From: Methylomonas fluvii
GTDB taxonomy: Bacteria > Pseudomonadota > Gammaproteobacteria > Methylococcales > Methylomonadaceae
DNA length: 64,000 bases
Assembly: GCF_014850975.1 (NCBI RefSeq)
Contig: NZ_JACXST010000002.1
Location: 1,550,001-1,614,000, forward strand
Reading direction: 5' to 3'
Part shown: piece after piece, positions 1 to 64,000 of the stretch
How the letters are laid out: the number at the start of each line of letters is the position of its first letter
Position numbering within the stretch: the first letter of the stretch is position 1
Program-made: the position numbers and the translations under genes
The notes under the pieces: model-generated
Database searches by the model: none
Seen by the model: the letters and a program-made list of their open reading frames with translations, nothing else
What the model was told of the DNA's origin: nothing

Positions 1-1080
1 CAGGCCGACAGTGACAACCAATCCTCGCTGGTAAACTGGATAGCGGATACCAAACAGATCAAACCAGCCGATTTCACCCCTTATCTTTACAGCTACAAAG
101 ACAGCCAATCGATAAGACATATGTTTCGAGTGGCCTGCGGCCTGGATTCGATGATCCTGGGCGAACCGCAAATTCTCGGCCAAATGAAAACGGCCTACCA
201 CGCCGCTTCACAAGCTGGCACCTTGGGTCGAAATCTCAGCAAATTATTTCAACACACCTTTTCCGCCGCTAAAAAGGTCCGCACCGACACCGCTATCGGC
301 TCCAGCCCAGTCTCGGTCGCTTTTGCCGCCGTGCAACTGGCACAACAAATTTTCGACAAACTCAGCGAACAAACAGCGTTACTGATAGGTGCCGGCGAAA
401 CCATAGAACTCACAGCCCGCCATCTATACCAACACGGCATAGGCCGTATCATCATTGCCAATCGCACTTACGACAAAGCCCATGCCCTGGCGATGCAATT
501 CAACGGCTACGCGATCAACCTCGCCGAGTTGCCGAATCACTTGGCGGAAGCCGATATCGTGGTCTCATCCACCGCCAGCCAATTGCCGATCCTTGGTAAA
601 GGCCGCGTGGAAAGCGCGATCAAAGTCCGCAAGCACAAACCGATGTTCATGGTCGATTTGGCCGTGCCGCGCGACATCGAAGCCGAAGTTGCGCAGCTAC
701 GCGACGTTTATCTGTATACGGTTGACGACCTACAAAACACCGTCAATCAAAACATGGACTCGCGCCGCCGCGCCGCCGAGCAGGCCGAGGAAATCATCGA
801 CACTCAAGTCGAACACTTTATGGCTTGGCTACGCTCTCAAGGCGCACAGGAAACCATCCGCGATTTCCGCACCCAGGCCGAGCAGACCCGCGACGAAGCC
901 TTGCAAAAGGCTTTAGCCCAACTCAACAGCGGCGCAGCGGCCGATGAAGTATTGCAGCGCCTCGCTTACACCTTGACCAACAAACTGATCCACACCCCCT
1001 GCGCGCAACTGCGCGAGGCCGGCGCCAATGAACGCCACGACCTGATCGCCGCTTCCCGCGAAATTTTCAAATTACGATAA
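1..1080 (+). CDS. hemA: Glutamyl-tRNA reductase (5' end outside window)
   Basis: Reduces glutamyl-tRNA(Glu) with NADPH to glutamate-1-semialdehyde, the first committed step of C5 tetrapyrrole synthesis. The frame is open from base 1, so 359 codons are visible and about 60 N-terminal residues, including the catalytic Cys region, are missing. Visible family marks are RHMFRVACGLDSMILGE followed by QILGQMK, the SSPVSVAFAAV helix, and the NADPH-binding stretch LLIGAGETIELTARHL. The C-terminal dimerisation helices end at FKLR. The stop is eight bases before prfA, and hemA-prfA-prmC is a common proteobacterial order, which supports one transcript. Identity is secure; only the start is unseen. Confidence 0.96.
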   Translation, partial: QADSDNQSSLVNWIADTKQIKPADFTPYLYSYKDSQSIRHMFRVACGLDSMILGEPQILGQMKTAYHAASQAGTLGRNLSKLFQHTFSAAKKVRTDTAIGSSPVSVAFAAVQLAQQIFDKLSEQTALLIGAGETIELTARHLYQHGIGRIIIANRTYDKAHALAMQFNGYAINLAELPNHLAEADIVVSSTASQLPILGKGRVESAIKVRKHKPMFMVDLAVPRDIEAEVAQLRDVYLYTVDDLQNTVNQNMDSRRRAAEQAEEIIDTQVEHFMAWLRSQGAQETIRDFRTQAEQTRDEALQKALAQLNSGAAADEVLQRLAYTLTNKLIHTPCAQLREAGANERHDLIAASREIFKLR

Positions 1081-1088
1081 GCCACTGA

Positions 1089-2174
1089 ATGAAACCCTCG
1101 ATACAAACCAAACTGGAAAACCTCGGCGAACGCTTCGAAGAAATCACCGCCCTGCTGTCACAACCGGAAGTACAAAGCAATCAAAACCAATTCCGCAGCC
1201 TGAGCCAGGAATACGCGCAAATCGAGCCGCTGGTCGCCTGTTATAAAACCTATCAGGAAAACGAAGCCAATCTCGAATCGGCCCAGGAAATGGCTAAAGA
1301 CAGCGACCCGGAGTTACGGGAAATGGCCAAAGAAGAAATCCAGGCCGCCGAAGCCCAACGCGAGGAATTGACCCAGCAACTGCAAATCCTGTTGCTCCCC
1401 AAAGACCCGAACGACAACCGTAACGTATTCCTGGAAGTCCGAGCCGGTACCGGCGGCGACGAAGCGGCGATCTTCTCCGGCGACCTTGCACGAATGTATC
1501 AACGCTATGCGGAAAGACAGGGGTGGAGCAGCGAAATTATCAACGAAAATCGCGGTGAACACGGCGGCTTCAAAGAGGTCATCATGCGCATCAGCGGCCA
1601 GAATGTTTACTCGCAATTGAAATTCGAGTCAGGCACCCACCGCGTACAACGCGTGCCGGAAACCGAATCGCAAGGCCGCGTGCATACTTCGGCCTGCACC
1701 GTGGCGATCATGCCGGAAGTCGACGCCGTCGACGAAATAGACATCAATCCCGCCGATCTACGCGTCGACACCTACCGCGCCTCCGGCGCAGGCGGCCAGC
1801 ACGTTAACCGTACTGAATCGGCGATCCGCATTACTCACATCCCATCTGGTGTTGTAGTGGAATGTCAGGACGAGCGCTCGCAGCATAAAAACCGCGCCCG
1901 AGCGATGGGGGTATTACAAGCGCGCTTGATGTCCGCCGCCCAGGAAAAGCAACATGCCGAACAGTCTGAAAGCCGCAAACTGCAAGTGGGTAGCGGCGAT
2001 CGATCCGAACGCATCCGCACCTACAACTATCCACAAGGGCGACTAACCGATCACCGTATCAATCTGACGCTCTACAAACTGGAAGAGATTATGGAAGGCG
2101 GACTGGAACACGTGATTCAACCGCTGATACACGAACATCAGGCGGAATTATTGACGCAGTTGGGCAATGTCTAA
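1089..2174 (+). CDS. prfA: Peptide chain release factor 1
   Basis: Recognises UAA and UAG in the ribosomal A site and triggers peptidyl-tRNA hydrolysis. The 361 residues match the usual RF1 length. The GGQ tripeptide sits at residues 235-237 ([15 protein letters not shown]), and the decoding domain carries [20 protein letters not shown]. The start follows the hemA stop by eight bases. The 3' end overlaps prmC by eight bases; PrmC methylates the glutamine of this GGQ, so enzyme and substrate are translationally linked. Confidence 0.98.
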
Positions 2175-3027
2175 AAGCAATGACCAGTCGCTACTAAGCC
2201 TGTTGATCGCGGCAAACGAACAACTAAGCAGGACATCCGAAACCGCAATGCTTGACGCCGAAGTATTGCTTTGCCACTGCCTGAACAAAAACCGCTCATT
2301 TCTCCGAGCCTGGCCGGAACATCAACCCAGCGAGGAACAAATCGCTCAGTTTCAAATATTGGTAGAGCAGCGCGCGCAAGGCACGCCGGTTGCCTACTTA
2401 ACCGGCCAACGCGAATTCTGGTCGCGCAATTTCAAAGTCAGCCCGGATGTCTTGATCCCCAGACCCGACACCGAATTGCTGATAGAGCTCAGCCTGTCGC
2501 TATTACCGACCGACCAGCCCTGTAAAATCATCGATCTCGGCACCGGCTCCGGGATTATTGCCATCACACTGGCCGCCGAACGCCCATTGACCCAAGTATT
2601 TGCCAGCGATCTAAGCTCAGCGGCTTTGGACGTCGCCCGCTATAATGCGCAGCAACTCAAGGCTGGCAATGTGCGCTTTGCGCAATCGCACTGGTTCGAC
2701 AACATCGAAGAAACCGGCTTTGATTTGGTGCTTAGCAATCCACCCTACATCGCCGATAACGACCCGCACTTAACCATCGGCGACGTGCGCTTTGAGCCTG
2801 ACAGTGCGTTGATTAGCCCCGACAACGGCCTGCAAGACATTCGGCAACTGGCCGAACAAGCTCGTACGCATTTGAAAGACCAAGGGCAATTATTAATCGA
2901 ACACGGCTACAATCAACAAACCGAGGTACAAGCCATTTTTCACGAATGCGGTTACCGCCAGATCAATACACACGCCGACTTATCCGGCAACCCTCGGGTG
3001 ACATCAGGAATATGGAAACCATTATGA
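2167..3027 (+). CDS. prmC: Release factor glutamine N5-methyltransferase
   Basis: SAM-dependent methyltransferase that modifies the GGQ glutamine of RF1 and RF2. It has 286 residues with an N-terminal helical substrate-binding domain. The SAM-binding motif is [15 protein letters not shown] and the catalytic motif is LSNPPYIA, the NPPY that binds the target glutamine. [10 protein letters not shown] is also typical of HemK/PrmC. The start codon lies inside the end of prfA, and the stop overlaps the start of the following metallopeptidase gene (ATGA), so the block is probably one operon. Confidence 0.97.
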
Positions 3028-3446
3028 ACCACTGCCAAATTTCTCTACCGCGCAAGCTCACCAACCAGTTACTGCACTTGGCGCAACGATCCCCGGATAC
3101 CGAGGTTTGCGGCCTAATCGGCGCGGACATTAACGGCATGCCGGCAAGTTGTTATCCGGTGGACAATAGCGCAGCCACGCCGGCAACTCGCTTTTTATTA
3201 GACGCCAGCCAGCAAATCGAGGCCATGCGCCAAATCCGCGAAAAAGGCGAAACGCTATTTGCAATCTACCACTCGCACCCGCATACGCCGGCCCAGCCCT
3301 CACCGACCGATATCCAGGAAGCCAGCTATCCGGATGCACTGCATCTGATCATTTCCCTAAATACCAAGGGCGTACTGGAAATGCGCGGCTTTAAAATGGC
3401 CGGAGACAGCGCGGAAGAAGTGGCATTAAATCTGATTGAAGCTTAA
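3024..3446 (+). CDS. JAMM/MPN domain metallopeptidase (M67 family)
   Basis: A 140-residue single-domain JAB1/MPN protein. The JAMM zinc motif is complete: a glutamate in TEVCGLIG, then YHSHPHTPAQPSPTD, which supplies H-x-H-x10-D. Bacterial members cleave C-terminal extensions from ubiquitin-like sulfur carriers, or are partners of MoeB/ThiS-type sulfur transfer; no carrier protein gene is adjacent here, so the substrate is unknown. The chosen ATG overlaps the prmC stop (ATGA). An in-frame ATG at 3012 with AGGA upstream is an equally possible start. It converges with the CDF gene, leaving only 25 bases between stops. Confidence 0.85.
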   Translation: MNHCQISLPRKLTNQLLHLAQRSPDTEVCGLIGADINGMPASCYPVDNSAATPATRFLLDASQQIEAMRQIREKGETLFAIYHSHPHTPAQPSPTDIQEASYPDALHLIISLNTKGVLEMRGFKMAGDSAEEVALNLIEA

Positions 3447-3471
3447 TTCCACGCTTTAGGATTGCGCCAGT

Positions 3472-4410
3472 TCAATGCTCCCAAGAGGCCACATCCTCGA
3501 TAGGCTCGAGATGGGTGTCGATGTCGATATTATCGAACTTGTCCTTGATCCGCTGCTCGATGGCTTCCAGCAAATCATGCCCCTGCTGCACTGTCCAACT
3601 CCCAGGCACCAGCACATGCACTGACATAAAACGCCTGGCGCCCGCGTAACGAGTTCGTAACGCATGATAAGCAATACCGTCGCCGGCCACATACTCATCC
3701 AGTACCGCGACGATTTCCGAAATTTCCTCCGGCGATAACGCCGCATCCAATAAGCCCGACACTGTCCGGCGAATTAATTGCAAGCCGGCCCAGACGATAT
3801 TGAGCGCCACGCCGATGGCAATAATCGGATCGAGTATTTCCCACCCATTCAGGCCTAATTGCTTGGCAAACGCCAGACTCGGCTCGAAACGGTTTGCCAC
3901 CGAGATGATGGCGATGCCGACCAAAATCCCGACCGTCGTCCAGACATCGGTCATCAAATGCTTACCGTCGGCTTCCAGCGTAATCGATTGCCGACGCCGG
4001 CCGACACCAATCAAAACTCGGGCAACCGCCAAATTGATCAGGGAAGCAAACACTGAAACCGCAATCCCCAGATCAAGTTGCTGCAGCGCCAGCGGATGCC
4101 ACAACCGCTCCCAGGCCGCATAACCGATACTGAAAGCCGCCAACAGAATCATGATGCCTTCCGCACCGCTGGAGAAATATTCGACTTTTTCGTGACCGTA
4201 GGCATGCGTATCGTCCGGCGGCCGCGCCGAAATAGTCAGCACCACCAGCATGATGATTGCCGCTACCAAATTGATTAGCGACTCCAACGCATCGGACAGC
4301 AAGCCCACGGAGCCGGTCAGCCAATAGGCGTAACTTTTTAATGCGATTGTACTGACAGCGGCCGCAATAGAGAGCCAACCGTATCGGGCCAGTGATTGTT
4401 GTTCTGTCAT
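3472..4410 (-). CDS. Cation diffusion facilitator family transporter
   Basis: Proton-coupled exporter of divalent metals (Zn, Fe, Mn or Cd class) in the inner membrane. In 312 residues the CDF layout is visible: transmembrane segments 1-2 with SVGLLSDALESLIN, which holds first-site acidic ligands, and a long helix with HLMTDVWTT, the H-x3-D half of the transport site. DPIIAIGVALNI forms a late segment, followed by a cytoplasmic C-terminal domain ending near DIDTHLEP. The metal cannot be told from sequence alone. It stands alone, upstream of a convergent neighbour. Confidence 0.9.
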   Translation of the reverse strand: MTEQQSLARYGWLSIAAAVSTIALKSYAYWLTGSVGLLSDALESLINLVAAIIMLVVLTISARPPDDTHAYGHEKVEYFSSGAEGIMILLAAFSIGYAAWERLWHPLALQQLDLGIAVSVFASLINLAVARVLIGVGRRRQSITLEADGKHLMTDVWTTVGILVGIAIISVANRFEPSLAFAKQLGLNGWEILDPIIAIGVALNIVWAGLQLIRRTVSGLLDAALSPEEISEIVAVLDEYVAGDGIAYHALRTRYAGARRFMSVHVLVPGSWTVQQGHDLLEAIEQRIKDKFDNIDIDTHLEPIEDVASWEH

Positions 4411-4520
4411 AGTATCAACGTAGTCTGAATCGATCTAATAGTCTAGCAGACAGCTCCATAGCAGGATTCATTTCCCTCACCTCGAGATCCTTGGCCTAAT
4501 GACGCATGGATCGCACCCAT

Positions 4521-4562
4521 AAAAAAACCGCCTGGATCTATCAAGGTCGAGGCGGTTTTTTT
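4521..4562 (-). terminator. Rho-independent terminator of the porin gene
   Basis: A perfect inverted repeat (AAAAAACCGCCT and AGGCGGTTTTTT) closes a 16-base loop 39 bases past the porin stop. A/T tracts flank both sides, so it could stop transcription in either direction. It separates the porin from the CDF gene. Confidence 0.85.
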
Positions 4563-4600
4563 GATTTTACGCGAGGCTATCCTTGCCCCCCAAGCTTGGC

Positions 4601-6190
4601 TTAGAAGTCAACCTGTCCGCGTAGTTCAAAGGCGTCAAGTTTGGAACCATCGTAACCCGCCCCGTTTGTTGGCGCAGTTAAGCTGCTGGTACCTGGGCGT
4701 TGAATTTCGAGGGCATGAATGTAGTTGGCCATCATTTTGATATGCGAATTTGGATACCAATTCAGACCAAACTTAGCCACGGCAGCCCGACCTCCTCTAA
4801 CATTCTTATCGTTTAGATCAAGATAATCGTAACCAGCCGCTACTTCCCAGGCACCCAAACCACCTTTCATGTCAAAGTTACGTTTTGGTTTCAAACGATC
4901 CCAAGCCCCGGTTTTTGTTTTGTAGGCGCGGGATTCTCCGGTCAAGAAATAGCTAACATATCCGTAGTAGCCATAGAGGCTCTCGTTGTTATTAATCCGG
5001 CCAGAAAGATCTGCTTGTATGTATTCGGCTTGGGCCGAGAAAGGACCATAGACCAACGCGGATTCACCGCCCATTCTGGTAATCGTAGAGACATTGTCGA
5101 ATATTCCCGTTCCGGTATCGATGACAGCAGTTCTGTCAACGTTGGTAATCGCTGCCTGATACCTCATAGCATTGTTGTTTCCAACGTCATTCAGATAACG
5201 TTGCGAACCCGACGCGCCGACATGCAAAAACTTGGTTTTATCTTCAAACCAAGGCAAGCCGGTAACGCGACCAGTCAATTCCCAGCCCATATCCCCAGAT
5301 CCCCCGTTACGGTTGTTATTGCCGTTACTACCACGTGAAGAGGTATAAGCCCAACCGCCACCGACTGGCTCAGTCATAATCGCGCCCGCTGCAGTCCAGC
5401 GAGGATCTGACCAAGACAAACTAAAACCAGTTTTATAGGCGTTTGGATTATCTGAAAACGCATTTACTGCCATGTTACGTTCGATAAAGGTCAACCAACG
5501 GTTGCTAGTCGCTTCTTCCAAGCTGAAAGGCTCTTTGAATGAACCAACTTTTACACCAAGCGGATCGTAACCTCTCCAATTGATGTAAGCATCAGTGATG
5601 CCTGCCGCTACGCCGGAGTTACCTCCGCGGCTGAAATCATATTCAAATTTGTATTCCCAATCATGGTAGTAGCTACCTTCTACACCGAGACGGGCACGTC
5701 TAATATTGGCACCATCGGCTAACTGTTGCGTGTCATTAGGTGTAGCTGTTGAATTGCTGATTGGCGATCCATCGGAGACATTCATTTGTGCATCAACCTG
5801 CATCCGGCCATTAATGGCCATTTCGAAATTGCCATCCTTGCTTTCGAATTTAATACCTTTTTCGCTCAACTCCAGTTCGCTGTATTTCGGATCTTTAATG
5901 TGCTCGTCCAGCGCTTTCAATTCGTTGTTTTTCAAAGCCAAGTCTTCTTTGATTTGTGCGATTTCAGCTTTCTGAGCTTCCACGGCTGCTTTCTGAGCTT
6001 GAACTTCCGCTTTTTGACTTGCCGACTCCTCGACTTTTTCGAAAGACCCTAACTTAGTACGACCTGGACCTGGCTCGGCAAAAATTTGCTTGGTTTTGGC
6101 ATCAACATACAAATCCAGCGCCATCGCCTCGGCGCAGATACCCGAGCCAATAATGGCGACCACTGCCAGGCTCAGCTTAGAAAGTCTCAT
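4601..6190 (-). CDS. Phosphate-selective porin (OprO/OprP family)
   Basis: Outer-membrane beta-barrel channel for phosphate or polyphosphate. It is 529 residues from the ATG at 6190, chosen because GGAGAAATTTG lies just upstream; the TTG one codon earlier is less likely. A signal peptide ends near AEAMA. The mature N-terminus LDLYVDAKTKQIF is followed by a coiled coil (about residues 50-100, many A, Q, K, E) that probably mediates trimerisation. The barrel then runs to a terminal phenylalanine (GQVDF), as expected for Bam recognition. A PhoB box at the promoter supports phosphate starvation control. Confidence 0.9.
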   Translation of the reverse strand: MRLSKLSLAVVAIIGSGICAEAMALDLYVDAKTKQIFAEPGPGRTKLGSFEKVEESASQKAEVQAQKAAVEAQKAEIAQIKEDLALKNNELKALDEHIKDPKYSELELSEKGIKFESKDGNFEMAINGRMQVDAQMNVSDGSPISNSTATPNDTQQLADGANIRRARLGVEGSYYHDWEYKFEYDFSRGGNSGVAAGITDAYINWRGYDPLGVKVGSFKEPFSLEEATSNRWLTFIERNMAVNAFSDNPNAYKTGFSLSWSDPRWTAAGAIMTEPVGGGWAYTSSRGSNGNNNRNGGSGDMGWELTGRVTGLPWFEDKTKFLHVGASGSQRYLNDVGNNNAMRYQAAITNVDRTAVIDTGTGIFDNVSTITRMGGESALVYGPFSAQAEYIQADLSGRINNNESLYGYYGYVSYFLTGESRAYKTKTGAWDRLKPKRNFDMKGGLGAWEVAAGYDYLDLNDKNVRGGRAAVAKFGLNWYPNSHIKMMANYIHALEIQRPGTSSLTAPTNGAGYDGSKLDAFELRGQVDF

Positions 6191-6261
6191 CAAATTTCTC
6201 CAATAATTATATAAATCAATGCGTTAACCCAAAGACCACAACGATCAACGAGCTTGGGCGC

Positions 6262-6295
6262 ATTGTATGGAGGCAATATGACAACTTTATGACAA
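6262..6295 (-). promoter_or_regulatory. PhoB box and -10 of the porin promoter
   Basis: On the minus strand two 11-base direct repeats, TTGTCATAAAG and TTGTCATATTG (6295-6274), match the Pho-box consensus. A -10 hexamer TACAAT (6267-6262) lies 11 bases after the second TTGTCA, the spacing of PhoB-activated promoters where the box replaces the -35. The start of transcription should be near 6255, giving a leader of about 65 bases. Confidence 0.85.
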
Positions 6296-6615
6296 AACGA
6301 ATTTAATTGGCCTATCCGTTGTTTTTTTGCGACAAAAACCGCATTCGATACAAGTCGTTAGCGTATCGGCGGCTTGATGATGAGACAGTCGAGCTCGGCC
6401 CCTGTCACCTTTAAGCAACAGATATTCCAAAAAGGGTAAGAACCCAAGCGGGCTTAGACGGTCACTGCGATTTAATTGCGGCAGGGCTCTCTGTACCCAT
6501 TAGGCACAAAGGAAAAGGCTAGGATTTACTGGGCAAAAAGCCTTTTGCCTAATTTATTCCCTCCCTCCTATCCAGCAGGAGAAGGGGCTCTTTACTTCGG
6601 TTAAAGGTAACGGGC
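6296..6615. other. Intergenic stretch without gene
   Basis: Between the Pho box and the end of the HDOD gene no coding frame of merit is visible. A weak inverted element around 6552-6580 (CCTCCTATCCAGCAGGAG) resembles the REP-like repeats seen at 35925 and 45457. Nothing else is recognised. Confidence 0.4.
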
Positions 6616-7467
6616 TTAGACAGTGGGATAGAACAATTTAAAAATGACTTCGAACTCGTCGCTGATTTTGTCCAGTATGAAACTGATTTGCTCCGGCGTC
6701 AGATTCAATGCGTTTACCGCATGAGCGTCATAGGGGTTTTCGATTCGACTCAAGCAGTTCGCCAGTCTGACCATGGCGGCCAAATCGGCGTAAGGCCCAA
6801 TCAAATCGGGAAAGCAATGCAAGCGAATACTTTCCACAATAACGTCGGGTAACATCCATTGTTTACACAACTCGGCGCCCGCCTGAAAGTGATCGAAGCC
6901 GATCACGTTCTGCTCTATCGTGACCTCTTCGTCAACCGCGAGCGGGGTTTGCGATTGCAGTAATAAGTCGACTTCCCGGGCCAATACCGGAATCCGCCGA
7001 TAAAACACCAATTGCCCGATGTTGTGGACCAAACCGCACAGAAATGCGGTATCGACATAGTGCTTGCCGAAATGAATATCCAACTCACGTGCAATCAGCG
7101 CGCAACGCAAATTTCTGGCCCAAAAATCGTGAATGGAGAAATGTTGTCCGGGTAAGTCGGAAAAGCGTTCGACAATCAAGGTACCCAGCACCAGATTCTG
7201 CAACTCACGGGTACCGATCATGGTGATGGCTTTGCTAATCGAACTGATTTGGGACGGAAAACCATAAAAAGCACTATTAACTATCTTCAGTAGCTTTACC
7301 GCCAATGCCGCATCGGCTTCGATCACTACAGCCGCGTCTTTCGCGGTCTTATTCGGATCTTCGACTATTTTTTTTAACAAAAAATAGGCATTCGGCGGCG
7401 AGGCGAGTTGCAAATCACCTCTCAGCAAATCGGCAACAGTTAATGTGGATGGTGAGTAAGCTATCAT
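6616..7467 (-). CDS. HDOD domain protein
   Basis: A 283-residue protein almost filled by an HDOD domain, a catalytically inactive relative of HD phosphohydrolases used in signalling scaffolds. Typical marks are LPPN-like SPPNAYFLL, the VNSAFYGFPSQISSISKAITMIG core, and FLCGLVHNIGQLV. The start is the ATG at 7467; no strong ribosome site is seen. It is divergent from the receiver-GGDEF-EAL gene with 180 bases between them, which suggests a shared signalling theme but not proven co-regulation. The specific partner is unknown. Confidence 0.85.
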   Translation of the reverse strand: MIAYSPSTLTVADLLRGDLQLASPPNAYFLLKKIVEDPNKTAKDAAVVIEADAALAVKLLKIVNSAFYGFPSQISSISKAITMIGTRELQNLVLGTLIVERFSDLPGQHFSIHDFWARNLRCALIARELDIHFGKHYVDTAFLCGLVHNIGQLVFYRRIPVLAREVDLLLQSQTPLAVDEEVTIEQNVIGFDHFQAGAELCKQWMLPDVIVESIRLHCFPDLIGPYADLAAMVRLANCLSRIENPYDAHAVNALNLTPEQISFILDKISDEFEVIFKLFYPTV

Positions 7468-7647
7468 CAATAATTCTAAAAAATTAAATTTACACCTATA
7501 CTGAAAACCAATAGCATAGAAATAGCATTAAAGGCTGCGCTTAAACCTAGACCAATTATATGAAAATACAAGCTTATTAAATGCCGCCCTCCTCCTGACC
7601 TTATGCCGACAGCTCCCGATTTTATGCCAATACCTGGATGGTATTAG

Positions 7648-9474
7648 ATGATTGCCAATGACGCGCTGAAAGAAAAACTGATTGTCGTTGCGGAGCATAA
7701 TGAAGTCTCCGCTCAAAAAATCGTTTCTACACTGAAAGCGAAGGGTTTTACCGATATTCGTGTAGCTGAAAATGGCGAACAAATTTACGAGATATTAAAG
7801 CCTTACGCCGATCAACCCGACAGGATCGGGCTGATCGTACTGAATGCAAGGCTTCCGCTTTGCCAAGCTCGGGAAATGTGCCAGAGTTTGTCCAGCGCCA
7901 ATTCGGTATCGGTCATCCCGGTAGTGATTCTGAACGACGACAGCTTCGCCTGCGACCTCGACCATTGCCAGCCGCAACAGGACAATTGTCTAACTTACAA
8001 AATCAACACCCCAGTCAACACCCAGGAATTGATACTGGCCGTAAAGTTTTTGCTGAGCCTGAAACAGGAACGCCAATTGCGTCACCGTCAGGAAGAACAA
8101 TTGATCAATGAATTGGCCGCCAAAAACGTTATCGATGCCAAACTCAAGTTTCTGGTCGCCCACGACGAATTAACCGGCTTATTCAATCGCAGCAGTTTCG
8201 AGCGTCAGCTGAGATTGGTATTAAATCACAGCAATAAAACACAAAAAGACGGGTCTTTATTATTCATTGATGTGGACCGCTTCAGCCTGATTAACGAACT
8301 GGAAGGCTTTGAAGTAGGTGATCGTTTACTGGTCGAAATGGCCATTCTGGTCCGAAAACTATTACCGGCCGGCAGTTTATTCGCCCGTATCGGTGCCGAC
8401 GAGTTTTGTTTATTCCTGGAAAACAAAACCAAAAAGCAAGCGCAGATTCTCGCGGAAACCATCAAAACCACCGTGGATAATTTCCGTTTCTTCACCGGTG
8501 AAGTGTCTTACAGTGCCTCGGTTTCCATCGGCATTGCCGCGCTGGACAATACCGTTTCCGCATTCCATCCGGGCGAAATGATTTTACATGCCCGCCAAGC
8601 CTGCAACTTTGCAAAAAGCACCGGCAGAGACAAAATCTGCGTTTACAACAGCGATGATCTCATCGTCAAAGAAAGACGCCGCGACATTTACTGGGTGCCG
8701 CTGATTCGCAAGGCATTACGAGATAATCAGCTATTTCTGGTATTCCAGCCAGTGGTGCAGCTGTCTGATGGCAATGTTTCGCACTATGAAGTGTTATTGC
8801 GCATGCGCGGCGAAGGCAATGAAGTCATCACGCCGGATCAGTTTATTCCGGTAGCCGAAAGGACTGGTCTGATTCACGCGATAGATCTTTGGGTCGTGGA
8901 AAATGCCATCGACTTTCTGGCGGCACTGCCCACTTATATGTCTTATATTTCCCTGGCCGTTAACCTTTCAAGTACCGCGTTTCAATATCCGGATTTACTA
9001 TCCACTATTAAGGATAAACTAGAAATGACCTGGATAGACGCTAACCGTTTGACCTTCGAAATTACTGAAACGGCGGCCGTGGACAATTTCGAAAAAACCC
9101 GGCACATGATTAACAAAATCAGAGCCTTGGGTTGCAAATTCGCGCTGGACGATTTCGGCGCCGGCTTTTGTTCGTTCAACTATCTCAAAACCTTTCCGGT
9201 CGATTACGTGAAAATCGACGGTCAATTCATCAGAAACCTACTCGACAACGAAACCGACCAAATACTCGTCAAATCCATGGTGGAAATTGCCTCAAAACTC
9301 GGCAAGAAAACCATCGCCGAATTCGTCGAATCGGCAGGTACCGCGATGAAGCTGAAAGAAATCGGCGTCAATTTCGGCCAAGGCTACGCATTCGGCAAAC
9401 CCGAGCAGAATCTACTGGATGGCCAGAAAGTTTCGCTGAACCTTTTGCTGGGTAGCAGCCATGTAGCCATGTAG
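7648..9474 (+). CDS. Receiver-GGDEF-EAL protein with degenerate receiver
   Basis: A 608-residue cytoplasmic c-di-GMP protein. Residues 8-130 resemble a response-regulator receiver, but the phosphoacceptor is Asn66 (IVLNARLP) and the acidic pocket reads AEH instead of DD, so phosphorylation is unlikely. A linker coiled coil (about 140-160) leads to a GGDEF domain in which the motif is GADEF (249-253). The EAL domain starts as EVL (381-383) but keeps EITETAA, DDFGAGF and VKIDGQFIRNL, which hold metal and catalytic residues. It is more likely a phosphodiesterase or c-di-GMP sensor than a cyclase. Confidence 0.9.
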   Translation: MIANDALKEKLIVVAEHNEVSAQKIVSTLKAKGFTDIRVAENGEQIYEILKPYADQPDRIGLIVLNARLPLCQAREMCQSLSSANSVSVIPVVILNDDSFACDLDHCQPQQDNCLTYKINTPVNTQELILAVKFLLSLKQERQLRHRQEEQLINELAAKNVIDAKLKFLVAHDELTGLFNRSSFERQLRLVLNHSNKTQKDGSLLFIDVDRFSLINELEGFEVGDRLLVEMAILVRKLLPAGSLFARIGADEFCLFLENKTKKQAQILAETIKTTVDNFRFFTGEVSYSASVSIGIAALDNTVSAFHPGEMILHARQACNFAKSTGRDKICVYNSDDLIVKERRRDIYWVPLIRKALRDNQLFLVFQPVVQLSDGNVSHYEVLLRMRGEGNEVITPDQFIPVAERTGLIHAIDLWVVENAIDFLAALPTYMSYISLAVNLSSTAFQYPDLLSTIKDKLEMTWIDANRLTFEITETAAVDNFEKTRHMINKIRALGCKFALDDFGAGFCSFNYLKTFPVDYVKIDGQFIRNLLDNETDQILVKSMVEIASKLGKKTIAEFVESAGTAMKLKEIGVNFGQGYAFGKPEQNLLDGQKVSLNLLLGSSHVAM

Positions 9475-9538
9475 CCAGTTTAATCACTTGAAACGGATTA
9501 AACATAATTCGCGAACTTTTCGGCAAATGGGGTATTAG

Positions 9539-9567
9539 TTTACCGACTTGACTAGCTCTGGTATATT
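9539..9567 (+). promoter_or_regulatory. Predicted sigma-70 promoter
   Basis: TTTACC (9539-9544), a 17-base spacer, then TATATT (9562-9567). It would start transcription near 9574, about 68 bases before the next gene. Confidence 0.5.
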
Positions 9568-9641
9568 CGCCCGCGGAGTTTAAAACGTGTCATCACATTG
9601 TTCTGAATCTTAATAAATAAAACAAACAAAGGGGAAGGGTT

Positions 9642-10115
9642 ATGGCTGAATTGCTTTTTATAGCGACGACTATTTTTGTAGCTTATGTAGTATTTGTAGT
9701 GATGGGCGGCAAAAAAGAAAAACCGGAAACAAGTAAACCCGAGCCCGCCAAGCCGGCAATCCAAACCGAACTGGCACCACCTCCTCCCGCAGCTGTAAAA
9801 ACCACCGCAAAACCCGCTCCAGCCAAAGCCGCCACACCCAAACCCGCCGCCCCCAAAGCCAGTAAATCTGCCCCGGCCAAAAAAGCCGCCGCACCTACGC
9901 CAGCAGCACCAGTCGATAGCCTGAAAAATCCAAAAACAGGTGAAGTCGCCAAAGTTCCAGCCAGTTATGCCTTTGCCAAACGTTGGATCAAAGATGCGTT
10001 GGTAGAAGAAGGGCTGTTGGACAAAGTGTATAAAAACAACGAATTAGACAATGCCGCAAACGCCAAAATTCAAGCCGCGCTGCAACAATTGAAAGGCATG
10101 AGCAAGTATCAATAA
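9642..10115 (+). CDS. Membrane-anchored protein with Ala/Pro/Lys-rich linker, unknown function
   Basis: A 157-residue protein with a strong ribosome site (AGGGGAAGGG). Residues 2-21 form one hydrophobic segment (LLFIATTIFVAYVVFVVMGG). Residues 24-90 are a low-complexity linker of A, P and K, with repeated KPA/PAKAA units. A compact C-terminal domain (about 92-157) contains NPKTGEVAKVPASYAFAKRW and is followed by a helical AALQQLKGM end. The plan suggests a tether holding a small positively charged domain in the cytoplasm. No family is recognised. Confidence 0.75.
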   Translation: MAELLFIATTIFVAYVVFVVMGGKKEKPETSKPEPAKPAIQTELAPPPPAAVKTTAKPAPAKAATPKPAAPKASKSAPAKKAAAPTPAAPVDSLKNPKTGEVAKVPASYAFAKRWIKDALVEEGLLDKVYKNNELDNAANAKIQAALQQLKGMSKYQ

Positions 10116-10135
10116 GCATGCCTGTGGATATTTAG

Positions 10136-10158
10136 GCGAGTAGCAGGCCCCTACTCGC
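10136..10158. terminator. Possible bidirectional terminator
   Basis: Perfect 8-base stem GCGAGTAG/CTACTCGC with a 7-base loop between two convergent genes. The T-run after it is poor, so strength is uncertain. Confidence 0.45.
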
Positions 10159-10175
10159 TTACAATCTATTTTCTG

Positions 10176-11516
10176 TTATTCCAGACCCAACTTTTTCAAG
10201 CGATACCGCAGCGAACGAAAGCTGAGACCCAAGTATTTAGCTGTGGCGGTTTTGTTCCAACGATTTTCCTCCAGCGCCGCACTCAAGGCTTTTTTCTCTA
10301 TGTCCTCGAGATAGGCTTCCAGCGACATTTTCTCGGCGTCGAAATCTTCGACAGCTGCCAATTCCATCCCCAAGGGCAAGTTCAGATCGTCGGCTTCAAT
10401 CACGCCACCATCGTGCAAGGCCAAGGCTCGCTCCAATATATTTTCCAACTCCCGGACATTGCCGGGAAAATAGTAGTGCTTCAACGCATTTAGCGCAGAG
10501 TCGCTGAGTTTGGGCAAATCCATACCGTTGGCGTTAGCCAACCCTGCCAATAAGTGCTCGGTAAGCTGAGGAATATCGCCAGGCCGGGCGCGCAGGGGCG
10601 GCAAACTCAGTTCGATGACATTGATCCTGTAGTACAAATCCTGCCGAAAACTGCCTTCCTGGACCATTTTGCTCAGATCCTTGTGGGTTGCGCTCAATAA
10701 GCGCACATCAACGGCCACCTCCCGCTGCTCGCCAACCGGGCGGACTTTTTTCTCCTGAATTGCCCGCAATAGTTTGACTTGCAAAGGTAAAGGTAAATCG
10801 GCCACTTCATCCAAAAACAAGGTACCGCCATCGGCCGCCTGAAACAATCCTTGCTTGTCGGCTACCGCGCCGGTGAAACTACCCTTTTTATGGCCGAAGA
10901 ATTCGCTTTCCATCAATTCAGGCGGAATCGCACCGCAGTTAATCGCAATAAACGGTTTCTCGCCACGCGGGCTTTGCTGGTGTATCAATCTGGCTACCAA
11001 CTCCTTGCCGGAACCGGATTCACCGCTGATATAAACCGGCGCCTGGTTGCGCGCCACCTTGTCGATCTTCGAGCGAATAGCGCACATTAATGCCGATTCG
11101 CCGAGCAAGATGTCACGGGTGCGCCGCTCCTTGTCGGAAACCCGCGTCAGCGAGGCTTGCAGCGCATGGCTGACCAGCTGCCGCAATACTGCCAAATCGA
11201 CCGGCTTGGACAGGAAGTCGAAGGCGCCTTTTTTCATGGCTTTGATCGCAATATCCATGCTGCCATGCGCAGTAATCACCGCCACTGGCAACTGCAAACC
11301 GGCTAATTGAATGTGATCGACCAAATCCAGCCCATCGCCGTCCGGCAGCTTCATATCGGTGAGACACAAATCAAACACTTCAACGGCCAGTAACTGTTTA
11401 GCCTCGGCCAGATTAGCCGCGCAACGGGTTTGAATGTGCATGCGGTTTAGCGTTATTTCAAGTAATTCGCGGATGTCGGGTTCATCGTCGACAACCAGGG
11501 TGACAGGCATATTCAT
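10176..11516 (-). CDS. pilR: NtrC-family response regulator PilR
   Basis: Activates sigma-54 transcription of the type IV pilin gene in known systems. The 446 residues hold a receiver domain (VVDDEPDIRELL, phosphoacceptor in LTDMKLPDGDG), an AAA+ domain with Walker A GESGSGKE, the sigma-54 contact GAFTGA-like loop GSFTGA, and Walker B GTLFLDEVADL. A C-terminal Fis-type helix-turn-helix follows (NKTATAKYLGLSFRSLRYRL). It overlaps the histidine kinase stop by four bases (ATGA). The pairing with a six-helix PilS-like kinase makes PilR the best name; other NtrC members remain possible. Confidence 0.9.
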   Translation of the reverse strand: MNMPVTLVVDDEPDIRELLEITLNRMHIQTRCAANLAEAKQLLAVEVFDLCLTDMKLPDGDGLDLVDHIQLAGLQLPVAVITAHGSMDIAIKAMKKGAFDFLSKPVDLAVLRQLVSHALQASLTRVSDKERRTRDILLGESALMCAIRSKIDKVARNQAPVYISGESGSGKELVARLIHQQSPRGEKPFIAINCGAIPPELMESEFFGHKKGSFTGAVADKQGLFQAADGGTLFLDEVADLPLPLQVKLLRAIQEKKVRPVGEQREVAVDVRLLSATHKDLSKMVQEGSFRQDLYYRINVIELSLPPLRARPGDIPQLTEHLLAGLANANGMDLPKLSDSALNALKHYYFPGNVRELENILERALALHDGGVIEADDLNLPLGMELAAVEDFDAEKMSLEAYLEDIEKKALSAALEENRWNKTATAKYLGLSFRSLRYRLKKLGLE

Positions 11517-13138
11517 ATTTCAATGACAGCGTGATCGGCATTTGCCAGCAATAGAGTGAAACAAGGTTTTCCGGAATGGGCGGCGTAACTTAACTCTGCT
11601 TGATTCAGTTCGGCCAATTCCCTGGAAATATACAAACCTAAACCGGTACCTTGGTGAGAGGTGGTAAAGAACGGTTCGAACAAATGCTGCCGATGCTCCG
11701 CAGCAATTCCGGCGCCATTATCGATAATTTTAATACACGGCACCTCCTGCATCTGCGACACTTCAAGCATGATGTCCCCTAGCTCAGGCTTACCGTATTG
11801 CAGGGCGTTGGCGCAGAGATTGTCGAGAATTTGCTTCAAGTGGCCGCTATCAATACAGGCATTCAAGCCTTGCGCTTTAAAAATCAATTTAAAACACTCC
11901 GCCCGCTCGCCCAAATTCAATTTCTGATCGTCAAGGTAGGCCGGCAACCACTGGTCCAAAGCGATTTTTTGTTTCTGCGACGGGTTACGGCGAGACAACT
12001 TCAGAATGTCCTCGATGATGCTATTTACCCGCTGACAATGGTGCTGGATGATTTCCGTCAAACGCAGCTCTTGCACATCTAAATCCGGTGCTTCGGATAG
12101 CAATTGCCCGGCATGGCTAATGGCGCTGAGCGGATTGCGAATTTCATGGGCAATACTGGCGGTCAACCGACCCAGAGACGCCAGCTTGCTCTGCTGTAAG
12201 CGTTGGTTATACAAAGCGATGTCCTCGAAAATCAGCATGTACAAGGCTTCGTCATCCATACGCAACTCGGAAAATCGCACTTGCACTTCGCTGCGATTGG
12301 CTAACCGGATAATCGCAAAATCCTGATCCCGATTATTCCGCCACAACTCGAAAGCTTGCCTGAGTTCCGGCGCTACCTCGGTCAGTTCCTCCGGATGCAG
12401 CACCAGCCCCAGCAAACGCAGCGCGGATTGATTGGAAAGCTGAGTGACCTGTCGTTCATCCACGATCATGATGCCCGATTGCAAATGCTGGATGATATAG
12501 CGGTTCAGACTTTCCAGTCTGGCGATGGTCTGCTCGTGCCGTCTAGCTAAAACCGCCGATTGTTCAGCGCGCTGCGCCAAGATCACCGACAAAAACGCGA
12601 TAGAAAAAAACGACACACCAAGCATGCCGGCATAGGTCAAGGTAGTATTTTCGAAGGCATGTATTTCTATCGCATACACTTCTTCAGCAAGAATTGCCAG
12701 ACTAGCCAAGGCCGCAAACAACATCGCGCAGCGCCCGCCAATTAATAAGCCACCCGCTGCTATCGAGATAGCCAGCAAGATGCCAATGCCGCTGCCAATG
12801 CCGCCGCTGGCATGCATCAGCAAGGTAATGAAGACAATATCAGTGAAAATAAATAACTGTGCCAGACTGGCATAAGCCCAACGGGGTCGAAATGCGACCG
12901 GCGCGGCAATCAGCGAAATCCCCAGATAGGCAACACTGGTGAACTGGTACAATGATGCGTCGTAGGAACCCAATAAAGACGGCCCAAAGCGCAAATAAAA
13001 CAGCATCACAAACAGGCAGGCGGTAACAAACCGATAGAGGGCGAAAATCTTCAACATCAACCATGCTTGCCGAACGGGAATGCCGTACCCCTTGGAAAAA
13101 GGGCAGGGATAAATAGTATCGACCGATGAAGAAAGCAT
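11513..13138 (-). CDS. pilS: Sensor histidine kinase PilS
   Basis: Membrane sensor kinase of 541 residues. About six transmembrane helices lie between residues 28 and 195, as in PilS, which senses pilin in the membrane. A PAS-like segment follows (LNRYIIQHLQSGIMIVD). The dimerisation domain has the phosphorylated His in SIAHEIRNPLSAISH, and the ATPase domain has NALQYG, DNGAGI and GTGLGLYISRE. The gene is followed by pilR with an ATGA overlap. The first 27 residues before the first helix are unusual; an ATG further in is possible. Confidence 0.9.
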   Translation of the reverse strand: MLSSSVDTIYPCPFSKGYGIPVRQAWLMLKIFALYRFVTACLFVMLFYLRFGPSLLGSYDASLYQFTSVAYLGISLIAAPVAFRPRWAYASLAQLFIFTDIVFITLLMHASGGIGSGIGILLAISIAAGGLLIGGRCAMLFAALASLAILAEEVYAIEIHAFENTTLTYAGMLGVSFFSIAFLSVILAQRAEQSAVLARRHEQTIARLESLNRYIIQHLQSGIMIVDERQVTQLSNQSALRLLGLVLHPEELTEVAPELRQAFELWRNNRDQDFAIIRLANRSEVQVRFSELRMDDEALYMLIFEDIALYNQRLQQSKLASLGRLTASIAHEIRNPLSAISHAGQLLSEAPDLDVQELRLTEIIQHHCQRVNSIIEDILKLSRRNPSQKQKIALDQWLPAYLDDQKLNLGERAECFKLIFKAQGLNACIDSGHLKQILDNLCANALQYGKPELGDIMLEVSQMQEVPCIKIIDNGAGIAAEHRQHLFEPFFTTSHQGTGLGLYISRELAELNQAELSYAAHSGKPCFTLLLANADHAVIEI

Positions 13139-13233
13139 TGCCGGTGTTTTTTATGCAGAGTTAGTTAGAATGTTTGTCAGTTCAATCATAGCACCAACTT
13201 GAGACGCGATTTAAGCCATCCATGGAGCACTAA

Positions 13234-14403
13234 ATGAATATTCACGAATACCAGGCGAAACAACTCTTTAAAGAGTTTGCGATCCCCGCGCCACAAGGCG
13301 CCGTGGCGACCACAGCCGAACAAGCGCAGCAAGCCGCACAGTCCTTAAGCAGCCCTGCCTGGGTGGTAAAGGCGCAAATTCATGCCGGCGCCCGAGGTAA
13401 AGCCGGCGGCGTGAAAGTTGCCCGGACCCTGGAGGAAGTAAAGGATTACAGCGCGGCGATGCTGGGTACACGTTTAGTAACGCATCAAACCGATGCCGCC
13501 GGCCTACCAGTCAATAGCGTTTGGGTGGAAGAAGCTTCGGCAATCAATCAAGAATATTATTTGAGCCTGTTGCTGGACCGGGAAAGCGAACGGCTAATAT
13601 TTATTGCCTCCGCTGCCGGCGGTATGGACATCGAAGCAGTGGCTGCCGAAACACCTGAAAACATAGTCAAGGTGCCGGTGCACCCCGCAGCAGGTTTACA
13701 ACCTTATCAATGTCGCCAAGTAGCCGCTGCACTAGGCTTGGGCAAAGAACAGCAAAGCCAGCTGCAAACCATTATGAGCGGCCTGTATCAACTGTTTTTA
13801 GCCAAGGACGCCAGCCAGATCGAAATCAATCCACTGATCCAAACCGATGACGGCAAACTCGTAGCGCTGGACGGCAAAATCAATTTCGACGACAACGCCA
13901 TCGCCTTACATCCTGACATCGCCGCGATGCGCGATGCCTCGCAGGAAGACGCCAAGGAAGCGGAAGCCAAACAATTCGATCTTAACTACATCACGCTGGA
14001 CGGCAATATTGGCTGCATGGTCAACGGCGCCGGCTTGGCCATGGCGACGATGGACATGGTTAAACTGAAAGGCGGCGCGCCGGCCAACTTTCTGGATGTG
14101 GGTGGCGGCACCAATAAAGACAAAGTGAAAGCCGCTTTTAAATTGATTTTGTCCGACGGTACCACCAAAGCGGTACTGGTGAATATTTTCGGCGGCATTG
14201 TCAAATGCGATGTGATTGCGGCCGGGATCCTGGCCGCAGCCGAGGAAATGCATTTGACCATACCGGTGGTGGTGCGACTGGAAGGCACTAACGTCGAACT
14301 GGGCAAAGCGATGCTAAGCCAATCAGGACTGGGCTTGGTAGCTGCTGACAATTTAAATCATGCTGCCGAATTGGCGGTAAAACTGGCGCAAGAGGTAGCT
14401 TAA
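13234..14403 (+). CDS. sucC: Succinate-CoA ligase, beta subunit
   Basis: ADP/GDP-forming ligase subunit converting succinyl-CoA to succinate in the TCA cycle. It is 389 residues, the standard length. Marks are [15 protein letters not shown], the ATP-grasp stretch [16 protein letters not shown], the nucleotide and Mg site QIEINPL, and [14 protein letters not shown] with NFLDVGGG. Sequence is closer in feel to SucC than to malate-CoA ligase MtkA, which shares the fold and occurs in serine-cycle methylotrophs. GGAG lies nine bases before the ATG. The stop overlaps sucD by one base (TAATG). Confidence 0.93.
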
Positions 14404-15278
14404 TGTCTATTTTGATTGACAAACAGACTAAAGTCATTTGCCAAGGCTTCACCGGCAAACAGGGCACGTTTCACTCCGAACAAGCACTGGCTTACGGCAC
14501 ACAACTGGTGGGCGGCATCACACCGGGTCGCGGCGGCTCCACCCATCTGGATTTACCGGTGTTCGACACCGTCGGACAAGCCGTAAAAGCCACCGGCGCC
14601 ACGGCGACGATGATCTATGTACCGCCATTTTTTGCCGCCGACGCCATTCTGGAAGCGGTCGACGCCGGCATCGAGCTGATCGTCTGCATCACAGAAGGCA
14701 TCCCGGTGTTGCAAATGCTCAAGGTTAAAGCGGCCATGCAAGGCACGAGCTCGTTACTGGTCGGCCCCAACTGCCCTGGCGTCATCACCCCCGGCCAATG
14801 CAAGATCGGCATCATGCCCGGCCATATTCATCTGCCCGGCAAAATCGGCATCGTTTCCCGCTCCGGCACCCTGACCTACGAAGCCGTGCATCAAACCACC
14901 CGCGAGGGCTTGGGGCAAAGCACCTGCGTCGGCATCGGCGGCGATCCGATTCATGGCATGAATTTTATCGATGTGTTGAGCCGCTTCCAAGACGACCCGG
15001 ACACCCATGGCATCGTCATGGTCGGCGAAATCGGCGGTAGCGACGAAGAGCAAGCGGCTGACTTTATCAAAGCCCATGTCAGCAAACCGGTGGTCGGCTA
15101 TATCGCCGGCCAAACCGCGCCGCCCGGCAAACGCATGGGCCATGCCGGTGCGATTGTCACCGGCGGAGCCGGCACAGCGGCAGGCAAAATTGCGGCGATG
15201 CAAGCGGCCGGCGTCAGTATGGTCAGTTCGCCTTCGGATATTGGCGTCGCGATGCGGGATTGTTTTTCCAAAGCATAA
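14403..15278 (+). CDS. sucD: Succinate-CoA ligase, alpha subunit
   Basis: Carries the phosphohistidine and binds CoA. The 291 residues include the CoA-binding [44 protein letters not shown], and the active His within GHAGAIV. The start overlaps the sucC stop by one base, and its own stop overlaps nadE by one base, so the three are translationally coupled. No dedicated ribosome site is needed for this gene. Confidence 0.94.
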
Positions 15279-16924
15279 TGTCGATAAAAATAGCGCTAGC
15301 CCAACTGAACTTAACCGTTGCCGACATTCAAACCAACACTGGCAAAATTCTGGCCGCCGCTGAACAAGCCAAACAGCGGCAGGCCGATTTGGTCGTGTTT
15401 CCGGAGCTATGTGTCACCGGTTATCCACCTGAAGACTTACTGTTTCGACCCGATTTTATTCAGCAGGCGCAACAAACCGTTGCCGAAATTGCCAAGAAGA
15501 TTACCGGCATAACGGTAGTGATCGGCTATCCTCGGCAGCGGGATGGCCGGCTTTACAACACCGCAGTGGCATTGCACGACGGCGAAACCCTTGCCGAGTA
15601 CGATAAACAGGCCCTGCCCAACTACGGTGTATTCGACGAACAGCGTTACTTCAGCTCCGGCGAACACACCTGTCTGTTTACGGTTAAAGACAGTCAGTTG
15701 GCGTTGACGATTTGCGAAGACATCTGGCAGCCCGGCATCATTGCCAAAAACCGAGCGGCCGGGGCAGACATTATCCTGACCCTTAACGCCTCGCCGTTTC
15801 ATGCCGGCAAGATGCAGCAGCGCGAGGACATTATTTGTTCGCAAATTAAAGCCGAGCAGATACCCTTGGTTTATGTGAATCAAATCGGCGGCCAGGACGA
15901 GTTAGTGTTCGACGGCGCCTCATTTGTCGCTGATCGTAACGGCGACGTCGTGTTCCGAGCAGCCGAATTTGCCGAGCAACTCAGCATCGTCGAGTTTGTC
16001 GATCAACAGCCGCAAATAACCACCATCGCCGACTTGTATCAACCCGTGGTCAGCGAATACAAAGCGCTGGTCTTGGGCATTCAAGACTACGTACGCAAAA
16101 ATGGCTTTCAAGGCGCGATTCTCGGCTTGTCCGGCGGCATCGACTCTGCCCTTGTGTTGGCGTTGGCGGTTGATGCGCTGGGCGCAGATCATGTCGAAGC
16201 CGTGCTGATGCCATCGCGCTATACCCAAGACATGAGCAACCAAGACGCGATCCAGGAAGCCGAAGCCTTGGGCGTGAAATATCACATACTCCCCATCGAG
16301 CCGGCAGTCACCGCTTTTGGCGAAATGCTGGCCCCACTGTTTGCCGGCAGCAAAAAAGACACCACCGAAGAAAATATCCAAGCCCGTTGCCGTGGCGTGT
16401 TGTTGATGGCAATTTCCAATAAACAAGGCAAACTGCTGCTGACCACCGGCAACAAAAGCGAAATGAGCGTGGGTTATGCCACGCTTTACGGCGACATGGC
16501 CGGCGGTTTTGCGCCTTTAAAAGACGTATCCAAATTATTGGTCTACCAACTCGCCGAATACCGCAACACCTTGTCGCCGGTCATTCCGCAACGGGTTATC
16601 ACCCGCGCACCGTCGGCGGAATTGGCGCCGGACCAAAAGGACGAAGATTCGCTGCCGCCCTACTCTGTATTGGATCCTATACTTGCCTTGTATGTGGAAC
16701 AGGACAAATCCGCCGCCGAGATCGTGTCACAAGGCTTCGCGGCAACTGATGTGCACAGAGCGATTTCGCTAGTGGATAGAAACGAATATAAACGCCGGCA
16801 ATCGCCGCCCGGCATCCGCATCACGCCCAGAGCGTTTGGCCGTGACCGCCGCTACCCTATTTCATCCGCTTATCGCGGCACGGCCGCGCTTAATCAACCA
16901 GCGCCCGACAACGTTAAGGAGTAA
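15278..16924 (+). CDS. nadE: Glutamine-dependent NAD+ synthetase
   Basis: Amidates nicotinic acid adenine dinucleotide to NAD+ using glutamine. It is 548 residues, the long two-domain form. The N-terminal nitrilase-like domain has its Glu in FPELCVTGYPPEDL, Lys in YDKQALPNYGVFDEQRYF, and Cys in LTICEDIWQPG. The synthetase domain from about residue 265 has the P-loop GLSGGIDSALVLALAVDALG and GNKSEMSVGYATLYGDMAGG. The ATG at 15278 overlaps the sucD stop (TAATG) and was preferred to an upstream frame start at 15260. Confidence 0.96.
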   Translation: MSIKIALAQLNLTVADIQTNTGKILAAAEQAKQRQADLVVFPELCVTGYPPEDLLFRPDFIQQAQQTVAEIAKKITGITVVIGYPRQRDGRLYNTAVALHDGETLAEYDKQALPNYGVFDEQRYFSSGEHTCLFTVKDSQLALTICEDIWQPGIIAKNRAAGADIILTLNASPFHAGKMQQREDIICSQIKAEQIPLVYVNQIGGQDELVFDGASFVADRNGDVVFRAAEFAEQLSIVEFVDQQPQITTIADLYQPVVSEYKALVLGIQDYVRKNGFQGAILGLSGGIDSALVLALAVDALGADHVEAVLMPSRYTQDMSNQDAIQEAEALGVKYHILPIEPAVTAFGEMLAPLFAGSKKDTTEENIQARCRGVLLMAISNKQGKLLLTTGNKSEMSVGYATLYGDMAGGFAPLKDVSKLLVYQLAEYRNTLSPVIPQRVITRAPSAELAPDQKDEDSLPPYSVLDPILALYVEQDKSAAEIVSQGFAATDVHRAISLVDRNEYKRRQSPPGIRITPRAFGRDRRYPISSAYRGTAALNQPAPDNVKE

Positions 16925-16927
16925 ATC

Positions 16928-18049
16928 ATGTCAAAAATGCGTACCCTGTTACTTACCACCGGCCTGCTGCTGACTGCACAGACCAGTATGGCTCGCGAAA
17001 TTAATATCCCGGTGCCAATGGAGTACGGTTTAATCAAAAGTGTGCTGGTTAGCGAGCTCTACGACGGCCCGAATGAATCGGTAAGAGCCTGGAAAGACGG
17101 CAAGCAATGCAGCTTTTTGGACCTGGACCACCCGCAAATCAGCGGCGAGCAGGGACAGGTCAAAATTCAGAATAATGTACAAGCTCGAGTCGGTACCGCA
17201 CTGGGCGGCAAATGCATGACCTTGATCGAATGGTCCGGCATTTTGCAAACCCTGCAACAGCCGACATTGGATGCATCCGGCAATGTACTGAGCTTCCCGG
17301 TCACCCAACTGAATGCGTTTGATCGCAACGGCCAACCGTTGAACATTGCCCAATTGCAATCGCTGATCAAAAAAGCCGCCGAACCCAAACTGGCCGCTCT
17401 AAAAATCGACTTAAACCAATCCCGCCCGGACATTACTAAAACCCTGCTTCCCTTCATCGCCGCCGAAGATAGCGAGGAGTTGCACGACACCATCAACAGC
17501 CTGCGCTTCAATCAGGTCAAAGCCGATGAGAAAGGTATTTTAATCAACGTGGGCTACAGCGCTACCAACCAAAATGCCGGCGGCTTAAAAGCGGCCCCGA
17601 TATTGAACGAAGCGGAATTGAAACAATGGCGTAGCCTCTGGCAAGGTTGGCAGGCGTCTTTGGAAAAGAATATTGAGAAAGCCCCTATCGCCACCAACGC
17701 TGACGCCAGCCGGGCAAGCTTGCGCGATGTCCTGCAAAAAGCCGGCGTCGCCTTTGAACAAGGTCTGACGGCGGAATATGTGGCGGAAAACGATCCGGTG
17801 CGCAAGTTCTTCAACAGTTCCTGGGATGTACTAGCCCCGCTACTACGTGACGCGTCAACGCAGTTGCCGGGCAATAGCAGCCTGCGCTATGTGACGCTGA
17901 TTGCCGCAACGGACTTGATGTACGAGTTGGAATCGATAGGCTCGCCACTTGGGCTGGAAGTATCCTCCAACGGCTTGCGGAAACTGGCCCGTTCGCTGAT
18001 CGCCCACGAAAATCCCAAAGGCAAGACCAAAACCAAACGCAAAGGTTAA
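16928..18049 (+). CDS. Exported protein of unknown function
   Basis: A 373-residue protein with a clear signal peptide (MRTLLLTTGLLLTAQTSMA, cleavage near residue 22). It starts three bases after the nadE stop, with AAGGAG upstream. The mature part has two Cys (about residues 59 and 95) that could form a disulfide, no transmembrane helix, and a basic tail (GKTKTKRKG). It is the last gene before a strong terminator, so it is probably expressed with sucCD-nadE. No family is recognised and no role can be assigned. Confidence 0.8.
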   Translation: MSKMRTLLLTTGLLLTAQTSMAREINIPVPMEYGLIKSVLVSELYDGPNESVRAWKDGKQCSFLDLDHPQISGEQGQVKIQNNVQARVGTALGGKCMTLIEWSGILQTLQQPTLDASGNVLSFPVTQLNAFDRNGQPLNIAQLQSLIKKAAEPKLAALKIDLNQSRPDITKTLLPFIAAEDSEELHDTINSLRFNQVKADEKGILINVGYSATNQNAGGLKAAPILNEAELKQWRSLWQGWQASLEKNIEKAPIATNADASRASLRDVLQKAGVAFEQGLTAEYVAENDPVRKFFNSSWDVLAPLLRDASTQLPGNSSLRYVTLIAATDLMYELESIGSPLGLEVSSNGLRKLARSLIAHENPKGKTKTKRKG

Positions 18050-18076
18050 ACCAGACGGGCTTGCCCCATATAAAAA

Positions 18077-18113
18077 AGGGATACCGGCCGCAAGACCGGT
18101 ATCCCTGCTTTTT
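18077..18113 (+). terminator. Rho-independent terminator after the sucCD-nadE operon
   Basis: An 11-base perfect stem, AGGGATACCGG/CCGGTATCCCT, with an 8-base loop, followed by GCTTTTT. An A-run precedes the stem, so it may also serve the convergent 1158-residue gene. Confidence 0.88.
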
Positions 18114-18127
18114 AGGTATAGCCGAAT

Positions 18128-21100
18128 CTAAACCGCGCCAGCCGAGTATGGCCCTAAAGGGTCGGCTCCCAAAGTACCCACCAAAGACTGCAAATATTCC
18201 GGCGAAGCCAGCTCCACCAGTTTCTGTTGCGCCTGCCTATGCCGCTCGACCAACTGCAACTCGTTGATCAAGGTTTGGTGGCTGCTTTCTTGTAAGAACC
18301 CGCCCAAATAATCGACATGTCGTTGCCATAACGCGATGTCGCGCTGCTGCTTGATATGCAGGCGTTCCCGATACCAATCCGAGGCCAGTAAATAATCGCG
18401 GGTAAACATCGCCCGAATCTCCGGATGATGCGCGTCCTTACCCTGATAATGACCGTCGGCCATGATGTGCAGCAAAGCAAACAGCGGCGGACAAGCATCT
18501 TCTATGCTGCCGTCTTCGATATATTGCTGCGCCACGCGTTGTTGGGTTTCGACGATATTATTGATACCATCCACAAACACCTCCAAATCCTGGCGCTCCG
18601 GCTGCAAAATCTCGTCGGTAAACACCGCATACGGATTATCGAAGATTTTACCCATCAAGCCATGTACGAAATGGCTGGTGATCCGATAACCCAGGCGGCT
18701 GGCCAAGACGATTTGCCCCTTGTATTCGAAGTCGCTTAAAGGTTCCAGATAGCCATGTTGCAACAGAAACTTGGGGTGACGCTCTTCCCGCGACAGCCGC
18801 GCCCAGATCTCCGGCACCAACAAACTAATGTCGTGATCGACGCGGGTATCCGGACCGATAAATCCCGCCGAACTGGAAAAGCCGGGATAACCGGTCAAAA
18901 TGAACGAGACCAGCGCGTTGTTCAAATCGGCGGTGCCGCGCAGAGCATTAAATGGTCCTTTAGTCAGCGCCCCTTCACTGCCGGCTCCGGTGGTAGACGG
19001 CGACTTGCCGGTCAAGGAACAGACAAAGTCCATAAACAGTTCCGGCAACTCTTGATAATGAATCGGGTTGTAAACCGCTAACGCGCGGATACCCGGTTCG
19101 GGCGGATTGTTGCGGCGACCGGTCAATACCGCATCCACCGGATGGCAGAGCGGTTGATTGAGCGGAATCTTACGATGCAAACGCGCGCCCAGCTCGGCTA
19201 CATACTTGCGCAAGGGTTTCACCACGTCGACGCGGGTTTCCAGGTAACGCGGATTTTTCGACGGTTTGCCGTTCACCAAACGCGGATGCGCGGAACACAC
19301 CACAAAGCCTTTTCCATCCTGATAAGCGTCAGTTAACAGCTTTTGCATCGGCGCGGTGAATTTGGAAAAAGTCATTACATCTTCCACGATCGCCGACAAA
19401 TTCTCATGGTCCAAAGGCTCGAAATTGGCCATAAAATTACCCGGCCCGGACATGTTCAGCTCGGTCTGCTTGTCGTAACCCGGAATAATCGCGTCGTCCG
19501 GGCGTTGAAACAGTCGATATTCGCAGTTGCTAACCAACTTCAAACTCATTTCATAGCCATCGTCCGGCAGGCATGCGCGTACTGCTTGCTTCGGCACCAC
19601 CACCGAAGCGCTGATGTCGTCTTCCATCTGCACTTTCTCGCAGGCGATATAGTCTTGCCGCACCTTGAAAGTGCGCCAGCCGCCGTCCAGATCAAAACCT
19701 ACCCGCAAATAGGTAGCAACGATCTTACGCTGATTCAGTTTCAGCTCATGGCCGGGCGCACCGTCAATCACGTCCACCGATAAATTATCGCGCCAATTGT
19801 TACCCCATTCCGGGCGGTAAAAGCGCTTGATCAAAAACACCAAAGCCAGGATGCTGGGCGGGATGGATCGCAGCCAATCATTGAATTCCGGAAGGTGATT
19901 GGGAGAAGGCGTCAACAACTTGATCACGGAACCCAGACTGCGTTCCTGACTGAGCACGGTGCGGCTAGGGCCATGGTCATCGCGTTCGAAGCCCGGCAAG
20001 AAGCGGCCGGTATAGTCTTTATCGAAAATGGCCTGCACCCGATCCAAATCGTGCTGCAAATCGTCTACAAACAGTGGCCCATAGATCGCCGCGTCCTCGA
20101 TGGATTTGGAAATCTCCGATTTACCGCCGCCGGACACCGTGCAGGGCTTATGACAAAAAGTGCCTTCCGCGACGGTGCCGATCAAACGCCAGGACGGCGC
20201 GCCGGGATGCTTGCACATCTCGATTTTATAGCCGTTGGGCTGCACGTAAATTTTGCCCGGTTGCAAACGAATGCTGTGGCTTTGGCCGTTTCTGATCCAG
20301 GTAATTTTCTGCGTCGCCAGACTCATCCGCAAATCCTGCGGCACGTAAATAATTTCCGGAAAATGCCTGTCTACCGCATAACCTTCCGGATGCACATCCA
20401 TGATCGCGCCGTAGTGATAGGTCATCTCGTCAAAATCGTAGCCCGGTTCACGGGTCAAACTGCCGATACCAAACTCGTCGCCGTGGTTGATGCGCCGAAA
20501 TGCCAACGCGCCGCCGGCATGCTCTTCCTCCGCCAAGCCGAACAAATTGGCGGCGTAGCTGATCTGGGTTTTGACTTCTTTCTTGCAATAGCCGTAGTAA
20601 TTGTCGGCCAACAAAGTGACGATCACGCCGCTGCGGTCGCGTGCAGTCAGTTTAAAGGCCTGGCCGTCGTTATAAAATTCTTCGGGATTTTGCCAGCACA
20701 TGCCATCGGCGCGTTGCCGTTCGGTAGCATCGTCCCAATGCGGCAGACCCAACTGCTTTTTGGTGAGCTTGGTTAAATGCGGCGCCAGAATCACGCAACC
20801 GCTGTGCCCGGACCAATGCTCGACATCCAGGGCCGCATCGCATTCCGGCAAAGCAGGATTGCCGCCGTTACCGAAGATACTCTCAACAAAATCCAGATTG
20901 CTGACCAGATTGCCCGGCGCAAAAAAGCGAATTTCCATGGATTTTTCCGCGGCAACACCCGGGATTTCCGGACAGACTACCGGCCGCATCAATAATGATG
21001 CAAACATGCGTGCCGGCTTGGGTTGATGAGCGGTAAACGGCAGTACCATCAAATCGTCAGGCGGATTTAAAGCCTCACCCAGCATCAAGGCAAAAGTCAG

Positions 21101-21604
21101 CTTGGGCACCTGCTTCTTATCGCCGGGAACCGGCAGGCCGCCTTCGGCAACATGAAACGAGCCTTGCGTGGTCCGCCGGTCGCTGGCCGGATTGTGCAAA
21201 ATGCCTTGCTTGACTCGGAAGCTGGAGACGATTTCGGAACGAAATTCATCCTCACCCAAAGGCAACGACAATTCGCGCGCCACGCCGTGCTTATCCAGCT
21301 CAAAGGTCATGGTCGGCAAGCTGGGGATTTTGGCAAAGCCCAGGTCCGCGCAATAGCGCTCCAGAAAATCTTGAATCCGTCTGTCGGCAGGATAAAGGGA
21401 GGAACTGGCCAACAAGCGGCTTTTTTCCAGATAGCTATTCAGCAAGTCCTGGGCGGTATCCATAAACTGGGCTGACTCGGTATCGATACAAGTCGGCTGC
21501 CCGCATGAAGCCAGTTTCAGATTGATATAAAGATGCAACTGTTGCTTAACAGCTTGCTCATCTTGCCCCACCGACCCCAGACCCAGCGCCCTTAGCTTAT
21601 CCAT
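18128..21604 (-). CDS. Large protein (1158 aa) of unrecognised family with P-loop-like motif
   Basis: No signal peptide or membrane helix is seen, so it is probably cytoplasmic. Start is well supported by GGGGGAGGATT before the ATG. The sequence is globular throughout. Features that stand out are a glycine-rich phosphate-loop-like motif, TVSGGGKSEISKS (about residues 489-501), a conserved-looking block DNYYGYCKKEVKTQISYAAN (about 334-353), and GKSPSTTGAGSEGALTKG in the C-terminal third. It follows the split ATP-grasp and alpha-E genes on the same strand after a 174-base gap. The context suggests a nucleotide-dependent partner in the same modification pathway. It is not the DUF2126 protein often found in these clusters. 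Function is unknown. Confidence 0.85.
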   Translation of the reverse strand: MDKLRALGLGSVGQDEQAVKQQLHLYINLKLASCGQPTCIDTESAQFMDTAQDLLNSYLEKSRLLASSSLYPADRRIQDFLERYCADLGFAKIPSLPTMTFELDKHGVARELSLPLGEDEFRSEIVSSFRVKQGILHNPASDRRTTQGSFHVAEGGLPVPGDKKQVPKLTFALMLGEALNPPDDLMVLPFTAHQPKPARMFASLLMRPVVCPEIPGVAAEKSMEIRFFAPGNLVSNLDFVESIFGNGGNPALPECDAALDVEHWSGHSGCVILAPHLTKLTKKQLGLPHWDDATERQRADGMCWQNPEEFYNDGQAFKLTARDRSGVIVTLLADNYYGYCKKEVKTQISYAANLFGLAEEEHAGGALAFRRINHGDEFGIGSLTREPGYDFDEMTYHYGAIMDVHPEGYAVDRHFPEIIYVPQDLRMSLATQKITWIRNGQSHSIRLQPGKIYVQPNGYKIEMCKHPGAPSWRLIGTVAEGTFCHKPCTVSGGGKSEISKSIEDAAIYGPLFVDDLQHDLDRVQAIFDKDYTGRFLPGFERDDHGPSRTVLSQERSLGSVIKLLTPSPNHLPEFNDWLRSIPPSILALVFLIKRFYRPEWGNNWRDNLSVDVIDGAPGHELKLNQRKIVATYLRVGFDLDGGWRTFKVRQDYIACEKVQMEDDISASVVVPKQAVRACLPDDGYEMSLKLVSNCEYRLFQRPDDAIIPGYDKQTELNMSGPGNFMANFEPLDHENLSAIVEDVMTFSKFTAPMQKLLTDAYQDGKGFVVCSAHPRLVNGKPSKNPRYLETRVDVVKPLRKYVAELGARLHRKIPLNQPLCHPVDAVLTGRRNNPPEPGIRALAVYNPIHYQELPELFMDFVCSLTGKSPSTTGAGSEGALTKGPFNALRGTADLNNALVSFILTGYPGFSSSAGFIGPDTRVDHDISLLVPEIWARLSREERHPKFLLQHGYLEPLSDFEYKGQIVLASRLGYRITSHFVHGLMGKIFDNPYAVFTDEILQPERQDLEVFVDGINNIVETQQRVAQQYIEDGSIEDACPPLFALLHIMADGHYQGKDAHHPEIRAMFTRDYLLASDWYRERLHIKQQRDIALWQRHVDYLGGFLQESSHQTLINELQLVERHRQAQQKLVELASPEYLQSLVGTLGADPLGPYSAGAV

Positions 21605-21778
21605 AATCCTCCCCCTTTAGTTTTAGAAAACGATGCTTCCATGATATAGCAAACTTGGGGCTTGGGTCAGTAGCAATCCAAGCAACGCCCCATCGACCCA
21701 GCTTGCTTCCGCTCAACCGAGCTGTCGCTCAGTGCTGCAGACGGATGACTGGTGAGAATCTTCCTGTTGGCAATAGTG

Positions 21779-22735
21779 TCAATTTTTCTCCAATTCGGCT
21801 TCGCCAAGCGTATTTAAAAACCACATTGCTGCGATTTGCTTATGTAAATCGTCGAACTTCGCTTGCAAGCCGTCCAGCACCTGATGCAGTTGCTCCGGGG
21901 TAGTCTGCTTAATCTCAATGGCCAATATCTCTTGTTCCAATTGCTCCAATTGTGGGAACAACTCGGTGGCATTCGGCAAGCGCTTGATGCAATAGGTAAT
22001 CTCTTCGATACAGTGCACGACGGCCCTGGGGAAATCCGGGTTTTTCAGCAGAAAATTCAGCACGTCCTCACCGTTAATACGATTGCGGACGTGCTTGCGG
22101 TACATCAACACCGCGCTCAGCGACTTCAAGACGTTGATCCACAAAATGGTTTCGTACTCCCGCATCTTGGTGCTGCGATTTTCCGCCAACAACACGGTAC
22201 CGAAATCCATGATCCTGCTGGTCATGTCGGCGCGTTCCAGATTACGGCCGATACAGATAAACCGGGCACTATCGCTGCGGCTCATAGACCCGGCCATGAA
22301 GCCGGTAAAGCGTTGGCAGCCGGCCATGATTTCCTGTAAGAACAGCGCCCTACCCCGGCGATTGGACAGGCTGTCCAGATTATTGTTGGCGTACAAGTAC
22401 ATCTCGTTGACCTGCTGCCAGGCCTCGTCAGGCATCAGCTCGCGGCTGGTGCGGATATTCTCGCGGGCAAACGACAAAGACGCCAGCAAGGAGCCTTGAT
22501 TACTCATATCGGCTAATAAAAATCGAGTGGTGTTCTGCTCACTGGGGTTTTTAAAGCGTTGGTAAAACGCCTCTTCCACGCCGCAGATGTTCAGCAAATT
22601 GCGCCAGCCCAGTTCCACACCATACGGCAAATCATAGATCAGATGCATCGTGGCACTAATCAAGCGGGCGGTATTTTCGGTGCGCTCCAGGTAACGGGCC
22701 ATCCAGTACAAGCGTTCGGCGGATCGCGATAACAT
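21779..22735 (-). CDS. Alpha-E domain protein
   Basis: A 318-residue all-helical alpha-E (DUF403) protein, from MLSRSAERLYWMARYLERTENTARLI to the end. The family always sits beside circularly permuted ATP-grasp proteins and is thought to assist peptide-like amide bond formation; biochemistry is scarce. The start is one base after the upstream ATP-grasp stop, which argues for coupled translation. A fused alpha-E copy lies at the C-terminus of the 843-residue protein on the other strand. Confidence 0.93.
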   Translation of the reverse strand: MLSRSAERLYWMARYLERTENTARLISATMHLIYDLPYGVELGWRNLLNICGVEEAFYQRFKNPSEQNTTRFLLADMSNQGSLLASLSFARENIRTSRELMPDEAWQQVNEMYLYANNNLDSLSNRRGRALFLQEIMAGCQRFTGFMAGSMSRSDSARFICIGRNLERADMTSRIMDFGTVLLAENRSTKMREYETILWINVLKSLSAVLMYRKHVRNRINGEDVLNFLLKNPDFPRAVVHCIEEITYCIKRLPNATELFPQLEQLEQEILAIEIKQTTPEQLHQVLDGLQAKFDDLHKQIAAMWFLNTLGEAELEKN

Positions 22736-22736
22736 C

Positions 22737-24191
22737 TTATTGCTCCCTGTTGATAATCCAAGTGTCTTTACTGCCGCCGCCCTGCGAGGAGTTCACCACC
22801 AGTGAACCGGCACGTAGCGCTACCCGGGTCAGACCACCGGCAGTCACAAAGCTGTTCTCGCCTTGCAGAATGAACGGCCGCAAATCGATATGGCGAGGCT
22901 CCAGTTTGTCGTTGCATAAGGTCGGGCAAGTTGACAAAGCCAGTGTCGGTTGGGCGATGTAATTGCGGGGATTGTCCTGAATCAGTTTATGGAACTGCTT
23001 GATCTCCTTTTGTGTGGCGTGCGGCCCTACCAACATGCCGTAACCGCCGGATTCGTTGGCCGGTTTCACCACCAGTTCCGGCAAATGTGCCAGCACATAG
23101 GCACATTGTTCGGGATTGCTGCACAAATAGGTGGGGACATTCGGCAGAATCGGCTCTTCGTTCAAATAATACCGAATCATTTCCGGCACGTAGGCATACA
23201 CCACCTTGTCGTCGGCCACGCCGGCGCCCGGTGCATTTGCCAGCGCCACATTGCCAGCTTTCCAAGCACGCATCAGACCTTTTACCCCCAGAACCGAATC
23301 TTTATGAAACACCTCCGGATCGAGGAACAGGTCATCGATGCGCCGGTAAATCACATCGACTTTTTCTAACCCTTTGATGGTGCGCATATAAACGCAATCG
23401 TCGTCTTTGACCAGTAAGTCTCCGCCCTCCACCAGTTCCGCGCCCATTTGCTGTGCCAGGAAGGCGTGTTCGAAATAGGCCGAGTTATAGATACCGGGCG
23501 TCAATACCGCAATTTGCGGCGTGTCGTCGGTGTCGGGAGCCAATGACGCCAGCATCTCAAACAACTGAGTCGGATAATCGTCCACCGGCAAAATATTCAG
23601 ATTTTCCAACAACTCAGGAAAGATACGTTTGGTAATTACCCGGTTTTCGATCATGTACGAGACGCCGGACGGCACCCGCAGATTGTCTTCCAGCACATAC
23701 AGCTTGCCATCGCCAGCCCGTACCAGATCGCTACCGCAGATATTGGCCCAAGTGCCGAATTTGGGCTGCATGCCTAAGCATTCCTTGCGAAAGTTGCTGG
23801 AACTGTTGATCAGATCAGCCGGCACCAAGCCATCCTTGATAATCTGCTGCTGGTTGTAGACATCGTTGATAAAGCAATTCAAGGCTTTCAAACGCTGTTT
23901 CAGCCCGGCTTCCACGATTTGCCACTCTTGAAAATCGATCAGCCTGGGAATGATGTCGAAAGGCCAAGCTCGATCAATATTGCCTTCGTCGCTGTAGACG
24001 GTGAAGGTGATGCCCATCTCCATGATGGCCGCTTCCGCCGCCGACAGCCGGCCTTTAATAGCGTCCATGCCCAAAGATTGTAAGTATTGACTCAAACTGG
24101 CGCAGGCATCGCGCGGCTTACCGCCCGCAGCAATCATCTCGTCGTAAGCCTTATCGGCGCGGTAATCCGCCCAAATTGTTGGTGTGGCCAT
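22737..24191 (-). CDS. Circularly permuted ATP-grasp protein
   Basis: A 484-residue protein of the circularly permuted ATP-grasp (DUF404/DUF407) class, proposed to ligate amino groups to carboxylates. Marks are FTVYSDEGNIDRAWPFDIIPR, LEDNLRVPSGVSYMIENR, VVKPANESGGYGMLVG (the ATP-binding lysine and glycine loop), and SSQGGGSKDTWII at the end. The ATG at 24191 was chosen because AAGGA lies nine bases upstream; a longer frame reaches 24341 without a ribosome site and its extra residues do not match the family. First gene of a three-gene operon with alpha-E and the 1158-residue protein. Confidence 0.93.
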   Translation of the reverse strand: MATPTIWADYRADKAYDEMIAAGGKPRDACASLSQYLQSLGMDAIKGRLSAAEAAIMEMGITFTVYSDEGNIDRAWPFDIIPRLIDFQEWQIVEAGLKQRLKALNCFINDVYNQQQIIKDGLVPADLINSSSNFRKECLGMQPKFGTWANICGSDLVRAGDGKLYVLEDNLRVPSGVSYMIENRVITKRIFPELLENLNILPVDDYPTQLFEMLASLAPDTDDTPQIAVLTPGIYNSAYFEHAFLAQQMGAELVEGGDLLVKDDDCVYMRTIKGLEKVDVIYRRIDDLFLDPEVFHKDSVLGVKGLMRAWKAGNVALANAPGAGVADDKVVYAYVPEMIRYYLNEEPILPNVPTYLCSNPEQCAYVLAHLPELVVKPANESGGYGMLVGPHATQKEIKQFHKLIQDNPRNYIAQPTLALSTCPTLCNDKLEPRHIDLRPFILQGENSFVTAGGLTRVALRAGSLVVNSSQGGGSKDTWIINREQ

Positions 24192-24648
24192 GCTGTATAC
24201 ATCCTTGAACGTTGCTTTTATGGTGCAGATCCGCGCAGAATTGGTGCAAAAACGACCGCACCATTTCAACGCAAACCGGTTCTCATCAGTTAACTGAAAT
24301 GAAGCAATAGCGATGCCAAGTTGCGCACCTACGGCTATCAATTGCGCGGCCCCATCCGACTTATCGTGCCCTAGCGCCGGAAAATACCCTTTAGTTCAGA
24401 AGCTTGAATCAACCCAATGCTTTATATTGGACGACTCTAGGCAGAGCCACCGAACCCACGCGGTCAATGATGCGCTCGGCTATTCCTGATCGTAACGGCA
24501 TGCTTCTTGCGGGTTTCTTGGGCTACGCAGTCATCCAAAGTCTCGTCAGAATCAGCATCGGCACTAAGAATCCAGCTTAGAAAACATAAATAAACGAGAT
24601 TGGCTTTGATAAATTGCGCTATACCCGGTAAACCGGCAAACTAAACCT
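24192..24648. other. Divergent intergenic region between the two ATP-grasp operons
   Basis: 457 bases between two head-to-head operons, so both promoters must lie here. No gene is seen. AT-rich hexamers (TTGAAT near 24404, TATATT near 24423) are too close together for a standard promoter, and no operator palindrome is evident. Confidence 0.4.
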
Positions 24649-27180
24649 ATGAAAACCTTAAGCACACCAGAAGCTTTCGCGCCGGGATACCGCCTCGATA
24701 AGGGCATCCACGACGAAATGCTGGACGAGACTGGCCGGGTTAGACCGCATTGGTCCCACCTGATGCGGGCATTGCAACAGCTCGGCCCCCGCGAAGTGGG
24801 TGAACGCCACCAGGAAGCGCTAAGACTGCTGCGCGAGAACGGCGTCACCTACAACGTCTACGGCGACCCGGACGGTATTAACCGCCCTTGGCAACTCGAC
24901 CCGATACCGCTATTGCTTTCCGGCGACGAGTGGTTCGACATTGAAGCCGGACTGCTGCAACGCGCCGAACTGTTGAACCTGATTTTGGCCGACCTGTACG
25001 GCCCGCGCCAGCTCATCAAGAAAAACCTGCTGCCGCTGGAGCTGATCTACAACCACGGCGGCTTTCTGCGCGTTTGCGATCAAGTAAGCTTGCCCGGCCA
25101 ACATCAGTTGGTATTGTGCGCCGCCGACCTGGCGCGCGGCCCGGATAAAAAAATGTGGGTGCTGGGCGACCGTACTCAAGCGCCATCGGGCGCCGGATAC
25201 GCATTGGAAAACCGCTTGGCCATGTCGCGGGTCTTGCCCAGCTTGTTTCGCGACACCCACGTCCACCGCCTGGCGCGCTTCTTCCAGTCCTTGCGCGCCG
25301 GCCTGAATGCCATCGCTCCCGGCGACGCCGACACCCCGCGGGTGGTGGTACTGACGCCCGGCCCGCTGAACGAAACTTTTTTCGAACACGCCTATCTGGC
25401 CTCCTATCTGGGTTACCCGCTGGTGCAGGGCGACGACCTGACCGTTCGCGACGGCTATGTCTGGCTGAAATCGCTGGTCGGCTTGCAGCGGGTGGACGTG
25501 ATCTTACGACGGGTGGACGACAATTACTGCGACCCGCTGGAACTGCGCGAAGACTCGCGGCTAGGCGTCCCCGGCCTATTGGAAGTGGTCAGACGCGGGA
25601 ATGTGGCGATTGCCAATCCACTGGGTAGCGGCGTATTGGAAAATCCCGGCATCATGCCCTTCCTGCCGGGTATCGCCAAATACTTCCTGGGCCAAACCCT
25701 AAAATTAAATTCGATAGCCACCTGGTGGTGCGGCCAAACCCGCGAGTTAAATTACGTACTGACCAATCTGGAACGCCTGGTCATCAAACCGATATACCGC
25801 AAGCCCGGCGAACACTCGGTGTTCGGCCATCAACTGAGCCGAGCGCAACTCGCGGAGTGGCGCGCGCGCATCAAGGCCCGCCCGGCATTTTACGTCGGCC
25901 AGGAATACGAAAGCTTTTCCACCGTCCCGGCTTTGGTGGCCGGCGGTTACGAACCCCGCCAAACCGTGCTGCGTTGCTTTATGGTGGCGCGCGCGGACGG
26001 TTATACGCTGATGCCGGGTGGTTTGAGCCGTAGCGCGCCGCAATACGGCAATATGATGATCACCAACCAAACCGGCGGCATCAGTAAAGATACTTGGGTG
26101 GTCGCTACCGAGCCGCAGCATCCGGCCATTCCGGCCAAGCGCAGCAGCAGCCTGGCCGGCCACGGCAATGCCCTACCCAGCCGCGCCGCGGACAATATTT
26201 TCTGGGTAGGCCGCAACGCGGAACGTGCGGAAGGCGGCGTACGCTTGTTGCGGGCCACGATCAAAAAACTGTTCAGCAACCCTGATCGCGATAGCCCCGA
26301 CTATCAGCTCAGCCTGGAAACCCTGCTGCGCTGCGTCACCAGCATGACCGGTACCTACCCCGGTTTTTTTGCCGAGGATAACGAAAGCTTGCTGCTCACC
26401 CCCGAAGCCGAATTACTGGCGGTAGTAGTCGACGAAAGCCGGGCGGGCAGCCTGGCCAACACGGTAAACAGAATGACCCAATCCGGTTACGCGGTGCGCG
26501 ATTTATGGTCGTCGGATACCTGGCGGGTCATCGATGAAATCGAGGAACAGGTTTCCGAGGCGCGCCGCCTGGGTAAAATCGGTTTGTGGTCGATGCAGGA
26601 GCAAATGGATCAGCTGATCACCACGCTCTCAGCATTCAGCGGTTTGGTGATGGAGAGCATGACGCGCGGCAACGGCTGGCTGTTTCTGGATATAGGCCGG
26701 CGCCTGGAGCGCGGTTTACAGTTGGTATCGGTGTTGAGAACGGCGTTTGCGATGCCGCAAAGCGAAGCGGCGGAAACCCGTTTGATCGAATCACTGCTGG
26801 ACACCAGCGACAACCTGATTTGCTACCGCCAACATTACCGCAGCAACCTGGAGTTGGCCTCGTTTTTGGAACTTCTGCTGATGGACCCCAACAATCCCCG
26901 CTCACTGGCTTATCAAATCGCCCGTTTGCAGGAGCATGTCGGTAAACTGCCGCGAGAACCCAGCACCCGCCGGATAAGCGCCGAAGAGCGGTTGCTATTA
27001 GAGGCTAGTTATCTGCTGAATATCGCCAACATCGACGACTTATTGAGCGTCTCCGAATCAGGCATTCGCGAAGCGCTGGACCAACAACTCAGCAAGATTT
27101 ACGCCCTGTTGGCCGCGCTGTCCGATACCTTGACCGCCAATTATTTCCGCCACGGGGACGCGCCGCAATCGCTGTCCTAA
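24649..27180 (+). CDS. Fused circularly permuted ATP-grasp/alpha-E protein
   Basis: An 843-residue fusion. Residues 1-490 are a circularly permuted ATP-grasp domain (GVTYNVYGDPDGINRPWQLD, LGDRTQAPSGAGYALENR, LVIKPIYRKPGEHSVFG, TGGISKDTWVV). From about 510 an alpha-E domain follows (ADNIFWVGRNAERAEGGVRLL, running to the helical end). It repeats, in one chain, the two genes on the opposite strand, and is clearly paralogous rather than a recent copy, since the two ATP-grasp parts share motifs but not long identities. The transglutaminase gene starts ten bases after its stop. Confidence 0.93.
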   Translation: MKTLSTPEAFAPGYRLDKGIHDEMLDETGRVRPHWSHLMRALQQLGPREVGERHQEALRLLRENGVTYNVYGDPDGINRPWQLDPIPLLLSGDEWFDIEAGLLQRAELLNLILADLYGPRQLIKKNLLPLELIYNHGGFLRVCDQVSLPGQHQLVLCAADLARGPDKKMWVLGDRTQAPSGAGYALENRLAMSRVLPSLFRDTHVHRLARFFQSLRAGLNAIAPGDADTPRVVVLTPGPLNETFFEHAYLASYLGYPLVQGDDLTVRDGYVWLKSLVGLQRVDVILRRVDDNYCDPLELREDSRLGVPGLLEVVRRGNVAIANPLGSGVLENPGIMPFLPGIAKYFLGQTLKLNSIATWWCGQTRELNYVLTNLERLVIKPIYRKPGEHSVFGHQLSRAQLAEWRARIKARPAFYVGQEYESFSTVPALVAGGYEPRQTVLRCFMVARADGYTLMPGGLSRSAPQYGNMMITNQTGGISKDTWVVATEPQHPAIPAKRSSSLAGHGNALPSRAADNIFWVGRNAERAEGGVRLLRATIKKLFSNPDRDSPDYQLSLETLLRCVTSMTGTYPGFFAEDNESLLLTPEAELLAVVVDESRAGSLANTVNRMTQSGYAVRDLWSSDTWRVIDEIEEQVSEARRLGKIGLWSMQEQMDQLITTLSAFSGLVMESMTRGNGWLFLDIGRRLERGLQLVSVLRTAFAMPQSEAAETRLIESLLDTSDNLICYRQHYRSNLELASFLELLLMDPNNPRSLAYQIARLQEHVGKLPREPSTRRISAEERLLLEASYLLNIANIDDLLSVSESGIREALDQQLSKIYALLAALSDTLTANYFRHGDAPQSLS

Positions 27181-27190
27181 GGGAGTCACC

Positions 27191-28072
27191 ATGCGTTATC
27201 GGGTTACCCATACCACCACCTACCGTTACCAGCAAACCGTAGGCTTGTCTTATAACGAAGTCAGGATGCAGCCGCGGCCTTGCCCGAATCAGCAACTGCT
27301 CAGTTCGCAGCTGAAAATTACCCCCTTGCCCTGCGACTATCGGACCCGTACCGATTTTTTCGGCAATCAAGTTGCTTGGTTTTCGATTCGCGAACCGCAT
27401 CGGGAGTTTGTGGTCACCGCCAGCAGCGAAATACAGATTTTTCCGCAACCGGTGCAGTTGGATTTAAGCCACGGCATGAGCTGGGAATTAGTCAAGGAAG
27501 CACTCTGGAACGACAGAAGCGAACCGCTATTGGAGGCGCGGCAATTTGCCTTGGATTCGCCGTTCATTGCCGCCGATGCCGCACTGGCCGCTTACGCGCA
27601 AGCCTCATTCACGCCCGGCAAGGCGCTGATCGAAGCGATACACGATCTGATGCAACGCATCCACCGCGATTTTACCTTCGACCCGGAATTCACCAACCTG
27701 GCCACCCCACTGACCACCGTGCTGCAACACCGGCGCGGCGTCTGTCAGGATTTCGCCCATCTGGCCATCGGCTGCATCCGCTCGCAAGGCCTGGCGGCCC
27801 GCTATGTCAGCGGCTATATCGAAACCCTGCCGCCGCCCGGCAAGAAAAAACTGGTGGGCGCCGACGCCTCGCATGCCTGGTTCTCCGTGTACTTACCGGA
27901 CCTGGGCTGGATGGACTTTGACCCTACGAACAACCAATTGCCGGGCGACAGGCACATCATCGTCGCTTGGGGCCGCGACTATAGCGATGTCACGCCATTG
28001 AAAGGGGTGATTTTCGGCGGTCAAAACCACGAATTGAAAGTGGCGGTGGAAGTTGAAAACCTGGGCGCGTAA
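27191..28072 (+). CDS. Transglutaminase-like protease
   Basis: A 293-residue cytoplasmic transglutaminase-fold enzyme. An N-terminal beta domain (MRYRVTHTTTYRYQQTVGLS) is typical of the bacterial group that accompanies alpha-E and ATP-grasp genes. The catalytic triad is complete: Cys in RRGVCQDFAHLAIGCIRS, His in ASHAWFSVYLPD, Asp in WMDFDPTNN. GGGAG lies before the ATG. It may cleave or cross-link the peptide product of the ATP-grasp proteins; this is inference from gene context. Confidence 0.94.
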   Translation: MRYRVTHTTTYRYQQTVGLSYNEVRMQPRPCPNQQLLSSQLKITPLPCDYRTRTDFFGNQVAWFSIREPHREFVVTASSEIQIFPQPVQLDLSHGMSWELVKEALWNDRSEPLLEARQFALDSPFIAADAALAAYAQASFTPGKALIEAIHDLMQRIHRDFTFDPEFTNLATPLTTVLQHRRGVCQDFAHLAIGCIRSQGLAARYVSGYIETLPPPGKKKLVGADASHAWFSVYLPDLGWMDFDPTNNQLPGDRHIIVAWGRDYSDVTPLKGVIFGGQNHELKVAVEVENLGA

Positions 28073-28200
28073 CCCTACACAGATGCCGAAGAATCACCCG
28101 CATGAAAAGCCACCTTTCATCCGTTAGGAATTCCCCGAAATCCCCATACTTAGCTCGTGACAAAACCTTGCATTTCGTGAGATAAACCGAGATATTTGGT

Positions 28201-31200
28201 TTGTCTCTTCACCCGCATTCAATGCATCAAGGTAATCTCTTGCGCCGTTTTTCGACCTTTTCCACCGCAGAACTAGTCCGCCTTATCGGCTTGGCTGTCG
28301 CCTACGCGCTTGTTGCCAAACTGATGTTGATGTTTTTCGCCGCCAACCACGTCGTTTCCATCATCTGGCCGCCCGCTGGCATGGCGTTGGCGGCCTTGTT
28401 GTTAAACGGCAAAAAGCTCTGGCCGGGCGTGTTCCTCGGCGCGTTGCTGGGTAATCTGTGGGCGGGCAATCCCTGGCAACAGGCTTTGCCTATCGCTTGC
28501 GGCAATAGCCTTGCAGCACTAACCGGCGCCTATTTGCTCCGCGACATTCACAAACTGCAACAACCGCAAGATTACCTACGCATCTTATTTTCCGGCGCCT
28601 TGGCTGCGCTCATCGCCGCCGTTATGGGCGCCTCAAGCCTATCCCATTTTGCTGCTATATCGACGCCGCCATGGTCAGCCAATTTCGCATATTGGTGGAT
28701 GGGCGACGTATTGAGTATCGCGATTATCACCCCCCTAATTCTGGTCTGGCGGCAACCGCCAAGTTTTAGCTGGAACCTGTTACAAGCCTGCCGGGCCTGG
28801 TTTTATGCCACGACAGCGTTTCTAGCGGGGCAAATCATTTTCTTGTCGTGGCCGCTGGATCCCGGTGAATACGGCAAAGCGTTCTATATGTTCGCTTTTA
28901 TAGTTTACGGTGCCCTGCATTTTGGTTTACACGGCACCTTGCTGTTGATCGGCATGGTAATGTTGCAAAGCATGTTCGGTTGGATTTTTCGGGTTGGCTA
29001 TTTTGCGACTTTCAACGGCGAATCCAGTCTATTGCTGCAATGGTCGTTTTTACTGGTGCTGTCCAGTGTCGGCATTTCCCTGGCGCTGGCTATCGAGCGA
29101 TACCAACGGTCCGAACAGTTCAGCAAAGCCCTTGGCGATTTCAACAAACACATTCTGAGTTCGGTTCAGGAAGGCGTGATTGTTTACGATCTGCATGGCC
29201 GTATTGAACTCTGGAATCGTTTTATGGAAACCCTGACGGGACGGCCGCAAGCCGCTTGCCAAGGGAAAACCCCCATTGAATTATTTCCCTGGCTGGCGCA
29301 AACGCCAATCCCTAACGGCATTCAAAAGGCGTTGAAAGGCGAAACCGTCTATCAAGCCCCATTTACCTCCGGCGACGACCGCTGGATCAGTTCGATGCAA
29401 ATGCCGATACGCGACGACCAGGATCGGATTGTCGGCGTTGTCGAACTGGTCAAAGACGAATCATTAAACGTCGAGTTCGGCAAATCCCTGTCGGTCAGCG
29501 AATTGCGCTTTCAAAGCATCCTGGACAATACTCCCACGGTGATTTACAGCAAAGACCTGCAAGGCCAATACCTGCTGATCAACCGCCAATTTGAAAAACT
29601 GTTCTCGGTTGACAATGAGACTGTCAGAGGCAAACGGGATATCGATTTATTTCCGGGCGACGCCACCAAACTGCTATGGGAAAACGATTTAGTGGTCGTC
29701 AATAGCGGCCAGGCGCAGATTTTTGAAGAAAAACTCGCCCATCAAGACGGTACCATTCATACGTATTTGTCGCATAAGTTTCCGCTACGCAATGCGCAAG
29801 GCGAAATCTATGCGGTGTGCGGCATTTCCACGGACATCAGCGAACGCAAACTATCAGAAAAATTATTGCAGGAAAGCGAATTACGCTGGAAATTTGCGCT
29901 GGAAAGCGGCGGTGACGGCGTTTGGGATTGGGATTTGACCAATGGTAAAGTGTTTCTGTCGCCGCGCTGCATGGAGATTCTGAACTTCAGCGAACAAGAT
30001 AGAGACAATGATTACCGCAATTGGGAAGCCACGATACACCCGGAAGACAGCGCCCGGATGATGTCCGACTTGCAAACGCATCTGAAAAACCGCAGCCCAC
30101 GCTTCAGCAACGAACATCGCGTAAAGCACGGCGACAACCAATGGCGCTGGATTCTGACGCGCGGCCTGGTGATCGACCGCGATGCCCGGGGCAAGGCTTT
30201 GCGGATGATCGGCACCCAAACCGACATTACCGAACGCAAACAGCTGCAATGGCTGCAATTGTCCAAGATTGTCGATGGTTCGCCGGAAGCCACGCTTTTA
30301 GTCGGAGAAAACGGCGTCATCAAACTCGCCAACCCGCCCGCGGCGAAAACGTTTATCTATACGCTGGATGAGTTGATAGGCCTGACCGTCGAAGCGCTGG
30401 TACCGGAACGTGCCCGCGCCAAACACCCGGAACAGCGCGCACGATTTTTAGAAGAGAACAAAGCCCGGCCAATGAGCGCCAGCCGCTCGCTAACCGCAAT
30501 ACGCGGCGACGGCACGGAATTTCCGGTGGAAATCAGTTTGACGCCTATCGATATTGACAACCGGCGCTACATTATCGTCTCGGTGCTGGACATCAGCGAG
30601 CGCAAACGCCTTGAACACGAAATGCAGTTAATGGCCATGATTTATCAGGCCATCGGCGAAGCGGTGATGGTCGCGGATGCCGATAACCGCATCATCGCGA
30701 TCAACGAAGCGTTTACCCGCCTGACCGGCTACACCGCGGAAGACGCGATAGGCTATTCCACCGACATTCTGAAATCGGGCCGCCACGACCCGGATTTTTA
30801 TCAAACCATGTGGCACTCGCTGTTACAAACCGGCCACTGGCAAGGCGAAATCTGGAATAAACGCAAAAACGGCGATATTTACCAAGAATGGCTGGTCATC
30901 AACACCATCTACGGCGAACACGGCGAAGTCGAACGCCGGGTGGCGATGTTCTCGGAAATTACCGAGCAAAAACATGTCGAACAAACCATCTGGCGCCAAG
31001 CCAATTTCGACCCGCTCACCGATTTAGCCAACCGGCGCATGTTCCAGGATCGCTTGAACCAGGAAATCAAAAAAGCCCAGCGCGACAAAAACAGCTTGGC
31101 GGTCATGCTGCTGGACCTGGACCGCTTCAAAGAGATCAACGATACCATGGGCCACGGCATGGGCGACATTTTGCTAAAAGATACCGCCCGGCGCATCTTG

Positions 31201-32391
31201 TCTTGCGTGCGGAATGTCGATACGGTGGCTCGGCTCGGTGGCGACGAATTCACCATCATTCTGGGCGAATTAGATTCGCAGACCAGCATAGACCGCGTCG
31301 CTCAAGCCATCCTGCACCAGCTTGCCGAACCGTTTCGTTTGGGCGAGGAATTAGCCTACATTTCGGTCAGCATCGGCATTACCTTCTATCCACAAGATGC
31401 GCTGGAAGCCGAGCAACTGATCAAAAACGCCGATCAGGCCATGTATTCCGCCAAGCAACAAGGCCGCAACCGCTACAATTTCTTCACCAGCGAGATGGAG
31501 CAAACCGCGCAAAACCGCATGCGCCTGACCAGCGACCTGCGCCAAGCGCTGGCCAATCAAGAGTTTTGCCTGTTCTATCAACCGATAATCGAACTGAGCA
31601 ACGGCAAAATGCATAAAGCCGAAGCCCTGATTCGCTGGCAACACCCCACGCGTGGCATGATCAGCCCGGCGGAATTTATTCCGTTGGCGGAAGAAACCGG
31701 ACTGATAGTCGATATTGGCGATTGGGTATTTCGAATGGCGGCAAAACAGGTCGCCGAGTGGCGCGCCCAATTTCGCCCGGATTTACAAATGGGTATTAAC
31801 AAGTCGCCGGTGCAATTTACGCGCAGCAATCTGGGCGACAGCAAATGGATAGACTATTTGCATGAGCTGGGCTTATCCGGCCAATGTGTCGTCATCGAAA
31901 TTACCGAAAGCCTGTTACTGGATGCCGACAATATTGTCCGCGACCATTTATTTGCTTACCGCGATGCCGGCATCCAGGTGGCTATCGACGATTTCGGCAC
32001 CGGCTATTCGTCACTGTCTTATCTGAAAAAATTCGACATCGATTATCTGAAGATAGACCAAAGTTTCGTACGCAATCTGGAAGCCGATTCCAGCGACTTG
32101 GCGCTGTGCGAAGCGATTATTGTGATGGCGCATAAACTGGGCTTGAAAGTGATAGCCGAAGGCATCGAAACCCATCAACAACTGGAATTGCTAACTGCCG
32201 CCGGCTGCGACTACGGCCAAGGCTATCTGTTTTCCAAACCGCTGCCTGCTTCTGAGTTTGCGCAGTTGTTCGATACGGAAAGTCAGCGACCGACACCGCA
32301 GCCGGCGCCCGCCTCAAGGGCAACAACGCCGGCAAAACCGGCCGGACGTGGCGACTCCAGTATTTCTAAATTGTTCGGTTCGGACAAATAA
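28201..32391 (+). CDS. MASE1-PAS-GGDEF-EAL c-di-GMP protein
   Basis: A 1396-residue inner-membrane protein. Residues 25-300 form an MASE1 sensor with about eight helices (IIWPPAGMALAALLLNGKKL is its hallmark). Five PAS-type domains follow (about 310-430, 440-550, 560-680, 690-800, 810-935). The GGDEF motif is intact (GGDEF, 1013-1017) and the EAL domain is intact (EAL 1141-1143, EITESLL, DDFGTGYSSLSYLK). Both making and breaking of c-di-GMP are therefore possible. The start is uncertain: TTG at 28201 or ATG at 28222, neither with a good ribosome site. Confidence 0.93.
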   Translation: MSLHPHSMHQGNLLRRFSTFSTAELVRLIGLAVAYALVAKLMLMFFAANHVVSIIWPPAGMALAALLLNGKKLWPGVFLGALLGNLWAGNPWQQALPIACGNSLAALTGAYLLRDIHKLQQPQDYLRILFSGALAALIAAVMGASSLSHFAAISTPPWSANFAYWWMGDVLSIAIITPLILVWRQPPSFSWNLLQACRAWFYATTAFLAGQIIFLSWPLDPGEYGKAFYMFAFIVYGALHFGLHGTLLLIGMVMLQSMFGWIFRVGYFATFNGESSLLLQWSFLLVLSSVGISLALAIERYQRSEQFSKALGDFNKHILSSVQEGVIVYDLHGRIELWNRFMETLTGRPQAACQGKTPIELFPWLAQTPIPNGIQKALKGETVYQAPFTSGDDRWISSMQMPIRDDQDRIVGVVELVKDESLNVEFGKSLSVSELRFQSILDNTPTVIYSKDLQGQYLLINRQFEKLFSVDNETVRGKRDIDLFPGDATKLLWENDLVVVNSGQAQIFEEKLAHQDGTIHTYLSHKFPLRNAQGEIYAVCGISTDISERKLSEKLLQESELRWKFALESGGDGVWDWDLTNGKVFLSPRCMEILNFSEQDRDNDYRNWEATIHPEDSARMMSDLQTHLKNRSPRFSNEHRVKHGDNQWRWILTRGLVIDRDARGKALRMIGTQTDITERKQLQWLQLSKIVDGSPEATLLVGENGVIKLANPPAAKTFIYTLDELIGLTVEALVPERARAKHPEQRARFLEENKARPMSASRSLTAIRGDGTEFPVEISLTPIDIDNRRYIIVSVLDISERKRLEHEMQLMAMIYQAIGEAVMVADADNRIIAINEAFTRLTGYTAEDAIGYSTDILKSGRHDPDFYQTMWHSLLQTGHWQGEIWNKRKNGDIYQEWLVINTIYGEHGEVERRVAMFSEITEQKHVEQTIWRQANFDPLTDLANRRMFQDRLNQEIKKAQRDKNSLAVMLLDLDRFKEINDTMGHGMGDILLKDTARRILSCVRNVDTVARLGGDEFTIILGELDSQTSIDRVAQAILHQLAEPFRLGEELAYISVSIGITFYPQDALEAEQLIKNADQAMYSAKQQGRNRYNFFTSEMEQTAQNRMRLTSDLRQALANQEFCLFYQPIIELSNGKMHKAEALIRWQHPTRGMISPAEFIPLAEETGLIVDIGDWVFRMAAKQVAEWRAQFRPDLQMGINKSPVQFTRSNLGDSKWIDYLHELGLSGQCVVIEITESLLLDADNIVRDHLFAYRDAGIQVAIDDFGTGYSSLSYLKKFDIDYLKIDQSFVRNLEADSSDLALCEAIIVMAHKLGLKVIAEGIETHQQLELLTAAGCDYGQGYLFSKPLPASEFAQLFDTESQRPTPQPAPASRATTPAKPAGRGDSSISKLFGSDK

Positions 32392-32497
32392 ACGGCAGGC
32401 GGCGATGTACACCAGTTTTTAGAATGAACGCTTTCGGCAATCTGCGGCCCAAAGCCTCATATTTTTTATCAGAATACCTATTTGAAACGGAGCTTTT

Positions 32498-33556
32498 ATG
32501 CTGACCCACAAACTGTCTTTCCCCATTATTTTACTGAGTACCGCCGCGCTATTTCAGCAAGCGGCATACGCTCAAGACGCGCCCAGCCCACAGCAAGCGC
32601 TACAGAACTTCGGCATCAGCACCGCGCAAATCCCGCCATTGGAACGCGGCGAAATCATCGCTTACGACGTCAGCGAAACCAGCCAAAAAGAACTCGCTAT
32701 TGGCGTAGCGATGATCATACCGGTAGACTTGCCGCAACTGGCCGATTACATCAAAAAGGGCAAACTCAATGCCGGCGAGAGCGACATCGTCGCCACCGGC
32801 ATGCTGGGCGATAACGCCAGCATCGATAGTTTTAAGAAATTTGCGTTTACCGAAAAGCAAGTTGACGAAGCCAAAGCCTTTCTGGAAGCGGAAACGGGCG
32901 ACGAATTCAACCTCTCCAAAGCCGAACTGGACAGTTTGAAAAACTTGCAAGCCGGGTTGGAAGATGCCGACAACAAAACCTTGCTGAAAACCGCTAATCA
33001 AAAATACCGCGAATTTTTACTGCAACGTCTGCAAGCCTATAAAAAAAGCGGCTTGGCCGGTATTGCCCCCTACAGCCGCGATGGCGGCACAGCCGACCCG
33101 GCCGCGGAACTGCGCAACGACGCGGTGAACAGCAAGGCCTGGGCGCGTTACTTTCCGGAATTGCAACAAGCCTGGTTAAACTATCCTGCCGCATTGCCGG
33201 CCAATACCAGCGAACAGTTTTTGTGGTTGAATCGGCGCGTGGAAGACCGCCCCACCGCCGTGCTGAATCATCGTGTCATCGCCATCAGCGAAGGCGGCGG
33301 GATTGTGGTTTCCCGGCAATTTTACGTCGGCCACTCCTACAACTCCAGCCAAGTGGTCGCCGGCGGCCTACCGTATAAAGACGGCACGCTAGTGTTTTAT
33401 TCCATCCGCAGTTCCACCGATCAAGTCGCCGGTATGGGCAGTAGCCTGAAGCACTCGATAGGCCGCGAACAGATGAAAAAAGAAATGATCAAGCGCCTGC
33501 AACGGCTGAATAAAGACATGAAACTCAAACCTGCGGCAGTGGCCCCCGAAGAGTAA
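32498..33556 (+). CDS. Exported protein of unknown function
   Basis: A 352-residue protein with signal peptide (LSFPIILLSTAALFQQAAYA, cleavage near residue 25) and ACGGAG before the ATG. The mature part begins with a segment rich in Q and P, then a helical acidic region (about 110-175), then a mixed region with ISEGGGIVVSRQFYVGHSYN. The latter stretch, with a glycine-rich turn before predicted strands, is the best-preserved-looking part. No lipobox, repeats or known domain are recognised. Neighbours do not suggest a role. Confidence 0.8.
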   Translation: MLTHKLSFPIILLSTAALFQQAAYAQDAPSPQQALQNFGISTAQIPPLERGEIIAYDVSETSQKELAIGVAMIIPVDLPQLADYIKKGKLNAGESDIVATGMLGDNASIDSFKKFAFTEKQVDEAKAFLEAETGDEFNLSKAELDSLKNLQAGLEDADNKTLLKTANQKYREFLLQRLQAYKKSGLAGIAPYSRDGGTADPAAELRNDAVNSKAWARYFPELQQAWLNYPAALPANTSEQFLWLNRRVEDRPTAVLNHRVIAISEGGGIVVSRQFYVGHSYNSSQVVAGGLPYKDGTLVFYSIRSSTDQVAGMGSSLKHSIGREQMKKEMIKRLQRLNKDMKLKPAAVAPEE

Positions 33557-33690
33557 TGTCGACAAACACATGCAACGGCATGTAACGCAAGCCCAATCAG
33601 AGACTAGTATTAAGCTTGATTGTCTTGCGGATTGCCCCCATCCTGGTAAATATCCCTATAACCTTATTCCCCAAAGCTACTGAATCTTAG

Positions 33691-34314
33691 ATGAATATAA
33701 AACACAAAGCCCACCCCTGGCACGGTATCTCGCCCGGCGACAACACCCCGGACATCGTCACCGCCTTCATAGAAATCGTGCCGTCCGACACGGTGAAATA
33801 CGAAATCGACAAAGACAGCGGCTATCTAAAAATCGACCGGCCGCAAAAATTCTCCAACATGATTCCTACTCTGTACGGTTTCATTCCGCGCAGCTATTGC
33901 GCGGAAAAAATCGCCGAATACGCCGCCGCCCGATCCGGCAAACCGGTCAGCAAAGGCGACGGCGACCCATTGGATATTTGCGTATTAAGCGAACGCAGCG
34001 TGACGCACGGCGACATCCTGTTGCAAGCCATCCCCATCGGCGGATTCCGTTTATTAGACGGCGGCGAGGCCGACGACAAGATCATCGCCGTTATGAAAGG
34101 CGACGAATTCTACCGGCAATGGCGCGACGTCTCCGACTGCCCGGAATCGTATATCAACCGTTTGAAGCACTACTTCCTGACCTATAAACACTTACCCAGC
34201 GAAACAAGCATCTGCGAAATCACCCACGTCTACGGCCGCGAAGAAGCCCATGAAGTCATCAAACGGGCGATGGCGGATTATCAGTATCATTTTGGCTGCC
34301 AGGACGACGAGTAG
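33691..34314 (+). CDS. ppa: Inorganic pyrophosphatase, family I
   Basis: Hydrolyses pyrophosphate to phosphate in the cytoplasm. The 207 residues carry the family I signature: EIVPSDTVKYEIDKDSG, LKIDRP, YGFIPRSYC, and the metal-binding GDGDPLDICVL. Length is slightly above the 175 of E. coli Ppa because of a 30-residue tail. It is a single gene; an 11-base perfect hairpin lies 14 bases past the stop. Confidence 0.95.
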   Translation: MNIKHKAHPWHGISPGDNTPDIVTAFIEIVPSDTVKYEIDKDSGYLKIDRPQKFSNMIPTLYGFIPRSYCAEKIAEYAAARSGKPVSKGDGDPLDICVLSERSVTHGDILLQAIPIGGFRLLDGGEADDKIIAVMKGDEFYRQWRDVSDCPESYINRLKHYFLTYKHLPSETSICEITHVYGREEAHEVIKRAMADYQYHFGCQDDE

Positions 34315-34327
34315 AATCGTTTGAGAA

Positions 34328-34358
34328 GGGATGCGCCGAGCTAGAGACGGCGCATCCC
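34328..34358. repeat. Perfect 11-base hairpin, REP-like
   Basis: GGGATGCGCCG and CGGCGCATCCC flank a 9-base loop just after ppa. There is no T-run, so it may stabilise the 3' end or be an extragenic palindrome. The head GGATGCGCCGA recurs at 52457, which favours the repeat reading. Confidence 0.6.
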
Positions 34359-34469
34359 CAGTAACGCAAATTCAATTGGCGAGCGACATGCACTTTGCGC
34401 ATTTAGTCTCAGCGCACTTGTTAAGCGAATATTTGTTCGTTGCGTAGAGTAACGGCACCTCTTACACTG

Positions 34470-34484
34470 CTCCCAATTGGGGAG
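34470..34484. promoter_or_regulatory. Possible operator of the HigBA module
   Basis: CTCCC-AATT-GGGGAG is an imperfect palindrome 17 bases before higB, next to a -10-like TATAAT at 34494. HigA antitoxins repress their own operons through such sites. No experimental match is known. Confidence 0.35.
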
Positions 34485-34500
34485 ATAAAACTCTATAATC

Positions 34501-34809
34501 ATGCGGGTCATAGCAAAAAGCACCATCAAGAAATTTTGGGAACAGCCCTCGCATCGCGATGCAAAAGGCCCACTTGAAAGTTGGTACGAAGAAGCCCTGA
34601 AAGCCAATTGGCCTTCACCGCAAGCCATCAAGAATCAATATCGTAATGCCAGCATCTGCAATAACAATCGCGTAGTATTTAACATTAGCGGCAACAAATA
34701 CCGTCTAGTAGTAGAAATGCAATATCGCGCCGGCATTGCCTGGATAAAGTTTGTTGGCACACATGCCCAATACGACCTAATTGACGTGGAGACGGTCAAT
34801 GACTATTAA
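34501..34809 (+). CDS. higB: HigB-type mRNA interferase toxin
   Basis: A 102-residue toxin of the RelE superfamily, HigB branch, that cleaves mRNA on the ribosome. Marks are KFWEQPSHRDAKGPLESWYEE near the N-terminus and the C-terminal VEMQYRAGIAWIKFVGTHAQYD. In HigBA modules the toxin gene comes first, as here. Its end overlaps the antitoxin start by 11 bases. Confidence 0.9.
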   Translation: MRVIAKSTIKKFWEQPSHRDAKGPLESWYEEALKANWPSPQAIKNQYRNASICNNNRVVFNISGNKYRLVVEMQYRAGIAWIKFVGTHAQYDLIDVETVNDY

Positions 34810-35152
34810 GCCAATCCGAAACGACGATGAATTAAAAGCCGCCTTTCAACGGCTGGAAGCCATATTCCAAGCCGCACCGGATACGCCGGAGGCCGATGAA
34901 ATGGAGGTATGGGTTACGTTGATCGAGGTTTACGAAAACAAACATTACACCATCGCCCCGCCAGATCCTATCGAAGCCATCAAATTCCGTATGGAGCAGC
35001 AAAACCTCAGCGCAAAAGACCTGGAAACCTATATCGGTAGCAGCGGCCGCGTATCGGAAGTCCTTAACCGCAAACGCCCTTTAAGCCTAAGAATGATCAA
35101 ACGCTTACACGACGGCTTGGCGATTCCATACGAGAGTTTATTAGCCGGCTAA
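34799..35152 (+). CDS. higA: HigA-type antitoxin
   Basis: A 117-residue antitoxin with an N-terminal acidic toxin-binding part and a C-terminal helix-turn-helix (AKDLETYIGSSGRVSEVLNR, then PLSLRMIKRLHDGL). The ATG at 34799 was chosen over 34781 because GGAG lies eight bases upstream and the overlap with higB is then the usual short one. It should neutralise HigB and repress the operon. Confidence 0.9.
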   Translation: MTIKPIRNDDELKAAFQRLEAIFQAAPDTPEADEMEVWVTLIEVYENKHYTIAPPDPIEAIKFRMEQQNLSAKDLETYIGSSGRVSEVLNRKRPLSLRMIKRLHDGLAIPYESLLAG

Positions 35153-35239
35153 ATCAGCAACGGCTAGTGCTTTGAGGGGACAAACGGGAAAGATGCGTGA
35201 TAGACTAAACCAACTCAACTTGGTTTATCGGAGATCTTC

Positions 35240-35497
35240 GTGCAAACAGTAAATATACACGAAGCAAAAACTCACTTATCTCGATTGGTTGAACAAGCTG
35301 CGAAAGGCGAACCGTTCGTGATTGCCAAGGCGGGTAAACAGCTCGTCAAGGTTTCCGCGCTAGACAGCCCAACGGGCGATCAAATCCGACGTTTGGGGTT
35401 CCTGAGCGGATATATCAAAGTGCCTGACGATTTCGACAGAATGGGCAGTGAAGAGATTGCGCAGTTATTCGGTGCTGACGATGAAACTGCTGCTTGA
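35240..35497 (+). CDS. Phd/YefM-type antitoxin
   Basis: An 85-residue antitoxin starting at GTG with GGAG eight bases upstream. The Phd DNA-binding region reads VNIHEAKTHLSRLVEQAAKG and FVIAKAGKQLVKV. The C-terminal tail (FDRMGSEEIAQLFG) should bind the toxin. The downstream PIN gene overlaps it by 17 bases, the usual arrangement. Confidence 0.9.
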   Translation: MQTVNIHEAKTHLSRLVEQAAKGEPFVIAKAGKQLVKVSALDSPTGDQIRRLGFLSGYIKVPDDFDRMGSEEIAQLFGADDETAA

Positions 35498-35867
35498 TAC
35501 CCATCTGCTGCTTTGGGCGGCTGGCTCGCCAGATTTGCTACCTGAACAAGCTCGCCGGATGCTGGAAGACATGCAAAACCAGCTATTTTTCAGTGCCGCC
35601 AGTCTCTGGGAAATCGCCATCAAACGCGGCCTCGGCCGTGATGACTTTCAAGTAGACGCAAGAGTGCTGCGCCGCGGTTTGCTGGACAACGGCTATAACG
35701 AAATCCCCATCGGCAGCGATCACGCGGTTTTCATCGAAAGTCTACCACCCATCCACAAAGACCCCTTCGACCGCATCCTGGTTGCGCAAGCCAACGTAGA
35801 AGGCATAACGCTTTTAACTGCCGATGCGCTGGTTGCAAAATACCCGGGGCCGGTACGATTGGTTTAA
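35481..35867 (+). CDS. vapC: VapC-family PIN domain toxin
   Basis: A 128-residue PIN ribonuclease. The acidic metal residues are all present: Asp in MKLLLDTHLLLWA, Glu in SLWEIAIKRG, Asp in DPFDRILVAQA, and Asp in TLLTADA. The ATG at 35481 lies in the end of the antitoxin gene; a start at 35448 would add residues not found in the family. It is partnered with a Phd-like rather than VapB-like antitoxin, a common mixture. Confidence 0.92.
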   Translation: MKLLLDTHLLLWAAGSPDLLPEQARRMLEDMQNQLFFSAASLWEIAIKRGLGRDDFQVDARVLRRGLLDNGYNEIPIGSDHAVFIESLPPIHKDPFDRILVAQANVEGITLLTADALVAKYPGPVRLV

Positions 35868-35924
35868 TGTTCAAAAACTGGGGCTAATCAGCGAATCACA
35901 AAACCCGAAAGGTCGCTGAAAGCC

Positions 35925-35960
35925 CGCCCCTTCTCCTTCTGGAGAGGGCTGGGGTGAGGA
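35925..35960. repeat. REP-like palindromic element
   Basis: CCCTTCTCC/GGAGAGGG with the tail CTGGGGTGAGGAG. The same unit occurs as an inverted pair at 45457-45550. The next gene's first codons fall inside it. Confidence 0.65.
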
Positions 35961-36748
35961 GACGTAAATTGGATTTTTTGGCAAAACAATTGGTATGCGG
36001 TGCATATCAGTTACAACCATTAAGCGCTGGTGGTTTGTTATCGAATCCCATGAAAGAGCTTGCGAAAACCATGCTTGTCGAAGCTCTGGAAGGTAAGAAG
36101 AAAGGGCAAAGCCCAGCCGATTTAGTTATCGTTATAGACGATGTGGAGCTTGAAAATTTGGGGCGAGAAAACGTCATAGCCGAACACTTTCAGGCTGCGG
36201 TGAACAATGCTATCCAACTTAAGGCCAAAGGCATATCTGCCGAAGAATCGAGGATTCGGAGCGTCATTCGTGATAAATGTTCTTTCCATTTGCTCAAGCC
36301 TATGGTGGAAGCTTATCTATTTGGTGATACCGTGGCGCTTGGGCTGGCAGGTGTGCCTACAGAAGTAATTCCAAAGCTCGTTCATCAATCGGACGTAGAA
36401 AAGTTTGAGACCAATGACCCGAAATGGTTACCTACCTGTCGCATAGAAAACACAAAAAAAGCCAACGATAATAAGCTGTGGTGGCTTCATGAACGTCACC
36501 CTAAAGCTTATCTTGATTACTTACTGCCTAAGGAATATTCCGAAACTACTCATGGGTTGCAGGCTCTCATAAAGCTCAATTGGCCACAAGTACCGAAATG
36601 TCAGCACGACATTCCCATTTTTGGTTCGCTGTTTCAGGATGTTGCGGACTGGTTCAACATAGCAAATCCAATTACTGGGGCAACTCATCCTGATTTCTAT
36701 CCCACAAAAACATCGAATCGCGCGAACTTGCTACTTCGGAATATGTAA
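35954..36748 (+). pseudogene. TOPRIM-like (DUF4276-related) protein, probably N-terminally truncated
   Basis: The frame is 264 codons from a GTG inside the REP element. The part from about residue 55 looks real: DLVIVIDDVELEN resembles the acidic DxD strand of TOPRIM-like DUF4276 proteins, and FHLLKPMVEAYLFGD matches their later conserved block. The expected first strand with its glutamate (LVEGxTE) is missing, because the frame begins in the repeat. I infer loss of the N-terminus, perhaps by insertion or recombination at the REP. DUF4276 genes often sit beside AAA ATPases in defence loci; none is adjacent here. A functional short form is possible. Confidence 0.5.
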
Positions 36749-36952
36749 TTCTTTTTCAGCTTGTTTGTCCCGCAGCCAATCCACAGCCTCAATGTCTCCG
36801 GACAAAAACCCGGCTTCAGTCTGTTTTAGCTCGGCTTCGTGCCACGCCGGAGGCGGAAGATTGGTCTCGTCTTCGGCTAAGTCATTCCAAAGCGCTTCGA
36901 TAATCTTGAGTTTTTCGATGGCGGGTAGCTGATGTAGTTCGGTAATAGTCAT
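36731..36952 (-). CDS. Addiction-module antitoxin, orphan
   Basis: A 73-residue protein of the small addiction-module component family (MTITELHQLPAIEKLKIIEAL, then WNDLAEDE). AGGTGG lies seven bases before the ATG at 36952. The RelE/ParE toxin gene that normally follows is absent: the next bases on this strand are covered by the opposite-strand TOPRIM-like frame, whose stop it overlaps. It is either a leftover or acts in trans. Confidence 0.8.
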   Translation of the reverse strand: MTITELHQLPAIEKLKIIEALWNDLAEDETNLPPPAWHEAELKQTEAGFLSGDIEAVDWLRDKQAEKELHIPK

Positions 36953-37367
36953 ATTCAAATCCACCTGTTACTTTGTTGGACCGATACTAGCGGGTATTGC
37001 GGCCGGATACTAGCGAGGCGTGCAATAAATCACGCCATTCAACAATCACATGAGCAACTGTTCTTCTGGCTTCACCAGATTGACATACTATTCGCACGCA
37101 ATAATTACGCATGCCTCAAAACTTATATACTTCGCGTAACAATCCATTAGAAGAACTAGATGACCTACACCCGGTTTTTCAATCCAGCAATAGCCTGGCG
37201 GCAATGATGACCGCGAAGATACCGTGCCCCAGGAACGCAAGACCCTGTAATGAAAAATTGCTATTTGCCTGACACCAATAGCTGCATTTACATCGCCACA
37301 AACATCACTGCTCAAGCATCCCCTTCAACACCGACAATTCAGAATATGTAAACTCAGGACAATCCGA
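36953..37367. other. Intergenic region with possible transposase remnant
   Basis: 415 bases. A minus-strand frame of 75 codons (37315-37088) contains CGDVNAAIG, which resembles the end of IS200/IS605-type TnpB proteins, but the rest does not match and no start context or ends are seen. I treat it as a doubtful remnant. No other feature is recognised. Confidence 0.25.
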
Positions 37368-38069
37368 ATGAAACATTTATCAATGACGATTCTTTTGTTG
37401 GCCGCGTTAGCCGGCTGCACAACAAGCTCCCCCTATACCCAGCCATTAGCCGCAGCCGACCCGGCTCCAACGCCAAAAACCCTATCCACCGCCTCGCTCT
37501 ACCCACCGGCCTCCACCGAAAAAACCGGTCCGGTGAATGTTTATCTGATTCCGTTGAATGATTTCTCGGAAGATGTTGCCGCGCAAATAGGCAGGGATTT
37601 GAGTAAGGAGTTCGGCCTGTGGGTTAAAGGCACGGTGGCGATGGGCACGCAAGGTCTGATGCCGATGCCGGGCAGTCAACAATTCGCGGCGGAAGACATC
37701 TTCGAGCAAGCTAAAACCGTGATGCAGCGTTTGCCGGAAGCGGACGGCAACACCTATTTTATTTTTCTGACCAATCGCGACATCAACAGCCGGGCCCGGA
37801 ATTTTCGGTTCCAGTTTTCCTATCACGACAAGGTCTGCCGCTGTTCGGTGGTTTCGGCAGCGCGCATGCATCCGGAACCGGAAAACTCGCCCGGCGGTCG
37901 TCAACAGCTTGAATCCCGATTTATAAAAATGACCAAACGCGCCATCGGCCAGATGGTTTTGGGGTGGGAGCGCTCCAGCGATATTAACGATCTGATGTAT
38001 TCGCCGATCATGAGCCTGGACGATATAGATCATTTGGGTAATCGGCATCCGGCTATTCCTAAAAAATAA
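37368..38069 (+). CDS. Lipoprotein with archaemetzincin-like fold lacking the zinc site
   Basis: A 233-residue lipoprotein: signal and lipobox LAALAGC put the acylated Cys at residue 17. After a Pro-rich linker the order of blocks follows archaemetzincin: VNVYLIPLNDFSEDVAAQIG, FGLWVKG, QQFAAEDIFEQA, YFIFLTNRDINSRARNFRFQF, SVVSAARM, then MYSPIMSLDDID. Where the family has HExxHxxGxxH this protein has KRAIGQMVLGWERSSD, so no zinc ligand remains. I infer a catalytically dead relative in the periplasm or outer membrane. Start is the only ATG before the lipobox. It stands alone, ahead of a terminator. Confidence 0.7.
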   Translation: MKHLSMTILLLAALAGCTTSSPYTQPLAAADPAPTPKTLSTASLYPPASTEKTGPVNVYLIPLNDFSEDVAAQIGRDLSKEFGLWVKGTVAMGTQGLMPMPGSQQFAAEDIFEQAKTVMQRLPEADGNTYFIFLTNRDINSRARNFRFQFSYHDKVCRCSVVSAARMHPEPENSPGGRQQLESRFIKMTKRAIGQMVLGWERSSDINDLMYSPIMSLDDIDHLGNRHPAIPKK

Positions 38070-38100
38070 GCCGGCACAAGCAGCCGGCTTTGTGGGTTTT
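38068..38100 (+). terminator. Rho-independent terminator
   Basis: AAGCCGGC/GCCGGCTT stem with a 7-base loop, then TTGTGGGTTTT, overlapping the lipoprotein stop. Confidence 0.7.
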
Positions 38101-38181
38101 CGCTGGATGTCACGTTGTTTTAACCCGGCCCTTTTTTACAGATACGCCGTTCGGGCTAAACTCTTTGAAGCCCTAGCTGGT

Positions 38182-38210
38182 GCGCCCTTCGAAAGGCTCA
38201 CCGCAAACGG
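38182..38210 (-). repeat. Dispersed repeat, copy 1
   Basis: Read on the minus strand it begins CCGTTTGCGGTGAGCCTTTC and continues GAAGGGC. It resembles the sequence at 56342 and a short dispersed repeat common in gammaproteobacteria. Confidence 0.35.
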
Positions 38211-38244
38211 TATTTAAGTGCCGGGTTAATAACTCCGGTACGAC

Positions 38245-40023
38245 TTAAGGAATACCGGTTTTAGCCTCGCAATTGGCTGCGGTATCGGTACCGGCGCCGC
38301 CGTCGCAGCTATCTGTACCGGCTTCGCCGTTGAGGGTGTCGTTGCCGGCATCGCCTTTCAGCGTATCCTGGCCTAGGCCACCGCAAATGACGTCGTTATC
38401 TGCGCCGCCGCTTATGGTGTCGTTACCGCTCAGGCTGTGGATGACGTCGCGGCGTTTCGTACCGACTAAAGTATCCGTACCTGGAGTGCCGACGATGGTG
38501 GGCACCAGACCGTTGCACAATAGCGGCTGAACCGCGACCGTTTGCGTGGCGCTGTTATTGAGCGGCTGGCCGTCGGTTTGATCGGCAAGCACGTTCACTT
38601 GATTGCTCAACGTAAGCGCAGCACTAGGAATGGCTTTGACGGTGACAGTAGCGCTGGCAGTGTTAGCCAGACCACCCAAATGACAAGTGATCTTACCGCT
38701 GGCTAGCGCACTGCAACTACCTTGCGATGCGGTTGCAGAGATTGAGGATAAACCGGAGGCCGGCAAGGTATCGATTAACGTCACACCTGTGGCATCGGCT
38801 GTGCCGTTATTCTTAACGACAATGGTCCAGGTCAGGCTATCGCGCACCATCGCCGCGCTTACCGTGCCGCTGACGGCCAAATCCGCCGCTGGCGCAGACT
38901 CTAATTCAAAAGCACCAATGTCGCATTGCGGGCCTTGCGGACGAGCCAAGCCGCGTTGATCGACATTGTTTACCGGCACAGTTGCGCACAATAGGTTATC
39001 GGCTGCATCAATGGCCCCGCTGCCGGGGATCAATGCCAAGGTTTGAGTCGGACCGCCGTGGTTGGCCAAACTAGCTTCCACCAAAGTACTGGCATCCACG
39101 CCGGTGATATTGCCGTTGCTGCCATGCACCGGCAATATCGGGTCAACCCCGTTCCATCGGTAAAACAAGTTGGCGGGAAAGCCGATCAAGTTGTAACTGG
39201 CGGTGGTTGGCGAACCGCCGATGTCGGCATCACCCACCGCTGCCGTATTACCGGCGACGATGCTGTTGTGTAGATTCAGCGTACCCAGGTTTTCGATGCC
39301 ACCGCCGTTGTCTTCCAGCGAACAAAAAAAGCCCGGCGGGCAAACTGGCAACTGCACGCTGTTGCCGACAATGGTGCTGTTAGTGATAGTCGCCGAGATA
39401 CCGGAGTTTCTAATCGCGCCGCCGAAAACCGAACGGTTGCCGGAGAAGGTACTGTTAACCACCGTCAGATTGCCGCCGGGATTGGCCAGTGTGGTATCAG
39501 AGTAGTTGGCGATACCGCCGCCGGTGCGGGTCGCGGTATTGCCGACGAAGGTGCTATTCAAGACAGTGAGGCTACCGAATTGGTTATAAACGCCGCCACC
39601 CAGCGGGTCCGCATAACCGTTGGCGACGGTCAAATTCTTTAAAGTCAAACCCGCGCCGGGTGTCACCCAAAGCACGCGCACGGCGTTACCGCCACTTAAG
39701 GTGACGCTGCGGCCTAAGCTATCCAGCGTTAGGCCATCGGCATCGCTGATGGTCAGGGTGCTGTTCAACACGGTGGTACCATTGACGCCAAAGGTGATGG
39801 TGTCTGCACCGCTGCCGGCCGGGCAATCGCCGCCCGTGGTATCGCTGTCGCTGTTGGCATTGGCGACCGCTTCGCGCAGTGTGCAACTGCCGTCCGCCAC
39901 TGCTGCCACATCCAATAAATTGGTAACGTTAATGGTGGCAGCCCAGGCGGGCGAACCTAGCAGCGCGGATAACACCGCCAAGGCCATGTAGTGGCCGGAT
40001 GGACTGATTTTAGAACTATTCAT
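38245..40023 (-). CDS. Secreted beta-helix protein with CSLREA, DUF11 and RTX-like repeats
   Basis: A 592-residue surface or secreted protein. A Sec signal (LAVLSALLGSPAWA) is followed by a CSLREA-type start (GSCTLREAVANANSD). Repeated NSTFVGN/NSTFSGN/NSTIVGN units (about 150-250) form a right-handed beta-helix with the choice-of-anchor end GAIDAADN to CDIGAFEL. A DUF11-like Ig domain (about 380-490) follows. The C-terminus has glycine-aspartate repeats (SGNDTISGGADNDVICGG and on) like RTX calcium-binding nonapeptides. Having both a Sec signal and RTX repeats is unusual, since RTX proteins normally leave by type I secretion without a signal peptide. Confidence 0.88.
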   Translation of the reverse strand: MNSSKISPSGHYMALAVLSALLGSPAWAATINVTNLLDVAAVADGSCTLREAVANANSDSDTTGGDCPAGSGADTITFGVNGTTVLNSTLTISDADGLTLDSLGRSVTLSGGNAVRVLWVTPGAGLTLKNLTVANGYADPLGGGVYNQFGSLTVLNSTFVGNTATRTGGGIANYSDTTLANPGGNLTVVNSTFSGNRSVFGGAIRNSGISATITNSTIVGNSVQLPVCPPGFFCSLEDNGGGIENLGTLNLHNSIVAGNTAAVGDADIGGSPTTASYNLIGFPANLFYRWNGVDPILPVHGSNGNITGVDASTLVEASLANHGGPTQTLALIPGSGAIDAADNLLCATVPVNNVDQRGLARPQGPQCDIGAFELESAPAADLAVSGTVSAAMVRDSLTWTIVVKNNGTADATGVTLIDTLPASGLSSISATASQGSCSALASGKITCHLGGLANTASATVTVKAIPSAALTLSNQVNVLADQTDGQPLNNSATQTVAVQPLLCNGLVPTIVGTPGTDTLVGTKRRDVIHSLSGNDTISGGADNDVICGGLGQDTLKGDAGNDTLNGEAGTDSCDGGAGTDTAANCEAKTGIP

Positions 40024-40508
40024 ATAAATCCTTTGGTGCTTGGTTTGCCTTGGAACTAGGCTATTGGTGGCCGATCAATCGGCACTGTTTATGGGGGTAA
40101 TTGTTGTTTTTAACTTATTCGCGTGTTGTCATTTATGCGTTAACCGGTTGAATAAAGAGCATCCCCTTGCCCTTGCATAGTCAAGTCAAGTCAAGTCAAG
40201 TCAAGTCAAGTCATACCGGCGGGATCAGATTAACACCGGCCATTTCGTGCAGGGCAATTACCTCGTAAATCACCGGAGATTTGCAAAGGTTCAACACGGA
40301 TAAAAAATTATTCACCCAGCCCTTAAAGATCACTACTCCCGCGCAGGCTGAAGCGCAGTTGCTACCGAAGTTTCTCTGCTTATTATGAATGGCTCCGGCT
40401 TTTGCGGTCATGACGGGCTCGCGGCATTTAATGGCCAGATTAATAAACGCGGTATGCTGTACTTGCCATTTATTAACCCCAATATCCGAGTCGGCTATAC
40501 TCGGCGCC
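40024..40508. other. Divergent intergenic region
   Basis: 485 bases between the beta-helix gene and hupE. It holds the pentanucleotide repeat described separately and presumably both promoters. No gene or riboswitch is recognised. Confidence 0.4.
40181..40213. repeat. Pentanucleotide tandem repeat (TCAAG)
   Basis: Six full TCAAG units and a partial seventh. It lies 158 bases upstream of the beta-helix gene, so changes in copy number would alter promoter spacing rather than reading frame. Confidence 0.95.
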
Positions 40509-41231
40509 ATGACAACTGGATTTTTAAACATGACTCCCGCAACCTTGCGAAAAACCTGGCTGATAGGTTTACCGCTCCTGCTATTGCTGCTTAGTTCCAC
40601 CGCCTTCGCCCACGGCGTCGATGTCAATACCGAACGATTTTTGCTGGCCAACCAAGGTGTCGCCATCGGCCCGTTTTTGTACATCGGCGCCAAACATATG
40701 CTCACCGGCTACGATCATTTGTTGTTTTTGGTCGGCGTGATTTTCTTTTTATTCCGCACCCGCGACGTGTTGGTCTATGTCAGCCTGTTCACTTTGGGAC
40801 ATAGCTTGACGCTGCTGTTCGGCGTGTTAAGCCACATTTCGGTCAATCCGTTTTTGATCGACGCCATCATCGGCCTGTCGATTGTGTATAAAGGCTTCGA
40901 CAATCTGGGCGGTTTTCAGCGCCTATTGGGGTTTCAGCCCAATACGAAATGGGCGGTGATGATTTTTGGTTTGTTTCACGGCTTTGGCCTAGCGACCAAA
41001 TTGCAGGATTTTTCGCTGCCAGAAACCGGGCTTTGGAAGAACTTATTGGCGTTTAATGTGGGTGTAGAGATCGGCCAGTTTCTGGCTCTGCTGTTTATCT
41101 TGATCGCGTTGGACTTTTGGCGACGTCACCGCAGTTATTACACCTTTTCCACTGCCACCAACACGCTGTTAATGTCCGGCGGCTTGATTTTATTCGGTTA
41201 CCAAATCACGGGGTACATCATCAATGGCTAA
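40509..41231 (+). CDS. HupE/UreJ family membrane protein
   Basis: A 240-residue membrane protein. A signal-like segment (LIGLPLLLLLLSSTAFAHG) leads to about six helices. The HupE marks are GAKHMLTGYDHLLFLVGVIF, TLGHSLTLLF and FGLFHGFGLA, with histidines that could bind nickel. HupE proteins move nickel in hydrogenase and urease systems, but this short branch is found in many contexts. Two starts are possible (40509 and 40530). It overlaps the next gene by eight bases. Confidence 0.85.
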   Translation: MTTGFLNMTPATLRKTWLIGLPLLLLLLSSTAFAHGVDVNTERFLLANQGVAIGPFLYIGAKHMLTGYDHLLFLVGVIFFLFRTRDVLVYVSLFTLGHSLTLLFGVLSHISVNPFLIDAIIGLSIVYKGFDNLGGFQRLLGFQPNTKWAVMIFGLFHGFGLATKLQDFSLPETGLWKNLLAFNVGVEIGQFLALLFILIALDFWRRHRSYYTFSTATNTLLMSGGLILFGYQITGYIING

Positions 41232-41799
41232 TTCGATGCCAGACCACAATCCGCCAATTCAATCCGTTAAATCGCTAACTATCGCCAGTATGTCGGCAAT
41301 CTGTTTGGCCGGCGTGATTCTGTTCACCGCCGTATTGCCAGCCGAATATGGCATAGATCCGACCGGGTTTGGAGAAATGGCCGGCTTGACCCGTTTATCG
41401 TTGCCAAGCAAAACCGGCAGCGCAGTGAGCGCTTGCGCGGAGCCGGCGGTGAGCGCCGCGCAACCAGCAGCGCCCTCGCAGTGGCAGGATACGGTGAAAA
41501 TTGTGGTGCCGGCCGGAGAAGGACTGGAATACAAATTCCATCTCGCCAAAGGCGCGACCCTGGAATATTCGTGGTCCACTAATGGCGCGGCGCTGTATTT
41601 TGATTTTCACGGCGAGCCGCAAGGCGATAAAACCGGCTATTTCAAAAGCTATAAGGAAACGACCGATAGCCAATCCAGCGGCTCGTTAAGCGCGCCCTTT
41701 GAAGGCTCGCACGGCTGGTATTGGGAAAACAAATCCAACGCGCCAGTTACTGTGGTTTTAAACACGAAAGGAGCCTATCGGATTTTGGGTTTGATGTGA
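41224..41799 (+). CDS. Transmembrane anchor protein, HupE partner
   Basis: A 191-residue protein with one transmembrane helix (about residues 20-42, ending VLPAEYGIDPTGFGEMAGLT) and a periplasmic beta-rich domain that includes VPAGEGLEYKFHLAKGATL and GSHGWYWENKS. VLPAEYGIDPTG is typical of small anchor proteins that recur beside HupE-like genes in gammaproteobacteria. The eight-base overlap with hupE supports a shared function, perhaps metal handling; the function itself is unknown. Confidence 0.8.
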   Translation: MANSMPDHNPPIQSVKSLTIASMSAICLAGVILFTAVLPAEYGIDPTGFGEMAGLTRLSLPSKTGSAVSACAEPAVSAAQPAAPSQWQDTVKIVVPAGEGLEYKFHLAKGATLEYSWSTNGAALYFDFHGEPQGDKTGYFKSYKETTDSQSSGSLSAPFEGSHGWYWENKSNAPVTVVLNTKGAYRILGLM

Positions 41800-41877
41800 T
41801 CGGATAAAGCCGTTGGCTCAAGGAAACCAAGCTGATTGACATCAAATTAGCGTCAACACTGGAAGAACGAAAACGTT

Positions 41878-42483
41878 TCAATCTTCCGGCCCAAAGCATT
41901 GCGCATAATCTTTACAGACCTCGCAGGACGGCGCCCGGCAAACGTATAAGCCTTCCGCTTCGCACAGTTGTTTGTACAAAAACTTTTTCCACTTCATGTC
42001 TTTGCTGTTGCGCACCAGCAATTCCGGAAAGTTGTAGCCCAGCATGGCCGACAAATCGCTGCGGGACCACAAACCCAGATCCTGCCAGAGATGATCACTG
42101 CCCAAACAAGCGGCGACGATCAGCGCGATTAGCCATTCGGTTTCCGCGCCGGGATTGGCGGCAAATTGCCCCAGCAGGATTTCCAAATCCTGTTTTTCCA
42201 ACATGCGGCTGTAATCCAGCTTGCTACCGGAAAAGGCATCCGGCGCCAAGAAATAGCCAGGAAAGTAGCGGTCGATAAGCTGTTCAAATTGTATTGGGTT
42301 CAAGCCCAATCTATCGGGAAGCACGCCATCACCAATACACCAACTAGCGATAATTTGCGCCAACCAGACGCTGTTAGGCGACTGGTCGGCACAGGCCAAC
42401 AGATCCTCATAAATGTGTTGCCGCGACTTCATAACCAAGGGCTCTGCCCTATCATTCGATGCCATGCTAAGTGTGCAACTCAT
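41878..42483 (-). CDS. nifQ: NifQ, molybdenum delivery for FeMo-cofactor
   Basis: Supplies molybdenum to the nitrogenase cofactor pathway. It is 201 residues with the family's C-terminal motif: KWKKFLYKQLCE, then VCRAPSCEVCKDYAQCF, giving C-x4-C-x2-C-x5-C, which binds a Mo-Fe-S cluster. GGAGAA lies before the ATG. It is the last gene of the minus-strand nif cluster, 38 bases after a [2Fe-2S] ferredoxin gene. Confidence 0.95.
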   Translation of the reverse strand: MSCTLSMASNDRAEPLVMKSRQHIYEDLLACADQSPNSVWLAQIIASWCIGDGVLPDRLGLNPIQFEQLIDRYFPGYFLAPDAFSGSKLDYSRMLEKQDLEILLGQFAANPGAETEWLIALIVAACLGSDHLWQDLGLWSRSDLSAMLGYNFPELLVRNSKDMKWKKFLYKQLCEAEGLYVCRAPSCEVCKDYAQCFGPED

Positions 42484-42521
42484 ACTCGATTCTCCGGCCT
42501 TTTTAACGACGACGCAGATGC

Positions 42522-42872
42522 TTAATACTCAACGCGAATATCTTCATCCCTAACGATCATCTGACAAGCCAAACGCCATTCCGGCGGCAGGTCGTCAACG
42601 ATCATTTGCTCCAACTGTTCGGTAGTGACTTTACCGATTTGTTTCAGCAGGGATTTTTCCTTCTCAGTCATCGTGCCACCCATGCGCTCCATTTTTTTGT
42701 CGATGCTGGTGACGCGGACCACGCAAGTGCCGCATTCGCCGTCTTCGCATTCGAAATTGATGGGGATCTTGTTTTCCAAAGCCAGCTTCAAAATAGTCTG
42801 GGTGTGACTGCCGGCAACGGCGTAGACGGTTTTATCCCGGTATTCGGGACTGGTAAATGTGACTAAAGCCAT
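42522..42872 (-). CDS. [2Fe-2S] ferredoxin, longer type
   Basis: A 116-residue plant-type ferredoxin fold. Three cluster cysteines are in CEDGECGTC (C-x4-C-x2-C) and the fourth is in WRLACQM. A charged insertion (KKMERMGGTMTEKEKSLLKQ) lies between them; such inserts are seen in FeSII/Shethna-type ferredoxins that shield nitrogenase from oxygen in Azotobacter, so that role is possible but unproven. AAGGAG precedes the ATG. It is sandwiched between another ferredoxin and nifQ. Confidence 0.9.
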   Translation of the reverse strand: MALVTFTSPEYRDKTVYAVAGSHTQTILKLALENKIPINFECEDGECGTCVVRVTSIDKKMERMGGTMTEKEKSLLKQIGKVTTEQLEQMIVDDLPPEWRLACQMIVRDEDIRVEY

Positions 42873-42893
42873 GTGTTACTCCTTTTGCGTTGC

Positions 42894-43181
42894 TTAAACT
42901 GGTTTAAGGGAAATTTCGCCGCCTAAGACTTGCGCTTGGCAAGCCAGACGGTTGTGTTTGCCGGCCATGTTTTCCCGCAAAATTTTGTCTTCCAGTACGG
43001 ACGGCTCGGTCAGGTTATTCCAGCCGCCCGTCACTTTCATGATGCAAGTTCCGCAATCGCCTTCCCGGCAACCGTATGTAATCCCGGAACCTACTTTCTC
43101 GGACACCTCAATCACCCGGGTGCCGGCGGGGACGGTAACCGTCACGTTTATATCTTCAAATGTAATGGTCGCTTTGGCCAT
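42894..43181 (-). CDS. [2Fe-2S] ferredoxin
   Basis: A 95-residue ferredoxin with cluster ligands in CREGDCGTC and RLACQAQ. The ATG at 43181 was chosen because GGAG lies upstream and it starts MAKATITFEDINVTV, the first strand of the fold; the open frame reaches 43295 without support. It is one of three ferredoxins in the nif cluster and could feed electrons to NifB chemistry or nitrogenase. Confidence 0.9.
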   Translation of the reverse strand: MAKATITFEDINVTVTVPAGTRVIEVSEKVGSGITYGCREGDCGTCIMKVTGGWNNLTEPSVLEDKILRENMAGKHNRLACQAQVLGGEISLKPV

Positions 43182-43368
43182 TGTAAAAACTCCATAAGGT
43201 TTAAAAGTAATCTCGGCAGCCTCTAATCTGAGGACTCCCGGTTTGGAACCGAAACGATTCCTGATTTTCACCAGCCTTACGGCCGATGAGTTCACCGATG
43301 CGTCCGTGGATCGGTTTAGCCTACGAATACCGCTGTAGACTCAATAGCAAGCGTCTGTGTAATCCGGT

Positions 43369-44646
43369 TTACAGGTCCGCAAAATTAATCACCCGCGACT
43401 CTCTGGCCCCGGTCAGCTCTTGGGCCAACTCCAGACCAAAGGCTTTGCACTCGTGTATTTCGTCGTCGGTAGGAATCAGCTTGACGCGCAGGCCTTGAAT
43501 CGGCACGCGCAGTTTCAAGCCGCGCAAGCGGTCTTCCACCAGGCGCACACCTTCGCCGGTCCAACCGTAAGAACCGAATACGCCGCCGAGTTTGTTTTTC
43601 AGATTGACCACCGCCAGCGACGAGAGCAGATCCCAAATGGGCTTGACCGCATCGCCGTTGATGGTGGGCGTACCCAGCACCAGACCGTCGGCTTCTTCGA
43701 TCAGATCGACGAACGGTGCAACCTCACCGCCTTCCAGGTCGTAAAGCGATACCCGCACGTCCTCAATTTGCATCGCCCCTTGATAAATGGCTTCCGCCAT
43801 GCGCCGGGTATTGCCGTAGGAACTGATGTAAAAGATCAGCAGAGTTTTTTGATTGGGCCGCAGTTCGTTATGCAGCGCCGGGCTGGATAACTGCCGATAA
43901 CGTTGGATGTAATGCTGCGGGCGGTCGCGCAAAATTGGCCCGTGAGTGGGCGCAATCAGTTTCAACGGCAAAGGTTCGATCAATTCCAAGGCCCTAACCA
44001 CATACTCCTTGAACGGCCGCATGATGTGGGCGTAGTAGTACTCAAAGGAAAACCGAAAATCGCCGACCTTATCGTTGTACAAACGGTTGTCGCAAAAATG
44101 GCAGCCAAACACATCACCGGAAAACAGCATCGCTTCTTCCGGGGCATAGGTGCATTGGGTGTCGGGCCAATGTAAATAGGGGGTGTGCAAAAACTCTAAA
44201 CTGCGGTCACCCAAGGACACTTTGTCGCCGGTCACCACCGGGGTAAAGCTCAACTCGTCCTGCTTCAGCAAGCCTTTGAGCATGGACTGGGCTTTTTGGG
44301 AAATGAATAACTGTGCTTGCGGCGCCCGTTTCATCAGCTCCGGCAAGGCGCCGGTATGGTCGGGTTCCAAGTGATTGAGGACAATGACTTTGATTTCCGC
44401 GTAATCGGCCACGCTTTCCAGGCGGGCGAAAAAGTCGTTGGCAAAACCTTCCTTCACAGTGTCGATCACCGCCACGCCTTCGCTGCCGCGAACCACATAA
44501 GCGTTGTAGCTAGTGCCGTTGGCGGTCTTCAGAATGATGTCGAAGGTACGCAGATTTGGGTCCAGCGCGCCAACCCAATGCACACGTTCGGATAAAGCCA
44601 CGGCAAGCGGTACGCCGTCTTCGCTCTCCAACTGGACACTGTTCAT
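43369..44646 (-). CDS. Flavodiiron protein (FprA family)
   Basis: A 425-residue soluble enzyme that reduces oxygen to water or NO to nitrous oxide. The N-terminal beta-lactamase-like domain has a complete diiron site: NHLEPDHTGALPEL, HTPYLHWPDTQ, FSGDVFGCHF, and APTHGPIL. The C-terminal flavodoxin domain (from about residue 265) binds FMN (IFYISSYGNTRRMAEAI). Its ATG overlaps the stop of the ArsC-like gene (ATGA), tying it to the nif cluster. Oxygen removal to protect nitrogenase is the likely role, with adjacent ferredoxins as possible donors. Confidence 0.93.
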   Translation of the reverse strand: MNSVQLESEDGVPLAVALSERVHWVGALDPNLRTFDIILKTANGTSYNAYVVRGSEGVAVIDTVKEGFANDFFARLESVADYAEIKVIVLNHLEPDHTGALPELMKRAPQAQLFISQKAQSMLKGLLKQDELSFTPVVTGDKVSLGDRSLEFLHTPYLHWPDTQCTYAPEEAMLFSGDVFGCHFCDNRLYNDKVGDFRFSFEYYYAHIMRPFKEYVVRALELIEPLPLKLIAPTHGPILRDRPQHYIQRYRQLSSPALHNELRPNQKTLLIFYISSYGNTRRMAEAIYQGAMQIEDVRVSLYDLEGGEVAPFVDLIEEADGLVLGTPTINGDAVKPIWDLLSSLAVVNLKNKLGGVFGSYGWTGEGVRLVEDRLRGLKLRVPIQGLRVKLIPTDDEIHECKAFGLELAQELTGARESRVINFADL

Positions 44647-45074
44647 GGCTTGCAGGCCTCGGCGTGCGCCTGCTTGGGACAGGTTTCCAAATCCTTGTTC
44701 GACGCCAAGGCCGCCAAACCCAACCAGGCATCGACTTGTTGTTGGTCGAACCCGCAGACGCGTTGTTCATTGACCTCCATCAAAGGCCGCCGAATCAACA
44801 ACGGCTGCGCCACCATCAACGCTATAGCTTCGTCTGCGCTGACAGCATTTGGATCGACCAACCCTTGTTTGACAGCCGGCGCGCTGCGGTTAAACCAGTC
44901 CGCCACCGGCATGTCGCCGAAAAACGAGCGCAGCTTGGCCGGTTCCTTGCCCCAGGGTTGCTGCAACAGGTCGTAAACCACCAGCAAATGGCCGGCGGAA
45001 CTCAGCAATTGCTTTTGCCGGGTATTGTTCAAGCAGCCCGGCTTTTCATAGAAATGCACGGTGGCCATGGCCAT
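44643..45074 (-). CDS. ArsC-like nitrogenase-associated protein
   Basis: A 143-residue thioredoxin-fold protein of the ArsC/Spx branch annotated as nitrogenase-associated (NifO-like). It starts VHFYEKPGCLNNTRQKQLL, with one Cys of the CxxC/CxxS position kept, and holds RSFFGDMPVADWFN and LMVAQPLLIRRPLME. The ATG at 45074 overlaps the ferredoxin stop by one base (TGATG), and its end overlaps the flavodiiron start. NifO in Azotobacter affects molybdate use; here the activity is inferred from family and place. Confidence 0.88.
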   Translation of the reverse strand: MAMATVHFYEKPGCLNNTRQKQLLSSAGHLLVVYDLLQQPWGKEPAKLRSFFGDMPVADWFNRSAPAVKQGLVDPNAVSADEAIALMVAQPLLIRRPLMEVNEQRVCGFDQQQVDAWLGLAALASNKDLETCPKQAHAEACKP

Positions 45075-45358
45075 CAATGGGCTTGCAGTTCCGCCATCGC
45101 CTCGGCCATTCTTTCCGGCGGGATGCCGGTCAGCGAGCCGGGCGGGTTAATCGGCACACCCAGTGCGTCGAGAATCGCCCCTTCAATCGGGCAAATGCTG
45201 GCGCATTGCGTATCTTTAAAATCGCCTTCGCATTCGGTGCATTTTTTCGGGTTGATCCTGAAATGCCCGGTTTTTTCCGACATATAGATCGCCTTGCTAG
45301 GGCACAACGGCTCGCAGGCATAACAGTTGACGCAGGATTCGATAATTTGTAAGGCCAT
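45074..45358 (-). CDS. 2[4Fe-4S] ferredoxin
   Basis: A 94-residue ferredoxin with two cluster motifs: CVNCYACEPLCP and the wider CTECEGDFKDTQCASICP, the latter with the eight-residue spacing of nif-associated FdxN types. Next to nifB, it is the expected electron donor to the NifB radical-SAM reaction. AAAGGTAA precedes the ATG. Two inverted REP elements separate it from nifB. Confidence 0.93.
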   Translation of the reverse strand: MALQIIESCVNCYACEPLCPSKAIYMSEKTGHFRINPKKCTECEGDFKDTQCASICPIEGAILDALGVPINPPGSLTGIPPERMAEAMAELQAH

Positions 45359-45456
45359 GACGTTACCTTTGTATTCTGTGATTTAGCGTTTGGTGGAAAT
45401 GCCCTTAAGGCAAAACCGATTCGTAACATCGTATGTCCCAACCCAATGGGACAAAC

Positions 45457-45550
45457 TTCCTCTCCTGATGGAGAGGGCTGGGGAGAGGAGAATTACAAAA
45501 GCCATTGTTTTGCTTCGTCCTACCCAACCCTCTCACGCAGGAGAGGAAAT
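45457..45550. repeat. Inverted pair of REP elements between nifB and the ferredoxin gene
   Basis: The first copy (CCTCTCCTGATGGAGAGGGC with tail TGGGGAGAGGAG, from 45457) and an inverted copy (ACCCAACCCTCTCACGCAGG with tail AGAGG, to 45550) form a BIME-like pair. A further palindrome GTCCCAACCCAATGGGAC lies at 45435-45452. They follow the nifB stop and could limit read-through or protect the nifB message. Confidence 0.7.
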
Positions 45551-45556
45551 ATCGGA

Positions 45557-47053
45557 TCAGGCAGTCGCCCGTTCTTCTTGTGGTGCAGCCTCGTCCAACT
45601 TGCCGGCGGCAGCCATTTCCTTGTAGACAGCCATCACAGCTTCTTCGATAGGCTCCATCGCGTGCTCGCCATTTGGAACGATGCCGGCTTTTTCCAGCAA
45701 GTCCCAAGGCTCGTAGCCAATTTTGGAACACAACACCGCTTCGCAGCCGGCCAGGGAACGAATGGTTTGTTGCAACACGCTCTCGCCGTCGCCGCAGGTA
45801 TCGTCGCCGCCGCAATACAAATCGGTTTTGCGATGACTCATGAAACGCACGCCGTTTGGCGATGCTTCGTAGATCAGGAATTCCTTGGCATGCCCGAAGT
45901 GCATATTGATGACGCCTTGGCCGCTGGTGGCGATGGCCATCAGCACCGGACGGGTGTTCAGCTTGGGCTCGTCGGCATGGCTGGCGGCTTTTTCGACCTT
46001 CGCGGCGCGCTTGCTGTGCATTTCCTCGGCAATTGCTTCGTGAATGACTTTGCGTTTTTCCATCGCCGATTGGTAATCGATTTCCATCGCCTCGATTTTG
46101 TCCATGGTGAACTCGTCGCCACGGTCTTCGCCCAATAGGCCAACCGCGTCGGCGCGGCACTGCCGGCAATGGCGCATCATGTTCATGTCGCCGGAGCACG
46201 AGTCTTGCAGGTCCATCAATTCATCTTGAGTCGGACCGCGTTGGCCCATGACGCCGTAGAAAGTGCCATGTTCGGCTTCCGCGATTAACGGCATGACGTT
46301 GTGCAGGAAAGCGCCTTTGGCTTTGACGATTTTGCTGACTTCAGCCAAGTGCTTGTCGTTGACGCCGGGAATCATCACCGAGTTGACCTTGACCAAAATG
46401 CCTTTGGCCGCCAACATTTCCAGGCCTTTTTGTTGCTGCTCGATCAAAATCTTCGCGCCTTTCACGCCTTTGATGCGTTTGTTTTCCCAGAAAATCCAAG
46501 GATAGATTTGCGCGCCGATTTCCGGATCAACGCAGTTGATCGTGATCGTGACGTGGTCGATATTGTGTTTGGACAATTCTTCGACCGACTCCGGCAAGGC
46601 CAGACCGTTGGTAGAAACACACAGCTTGATGTCCGGCGCTTCAGCGCTCAAACGGCGGAAGGTTTCGAAAGTACGCTCAGGATTGGCCAATGGGTCACCA
46701 GGGCCAGCGATGCCCAACACAGTCATTTGCGGAATGTTGGCTGCCACTGCCATGGTTTTTTTCACGGCTTGGTCCGGCGTCAGCAACTCGGAAACCACAC
46801 CGGGACGTGACTCGTTGGAGCAATCGTATTTGCGGTTGCAATAGTGGCATTGGATGTTGCAGGCCGGCGCCACCGCCACGTGCATGCGGGCAAAATAGTG
46901 GTGAGCGTCTTCCGAGTAACAAGGATGATTTTCTACCTTGGAGCGAATCTCGTCGGACAAATGGCCGAGTTGATCATCACTTGTACCGCAAGAATGGGAG
47001 GAGCAGCCGCCTGCGCTGGCTGCTGGAGTTTCGTTGATTACTGGCAGTTCCAT
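45557..47053 (-). CDS. nifB: NifB, FeMo-cofactor biosynthesis radical-SAM enzyme
   Basis: Builds NifB-co, the 8Fe core of FeMo-cofactor, with carbide insertion. It is 498 residues from the ATG at 47053, supported by GAGGTGAAG. The radical-SAM motif is CNIQCHYC (Cys 65, 69, 72). Other marks are GIAGPGDPLANPERTFETFR and CVSTNGLALPE. A C-terminal NifX-like domain (from about residue 375: INMHFGHAKEFLIYEA) should hold the product. A sigma-54 promoter and NifA sites lie upstream. It starts the minus-strand nif cluster; the structural nifHDK genes are not in the window. Confidence 0.97.
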   Translation of the reverse strand: MELPVINETPAASAGGCSSHSCGTSDDQLGHLSDEIRSKVENHPCYSEDAHHYFARMHVAVAPACNIQCHYCNRKYDCSNESRPGVVSELLTPDQAVKKTMAVAANIPQMTVLGIAGPGDPLANPERTFETFRRLSAEAPDIKLCVSTNGLALPESVEELSKHNIDHVTITINCVDPEIGAQIYPWIFWENKRIKGVKGAKILIEQQQKGLEMLAAKGILVKVNSVMIPGVNDKHLAEVSKIVKAKGAFLHNVMPLIAEAEHGTFYGVMGQRGPTQDELMDLQDSCSGDMNMMRHCRQCRADAVGLLGEDRGDEFTMDKIEAMEIDYQSAMEKRKVIHEAIAEEMHSKRAAKVEKAASHADEPKLNTRPVLMAIATSGQGVINMHFGHAKEFLIYEASPNGVRFMSHRKTDLYCGGDDTCGDGESVLQQTIRSLAGCEAVLCSKIGYEPWDLLEKAGIVPNGEHAMEPIEEAVMAVYKEMAAAGKLDEAAPQEERATA

Positions 47054-47090
47054 ATTCTTCACCTCACTTGATTGGTTATGCAGTGAGAAA

Positions 47091-47105
47091 GCACAGGCCA
47101 TGCCA
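47091..47105 (-). promoter_or_regulatory. Sigma-54 -24/-12 promoter of nifB
   Basis: Minus strand TGGCATGGCCTGTGC matches TGGCACG-N4-TTGC at 13 of the fixed positions' key bases, with the invariant GG (47104-47103) and GC (47092-47091) ten bases apart. Transcription should start near 47079, 26 bases before the nifB ATG. Confidence 0.9.
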
Positions 47106-47187
47106 GTTATGAAATCAATTTAAAGCATTGATAAATATGTGAATTTTTACAAAAAAACCCCAAACAACCCAAAAAGCGACCCACTAA

Positions 47188-47203
47188 TGTTTGTAACGGC
47201 ACA
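47188..47203. promoter_or_regulatory. NifA upstream activator site 1
   Basis: TGT-TTGTAACGGC-ACA fits TGT-N10-ACA. Its centre is about 116 bases before the inferred nifB start, the usual range for NifA binding. Confidence 0.82.
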
Positions 47204-47219
47204 ATCCCCGCCGGCCGAT

Positions 47220-47235
47220 TGTAAGGATTTGGACA
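47220..47235. promoter_or_regulatory. NifA upstream activator site 2
   Basis: TGT-AAGGATTTGG-ACA, a second TGT-N10-ACA 32 bases (about three helical turns) from the first, so both face the same side of the DNA. Confidence 0.78.
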
Positions 47236-47274
47236 AAGCCGGACGCCTAACACCGCGCAATACCGCAGGCAAAC

Positions 47275-47288
47275 TGCTGTTCAGCAGC
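47275..47288 (-). terminator. Weak hairpin after the ybhGFSR operon
   Basis: CTGCTG/CAGCAG with a 2-base loop directly after the ybhR stop, then TTTG. Too short to be a convincing terminator by itself. Confidence 0.25.
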
Positions 47289-47290
47289 GT

Positions 47291-48403
47291 TCAATACATC
47301 CGTTTACGAAATAGCAGTCCGGCGCAGCTCAAACAGAACAGACCGATCAGCGCCAGCGGCCAGTATTGGTCGATTAAATCGGCGATCCCCAAGCCTTCCA
47401 GAAATACCCCGCGGATAATGATCAAAAAATAACGTAGCGGATTGACGAACGTCAGCTGCTGCACCAGTTCCGGCATATTCTCGATGGGCGTGGCGTAGCC
47501 GGAGAGGATGACGCCCGGCACAATCACCAGAAATCCGCCCAGCAGGCCCTGTTGTTGGGTGACCGATAGCGAAGAAATCATCAAACCGGCGCCGATCACC
47601 GAAAACACATACAACACGATGCCGATATACAGCGCGGCCAAGCTGCCCAACAACGGCACCTGAAACCAAAATACCACCATGAAAATACTGAACGAGGCTT
47701 CTGCTACGCCGATGATCAGGCCGGGAATGGCCTTGCCAATCAGAATTTCCGCCGGAGTAAACGGTGTCACCAGCAGTTGATCGAACGTGCCCTGCTCCCG
47801 CTCCCGCGCCACCGACAACGCGGCTACCGTCATCGTCACCACCAAAGTCAACAAGCCGACGATACCGGGTACGATGAACCAGCGGCTTTCCAGATTGGGA
47901 TTAAACCAGGCCCTGACGCGCAATTCCGCCGGCGGCCCGGTTTGGTTGTGCTGGCGCGCCCAGTCGCTGTTGAACTGGCTGATCACATTACGGGCATAGC
48001 CCAAGGCAATCTGGGCTGTATTGGAATCGCGGCCGTCCAGTAATATCTGCACCGGCGCCAGTTGCCGGCCGCCCAGCAAATCGCGGCTGAATGACTGGCC
48101 AATATGCAACACCATCAACACCTGCTTGCTGTCCTGCGCTGCGGCGATTTGCTCCTGGCGCTCGATGCGCAACACTTCCCGAAACGCCGGCGCACCATTG
48201 AAGCGGGCAATCAAATCGCGGGCGGCGCTGCCGCGGTCTTCGTTGTAAATCGCGATCGGCAGTTGGTTTAGATCGTAAGTAGCGGCATAGCTGAGCAAAA
48301 ATAACTGCACCAGCGGCGGTACGATCAAGACAAAGCGGCTTTTTTTATCCTTGAGCAGGCTGAGGAATTCCTTGATCAATAAAGCCTGAATGCGCCACCA
48401 CAT
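47291..48403 (-). CDS. ybhR: ABC-2 type permease, YbhR-like
   Basis: A 370-residue inner-membrane permease of the drug/cation export class. One helix near the N-terminus (FVLIVPPLVQLFLLSYAAT), a large periplasmic loop, and five helices after about residue 175 (IVPGIVGLLTLVVTMTVAAL onward) are visible. EREQGTFDQLLVTPF is the typical coupling stretch. ATG at 48403 lies five bases past the ybhS stop; a longer open frame to 48589 overlaps ybhS and has no support. Last gene of the four-gene operon. Confidence 0.9.
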   Translation of the reverse strand: MWWRIQALLIKEFLSLLKDKKSRFVLIVPPLVQLFLLSYAATYDLNQLPIAIYNEDRGSAARDLIARFNGAPAFREVLRIERQEQIAAAQDSKQVLMVLHIGQSFSRDLLGGRQLAPVQILLDGRDSNTAQIALGYARNVISQFNSDWARQHNQTGPPAELRVRAWFNPNLESRWFIVPGIVGLLTLVVTMTVAALSVAREREQGTFDQLLVTPFTPAEILIGKAIPGLIIGVAEASFSIFMVVFWFQVPLLGSLAALYIGIVLYVFSVIGAGLMISSLSVTQQQGLLGGFLVIVPGVILSGYATPIENMPELVQQLTFVNPLRYFLIIIRGVFLEGLGIADLIDQYWPLALIGLFCLSCAGLLFRKRMY

Positions 48404-48408
48404 ACTCG

Positions 48409-49530
48409 TCACTCCAGGCGGCGCGGCGCCCGCCATAGGGCCAATGCCAGGAAGGCCGAGGCCATCAGTAACAAGGCCAAAGCGTTCGGCAAAATCACTT
48501 CCCAAATATTGCCGGCCAGGAATACGGTCTGCAAAATCGCCACAAAATAACGGGCCGCCACCAGGTGGGTAAACAGTTGCACCGCCCACGGCATGCTGTC
48601 GATATTAAAAATGAATCCAGACAGGATAAAGGCCGGCAGGAAGGTGACGACAATAGCGATTTGCCCGGCCACAAACTGATTCTTCGCCGCAATCGAAATC
48701 AACAAGCCCATCCCCAGTGCCGCCAGCAAAAATAATGTGCCCGCCACCAGCAACACCCACAAAGAACCGACCAAGGGCACTTGAAACAAAAACACCGCCA
48801 TGCTTATCGACAGCAACATGCCGCCCATGCCCAGCAAGTAATATGGAATCAATTTGCCTAGCAGCACTTCGCGGACGCTGACCGGCGTCGAAATCAACGC
48901 TTCCATCGTGCCGCGCTCCCATTCGCGGGCCATCACCAAAGCGGTCAGCAAGGCACCGATCAAAGTCATGATCACGGCGATCAAGCCCGGCACCAGGAAA
49001 TTGCGGCTACGCAAGGCGCTGTTGTACCAAACCCGGGCTGCCAATTGCACCGGCTGCGGTGCTTCCTGCCCTTGCCAAGCGGCGCGCGCGTTGAGCCAGG
49101 CTTCAAAAACGCCTTGCACATATCCGCTGGTCAGGCGGGCGGTATTGGCATCCACGCCATTGACGATAACCTGAATCGGCGCCGGTTCGCTGCCGGTCAG
49201 CCGCTGGTCGAAATCGGCTTGCAAATGCACGATGGCGTTGATTTTTCGGGTCAGCAAGGCCTGCCGGGCCTCACGCATATCGCGGAAGTAATGCGCTTGA
49301 AAATAGTCCGAATAATCGAAACCGGCGCTAAAACTGCGCGACGCCGGCGAGACGTGCTCGATGACCAGGCCGATCGGCACGCGGCGGGCGTCCAGCGACA
49401 CCCCGTAACCAAACAACAACAGCAAGAACACCGGCATCGCAAAGGCAATCGCCAGACTGCTGGGGTCGCGCAGCACTTGTAAAAACTCCTTGCGAATCAG
49501 GCCCAGCAGGCGCTGGCTGGCGACACTCAT
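48409..49530 (-). CDS. ybhS: ABC-2 type permease, YbhS-like
   Basis: A 373-residue permease paralogous to the next gene. It has an N-terminal helix (LAIAFAMPVFLLLLFGYGVSL), a periplasmic domain with NGVDANTARLTSGY, and five C-terminal helices (LVPGLIAVIMTLIGALLTAL onward). EWERGTMEALISTPVSVREVLLGK is the family's cytoplasmic coupling sequence. Its start overlaps the ATPase stop (ATGA), so stoichiometric synthesis with YbhF is expected. YbhS and YbhR form the membrane pair in E. coli. Confidence 0.92.
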   Translation of the reverse strand: MSVASQRLLGLIRKEFLQVLRDPSSLAIAFAMPVFLLLLFGYGVSLDARRVPIGLVIEHVSPASRSFSAGFDYSDYFQAHYFRDMREARQALLTRKINAIVHLQADFDQRLTGSEPAPIQVIVNGVDANTARLTSGYVQGVFEAWLNARAAWQGQEAPQPVQLAARVWYNSALRSRNFLVPGLIAVIMTLIGALLTALVMAREWERGTMEALISTPVSVREVLLGKLIPYYLLGMGGMLLSISMAVFLFQVPLVGSLWVLLVAGTLFLLAALGMGLLISIAAKNQFVAGQIAIVVTFLPAFILSGFIFNIDSMPWAVQLFTHLVAARYFVAILQTVFLAGNIWEVILPNALALLLMASAFLALALWRAPRRLE

Positions 49531-51308
49531 TCGGCCGACGCTCCTGTGAGTTCCAGCAGCCTAATGAAGGCTTCTTCCATCGTCTCGGCCGGCGCTTGCT
49601 CGGCGGTTTGGCTACGGCTGCGAATCTCGGCCGGCGTGCCGGCGGCCAGGATGTCGCCCTCGCGCATGATTAACAGCCGGTCGCAATATTCGGCTTCTTC
49701 CATGAAATGCGTGGTGACCAATATCGTTACCCCTTGCGCCGCCAAACTGTTGATGCGATTCCAAAACTCGCGGCGCGCCAACGGATCGATGCCGGAGGTC
49801 GGTTCATCGAGAAACAAGATTTCGGGCTCGTGCATCAATGCGCAAGCCAGCGCCAAGCGCTGTTTATACCCCAGTGGCAGATCGACGCTATTGGTGTCGG
49901 CAAACTCTGTGAGGTCAAACTCTTGAAACGCCCAGGCTATGCGCTGCAGCCGCAGTTTATGGCGCAAACCGTAGGCATGGCTGAAAAACTGCAGATTTTG
50001 CCTGACCGACAATTGTCCATATAAGGAAAACTTCTGCGACATATAACCCAGCCGGGCTCTGGCCTGGGCGGCTGCCGTGCGCAGATCCAGGCCGGCCACC
50101 CGCAAGCGGCCGTTGCTGGCCGGCAGCAAGCCGCATAACATTCTGAATGTCGTGGTTTTGCCGGCGCCGTTGGCACCGAGCAAGCCGAAAATCTCGCCGT
50201 GCCGCACCTCGAAAGACAACTTCTTAACCGCCTGAAAATTGCCGAACCAGCGGTCAACTTGCTCGACTTCAATCACTGCCGGTTGCTCAGTCGCCAAAAA
50301 CCGCGAACCATTGCCGGATACAAAACAGACGGTTTCCACTGGCAACTTTTCGTCGTGCCGGGCCAGTAGCAACATGATAAAGGCATCTTCCAAACGCGGC
50401 GGCACCGAGGTAATTCGGACTTGTTCGGCAGTATCGAATATTGCCATCCAATCCGGCCAAGAAGCGGGTCGCGCCACCGCCCGCACCGCGTCCCCCTGTA
50501 CCACCGAGTCGATTAGATCGGCATGCATCTGCAAACGTTGTTGCAGCATGCGTTTACCCAGTACCGGACTGGACAGCTGGTAACTGCAAGCCTCGGCCAA
50601 GCGATGAAAGCCGGCCGGCGCATCCTGATGCAGAATTTCGCCACTATCCAGCAATACCACCTGCTGGCAACGCTCGGCCTCATCCATGTACGCCGTGCTG
50701 AGTAAGACCGTGGTGCCGAATTGCCCTACCAAGGACTCGATAATTTGCCATAGCTCGCGGCGCGACAAGGGATCTACGCCGACCGACGGTTCGTCCAGCA
50801 GCAATAATTTTGGCCGATTTAGCAAGGTGCAGGCCAAACCCAGTTTTTGTTTCATACCGCCGGATAGCTGGCCGGCCAGACGCTGATTGAACTTTTGCAG
50901 ATTGGTCATGCGCATCAGCTCGGCGAAACGCTGTTGCCTGTCCTGCGGCGATATGCCGTAAAGGTCGGCGTAAAGATTGAGGTTTTCCAGCACGCTCAAG
51001 TCCTCATAAAGACCAAAACGCTGCGGCATATAGCCGATTAATTGGTGCAATTGGGCGCCGGCGGTGGCCGTATCCAAACCAAAACTGGCTATGCTGCCGC
51101 TGTCTGGCAACAACAAGCCAGCCGCCAAGCGTAACAAGGTGGTTTTTCCGGCACCGTCCGGACCGACCAAGGCCGTGACTTGACCTAGCGGCAGACTCAA
51201 GGAAACATCCCGCAAGGCCGATACGACCCGGTCACCGGCGGCAAAGCGTTTGCTTACCGACTTGAAAGTCAGCGGCGCCGGAGCGGCATCGGCCGCGATG
51301 GCAGTCAC
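49527..51308 (-). CDS. ybhF: Double ABC ATPase, YbhF-like
   Basis: A 593-residue protein with two nucleotide-binding domains in one chain, as in E. coli YbhF. Domain 1 has GPDGAGKTT, LSGGMKQKL and LLLLDEPSVGVDP. Domain 2 (from about residue 340) has GANGAGKTT, a modified signature LPLGYKQRL, and ILFLDEPTSGIDP. The proline-rich start GTG overlaps the ybhG stop by four bases. It powers export with YbhS/YbhR; E. coli relatives affect drug resistance and cation export, substrate here unknown. Confidence 0.94.
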   Translation of the reverse strand: MTAIAADAAPAPLTFKSVSKRFAAGDRVVSALRDVSLSLPLGQVTALVGPDGAGKTTLLRLAAGLLLPDSGSIASFGLDTATAGAQLHQLIGYMPQRFGLYEDLSVLENLNLYADLYGISPQDRQQRFAELMRMTNLQKFNQRLAGQLSGGMKQKLGLACTLLNRPKLLLLDEPSVGVDPLSRRELWQIIESLVGQFGTTVLLSTAYMDEAERCQQVVLLDSGEILHQDAPAGFHRLAEACSYQLSSPVLGKRMLQQRLQMHADLIDSVVQGDAVRAVARPASWPDWMAIFDTAEQVRITSVPPRLEDAFIMLLLARHDEKLPVETVCFVSGNGSRFLATEQPAVIEVEQVDRWFGNFQAVKKLSFEVRHGEIFGLLGANGAGKTTTFRMLCGLLPASNGRLRVAGLDLRTAAAQARARLGYMSQKFSLYGQLSVRQNLQFFSHAYGLRHKLRLQRIAWAFQEFDLTEFADTNSVDLPLGYKQRLALACALMHEPEILFLDEPTSGIDPLARREFWNRINSLAAQGVTILVTTHFMEEAEYCDRLLIMREGDILAAGTPAEIRSRSQTAEQAPAETMEEAFIRLLELTGASAE

Positions 51309-52333
51309 GGCGCGGGTTCGCAGCTCGGTTGCGTCATCGGTGCTTGCTGAGTGTCTATCGCCACGGTGACCGGCATCCCCAGCCGTAATTGATCGTCCGG
51401 GTCGCAGGCGTAGATCCGCACTTGATAGACCAGGCTGGTGCGCAGTTCGGTGGTTTCCACCGTTTTAGGCGTAAATTCGGCAGTCGGCGACATGTACCCT
51501 ACCCAGCCCCGATAGCTTTTATCCGGAAAGCTGTCGCTGGCCAAACTAGCCGGCAGACCAACACGCAGTCGTCCCAAATCAGCTTCCGCCACATAGGTTC
51601 TAGCCCATAACGGCTCGCGTAAGGCTAACGTCAAAACCGGCTTTTGGGCGCTGGCCATGTCGCCGGGCTCCAGGATGCGGTTCTGGACGACACCATCCTG
51701 TGGCGCGTACAAGCGCGCATCGGCTAGGACTTTATCTGCCAGCTGTAACGCGGCCTGATCGGCTTTCAGTTGTGCTTGCGCTGCTTGAATATCTTCCCGG
51801 CGCGGGCCGATTTCAGTCAGCGCATATTGCTGTTTCAAGGCTTGCAGACTCTGCTGGGCCGCGTCGTATTGGGCTTTCGCCCGATCCAGGGACTCGGTGG
51901 AACTTAGTTTGCGTTTAACCAGCACTTGTAAACGGGCCAACTCTTTCTTGGCCAATACCACAGCCGCTTCCGCCGCTTTGACGTCGTTGCCGGCCTTACC
52001 AATTTCCTGCGGCCGCGAACCGTGCAATAGTTTATCCAGCTGATGTTGTTGCACATCCACCTTGGCTGCGGCCTGGTCGCGGCTGTATTGAAACCGCTCC
52101 AACGCTTGTGTCGCCAACAATTGACCGCGTTTGACCCGCTCGCCTTCCTGAACCAGGATCTGCTCGACGCGTTCCGGATCGTGAAAACTCAGTTCGACCT
52201 GGCGAATATCCATGTTGCCGTATAGGATCAAGGCATCGCTCCGCCGGCTGCCATCCTTGAGATAAAAACCGCTGGCGACAAGCACAACGGCAGCTACTCC
52301 AGCAATGAGATACAGGCCTGGTTTATTAATCAT
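51305..52333 (-). CDS. ybhG: Periplasmic adaptor (HlyD family), YbhG-like
   Basis: A 342-residue membrane-fusion protein. One N-terminal helix (GLYLIAGVAAVVLVASGFYL) anchors it. The lipoyl halves (VEQILVQEGERVKRGQLLA and ARLYAPQDGVVQNRILEPGD) flank a long coiled-coil hairpin (about residues 85-190, rich in A, Q, K and E). It probably links the ABC-2 permease to a TolC-type channel. First gene of ybhGFSR, overlapping ybhF by four bases. Confidence 0.92.
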   Translation of the reverse strand: MINKPGLYLIAGVAAVVLVASGFYLKDGSRRSDALILYGNMDIRQVELSFHDPERVEQILVQEGERVKRGQLLATQALERFQYSRDQAAAKVDVQQHQLDKLLHGSRPQEIGKAGNDVKAAEAAVVLAKKELARLQVLVKRKLSSTESLDRAKAQYDAAQQSLQALKQQYALTEIGPRREDIQAAQAQLKADQAALQLADKVLADARLYAPQDGVVQNRILEPGDMASAQKPVLTLALREPLWARTYVAEADLGRLRVGLPASLASDSFPDKSYRGWVGYMSPTAEFTPKTVETTELRTSLVYQVRIYACDPDDQLRLGMPVTVAIDTQQAPMTQPSCEPAP

Positions 52334-52839
52334 CTATGAATTACCCGCCGCTAATTTAAACGTGTCGGCTCAGTATACTGAAAGCCAGCCTCACGGTGTA
52401 TCAAACAACTTACTCCAACACCCGGCAAGATGCGCTAAATATACAATGGCTGGGTAGGATGCGCCGACGCCAGGAGTTGCATCTGTAGCGTGCCCGGCAA
52501 GCCTCAATCCCCCCCGGACCGCAGAGCCTAATCGTGTTTGCAAGTAATCTGCAATTTCGTAATAGCCCAAATCAGCGCGGTCGACCCAGTCACCGTTGGG
52601 TGCGGCCCGACTGACATCATCTCCGCAACGCGCACTCCATTGGATGAATGATGCGCGCCGGACAAGCAGCTCTTCCTGTTTGCCGACGATATTTTGGGGG
52701 GAGTAGCAAATGTTGTCCGACTAGTTCTGACGCTTAACATTGAATCGGGATTGCCATTGCCCGTGTAAACCAGAAAACTTTGGCGATCCGCCACGAGGTT
52801 GCTCGGCACGCCCCCGAGCGACCAATTGAACCGCTACCG
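52334..52839. other. Intergenic region without clear gene
   Basis: 506 bases. GGATGCGCCGA at 52457 repeats the head of the hairpin at 34328. A 93-codon minus-strand frame (52809-52528) shows no recognisable family and poor coding character; translations of the other strand have scattered stops. Possibly a decayed gene. The ybhG promoter should lie at the left edge. Confidence 0.35.
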
Positions 52840-54864
52840 TCAAAAAGGGATAAACACCATGGCAATCACGTCGTTACGATAACCATCCTGCACTTTGTAC
52901 TCGCGGTAGCCCTTGGATACAGCGACGCCAAAAATGTAGCTCGTACCGTTTAGCTGTATCACTTCCGAACTGCGATGACCGGTTTTCAATCCAAAAAATG
53001 CTGCATCAACCTCCAGAGTATCCCCTGGCTTGAGTGCGGGATTATTGGCGACGGCAATAATTGTTTGGTTTCGCTGCGCAAACACGCCAAAACAGCCTGC
53101 CAACACCTCACCTTGTTTATTGCGCGGCAAAACATCGTTCAGCATCGATTCGAATTGCGGCTCGCTATCAAACACAATGCCTATGCCGCCCAACACCTTG
53201 CGCGAATCGTCCAGATCGGTAATCGCGGCGTTATAGATGTAAGTATGCCGATTACTATAGAGACGCGTTTTCTCAAATGCCGAGACCGTGTAGTGTTGTG
53301 AATCACTATGTTTTAAAGCCTCGGTCGCGCCGCTTGACTCGTCTAGCTTGATGCCGACTAACATCTGCTGTTGGGGCGCGGAGACCGCCAGAATTCGACC
53401 TTGGCTATCGTAGAGATATAGATTGGTGTAAACCGTGTAAAGCGCATTAATGTATTGCAATATCTCGCTGATTTGCCGGGTTTCGGCGAAACTAAGCGCC
53501 GTATTGGACAAGCCCCTTCTGAACGCTGAGGTCAGTGCCCACCAACGGCAATCGTTAGCTCGTTCGTATAAATTGCGATCCATAATGTCCACCGCCAAGG
53601 ACGCTAAAAATCCCGCATTATTGAGATGCGAGGACATTACCGTCACTTCCTGCAAGCTCTTAATCGACGCGTTAAATATGGTGGTAATATCGGAGCCGAT
53701 TTGTTTGATGGCCTCCAGCACCGGCATAAATTCGGTGGCATTTTTGCGGGCCGATGCAATCTGCCCATTTAACACCAGCAAGCCAAGGTCAGTGTTGATG
53801 TCGGAAGATGCCGTATGTATGTCCCGCAATTCCTTCGGAAAAGTACTCGCTTGGTAAATGATCTCGGTATAACTATTGCGGGACAGCAGCATTTCTTCGC
53901 GACTAAATGCCTTATCCAGTGCGGTCATCATCTGACCGCGCCAGCCCAGACCATAAAAACCCTGGTAACCGTTGGTCCTGCGCATATTCACAATATAGTC
54001 GTGACGCCGATAATTCAGCATCCGCAAGCCCGCATCGCCTTTAAATTCGGTGTTAAGCGGCAACAATTTTTCGTCGCTACTGGCGATCACCTGTCCCTCG
54101 CGATCAATAACCGCTATAACCCCAATATCTCCGGGCATCAAGAGTCCATCGAATATGCCGCTCATTTCGTCATCAAAGCGAAAGCACAAACATAAAACCC
54201 CCAACACAGGCGAACTCTTATCGTCGGTTTGGGTAATTTTGCAGGAATAGATTAAAGAGTGGCGACGATTGCTTTGTAAATCGGAATATCGAAAGGTTTC
54301 GACATAATCTTGCTCTGACTTCAAAGTTGCCGCCAACAAGGCATCGTTGGAATGGCATATTGGATTGGTTTTGTCCAAATGTGCCTTAACGCTCCCTTCG
54401 GTATCAAAAACGATGATCTCGTCGTAAACACTGTATTTTTTGACGTATTCGCGGAGCCTGTTTTCAATGAACTGCGTTTGCTCGATGCTGACATTCTCTG
54501 AACCAAGAAACACTCTAATATCGTCGTCGGTTGCCAGAAAGCCCACATCCGCTGTGCGTTCGAATAGGTTACGGATCAACAAATCGATAGCCACTTGCGC
54601 TTTCGACGAGTTATCCAACACCAGTTTTTGCAGATTCTCGACCAGTAAATTATGGGTCAATTGTTTCTGCAGTTCGCCAAATTTAAGCTGGGTACGACTC
54701 ATATCGTCCAATATAGTCGTCGCCACGTTATGGCTATTTATTTTGCCTATCAGCGTGATTTTGCCCCACCAATCGTTTAAAGACGCCAATCGCCCCTCAA
54801 AACTTTTAACCACCGGCATTGATCCCAACAATTTTGTCGAGTGCGATTGCAAAAATTCGTTCAT
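52840..54864 (-). CDS. Double Cache-domain protein with MCP-like hairpin, no membrane anchor
   Basis: A 674-residue protein from the ATG at 54864 (AAGAGGAG upstream). Two related sensory modules are visible: residues about 95-290 (LLIRNLFERTADVGFLAT, YSVYDEIIVFDTEGSV) and about 435-620 (DIMDRNLYERANDCRWW, YTVYTNLYLYDSQGRIL). Between them DINTDLGLLVLNGQIASARK recalls the signalling hairpin of chemotaxis receptors (TNLLALNAAIEAARA). No signal peptide or transmembrane helix is seen, although Cache domains are normally extracytoplasmic. It may sense a ligand inside the cell or bind a chemotaxis partner. Function unknown. Confidence 0.8.
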   Translation of the reverse strand: MNEFLQSHSTKLLGSMPVVKSFEGRLASLNDWWGKITLIGKINSHNVATTILDDMSRTQLKFGELQKQLTHNLLVENLQKLVLDNSSKAQVAIDLLIRNLFERTADVGFLATDDDIRVFLGSENVSIEQTQFIENRLREYVKKYSVYDEIIVFDTEGSVKAHLDKTNPICHSNDALLAATLKSEQDYVETFRYSDLQSNRRHSLIYSCKITQTDDKSSPVLGVLCLCFRFDDEMSGIFDGLLMPGDIGVIAVIDREGQVIASSDEKLLPLNTEFKGDAGLRMLNYRRHDYIVNMRRTNGYQGFYGLGWRGQMMTALDKAFSREEMLLSRNSYTEIIYQASTFPKELRDIHTASSDINTDLGLLVLNGQIASARKNATEFMPVLEAIKQIGSDITTIFNASIKSLQEVTVMSSHLNNAGFLASLAVDIMDRNLYERANDCRWWALTSAFRRGLSNTALSFAETRQISEILQYINALYTVYTNLYLYDSQGRILAVSAPQQQMLVGIKLDESSGATEALKHSDSQHYTVSAFEKTRLYSNRHTYIYNAAITDLDDSRKVLGGIGIVFDSEPQFESMLNDVLPRNKQGEVLAGCFGVFAQRNQTIIAVANNPALKPGDTLEVDAAFFGLKTGHRSSEVIQLNGTSYIFGVAVSKGYREYKVQDGYRNDVIAMVFIPF

Positions 54865-55515
54865 AAAACTCCTCTTACCAGCATTTGAAAATCGGGGATT
54901 TACCCACTCTGTCAGGCAAATCAGCGGCTCGCCTTCACCTACCGACAAACCCCGACGATACCTGCAAAATGGCATTCATCCACCTTCCGTTAAAAACCAC
55001 TCAAAAATCCATACTGGCTAGACACCCCCGCACCTAGCTTGTTCACTCAAAATAAAAAACGCTTATTACAAGACAATGTGTACCCAAGGTTTGCCGGCAA
55101 CCCGAAAAACCCTACTAAGTTACTGTTTTAATAATCTTATTCTGAGAACTGCGGTAAACAAGCATAGATTATTCCAAAAAAAACAGTGCCTAGGCTTGTC
55201 TCAATTGACGACCGAAAAGTGTCTATTCAGACCTTAGTTGGACAACAAATTGGCAAAATATTGTGACTCCATCCAAGTTTATCGCTGGAATACCGCCCAC
55301 CTAACGCGACAAACACAGAATTTCGACTAGCTGTTAACACAACTACTTTTGCACCTGAATGATCTCGAAAGCCGGCCATGTCGCATCGTTGTGGTGCAAA
55401 TACCGAACCACTAACGGCAAGCATAATCAACCACAAGCTAATGCAAGACTTGCCTTGGCCTTTGCCCTGTATCTTTAGTACACTTCGGCCATCCATATAT
55501 TCAGGCACAGAGCAC
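54865..55515. other. Divergent intergenic region
   Basis: 651 bases between the Cache gene and Anbu, which run apart, so two promoters are expected. A 96-codon minus-strand frame (55517-55227) has no family match and overlaps the Anbu start; I regard it as spurious. No RNA gene or repeat is recognised. Confidence 0.4.
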
Positions 55516-56268
55516 ATGACTTACTGTATTGCTGTATCCCTAAAGGACGGATTGGTCTTAACTTCGGATTCCAGAACCAATGCCGGCATCGACAACGTCA
55601 GCATTTATGGAAAAATGCACCCATTTTGTACGGCATCCGATAGGAAGATCGTGCTGCTCAGCGCCGGCAATCTGGCCACCACCCAGGCCGTGATCGACCA
55701 GTTGAAGCGCGATATGAAGGAAGAGACCGAAGTTAATCTGGACACGGTCAACTATCTGTCGGAAGCTGCCGCCTATCTGGGACGAATCAGCGTCGAAAAG
55801 CAGCGCCGCCATGTGGATGCAGGCCAAAGCAGCTTCAATCCGTCCGCCACTTTTATTTTGGCGGGGCAAATCGGCCAGGAACCGCACGGCGCTTATTTGA
55901 TTTACCCGGAAGGCAATTGCATCACTACCTCGCGGCAGACCCCTTATCTGCAAATCGGCGAAAATAAATACGGCAAACCGGTGCTGGACCGGTTTTTAAA
56001 AATCGATACGTCACTGCACGAAGCCGGGCGCTGCTGCTTGATTTCGATGGACTCGACGATGCGCAGCAATGCTAGTGTCGGCGCGCCGGTGGAGCTGTTG
56101 ATTTATCACCGGGATACGCTGACGCTGGACGAGTACTATTGCTTCCAGGAAGACAACGAGTACTTAAGCAAAATCCGCAAGATGTGGCACGAAAAGCTGA
56201 AAGAAGCCTTTGCCACCTTGCCGCAGTTCAGTAAAGAGGATTCCCGTCCGCTACCGGGCTGCATATAA
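55516..56268 (+). CDS. Anbu, ancestral beta-subunit proteasome-like hydrolase
   Basis: A 250-residue Ntn-hydrolase of the Anbu family, forming lock-washer rings in solved members. It begins MTYCIAVSLKDGLVLTSDSR: removal of Met exposes Thr2 as the catalytic nucleophile, and SRTNAG is the family signature. The ATG at 55516 is therefore the right start, not the longer frame from 55378. VLLSAGNLATTQAVIDQL and LRSNASVGAP-like MRSNASVGAP are also typical. Elsewhere Anbu sits in an operon with alpha-E, circularly permuted ATP-grasp and transglutaminase genes; here those lie about 27 kb to the left. Confidence 0.95.
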   Translation: MTYCIAVSLKDGLVLTSDSRTNAGIDNVSIYGKMHPFCTASDRKIVLLSAGNLATTQAVIDQLKRDMKEETEVNLDTVNYLSEAAAYLGRISVEKQRRHVDAGQSSFNPSATFILAGQIGQEPHGAYLIYPEGNCITTSRQTPYLQIGENKYGKPVLDRFLKIDTSLHEAGRCCLISMDSTMRSNASVGAPVELLIYHRDTLTLDEYYCFQEDNEYLSKIRKMWHEKLKEAFATLPQFSKEDSRPLPGCI

Positions 56269-56572
56269 AGTCCGCACTTCATCCTACCTTAGGACTGGCA
56301 GCACACGAAACATAGTTAATTTATGTTGAGCATATCGAATTCCGTTCGCCCTGAGCCTGACGCAGGGTGGACGTGGTTCTGCTCAGCAACTACGCCTGTG
56401 TTGCTTTACCTATTGCATCCATGCACGGTTCACAAACGCCTCGACTGATTTTAGGTTTATCGTCGATAACTCGTCACGATAGCCAGTAACCGCTACAATT
56501 GCCGCCCCTAATCCAATTCCTGCCCGCCGACCCAGCCATGTTGCAGTTCGGCGATCAGAACCGCAGCTGGCA
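56269..56572. other. Intergenic region with dispersed repeat copy
   Basis: 304 bases. 56342-56367 (CCGTTCGCCCTGAGCCTGAC then GCAGGG) resembles the repeat at 38182. A 16-codon frame, 56538-56588 (MLQFGDQNRSWQWHKH), overlaps the acyltransferase start and might couple translation. Nothing else is seen. Confidence 0.4.
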
Positions 56573-57367
56573 ATGGCACAAACACTAATTCAAAAAATCG
56601 ATTACGGCTGGCGTTTACTGGCCACAGCGATCAGCTTTATCAGCTTCGGGATCGGCGGAGTGATGCTGTGGCTGTTGGTGTTTCCGCTCTTGGCCATATG
56701 GCCGGGCAGCCGCGCCGAAAAAGCCGGTCGCGGCCAATACACGGTACATCTGAGTTTTTATGTCTTTATAGGCTTGATGCACAGACTGGGCGTCATGAGC
56801 TATGAAGTGATCGGCCTGGAAAAACTCAATCGTCCCCGCCAGCTGATTGTCGCCAACCACCCGACGCTGGTGGATGTGGTGTTTTTAATCAGCCGAATCA
56901 AACAAGCTAACTGCATCGTCAAGGCCAGCCTGTGGCACAACCCGGCGATGCGCGGACCGATTTTAAACGCCGGCTATATCAGCAACGCCGATTCCGAAAC
57001 GATGGTCAACGATTGCGCGACTTGGCTGCAAAACGGCGGCACTATGATCATTTTTCCGGAGGGCACCCGCTCGGTGCCAGGCCAGCCTTATCGTTTTCAA
57101 CGCGGCGCGGCGGCCATAGCCTTACAAGCCGATAGTATAATCACGCCGGTAACGCTGACCTGTAAACCCAGCACCCTCACCAAAACTCAAGCCTGGTACC
57201 AAATCCCGCAGCGGCGTTTTCATTTGCAAATGATCGTCGGCGAGGATATTGAATTGCAGCCTTTCCGAGAACTGCAGCCGCGTTCGATAGCGGTGCGGCG
57301 TTTAACTCAGTATTTACAGGATTATTTTACTCAACAACGAGAACGCCATGAGCGAGATGGAAACTGA
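56573..57367 (+). CDS. 1-acyl-glycerol-3-phosphate acyltransferase-like enzyme
   Basis: A 264-residue PlsC-type acyltransferase. One or two N-terminal helices (LLATAISFISFGIGGVMLWL and following) anchor it. The catalytic motif is NHPTLVD (H-x4-D), and the substrate motif is FPEGTRSVPG. Its end overlaps an acyl carrier protein gene by 20 bases. This acyltransferase plus carrier pair is how aryl-polyene lipid clusters often begin, but the rest of such a cluster does not follow. It may use the carrier-bound acyl group to make a lipid. The ribosome site is weak. Confidence 0.85.
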   Translation: MAQTLIQKIDYGWRLLATAISFISFGIGGVMLWLLVFPLLAIWPGSRAEKAGRGQYTVHLSFYVFIGLMHRLGVMSYEVIGLEKLNRPRQLIVANHPTLVDVVFLISRIKQANCIVKASLWHNPAMRGPILNAGYISNADSETMVNDCATWLQNGGTMIIFPEGTRSVPGQPYRFQRGAAAIALQADSIITPVTLTCKPSTLTKTQAWYQIPQRRFHLQMIVGEDIELQPFRELQPRSIAVRRLTQYLQDYFTQQRERHERDGN

Positions 57368-57605
57368 AATAAAACACCTGATTATCGACACGCTGGCGCT
57401 GGAGGATGTCGATGCGGCGGACATCGACAGCCACGCAGCACTGTTCAACGACGGTCTGGGCCTGGACTCTATAGACGCACTGGAACTGGGATTGGCGATA
57501 CGTAAAAAGTATCAGGTAAAAATTGATGCCGAGCAGGACGATGTGGTGAAAATCTTCGGTTCCGTGGCAGCCTTGGCGCAATTTATCGAAGCGGCGCGGA
57601 GTTGA
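57348..57605 (+). CDS. Acyl carrier protein
   Basis: An 85-residue carrier protein. The phosphopantetheine serine is in GLGLDSIDALELG (Ser41). An acidic helix and LGLAIRKKYQVKI follow, as in aryl-polyene/O-antigen-like carriers rather than the housekeeping AcpP. The ATG at 57348 lies inside the acyltransferase gene; ATG at 57357 is an alternative. It is the end of a two-gene unit that converges with a GGDEF gene. Confidence 0.9.
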   Translation: MSEMETEIKHLIIDTLALEDVDAADIDSHAALFNDGLGLDSIDALELGLAIRKKYQVKIDAEQDDVVKIFGSVAALAQFIEAARS

Positions 57606-57630
57606 GAGGGTTTTGACGAGTCGATGCAAC

Positions 57631-59523
57631 CTAATGCTGCGGCGAAAAACTACAGACCTTATTCCGGCCGCTATGTTTAGCTTGATACAAACCCTTATCG
57701 GCCAAATTCAGCAAATCGCCGATGCTGCTGTTTTTATCCGTCAGGGTAGCCACACCAATGGATACGGTAAATTGCAATTCCAACCCCGATTCAACCGGAA
57801 TCACGCTGTCGGCCACCACGCTTCTGAGTCGCTCCGCCACCTCAAGGGCTTTGAGCAAGCCGGTTTCCGGTAGTAAGATCGCAAATTCCTCGCCGCCCAT
57901 GCGCCCGGGGATGTCGATTTCCCGCAAAACTTCCACCAAAATGCAGCCCAGTTTTTGCAAGGCCTGATCGCCGGCTGCATGGCCGTAGTTGTCGTTGACG
58001 GCTTTAAAATAATCGATATCCAGCATCAGTACCGACAAAGGATTGCCGTAACGATCACTGCGCGCCAACTCCGCTTCGCCCTGCTCCATGAAATAGCGGC
58101 GATTGGCAATCCCGGTCAGATAATCGATGCGCGCCTGGCGCTCCAGCTCCGCTTGCAGGGCTTTGCGCTCGCTGATGTCGCGCACGAACGCACAGTTATA
58201 TTCCAGGCCTTCGAAAACCAGATAATTCGCGGCCACTTCCACCGGAATTTCCCGACCGTCTTTACAGCGATGGATGGCTTCGATTTTCAAAGCGCCTTTT
58301 TGTTTGACTTCCTGCCAATGCGCCGGCCAATTTTCCACCGTTAAATCCTTATCTATATCCATTACCGAAAATGTTAGCAACTCCTCGCGGCTATAACCCA
58401 GTACTTGGCAGGCGGTGTTGTTTACAAATTGGAATCTGGCGTCGGCGGTTATCCAGTACAAACATTCAGTGGCTCTATCTACCGAAAACTGCGTCAGATG
58501 CAAGGCCTTTTCCGCCAGCTTGCGTTCGGTAACATCGTTGTAAATCGAGACAATTTCGCCGCCGGGCAATTTATACACATAATTTTCCCGCCAACCCTGA
58601 ATCCGCTCGTCACGGTAATACGACGGCGGAAAAGCCTCCGGCGTCCCGGTCTTGGCAACTCGCCGCAGCACATCCAACAGCCCGAATTCGAATATCCCCG
58701 GAAACATCTCGGTCAGTTTTTTACCTATCAATTCTTTGCGGGTGATTTTTTCGATCTGCTCGGCAGCCTTGTTAAAACCGATGATAATGAAATCCCGGCC
58801 GTCGTCGCTGGCCCGGTATACCGCCACGCCGCTACTCATGTGTTTGAATAATGCGGATAAGCGCGCTTCGCTGGCGGCCAGGGCGCGTTTTTCCAGCAAC
58901 AACTGCTGATTATTCTGAATCAGTTGCTCGGTTCGTTCGTCGACGCGCCGATTCAGTTCGTTATTCAGCTCCGCCAGTTCCGCCGCCGCCTGCTTTTGCC
59001 GCAACCGATCCGCACCGTGTTTGGCAAAGGCTTGCGCGAGTTGCGCGTACATTTCCGTGATGATTTCCAGCCGCTGCTTGGCAATGACCGGCACCTTGCT
59101 GATGCTTTGCAGATAACTAGCTTCCTCGAACCCATATTGCCTAGCCTGGCTGCGGAAGAATTCCATATCCGGAGGATCAATAAAACATTGACCGGTAAAA
59201 ATATTGGCGACGTGCTGGCCCTCGACGATAATCGGCATGGCCGAATCCACCAACCCGTTCAGACATTTGTAGATTGCAAACCGCTCACCCTTCAGCATGC
59301 TTTCGACCAATGCCGTATCGCTTTCTATGCAGTTAGTGCAGGTGTTGTGGTTAACCCGATGAAATTTTACGCAGGCATCTTGCCGGCCGGCATTGGTGAT
59401 AACGATGCCGTCGGTATCGATAATGGCATTAGGGATGCCGATCACCCGGTACAAATCATCCATCAGCGTTTGCAGACTGGCAAGATCGACAAGTTGGGCG
59501 TATTTGATGGTGTTTTCGGACAT
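57631..59523 (-). CDS. PocR-PAS-PAS-GGDEF diguanylate cyclase
   Basis: A 630-residue soluble cyclase. Residues 8-170 form a PocR ligand-sensing domain with Cys in FHRVNHNTCTNCIESD. A coiled coil (about 170-220) links to two PAS domains (about 222-330 and 340-455). The GGDEF domain has the intact active motif GGEEF (543-547) and an inhibitory-site-like region upstream (RSD at ELARSDRYG is not at the standard RxxD position, so product inhibition is unclear). It should make c-di-GMP in response to a small molecule. Confidence 0.92.
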   Translation of the reverse strand: MSENTIKYAQLVDLASLQTLMDDLYRVIGIPNAIIDTDGIVITNAGRQDACVKFHRVNHNTCTNCIESDTALVESMLKGERFAIYKCLNGLVDSAMPIIVEGQHVANIFTGQCFIDPPDMEFFRSQARQYGFEEASYLQSISKVPVIAKQRLEIITEMYAQLAQAFAKHGADRLRQKQAAAELAELNNELNRRVDERTEQLIQNNQQLLLEKRALAASEARLSALFKHMSSGVAVYRASDDGRDFIIIGFNKAAEQIEKITRKELIGKKLTEMFPGIFEFGLLDVLRRVAKTGTPEAFPPSYYRDERIQGWRENYVYKLPGGEIVSIYNDVTERKLAEKALHLTQFSVDRATECLYWITADARFQFVNNTACQVLGYSREELLTFSVMDIDKDLTVENWPAHWQEVKQKGALKIEAIHRCKDGREIPVEVAANYLVFEGLEYNCAFVRDISERKALQAELERQARIDYLTGIANRRYFMEQGEAELARSDRYGNPLSVLMLDIDYFKAVNDNYGHAAGDQALQKLGCILVEVLREIDIPGRMGGEEFAILLPETGLLKALEVAERLRSVVADSVIPVESGLELQFTVSIGVATLTDKNSSIGDLLNLADKGLYQAKHSGRNKVCSFSPQH

Positions 59524-60024
59524 CGGCTGGTGTGGAATCGAGCAGTGAAGTTAACAGTCTGTCGTGTGAGCTTGATAATAGCAGCATTCCCGTGAAGCGG
59601 AACTGAAAAACACTGGATTTTGGCTAGCGACAAAAGCCTGACAAGCTTTACAGGCATGGCATTGACGCGAATGACTGCTTAGCAAGCGTGCTATGGCGCC
59701 CGAGCTCGGACGTTCGCCAACTGGCAAAGTACAGTCATAATCTGTGCGCTTCACTTTGTTCAGCACACGCGATGGCCCTGCGCTATTGGAACAAGCTAAC
59801 GACACGCTAGCCACTGCGATCAAAAACGCCGGCTTATTTGCCTGTGCCTGGACGAAAAACCGGCTGTGGCCGATCTAAGTTTCGATTGCGATCAACACAA
59901 CGTCGATGATATTTACGTTGCGTTGAAAAATCGGGAACTGATTAGTTAGTGATGAATTCACCAAGCATTGGTCTTGGCGATATTTAAGAAGGGCGGCGAG
60001 GTTCGCCGCCCTTTTTCCAGCCGA
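59524..60024. other. Intergenic region with possible decayed gene
   Basis: 501 bases. On the plus strand two short frames read protein-like text: ALLEQANDTLATAIKNAGLF (ending at a stop at about 59878) and, shifted, CDQHNVDDIYVALKNRELIS (to about 59949). They look like pieces of one broken gene with a frameshift. Family unknown. The terminator at 59989 lies at the right edge. Confidence 0.3.
59989..60016. terminator. Bidirectional rho-independent terminator
   Basis: An 11-base perfect stem, AAGGGCGGCGA/TCGCCGCCCTT, with a 3-base loop and TTTTT on the plus side. It lies just past the stop of the minus-strand small exported protein; on the plus side it may have served the decayed gene. Confidence 0.8.
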
Positions 60025-60471
60025 TTAGTTCAACAAGTCCAGCGCTTTTGCCGCAGCTTTTTGTTTGGCTTTGCCTTTCACGGCTTTAACCGCTTCGCCG
60101 GTTGATTTGGGCGCCGCCTCAACCTTACCTTTCAACTCCGTTGCCTTTTCCTTGTTGGCCTTCAAGGTTTCGGCGCCTTGTTTAACTTCCGCGGGTACGG
60201 CTTGCTCCAGTTTTTGTTGGGCGGCGTCTTTAACGGCGTCTTGGGCTTGGTCTTTTAGAACGGCTGGCGCATTTTGTACACCTTGCTGAACTTGTTGCAC
60301 CTGGTTCACCGCCTGCCCAGCCTGTTCGACACCCTTAACCGCGCCAGGGACTACCGATGTCGCCGTTTCCTTTGCAGCTTGTTTGGCGACGCCTTCCAAT
60401 ACCGCCGCCTGAGAAAACGCCGCGCCGGAAACCAATACTAAAGAACTGAATAAAATCGCTTTATGTTGCAT
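60025..60471 (-). CDS. Small exported helical protein, unknown function
   Basis: A 148-residue protein with signal peptide (ILFSSLVLVSGAAFSQA). The mature part is almost all predicted helix, dominated by A, K, Q, V and E, with repeats such as VNQVQQVQQGVQNAP and LKDQAQDAVKDAAQQKLEQA, and a basic end (GKAKQKAAAKALDLLN). It could be a periplasmic helical or amphipathic protein. GAGGGTAA precedes the ATG. No family is recognised. Confidence 0.75.
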   Translation of the reverse strand: MQHKAILFSSLVLVSGAAFSQAAVLEGVAKQAAKETATSVVPGAVKGVEQAGQAVNQVQQVQQGVQNAPAVLKDQAQDAVKDAAQQKLEQAVPAEVKQGAETLKANKEKATELKGKVEAAPKSTGEAVKAVKGKAKQKAAAKALDLLN

Positions 60472-60543
60472 GTTGTTACCCTCGTACTTAGTTGTTATCG
60501 AGATTAGACAATACTACAAGGAAGCTTAACGGCGGATTAACCG

Positions 60544-61962
60544 CTAGCCGGCAATCCGTTTTAACGTCAAAGCCACCAACTCTTCCGCGCGCGCCATAGC
60601 GTCGGCCTCGGCGTAGCAACGCAATTCCGGCGCATTGCCGGAGGGACGCAGATGCACGATCTCGCCGTTAGCGAAAGTCAAGCGCAAACCGTCAGTCGTA
60701 TCGCTGTTAACCGGGGCCCCGAGCGAGTCACCCCATAGTCCGCGATAAGCGATCTCATCGGCTTGCAATCGTTCCAGCAAGGCGCGGCTATTAGCGACCG
60801 GAAAGTCCTGAATACGGTCGCTGGCGGTGTAGCGTTGCGGCAAGCCTTGCAACAGCCCCGATAGCTTCACACCTTGAGTGCTAGCCATCGCCAGTAACGC
60901 CAAGGCCGGCAGCAACGAATCACGAGTCGGCAACGGCGCCAAGGCCTTGCCGTTTACCGACAAACCGTTACCGGCCAGAAAGCCGCCATTGGCTTCAAAA
61001 CCAGCCACGCCGCCGCTTTGCACCTCTTCCATGCCGGCAATAACGTAAGGCGAGCCGATCCGAGTACGGATCACTTGCTTGAACCAGCCGGAGGCTTCGA
61101 TGGCGGTATTGCAGCTCACCGGCGTCACCACCGTATCGGCACCCAAAAATTTCGCGCACAGCAAACCCACAATATCGCCGCGTAGCCATTCACCGGTTTC
61201 GTCACCGATCAAGGGCCGGTCGCCGTCGCCGTCGGTGGAAATCAGCGCATCAAGTTTGTATTCGGCGGCCCAATTGCGGCCGCGCTGCCGATCCGCCTCG
61301 CCGACGGCTTCGGTGTCGATAGGTACGAAAGTATCGGTGCGTTCCAGGCCAATCACCTCGGCGCCCAGCTCCGCCAGTACGTCTTTCAATACATCGCGGG
61401 CGGCGCTGGAATGTTCGTAGACGCCAACCCGCCAGCCGTTTAGCAAATCATCAGCGAACAAACTGGTGTAGCGTTGCCGAAATTGCGTCAGTGCCGCCGG
61501 ATTAACAGCGGGCAGCTCAGCCGTCACTGCTTGCACATCCACCGTTGCACCGGTCATTGCCGCTTCGTCGGCCTTGCTGATTTCACCATCGGCCCGATAA
61601 AACTTGATGCCATTACGATCAAACGGAATATGACTACCGGTGACCATGATCGCCGGCAGCCCGTTCGCCAACGCATACAAGGCCAGCGCCGGCGTCGGCA
61701 ACACCCCGCAAAAATCCACGTCGCAGCCCGCCTGCAGAATGCCGGCCACGCAAGCTTGGGCGATTTCCGGGCTGGATGGCCTCAGATCCATGCCCAGCGC
61801 AATTTTTTGGCCGGGCCGTACCAGATTTAAAGCTTGGATAAACGCCAGTGTATAAGCCGCGCAGACTTCGCCAGTCATTTGACTAACCAGACCGCGCGCG
61901 CCGCTGGTGCCAAAGGCCACGCCGCTGTCGGCCATCATTTGTTGGATGTTGATTGTTGTCAT
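60544..61962 (-). CDS. Phosphomannomutase-type phosphohexomutase
   Basis: A 472-residue alpha-D-phosphohexomutase. The phosphoserine loop is VTGSHIPFDRNGIKFY, the Mg loop STDGDGDRPLIGDE, the sugar loop FEANGGF, and the phosphate loop LRPSGNAPELR. TGSHIP at the serine (instead of TASHNP) places it in a divergent phosphomannomutase branch. ATG at 61962 fits the family start; a longer frame runs into the RloB gene. It may supply mannose-1-phosphate for polysaccharides. Confidence 0.9.
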   Translation of the reverse strand: MTTINIQQMMADSGVAFGTSGARGLVSQMTGEVCAAYTLAFIQALNLVRPGQKIALGMDLRPSSPEIAQACVAGILQAGCDVDFCGVLPTPALALYALANGLPAIMVTGSHIPFDRNGIKFYRADGEISKADEAAMTGATVDVQAVTAELPAVNPAALTQFRQRYTSLFADDLLNGWRVGVYEHSSAARDVLKDVLAELGAEVIGLERTDTFVPIDTEAVGEADRQRGRNWAAEYKLDALISTDGDGDRPLIGDETGEWLRGDIVGLLCAKFLGADTVVTPVSCNTAIEASGWFKQVIRTRIGSPYVIAGMEEVQSGGVAGFEANGGFLAGNGLSVNGKALAPLPTRDSLLPALALLAMASTQGVKLSGLLQGLPQRYTASDRIQDFPVANSRALLERLQADEIAYRGLWGDSLGAPVNSDTTDGLRLTFANGEIVHLRPSGNAPELRCYAEADAMARAEELVALTLKRIAG

Positions 61963-61984
61963 GGGATATTGAGATAAGTTGAAT

Positions 61985-62590
61985 TTAACGAATTTTTTGC
62001 GGTTGAGATAATTCTTCAAAATACGCCAACAATTCATGCAGGCGAGTGCTCGGATTCATTTCGCCGCTATCGAGTGCTTCGGTTAAGACTTTTGGCGCGA
62101 AGTGTCTGGCTTCAGGAAACCGGCTTTCCAGGTTCCAGAAAATATTTCGATCACTGCGTTTGTCATAGTCCGCGAAGTCAGGATAAGCGCGCAAGTCCTT
62201 AATCAGCGAGTCAGGCGAATGCGGTTTGCGGCTATATCCGAAATGCAGCAGCAACCAAAACTCAAAACAGGGATAGGAAACAATCGCGTCGATCTTTGCC
62301 TGGCTTTTCGCTGCGTCCAACGCTTTTTCGAAGTTGGCGTGGTTGTCGCGGTCTATTACGCAGAACACCCGGTCGAACTTGCCTTTTCTGCCAATCGCTT
62401 CATTGACAATGCTCAAGGGGTCGGTTTTACCGCAATGGCAAATTTCGACTTGGACTTTTACCCGAAAATACCCACTGGCGTCTTCCAAATAACGCTTACC
62501 GGACTTGCTGTCTTCGCAAATCACCAAGACAGTCGGTTGCGGTTTGAAACGCGGCTTGCTCCGATTAAAAGACGCGGCGTTACGAGACAT
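61985..62590 (-). CDS. RloB-family protein
   Basis: A 201-residue TOPRIM-like RloB protein. Marks are TVLVICEDSKSGKRYLED (the glutamate strand), DRVFCVIDRDNH (the DxD strand), and YPCFEFWLLLHFGYS. It starts one base after the stop of the AAA ATPase gene, so the two form a unit. RloB with a partner ATPase occurs in restriction-linked loci and as AbiLii in AbiL-type abortive infection systems. Predicted nuclease activity is inferred from the TOPRIM fold. Confidence 0.9.
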   Translation of the reverse strand: MSRNAASFNRSKPRFKPQPTVLVICEDSKSGKRYLEDASGYFRVKVQVEICHCGKTDPLSIVNEAIGRKGKFDRVFCVIDRDNHANFEKALDAAKSQAKIDAIVSYPCFEFWLLLHFGYSRKPHSPDSLIKDLRAYPDFADYDKRSDRNIFWNLESRFPEARHFAPKVLTEALDSGEMNPSTRLHELLAYFEELSQPQKIR

Positions 62591-62591
62591 T

Positions 62592-63836
62592 TTAACTTCG
62601 GCGAATTATCGGCAGAGCACGGTAGCGGCCTTCGTAATAGCGTTTTTCCAGATCTTCACCTTCCCTGCCCTCAAAATCGTGAATGGAACGCAGCTGGGTT
62701 GCGCCGTTGGCATCGCGCTCGGTTAGCCAGAATTGGTCGCGGCGTAGTAGCTTCGTGTCCATTAAGTGAGTGTCATGGGTGGTGAATATAAGCTGGGCAG
62801 ACATATCAGACTTCAGATGCTTGTCTACTAAGGACTTAACGATCTCCGGATGAAGACTGCTGTCGAGTTCATCAACAACCAATGTAAAATTTTCTTTCGC
62901 ATGCCCGGACTGGCTATGAACGCGCCACGGCAACCAAAATCCAATCAAATTTTTAGTACCGTCCGACTCATCATTAAAATCAAACTCGCCTTCTCCAAGT
63001 GCAGTTTGATGAACCAAAACCATTTTGCTTTTTGGCTTAGATTCAATCAAAGCTCCCAACAAACCTAGATTGGCAGACTCCAATTTATCAAAACGTATTT
63101 TGGTAACTGGAACATCGACATCTTGAAGAAATGAGGATATCTGTTCAGCAAAAAAAGAGTGTTCTTCAGCGAGCTTTTGGCTGGCACTTGCCCATGATTC
63201 CATACTTCCAGTAACAACCATCAGCCCTTTTTGCAGCCACCGAAAAGGAAGCCTTAGTTGGGTTAACTCCTCGCTGCTGTTTGCTACTGCTTGCGTAATA
63301 AACAATACCTGCGGGCTAGTTGAATTTCTCCAAACCTCATGGAGTCCATCCCCGCCCTCTAAAGAGCTGCCAAATCTATAAGTTTCGCCAGACGTCCGAT
63401 ATAGCCGCTCGTACAACATAGTTTCTTTGCCTGCGGGAAACGAGATTAGTCGTTCCTCCACAATACGGTCCTGCGTCAAAGCTAACTCAAACTGATAACG
63501 TTGCTCAGCGTGCACAAAATGCAATTCTATGCGACTAGGCGAAAGCCTAAGCTGAGGATCGAAACGAAATGGAGTGACAGGGAGAGGTATTGGCTGTGCG
63601 CTGGGTTGTCGAGAGGCAACTTCTCGAACAACGTCCAACGCTCTTATCAAATTGCTCTTACCCGATGCATTCGGCCCATAAATCGCAGCCACTTTGAGTA
63701 AATCTGGCAGTTTTTCTCCCTTGACGGCAGGTTTGAACACATTTTCACGTTTCCGCAATCTGGGTGCCGCAACCATCGAAAAAGTCTGTTTCTCGCGGAA
63801 GGAGCGAAAGTTAGTAACGGAAAATTCGATTAACAT
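62592..63836 (-). CDS. AAA family ATPase (RloA/AbiLi-like)
   Basis: A 414-residue SMC/OLD-like ATPase. It starts MLIEFSVTNFRSFREKQTFS, the usual N-terminus of AAA_15/AAA_21 proteins. Walker A is YGPNASGKSNLIRAL; Walker B is LVVDELDSSLHPEIV; and a switch histidine follows in FTTHDTHLMD. The ATG at 63836 was chosen over a TTG at 63851. Paired directly with an RloB gene, it matches the two-gene composition of AbiL-like phage defence. Confidence 0.93.
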   Translation of the reverse strand: MLIEFSVTNFRSFREKQTFSMVAAPRLRKRENVFKPAVKGEKLPDLLKVAAIYGPNASGKSNLIRALDVVREVASRQPSAQPIPLPVTPFRFDPQLRLSPSRIELHFVHAEQRYQFELALTQDRIVEERLISFPAGKETMLYERLYRTSGETYRFGSSLEGGDGLHEVWRNSTSPQVLFITQAVANSSEELTQLRLPFRWLQKGLMVVTGSMESWASASQKLAEEHSFFAEQISSFLQDVDVPVTKIRFDKLESANLGLLGALIESKPKSKMVLVHQTALGEGEFDFNDESDGTKNLIGFWLPWRVHSQSGHAKENFTLVVDELDSSLHPEIVKSLVDKHLKSDMSAQLIFTTHDTHLMDTKLLRRDQFWLTERDANGATQLRSIHDFEGREGEDLEKRYYEGRYRALPIIRRS

Positions 63837-63951
63837 GCAGAAAACTCGCAATTAGATGGCACTATTCCTCAATACTATAGCCAATCATCAGACCATCTGC
63901 AGATAAACTGCATTTTAGCTCTAATATTCCAGATCTATTGATCGATTAAAA

Positions 63952-64000
63952 TCACTGCGGCGAGCAATGCATCCGCCGAATAAAATCCTGCAGCGTTTGC
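63952..64000 (-). CDS. Possible C-terminal end of a gene beyond the window
   Basis: The minus strand reads QTLQDFIRRMHCSPQ then a TGA stop at 63952. Only 15 codons are visible, the family is not recognisable, and the reading could be chance. Confidence 0.25.
   Translation of the reverse strand, partial: QTLQDFIRRMHCSPQ

Follow-up and report, generated by a model that had tools for sequence, protein, structure and literature searches.

Our preferred reading, which we hold with modest conviction, is that a 64,000-nucleotide stretch of the Methylomonas fluvii genome (hereafter the window) carries a variant form of the published Anbu/alpha-E peptide-modification system, one that pairs an active ATP-grasp ligase with a conserved pseudo-ligase. 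The active partner would be a circularly permuted (CP) ATP-grasp encoded separately from its alpha-E neighbour (the split form), and the pseudo-ligase an ATP-grasp fused to alpha-E (the fused form). This reading draws on what the sequences show: lost residues, purifying selection, the co-occurrence of the genes and their order, and enrichment of a promoter motif.

Locus layout

The initial annotation placed a plus-strand ATP-grasp/alpha-E fusion and a transglutaminase opposite minus-strand genes across 457 bases, and both the coordinates and the Pfam matches agree with it (Table 1), the scores of the ATP-grasp, alpha-E and transglutaminase N-terminal domains all being far over the cut-off. The transglutaminase (TG1) starts 10 bp past the end of the fused gene. 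On the minus strand, a single base separates alpha-E from the stop codon of the ATP-grasp gene, and the two form a probable coupled operon; this part of the operon first described stood, whereas its supposed third member, a 1158-residue protein, fell away as a predicted PPi-type PEP carboxykinase (PEPCK). The 534-aa open reading frame of the split ATP-grasp opens at a TTG upstream of the ATG at 24191. Residues are numbered from that ATG in the split protein and from the ATG at 24649 in the fused one.

Table 1. Features of the divergent ATP-grasp loci and of Anbu, in window coordinates
Feature	Position	Strand	Remarks
Terminator-like hairpin after PEPCK	18077..18106		13-pair stem
Predicted PPi-type PEP carboxykinase, 1158 codons	18128..21604	-	Relatives' names; 6k31, 8e1u; outside the ATP-grasp system
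Alpha-E protein	21779..22735	-	Pfam Alpha-E 272 bits
Split circularly permuted ATP-grasp ligase	22737..24191	-	484 aa from ATG 24191; CP_ATPgrasp_2 554 bits
Divergent intergenic region, 457 bp	24192..24648		Exact gap between ATGs
Inverted repeat TGGTGC-N10-GCACCA	24242..24263		Between sigma-54 site and split start codon
Sigma-54-type -24/-12 promoter candidate, split pair	24303..24318	-	TGGCAT-N5-TTGCT, 1 mismatch, 112 bp before ATG
Weaker sigma-54-like site before fused gene	24496..24510	+	2 mismatches, 139 bp before ATG
Fused ATP-grasp/alpha-E, 843 codons, predicted pseudo-ligase	24649..27180	+	Pfam 511 and 235 bits
Transglutaminase-like TG1	27191..28072	+	Bact_transglu_N 99 bits, Transglut_core 72 bits
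Anbu (proteasome-like NTN hydrolase)	55516..56268	+	PDB 5loy, 5lox, 5nyw, 208-232 bits

The 5.59 Mb genome that holds the window encodes three CP ATP-grasp and three alpha-E domains. The third pair, also of the split type, lies on another contig (C1), where a 417-aa protein and then DUF2126 (1358 bits) come after it; DUF2126, a transglutaminase-plus-putative-amidoligase protein, is thus on a different contig from the window's fused gene. Anbu is the usual partner of the split pair; here it is found within the window, outside the split-pair operon and 27.4 kb from the transglutaminase. Since a larger cluster, with DUF2126, the fused gene, TG1, a second transglutaminase and the split pair, is often preserved elsewhere in the family, the window is probably a rearranged remnant of it. 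Among 42 stretches compared, this larger cluster takes in Anbu in 24, a MinD/ParA-like protein in 20 and citrate synthase in 16.

A split ligase with intact motifs and a fused paralogue without them

The split ATP-grasp keeps D155, E168-x-N170, D327-D328-K329, K376, GGYG 382-385, D436, N467, K475 and D476. The E-x-N presumed metal ligands, the glycine loop and the conserved lysines are all there (86/86 split sequences), and E168, N170, D328, K329, Y384 and D436 are present in every one of the 86. The best 120 database homologues of the split form, which are close relatives, have both E and N in 120/120, and intact split proteins are found in Tsukamurella, Deinococcus, Hymenobacter and Sinorhizobium, with one exception, a His-to-Arg change at H434 in Hymenobacter. 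PDB entry 3n6x, a Methylobacillus CP ATP-grasp described as 'putative glutathionylspermidine synthase', matches the split ATP-grasp with 533 bits and has intact motifs, like the window's split form and unlike the fused one. On these grounds the split ATP-grasp is presumed to be catalytically intact. That E-x-N provides magnesium ligands is likewise presumed, from a motif spacing common to the CP ATP-grasp and glutathionylspermidine-synthase families, from a profile alignment that falls on the motif of the latter family but is non-significant (probability 0.2%), from the similarity of the ATP-grasp fold to glutathione synthetases, and from known structures. For an ATP-grasp from such an operon in Yersinia, a passage of PMC6376114 reports phosphate release from ATP.

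The fused protein has G173-x-R175 for E-x-N, ENP 331-333 for DDK and V440 at the D436 equivalent, and has lost GGYG; K380, R442, K480 and D481 are kept. None of the six split-invariant residues survives in 57 of 60 fused sequences, and one does in the other 3; at E-x-N, the 60 have E once and N never, and neither residue occurs there in the best 120 database homologues of the fused form, again close relatives (0/120 each). The overall ATP-grasp fold is retained; the AF2 model is of middling quality (pLDDT 69, pTM 0.49, low at 175-207). To judge from these replacements, the fused ATP-grasp looks catalytically dead throughout its clade, and its catalytic residues seem to have been lost long ago.

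We consider it unlikely that the fused protein is active with a changed chemistry, binding nucleotide although the usual metal ligands are missing, and catalysing a different transfer, as some supposed pseudoenzymes do. Equivalents of K376, R438, K475 and D476 are kept in all 120 close homologues, and the retained fold and strong purifying selection also speak for such activity, but the lysines are not retained clade-wide: across the 60 fused sequences, Lys occupies the K376 position in 39 and the K475 position in 51, and the fused proteins of Sinorhizobium and Tsukamurella, which show the same residue loss, have given up both. The glycine loop of the fused form is lost as well. Because K380, R442, K480 and D481 are kept in the window's lineage, its fused protein may still bind nucleotide.

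Co-occurrence and gene neighbourhood

The initial annotation proposed surveying whether the two forms occur together, and they are not independent: both are present in 51 of the 53 fused-bearing genomes of the family and in 49/49 of those in the phylum set. Across 101 family genomes, the fused form was found in 53, the split form in 65 and both in 51 (Fisher p = 2e-13), with a fused call requiring an open frame of >800 aa; the two genomes with a fused and no split form are G071 (77% complete) and G098 (380 contigs). The phylum set comprises 150 genomes, in which a fused call meant <245 bits plus at least 800 aa (one 27-bit fragment was dropped), and 37 of its 86 split-bearing genomes are without the fused form. 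As the genomes are related and not independent samples, p-values serve only as guides, and the spread of the fused form over 24 families in the phylum set is the better argument. The two forms lie at most 20 kb apart in 27 of the 49 phylum genomes (15 families) and at most 14 kb apart in 24 of the 51 family genomes with both, in divergent, convergent or tandem order, and across 37 loci with both forms their distances correlate (mirror-tree r = 0.76, with 0 of 1000 permutations as high).

Co-occurrence, frequent co-location and correlated distances are what one would cite for the original proposal that two active ligases work in parallel on different substrates within one pathway, but the clade-wide loss of presumed catalytic residues from the fused form speaks against it, and we now regard this proposal as quite improbable.

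The presumed pseudo-ligase also keeps company with DUF2126, which is present in 53/53 fused-bearing family genomes and in 46/49 of those in the phylum set; a further 7 family genomes and 4 phylum genomes have DUF2126 without the fused form. The split form, in turn, is found in 50/50 DUF2126 genomes and 58/59 Anbu genomes of the phylum set. In the family set, 64 of 65 split genomes have Anbu, the sole exception being a locus at a contig end with split, DUF2126 and fused fragments (G017), which is better left out as a case of split without Anbu. With a single-sequence Anbu query, 28 of the 86 phylum genomes with a split form and 21 of the 49 with a fused form gave no hit; because of these missing hits, and because DUF2126 occurs without the fused form, the partnerships hold strictly in some directions only.

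Fused loci were fetched from 28 of the 49 fused-bearing phylum genomes. TG1 adjoins the fused gene in 27 of the 28, and DUF2126 is present in 25 and absent in 3: in 18 it is part of a DUF2126 - fused - TG1 tandem, in 5 it lies ahead of the fused gene in divergent orientation, and in 2 it follows TG1. Because DUF2126 is beside the fused gene and TG1 in 25/28 loci, it is the most likely partner of the fused protein. Anbu pull-downs in Yersinia gave no specific interaction with operon partners, according to a passage of PMC6376114.

A candidate sigma-54-type promoter before the split pair

The promoter candidate of the split pair matches the GG/GC -24/-12 consensus and spacing of sigma-54, and it has 0 or 1 mismatch in 5/5 aligned genomes of the genus. 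Where the available upstream sequence was long enough, an element with no more than 2 mismatches lies within 400 bp upstream of 39 of 54 split genes, compared with 23 of 173 other open reading frames and 7 of 59 fused genes; counted from domain starts (58 split and 59 fused genes), the figures are 45/58 and 7/59. The weaker site before the fused gene recurs in the genus, fused genes generally not being enriched. The arms of the inverted repeat are identical in the five aligned genus genomes, and the repeat is not oriented as in an NtrC site.

In P. putida, a passage of PMC8050072 lists PP_2685 (proteasome beta subunit) and PP_2688 (CP ATP-grasp) as up by log2 4.4 and 4.0, respectively, on nitrate versus ammonium. 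PP_2685 is taken here to be Anbu, and passages of PMC5666114 and PMC6376114 cite induction of Anbu under nitrogen limitation. Furthermore, ATP-grasp/alpha-E-system domains correlate with urea metabolism in metagenomes, as stated in part of PMC3597751. The conserved sigma-54-type promoter of the split pair fits the published nitrogen-limitation induction in P. putida, and we infer nitrogen control in M. fluvii.

The 1158-residue neighbour

The 1158-residue protein has no match in the Pfam and NCBIfam copies searched. Some of its database relatives are named PPi-type phosphoenolpyruvate carboxykinase, those listed carrying PF26300, and it resembles the solved PPi-PEPCKs 6k31 (AiPEPCK; 1185 bits, residues 55-1149) and 8e1u (1178 bits, residues 20-1149) over nearly its full length. 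It is, by prediction, a PPi-type PEP carboxykinase, an enzyme listed in a methanotroph pathway figure of PMC10602362, and belongs to metabolism unrelated to the ATP-grasp system.

It is very improbable that this enzyme works as part of the minus-strand operon, for instance via PPi metabolism. It lies on the same strand, 174 bp downstream of alpha-E, in a layout common to LW13, NCIMB 11130 and another genome of the genus (G038), but in a survey of PEPCK loci that covered 80 of 588 relatives, with flanks of varying length and some loci ending at contig ends, ATP-grasp genes stand beside PEPCK in only 2, both Methylomonas. Because the other 78 loci are without them, PEPCK is probably a chance, lineage-specific neighbour. 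Moreover, the set of 40 loci that includes the 28 fused phylum loci has no PEPCK match, and in G061, of the same genus, Anbu adjoins the split pair instead. PEPCK is framed by the terminator-like hairpin and, in the 174-bp gap, by a weak promoter-like site, with counts of either kind of site in the region not above chance. One of the 78 loci (L046) has a distant transglutaminase match.

Old paralogues under purifying selection

A phylogeny of the ATP-grasp parts, another of the checks first suggested, separates the forms by one branch with an SH-aLRT of 100, which parts 36 fused from 41 split sequences in an unrooted tree built by a quick method without bootstraps. The tree holds 77 representatives chosen from 146 ATP-grasp domains, of which 143 are distinct; low coverage excluded 4 of the 150 hits. 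Three long fused branches were flagged. Judged by this tree, the fused and split ATP-grasps are old paralogues, and the single branch between them means that the fusion in the window did not arise recently by joining of the neighbouring split genes. As a post hoc remark, the fused terminal branches of the three fused-bearing phylum genomes that lack DUF2126 rank first, third and fourth longest of the 36.

The dN/dS of the fused ATP-grasp part is 0.03-0.06 against four genus relatives and 0.10 against a fifth, somewhat higher than that of the split one; one split-gene comparison (L140) was left out as a cross-paralogue match, and L120 gave no dS. The fused gene is under purifying selection and is not decaying. 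Of the decayed copy with lost ATP-binding residues that the initial annotation had named as refuting its two-ligase proposal, the loss is borne out and the decay is not. We give almost no credence to a decaying duplicate, towards which the lost residues, pairwise distances about 1.9 times those of the split form (37 loci) and the slightly raised dN/dS would point, but which is contradicted by a dN/dS this low, by the gathering of all fused forms on one branch with highly conserved columns of their own, and by the near-constant presence of DUF2126.

Proposed mechanism and relation to known systems

Because its residues are lost clade-wide and yet its gene is kept by selection, the fused protein is most likely a non-catalytic subunit that serves DUF2126, the active split ligase or both as an adaptor, a substrate binder or a regulator. 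In the ligase and pseudo-ligase arrangement that we favour, a first module would consist of the split pair with its sigma-54-type promoter, paired with the peptidase-like Anbu, and its ATP-grasp, in which the invariant residue set is complete, would most likely form an amide bond via an acyl phosphate. A second module would comprise the transglutaminase and the fused protein, in most other genomes beside the DUF2126 amidoligase, with the presumed magnesium- and phosphate-binding residues of the fused ATP-grasp lost throughout the clade. Anbu and the transglutaminases may then act on the product, which would be a peptide or a peptide tag; conceivable forms include a tag on proteins, a peptide in free form and a store of nitrogen.

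A bolder conjecture, somewhat more apt to fail than to hold, makes the alpha-E-fused pseudo-ligase, dead clade-wide, a near-obligate companion of DUF2126 and the active split ligase across Pseudomonadota; the fused form is also present in at least one actinomycete. Together they would make up a two-part machine for forming amides, switched on via sigma-54 when nitrogen is limiting, with the dead ATP-grasp either presenting the substrate to DUF2126 or sensing nucleotide for it.

Widespread as the Anbu/alpha-E/ATP-grasp system is, the literature passages searched name no product for it. If one ATP-grasp form is a non-catalytic partner of the other, single-protein assays may fail, and the sigma-54 signature tells when to look. 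The tempting link from the ATP-grasp operon to its 1158-residue neighbour is corrected.

Iyer et al. 2009 reportedly proposed a bacterial peptide-tagging/Anbu operon system, and may already describe a fused, apparently dead paralogue. The Anbu operon system is also treated in Fuchs et al. 2017 (PMC5666114) and Piasecka et al. (PMC6376114), the passages of which name no product. The system is known in outline; a dead fused clade and a sigma-54 signature did not appear in the literature passages searched. Eukaryotic-type glutathione synthetases and the fungal ligase Cp1B (9cjn) share 10-14% identity with the ATP-grasp here. We take Rv2567, the mycobacterial neighbour of Rv2566, to be a fused ATP-grasp/alpha-E protein. 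Rv2566 itself is of the DUF2126 type and joins a carboxylate-amine ligase domain to a transglutaminase-like one, as described in part of PMC2588565; unlike in that cluster, DUF2126 in M. fluvii lies on a different contig from the fused gene. In common with the peptide-tagging/Anbu system, the Methylomonas genome has CP ATP-grasp next to alpha-E, a transglutaminase in the cluster, and Anbu and the putative amidoligase DUF2126 elsewhere in the genome, whereas Anbu is outside the operon in the window, the genes are dispersed, and there are three ATP-grasp copies, one of them fused and apparently dead.

Additional genes in and around the cluster

Among the 42 stretches compared within the family, the clusters carry additional genes, one of which may bear on what the ligases act upon. 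A citrate synthase gene lies between the gene for DUF2126, a transglutaminase and putative amidoligase protein, and the fused ATP-grasp/alpha-E gene in 16 of these stretches, and its presence is a possible hint at the substrate; a search for citrate synthase in the 64-kb window gave no match. A MinD/ParA-like NTPase of 231 residues lies within the cluster in 20 stretches. The 417-residue protein encoded on another contig of the window's genome has no match in Pfam, and its relatives are found close to DUF2126 in further genomes, including those of loci L236 and L237. In G017, fragments of the split, DUF2126 and fused genes are seen at a contig end (locus L239), which may reflect either true decay or an assembly fault.

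Features described in this section
Feature	Location	Position	Context
373-aa ORF	window	16928-18049	convergent with PEPCK (PPi-type PEP carboxykinase)
MASE1/PAS/GGDEF/EAL protein, 1,396 aa	window	28201-32391	immediately 3' of transglutaminase
592-aa protein	window	38245-40023	DUF11 and RTX calcium-binding repeats
Anbu gene	window	55516-56268	
MinD/ParA-like NTPase	L129	5893-6588	within cluster
Citrate synthase	L129, similar loci	10275-11582	between DUF2126 and fused gene
417-aa protein	L090 (G000 C1)	11619-12872	between alpha-E and DUF2126

Flanking genes and the position of Anbu

The 373-residue ORF is without match in Pfam or NCBIfam. Proteins resembling the MASE1/PAS/GGDEF/EAL protein are encoded on the same side in loci L136, L137, L140 and L141 of the genus. 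The 592-residue protein is probably a secreted surface protein.

The Anbu gene adjoins the split pair in G061, a genome of the same genus, and the only DNA match between the 13-kb stretch of G061 that carries them and window positions 50001-60000 is an 819-bp piece covering this gene. In the window, about 27 kb separate Anbu from the remainder of its usual operon.
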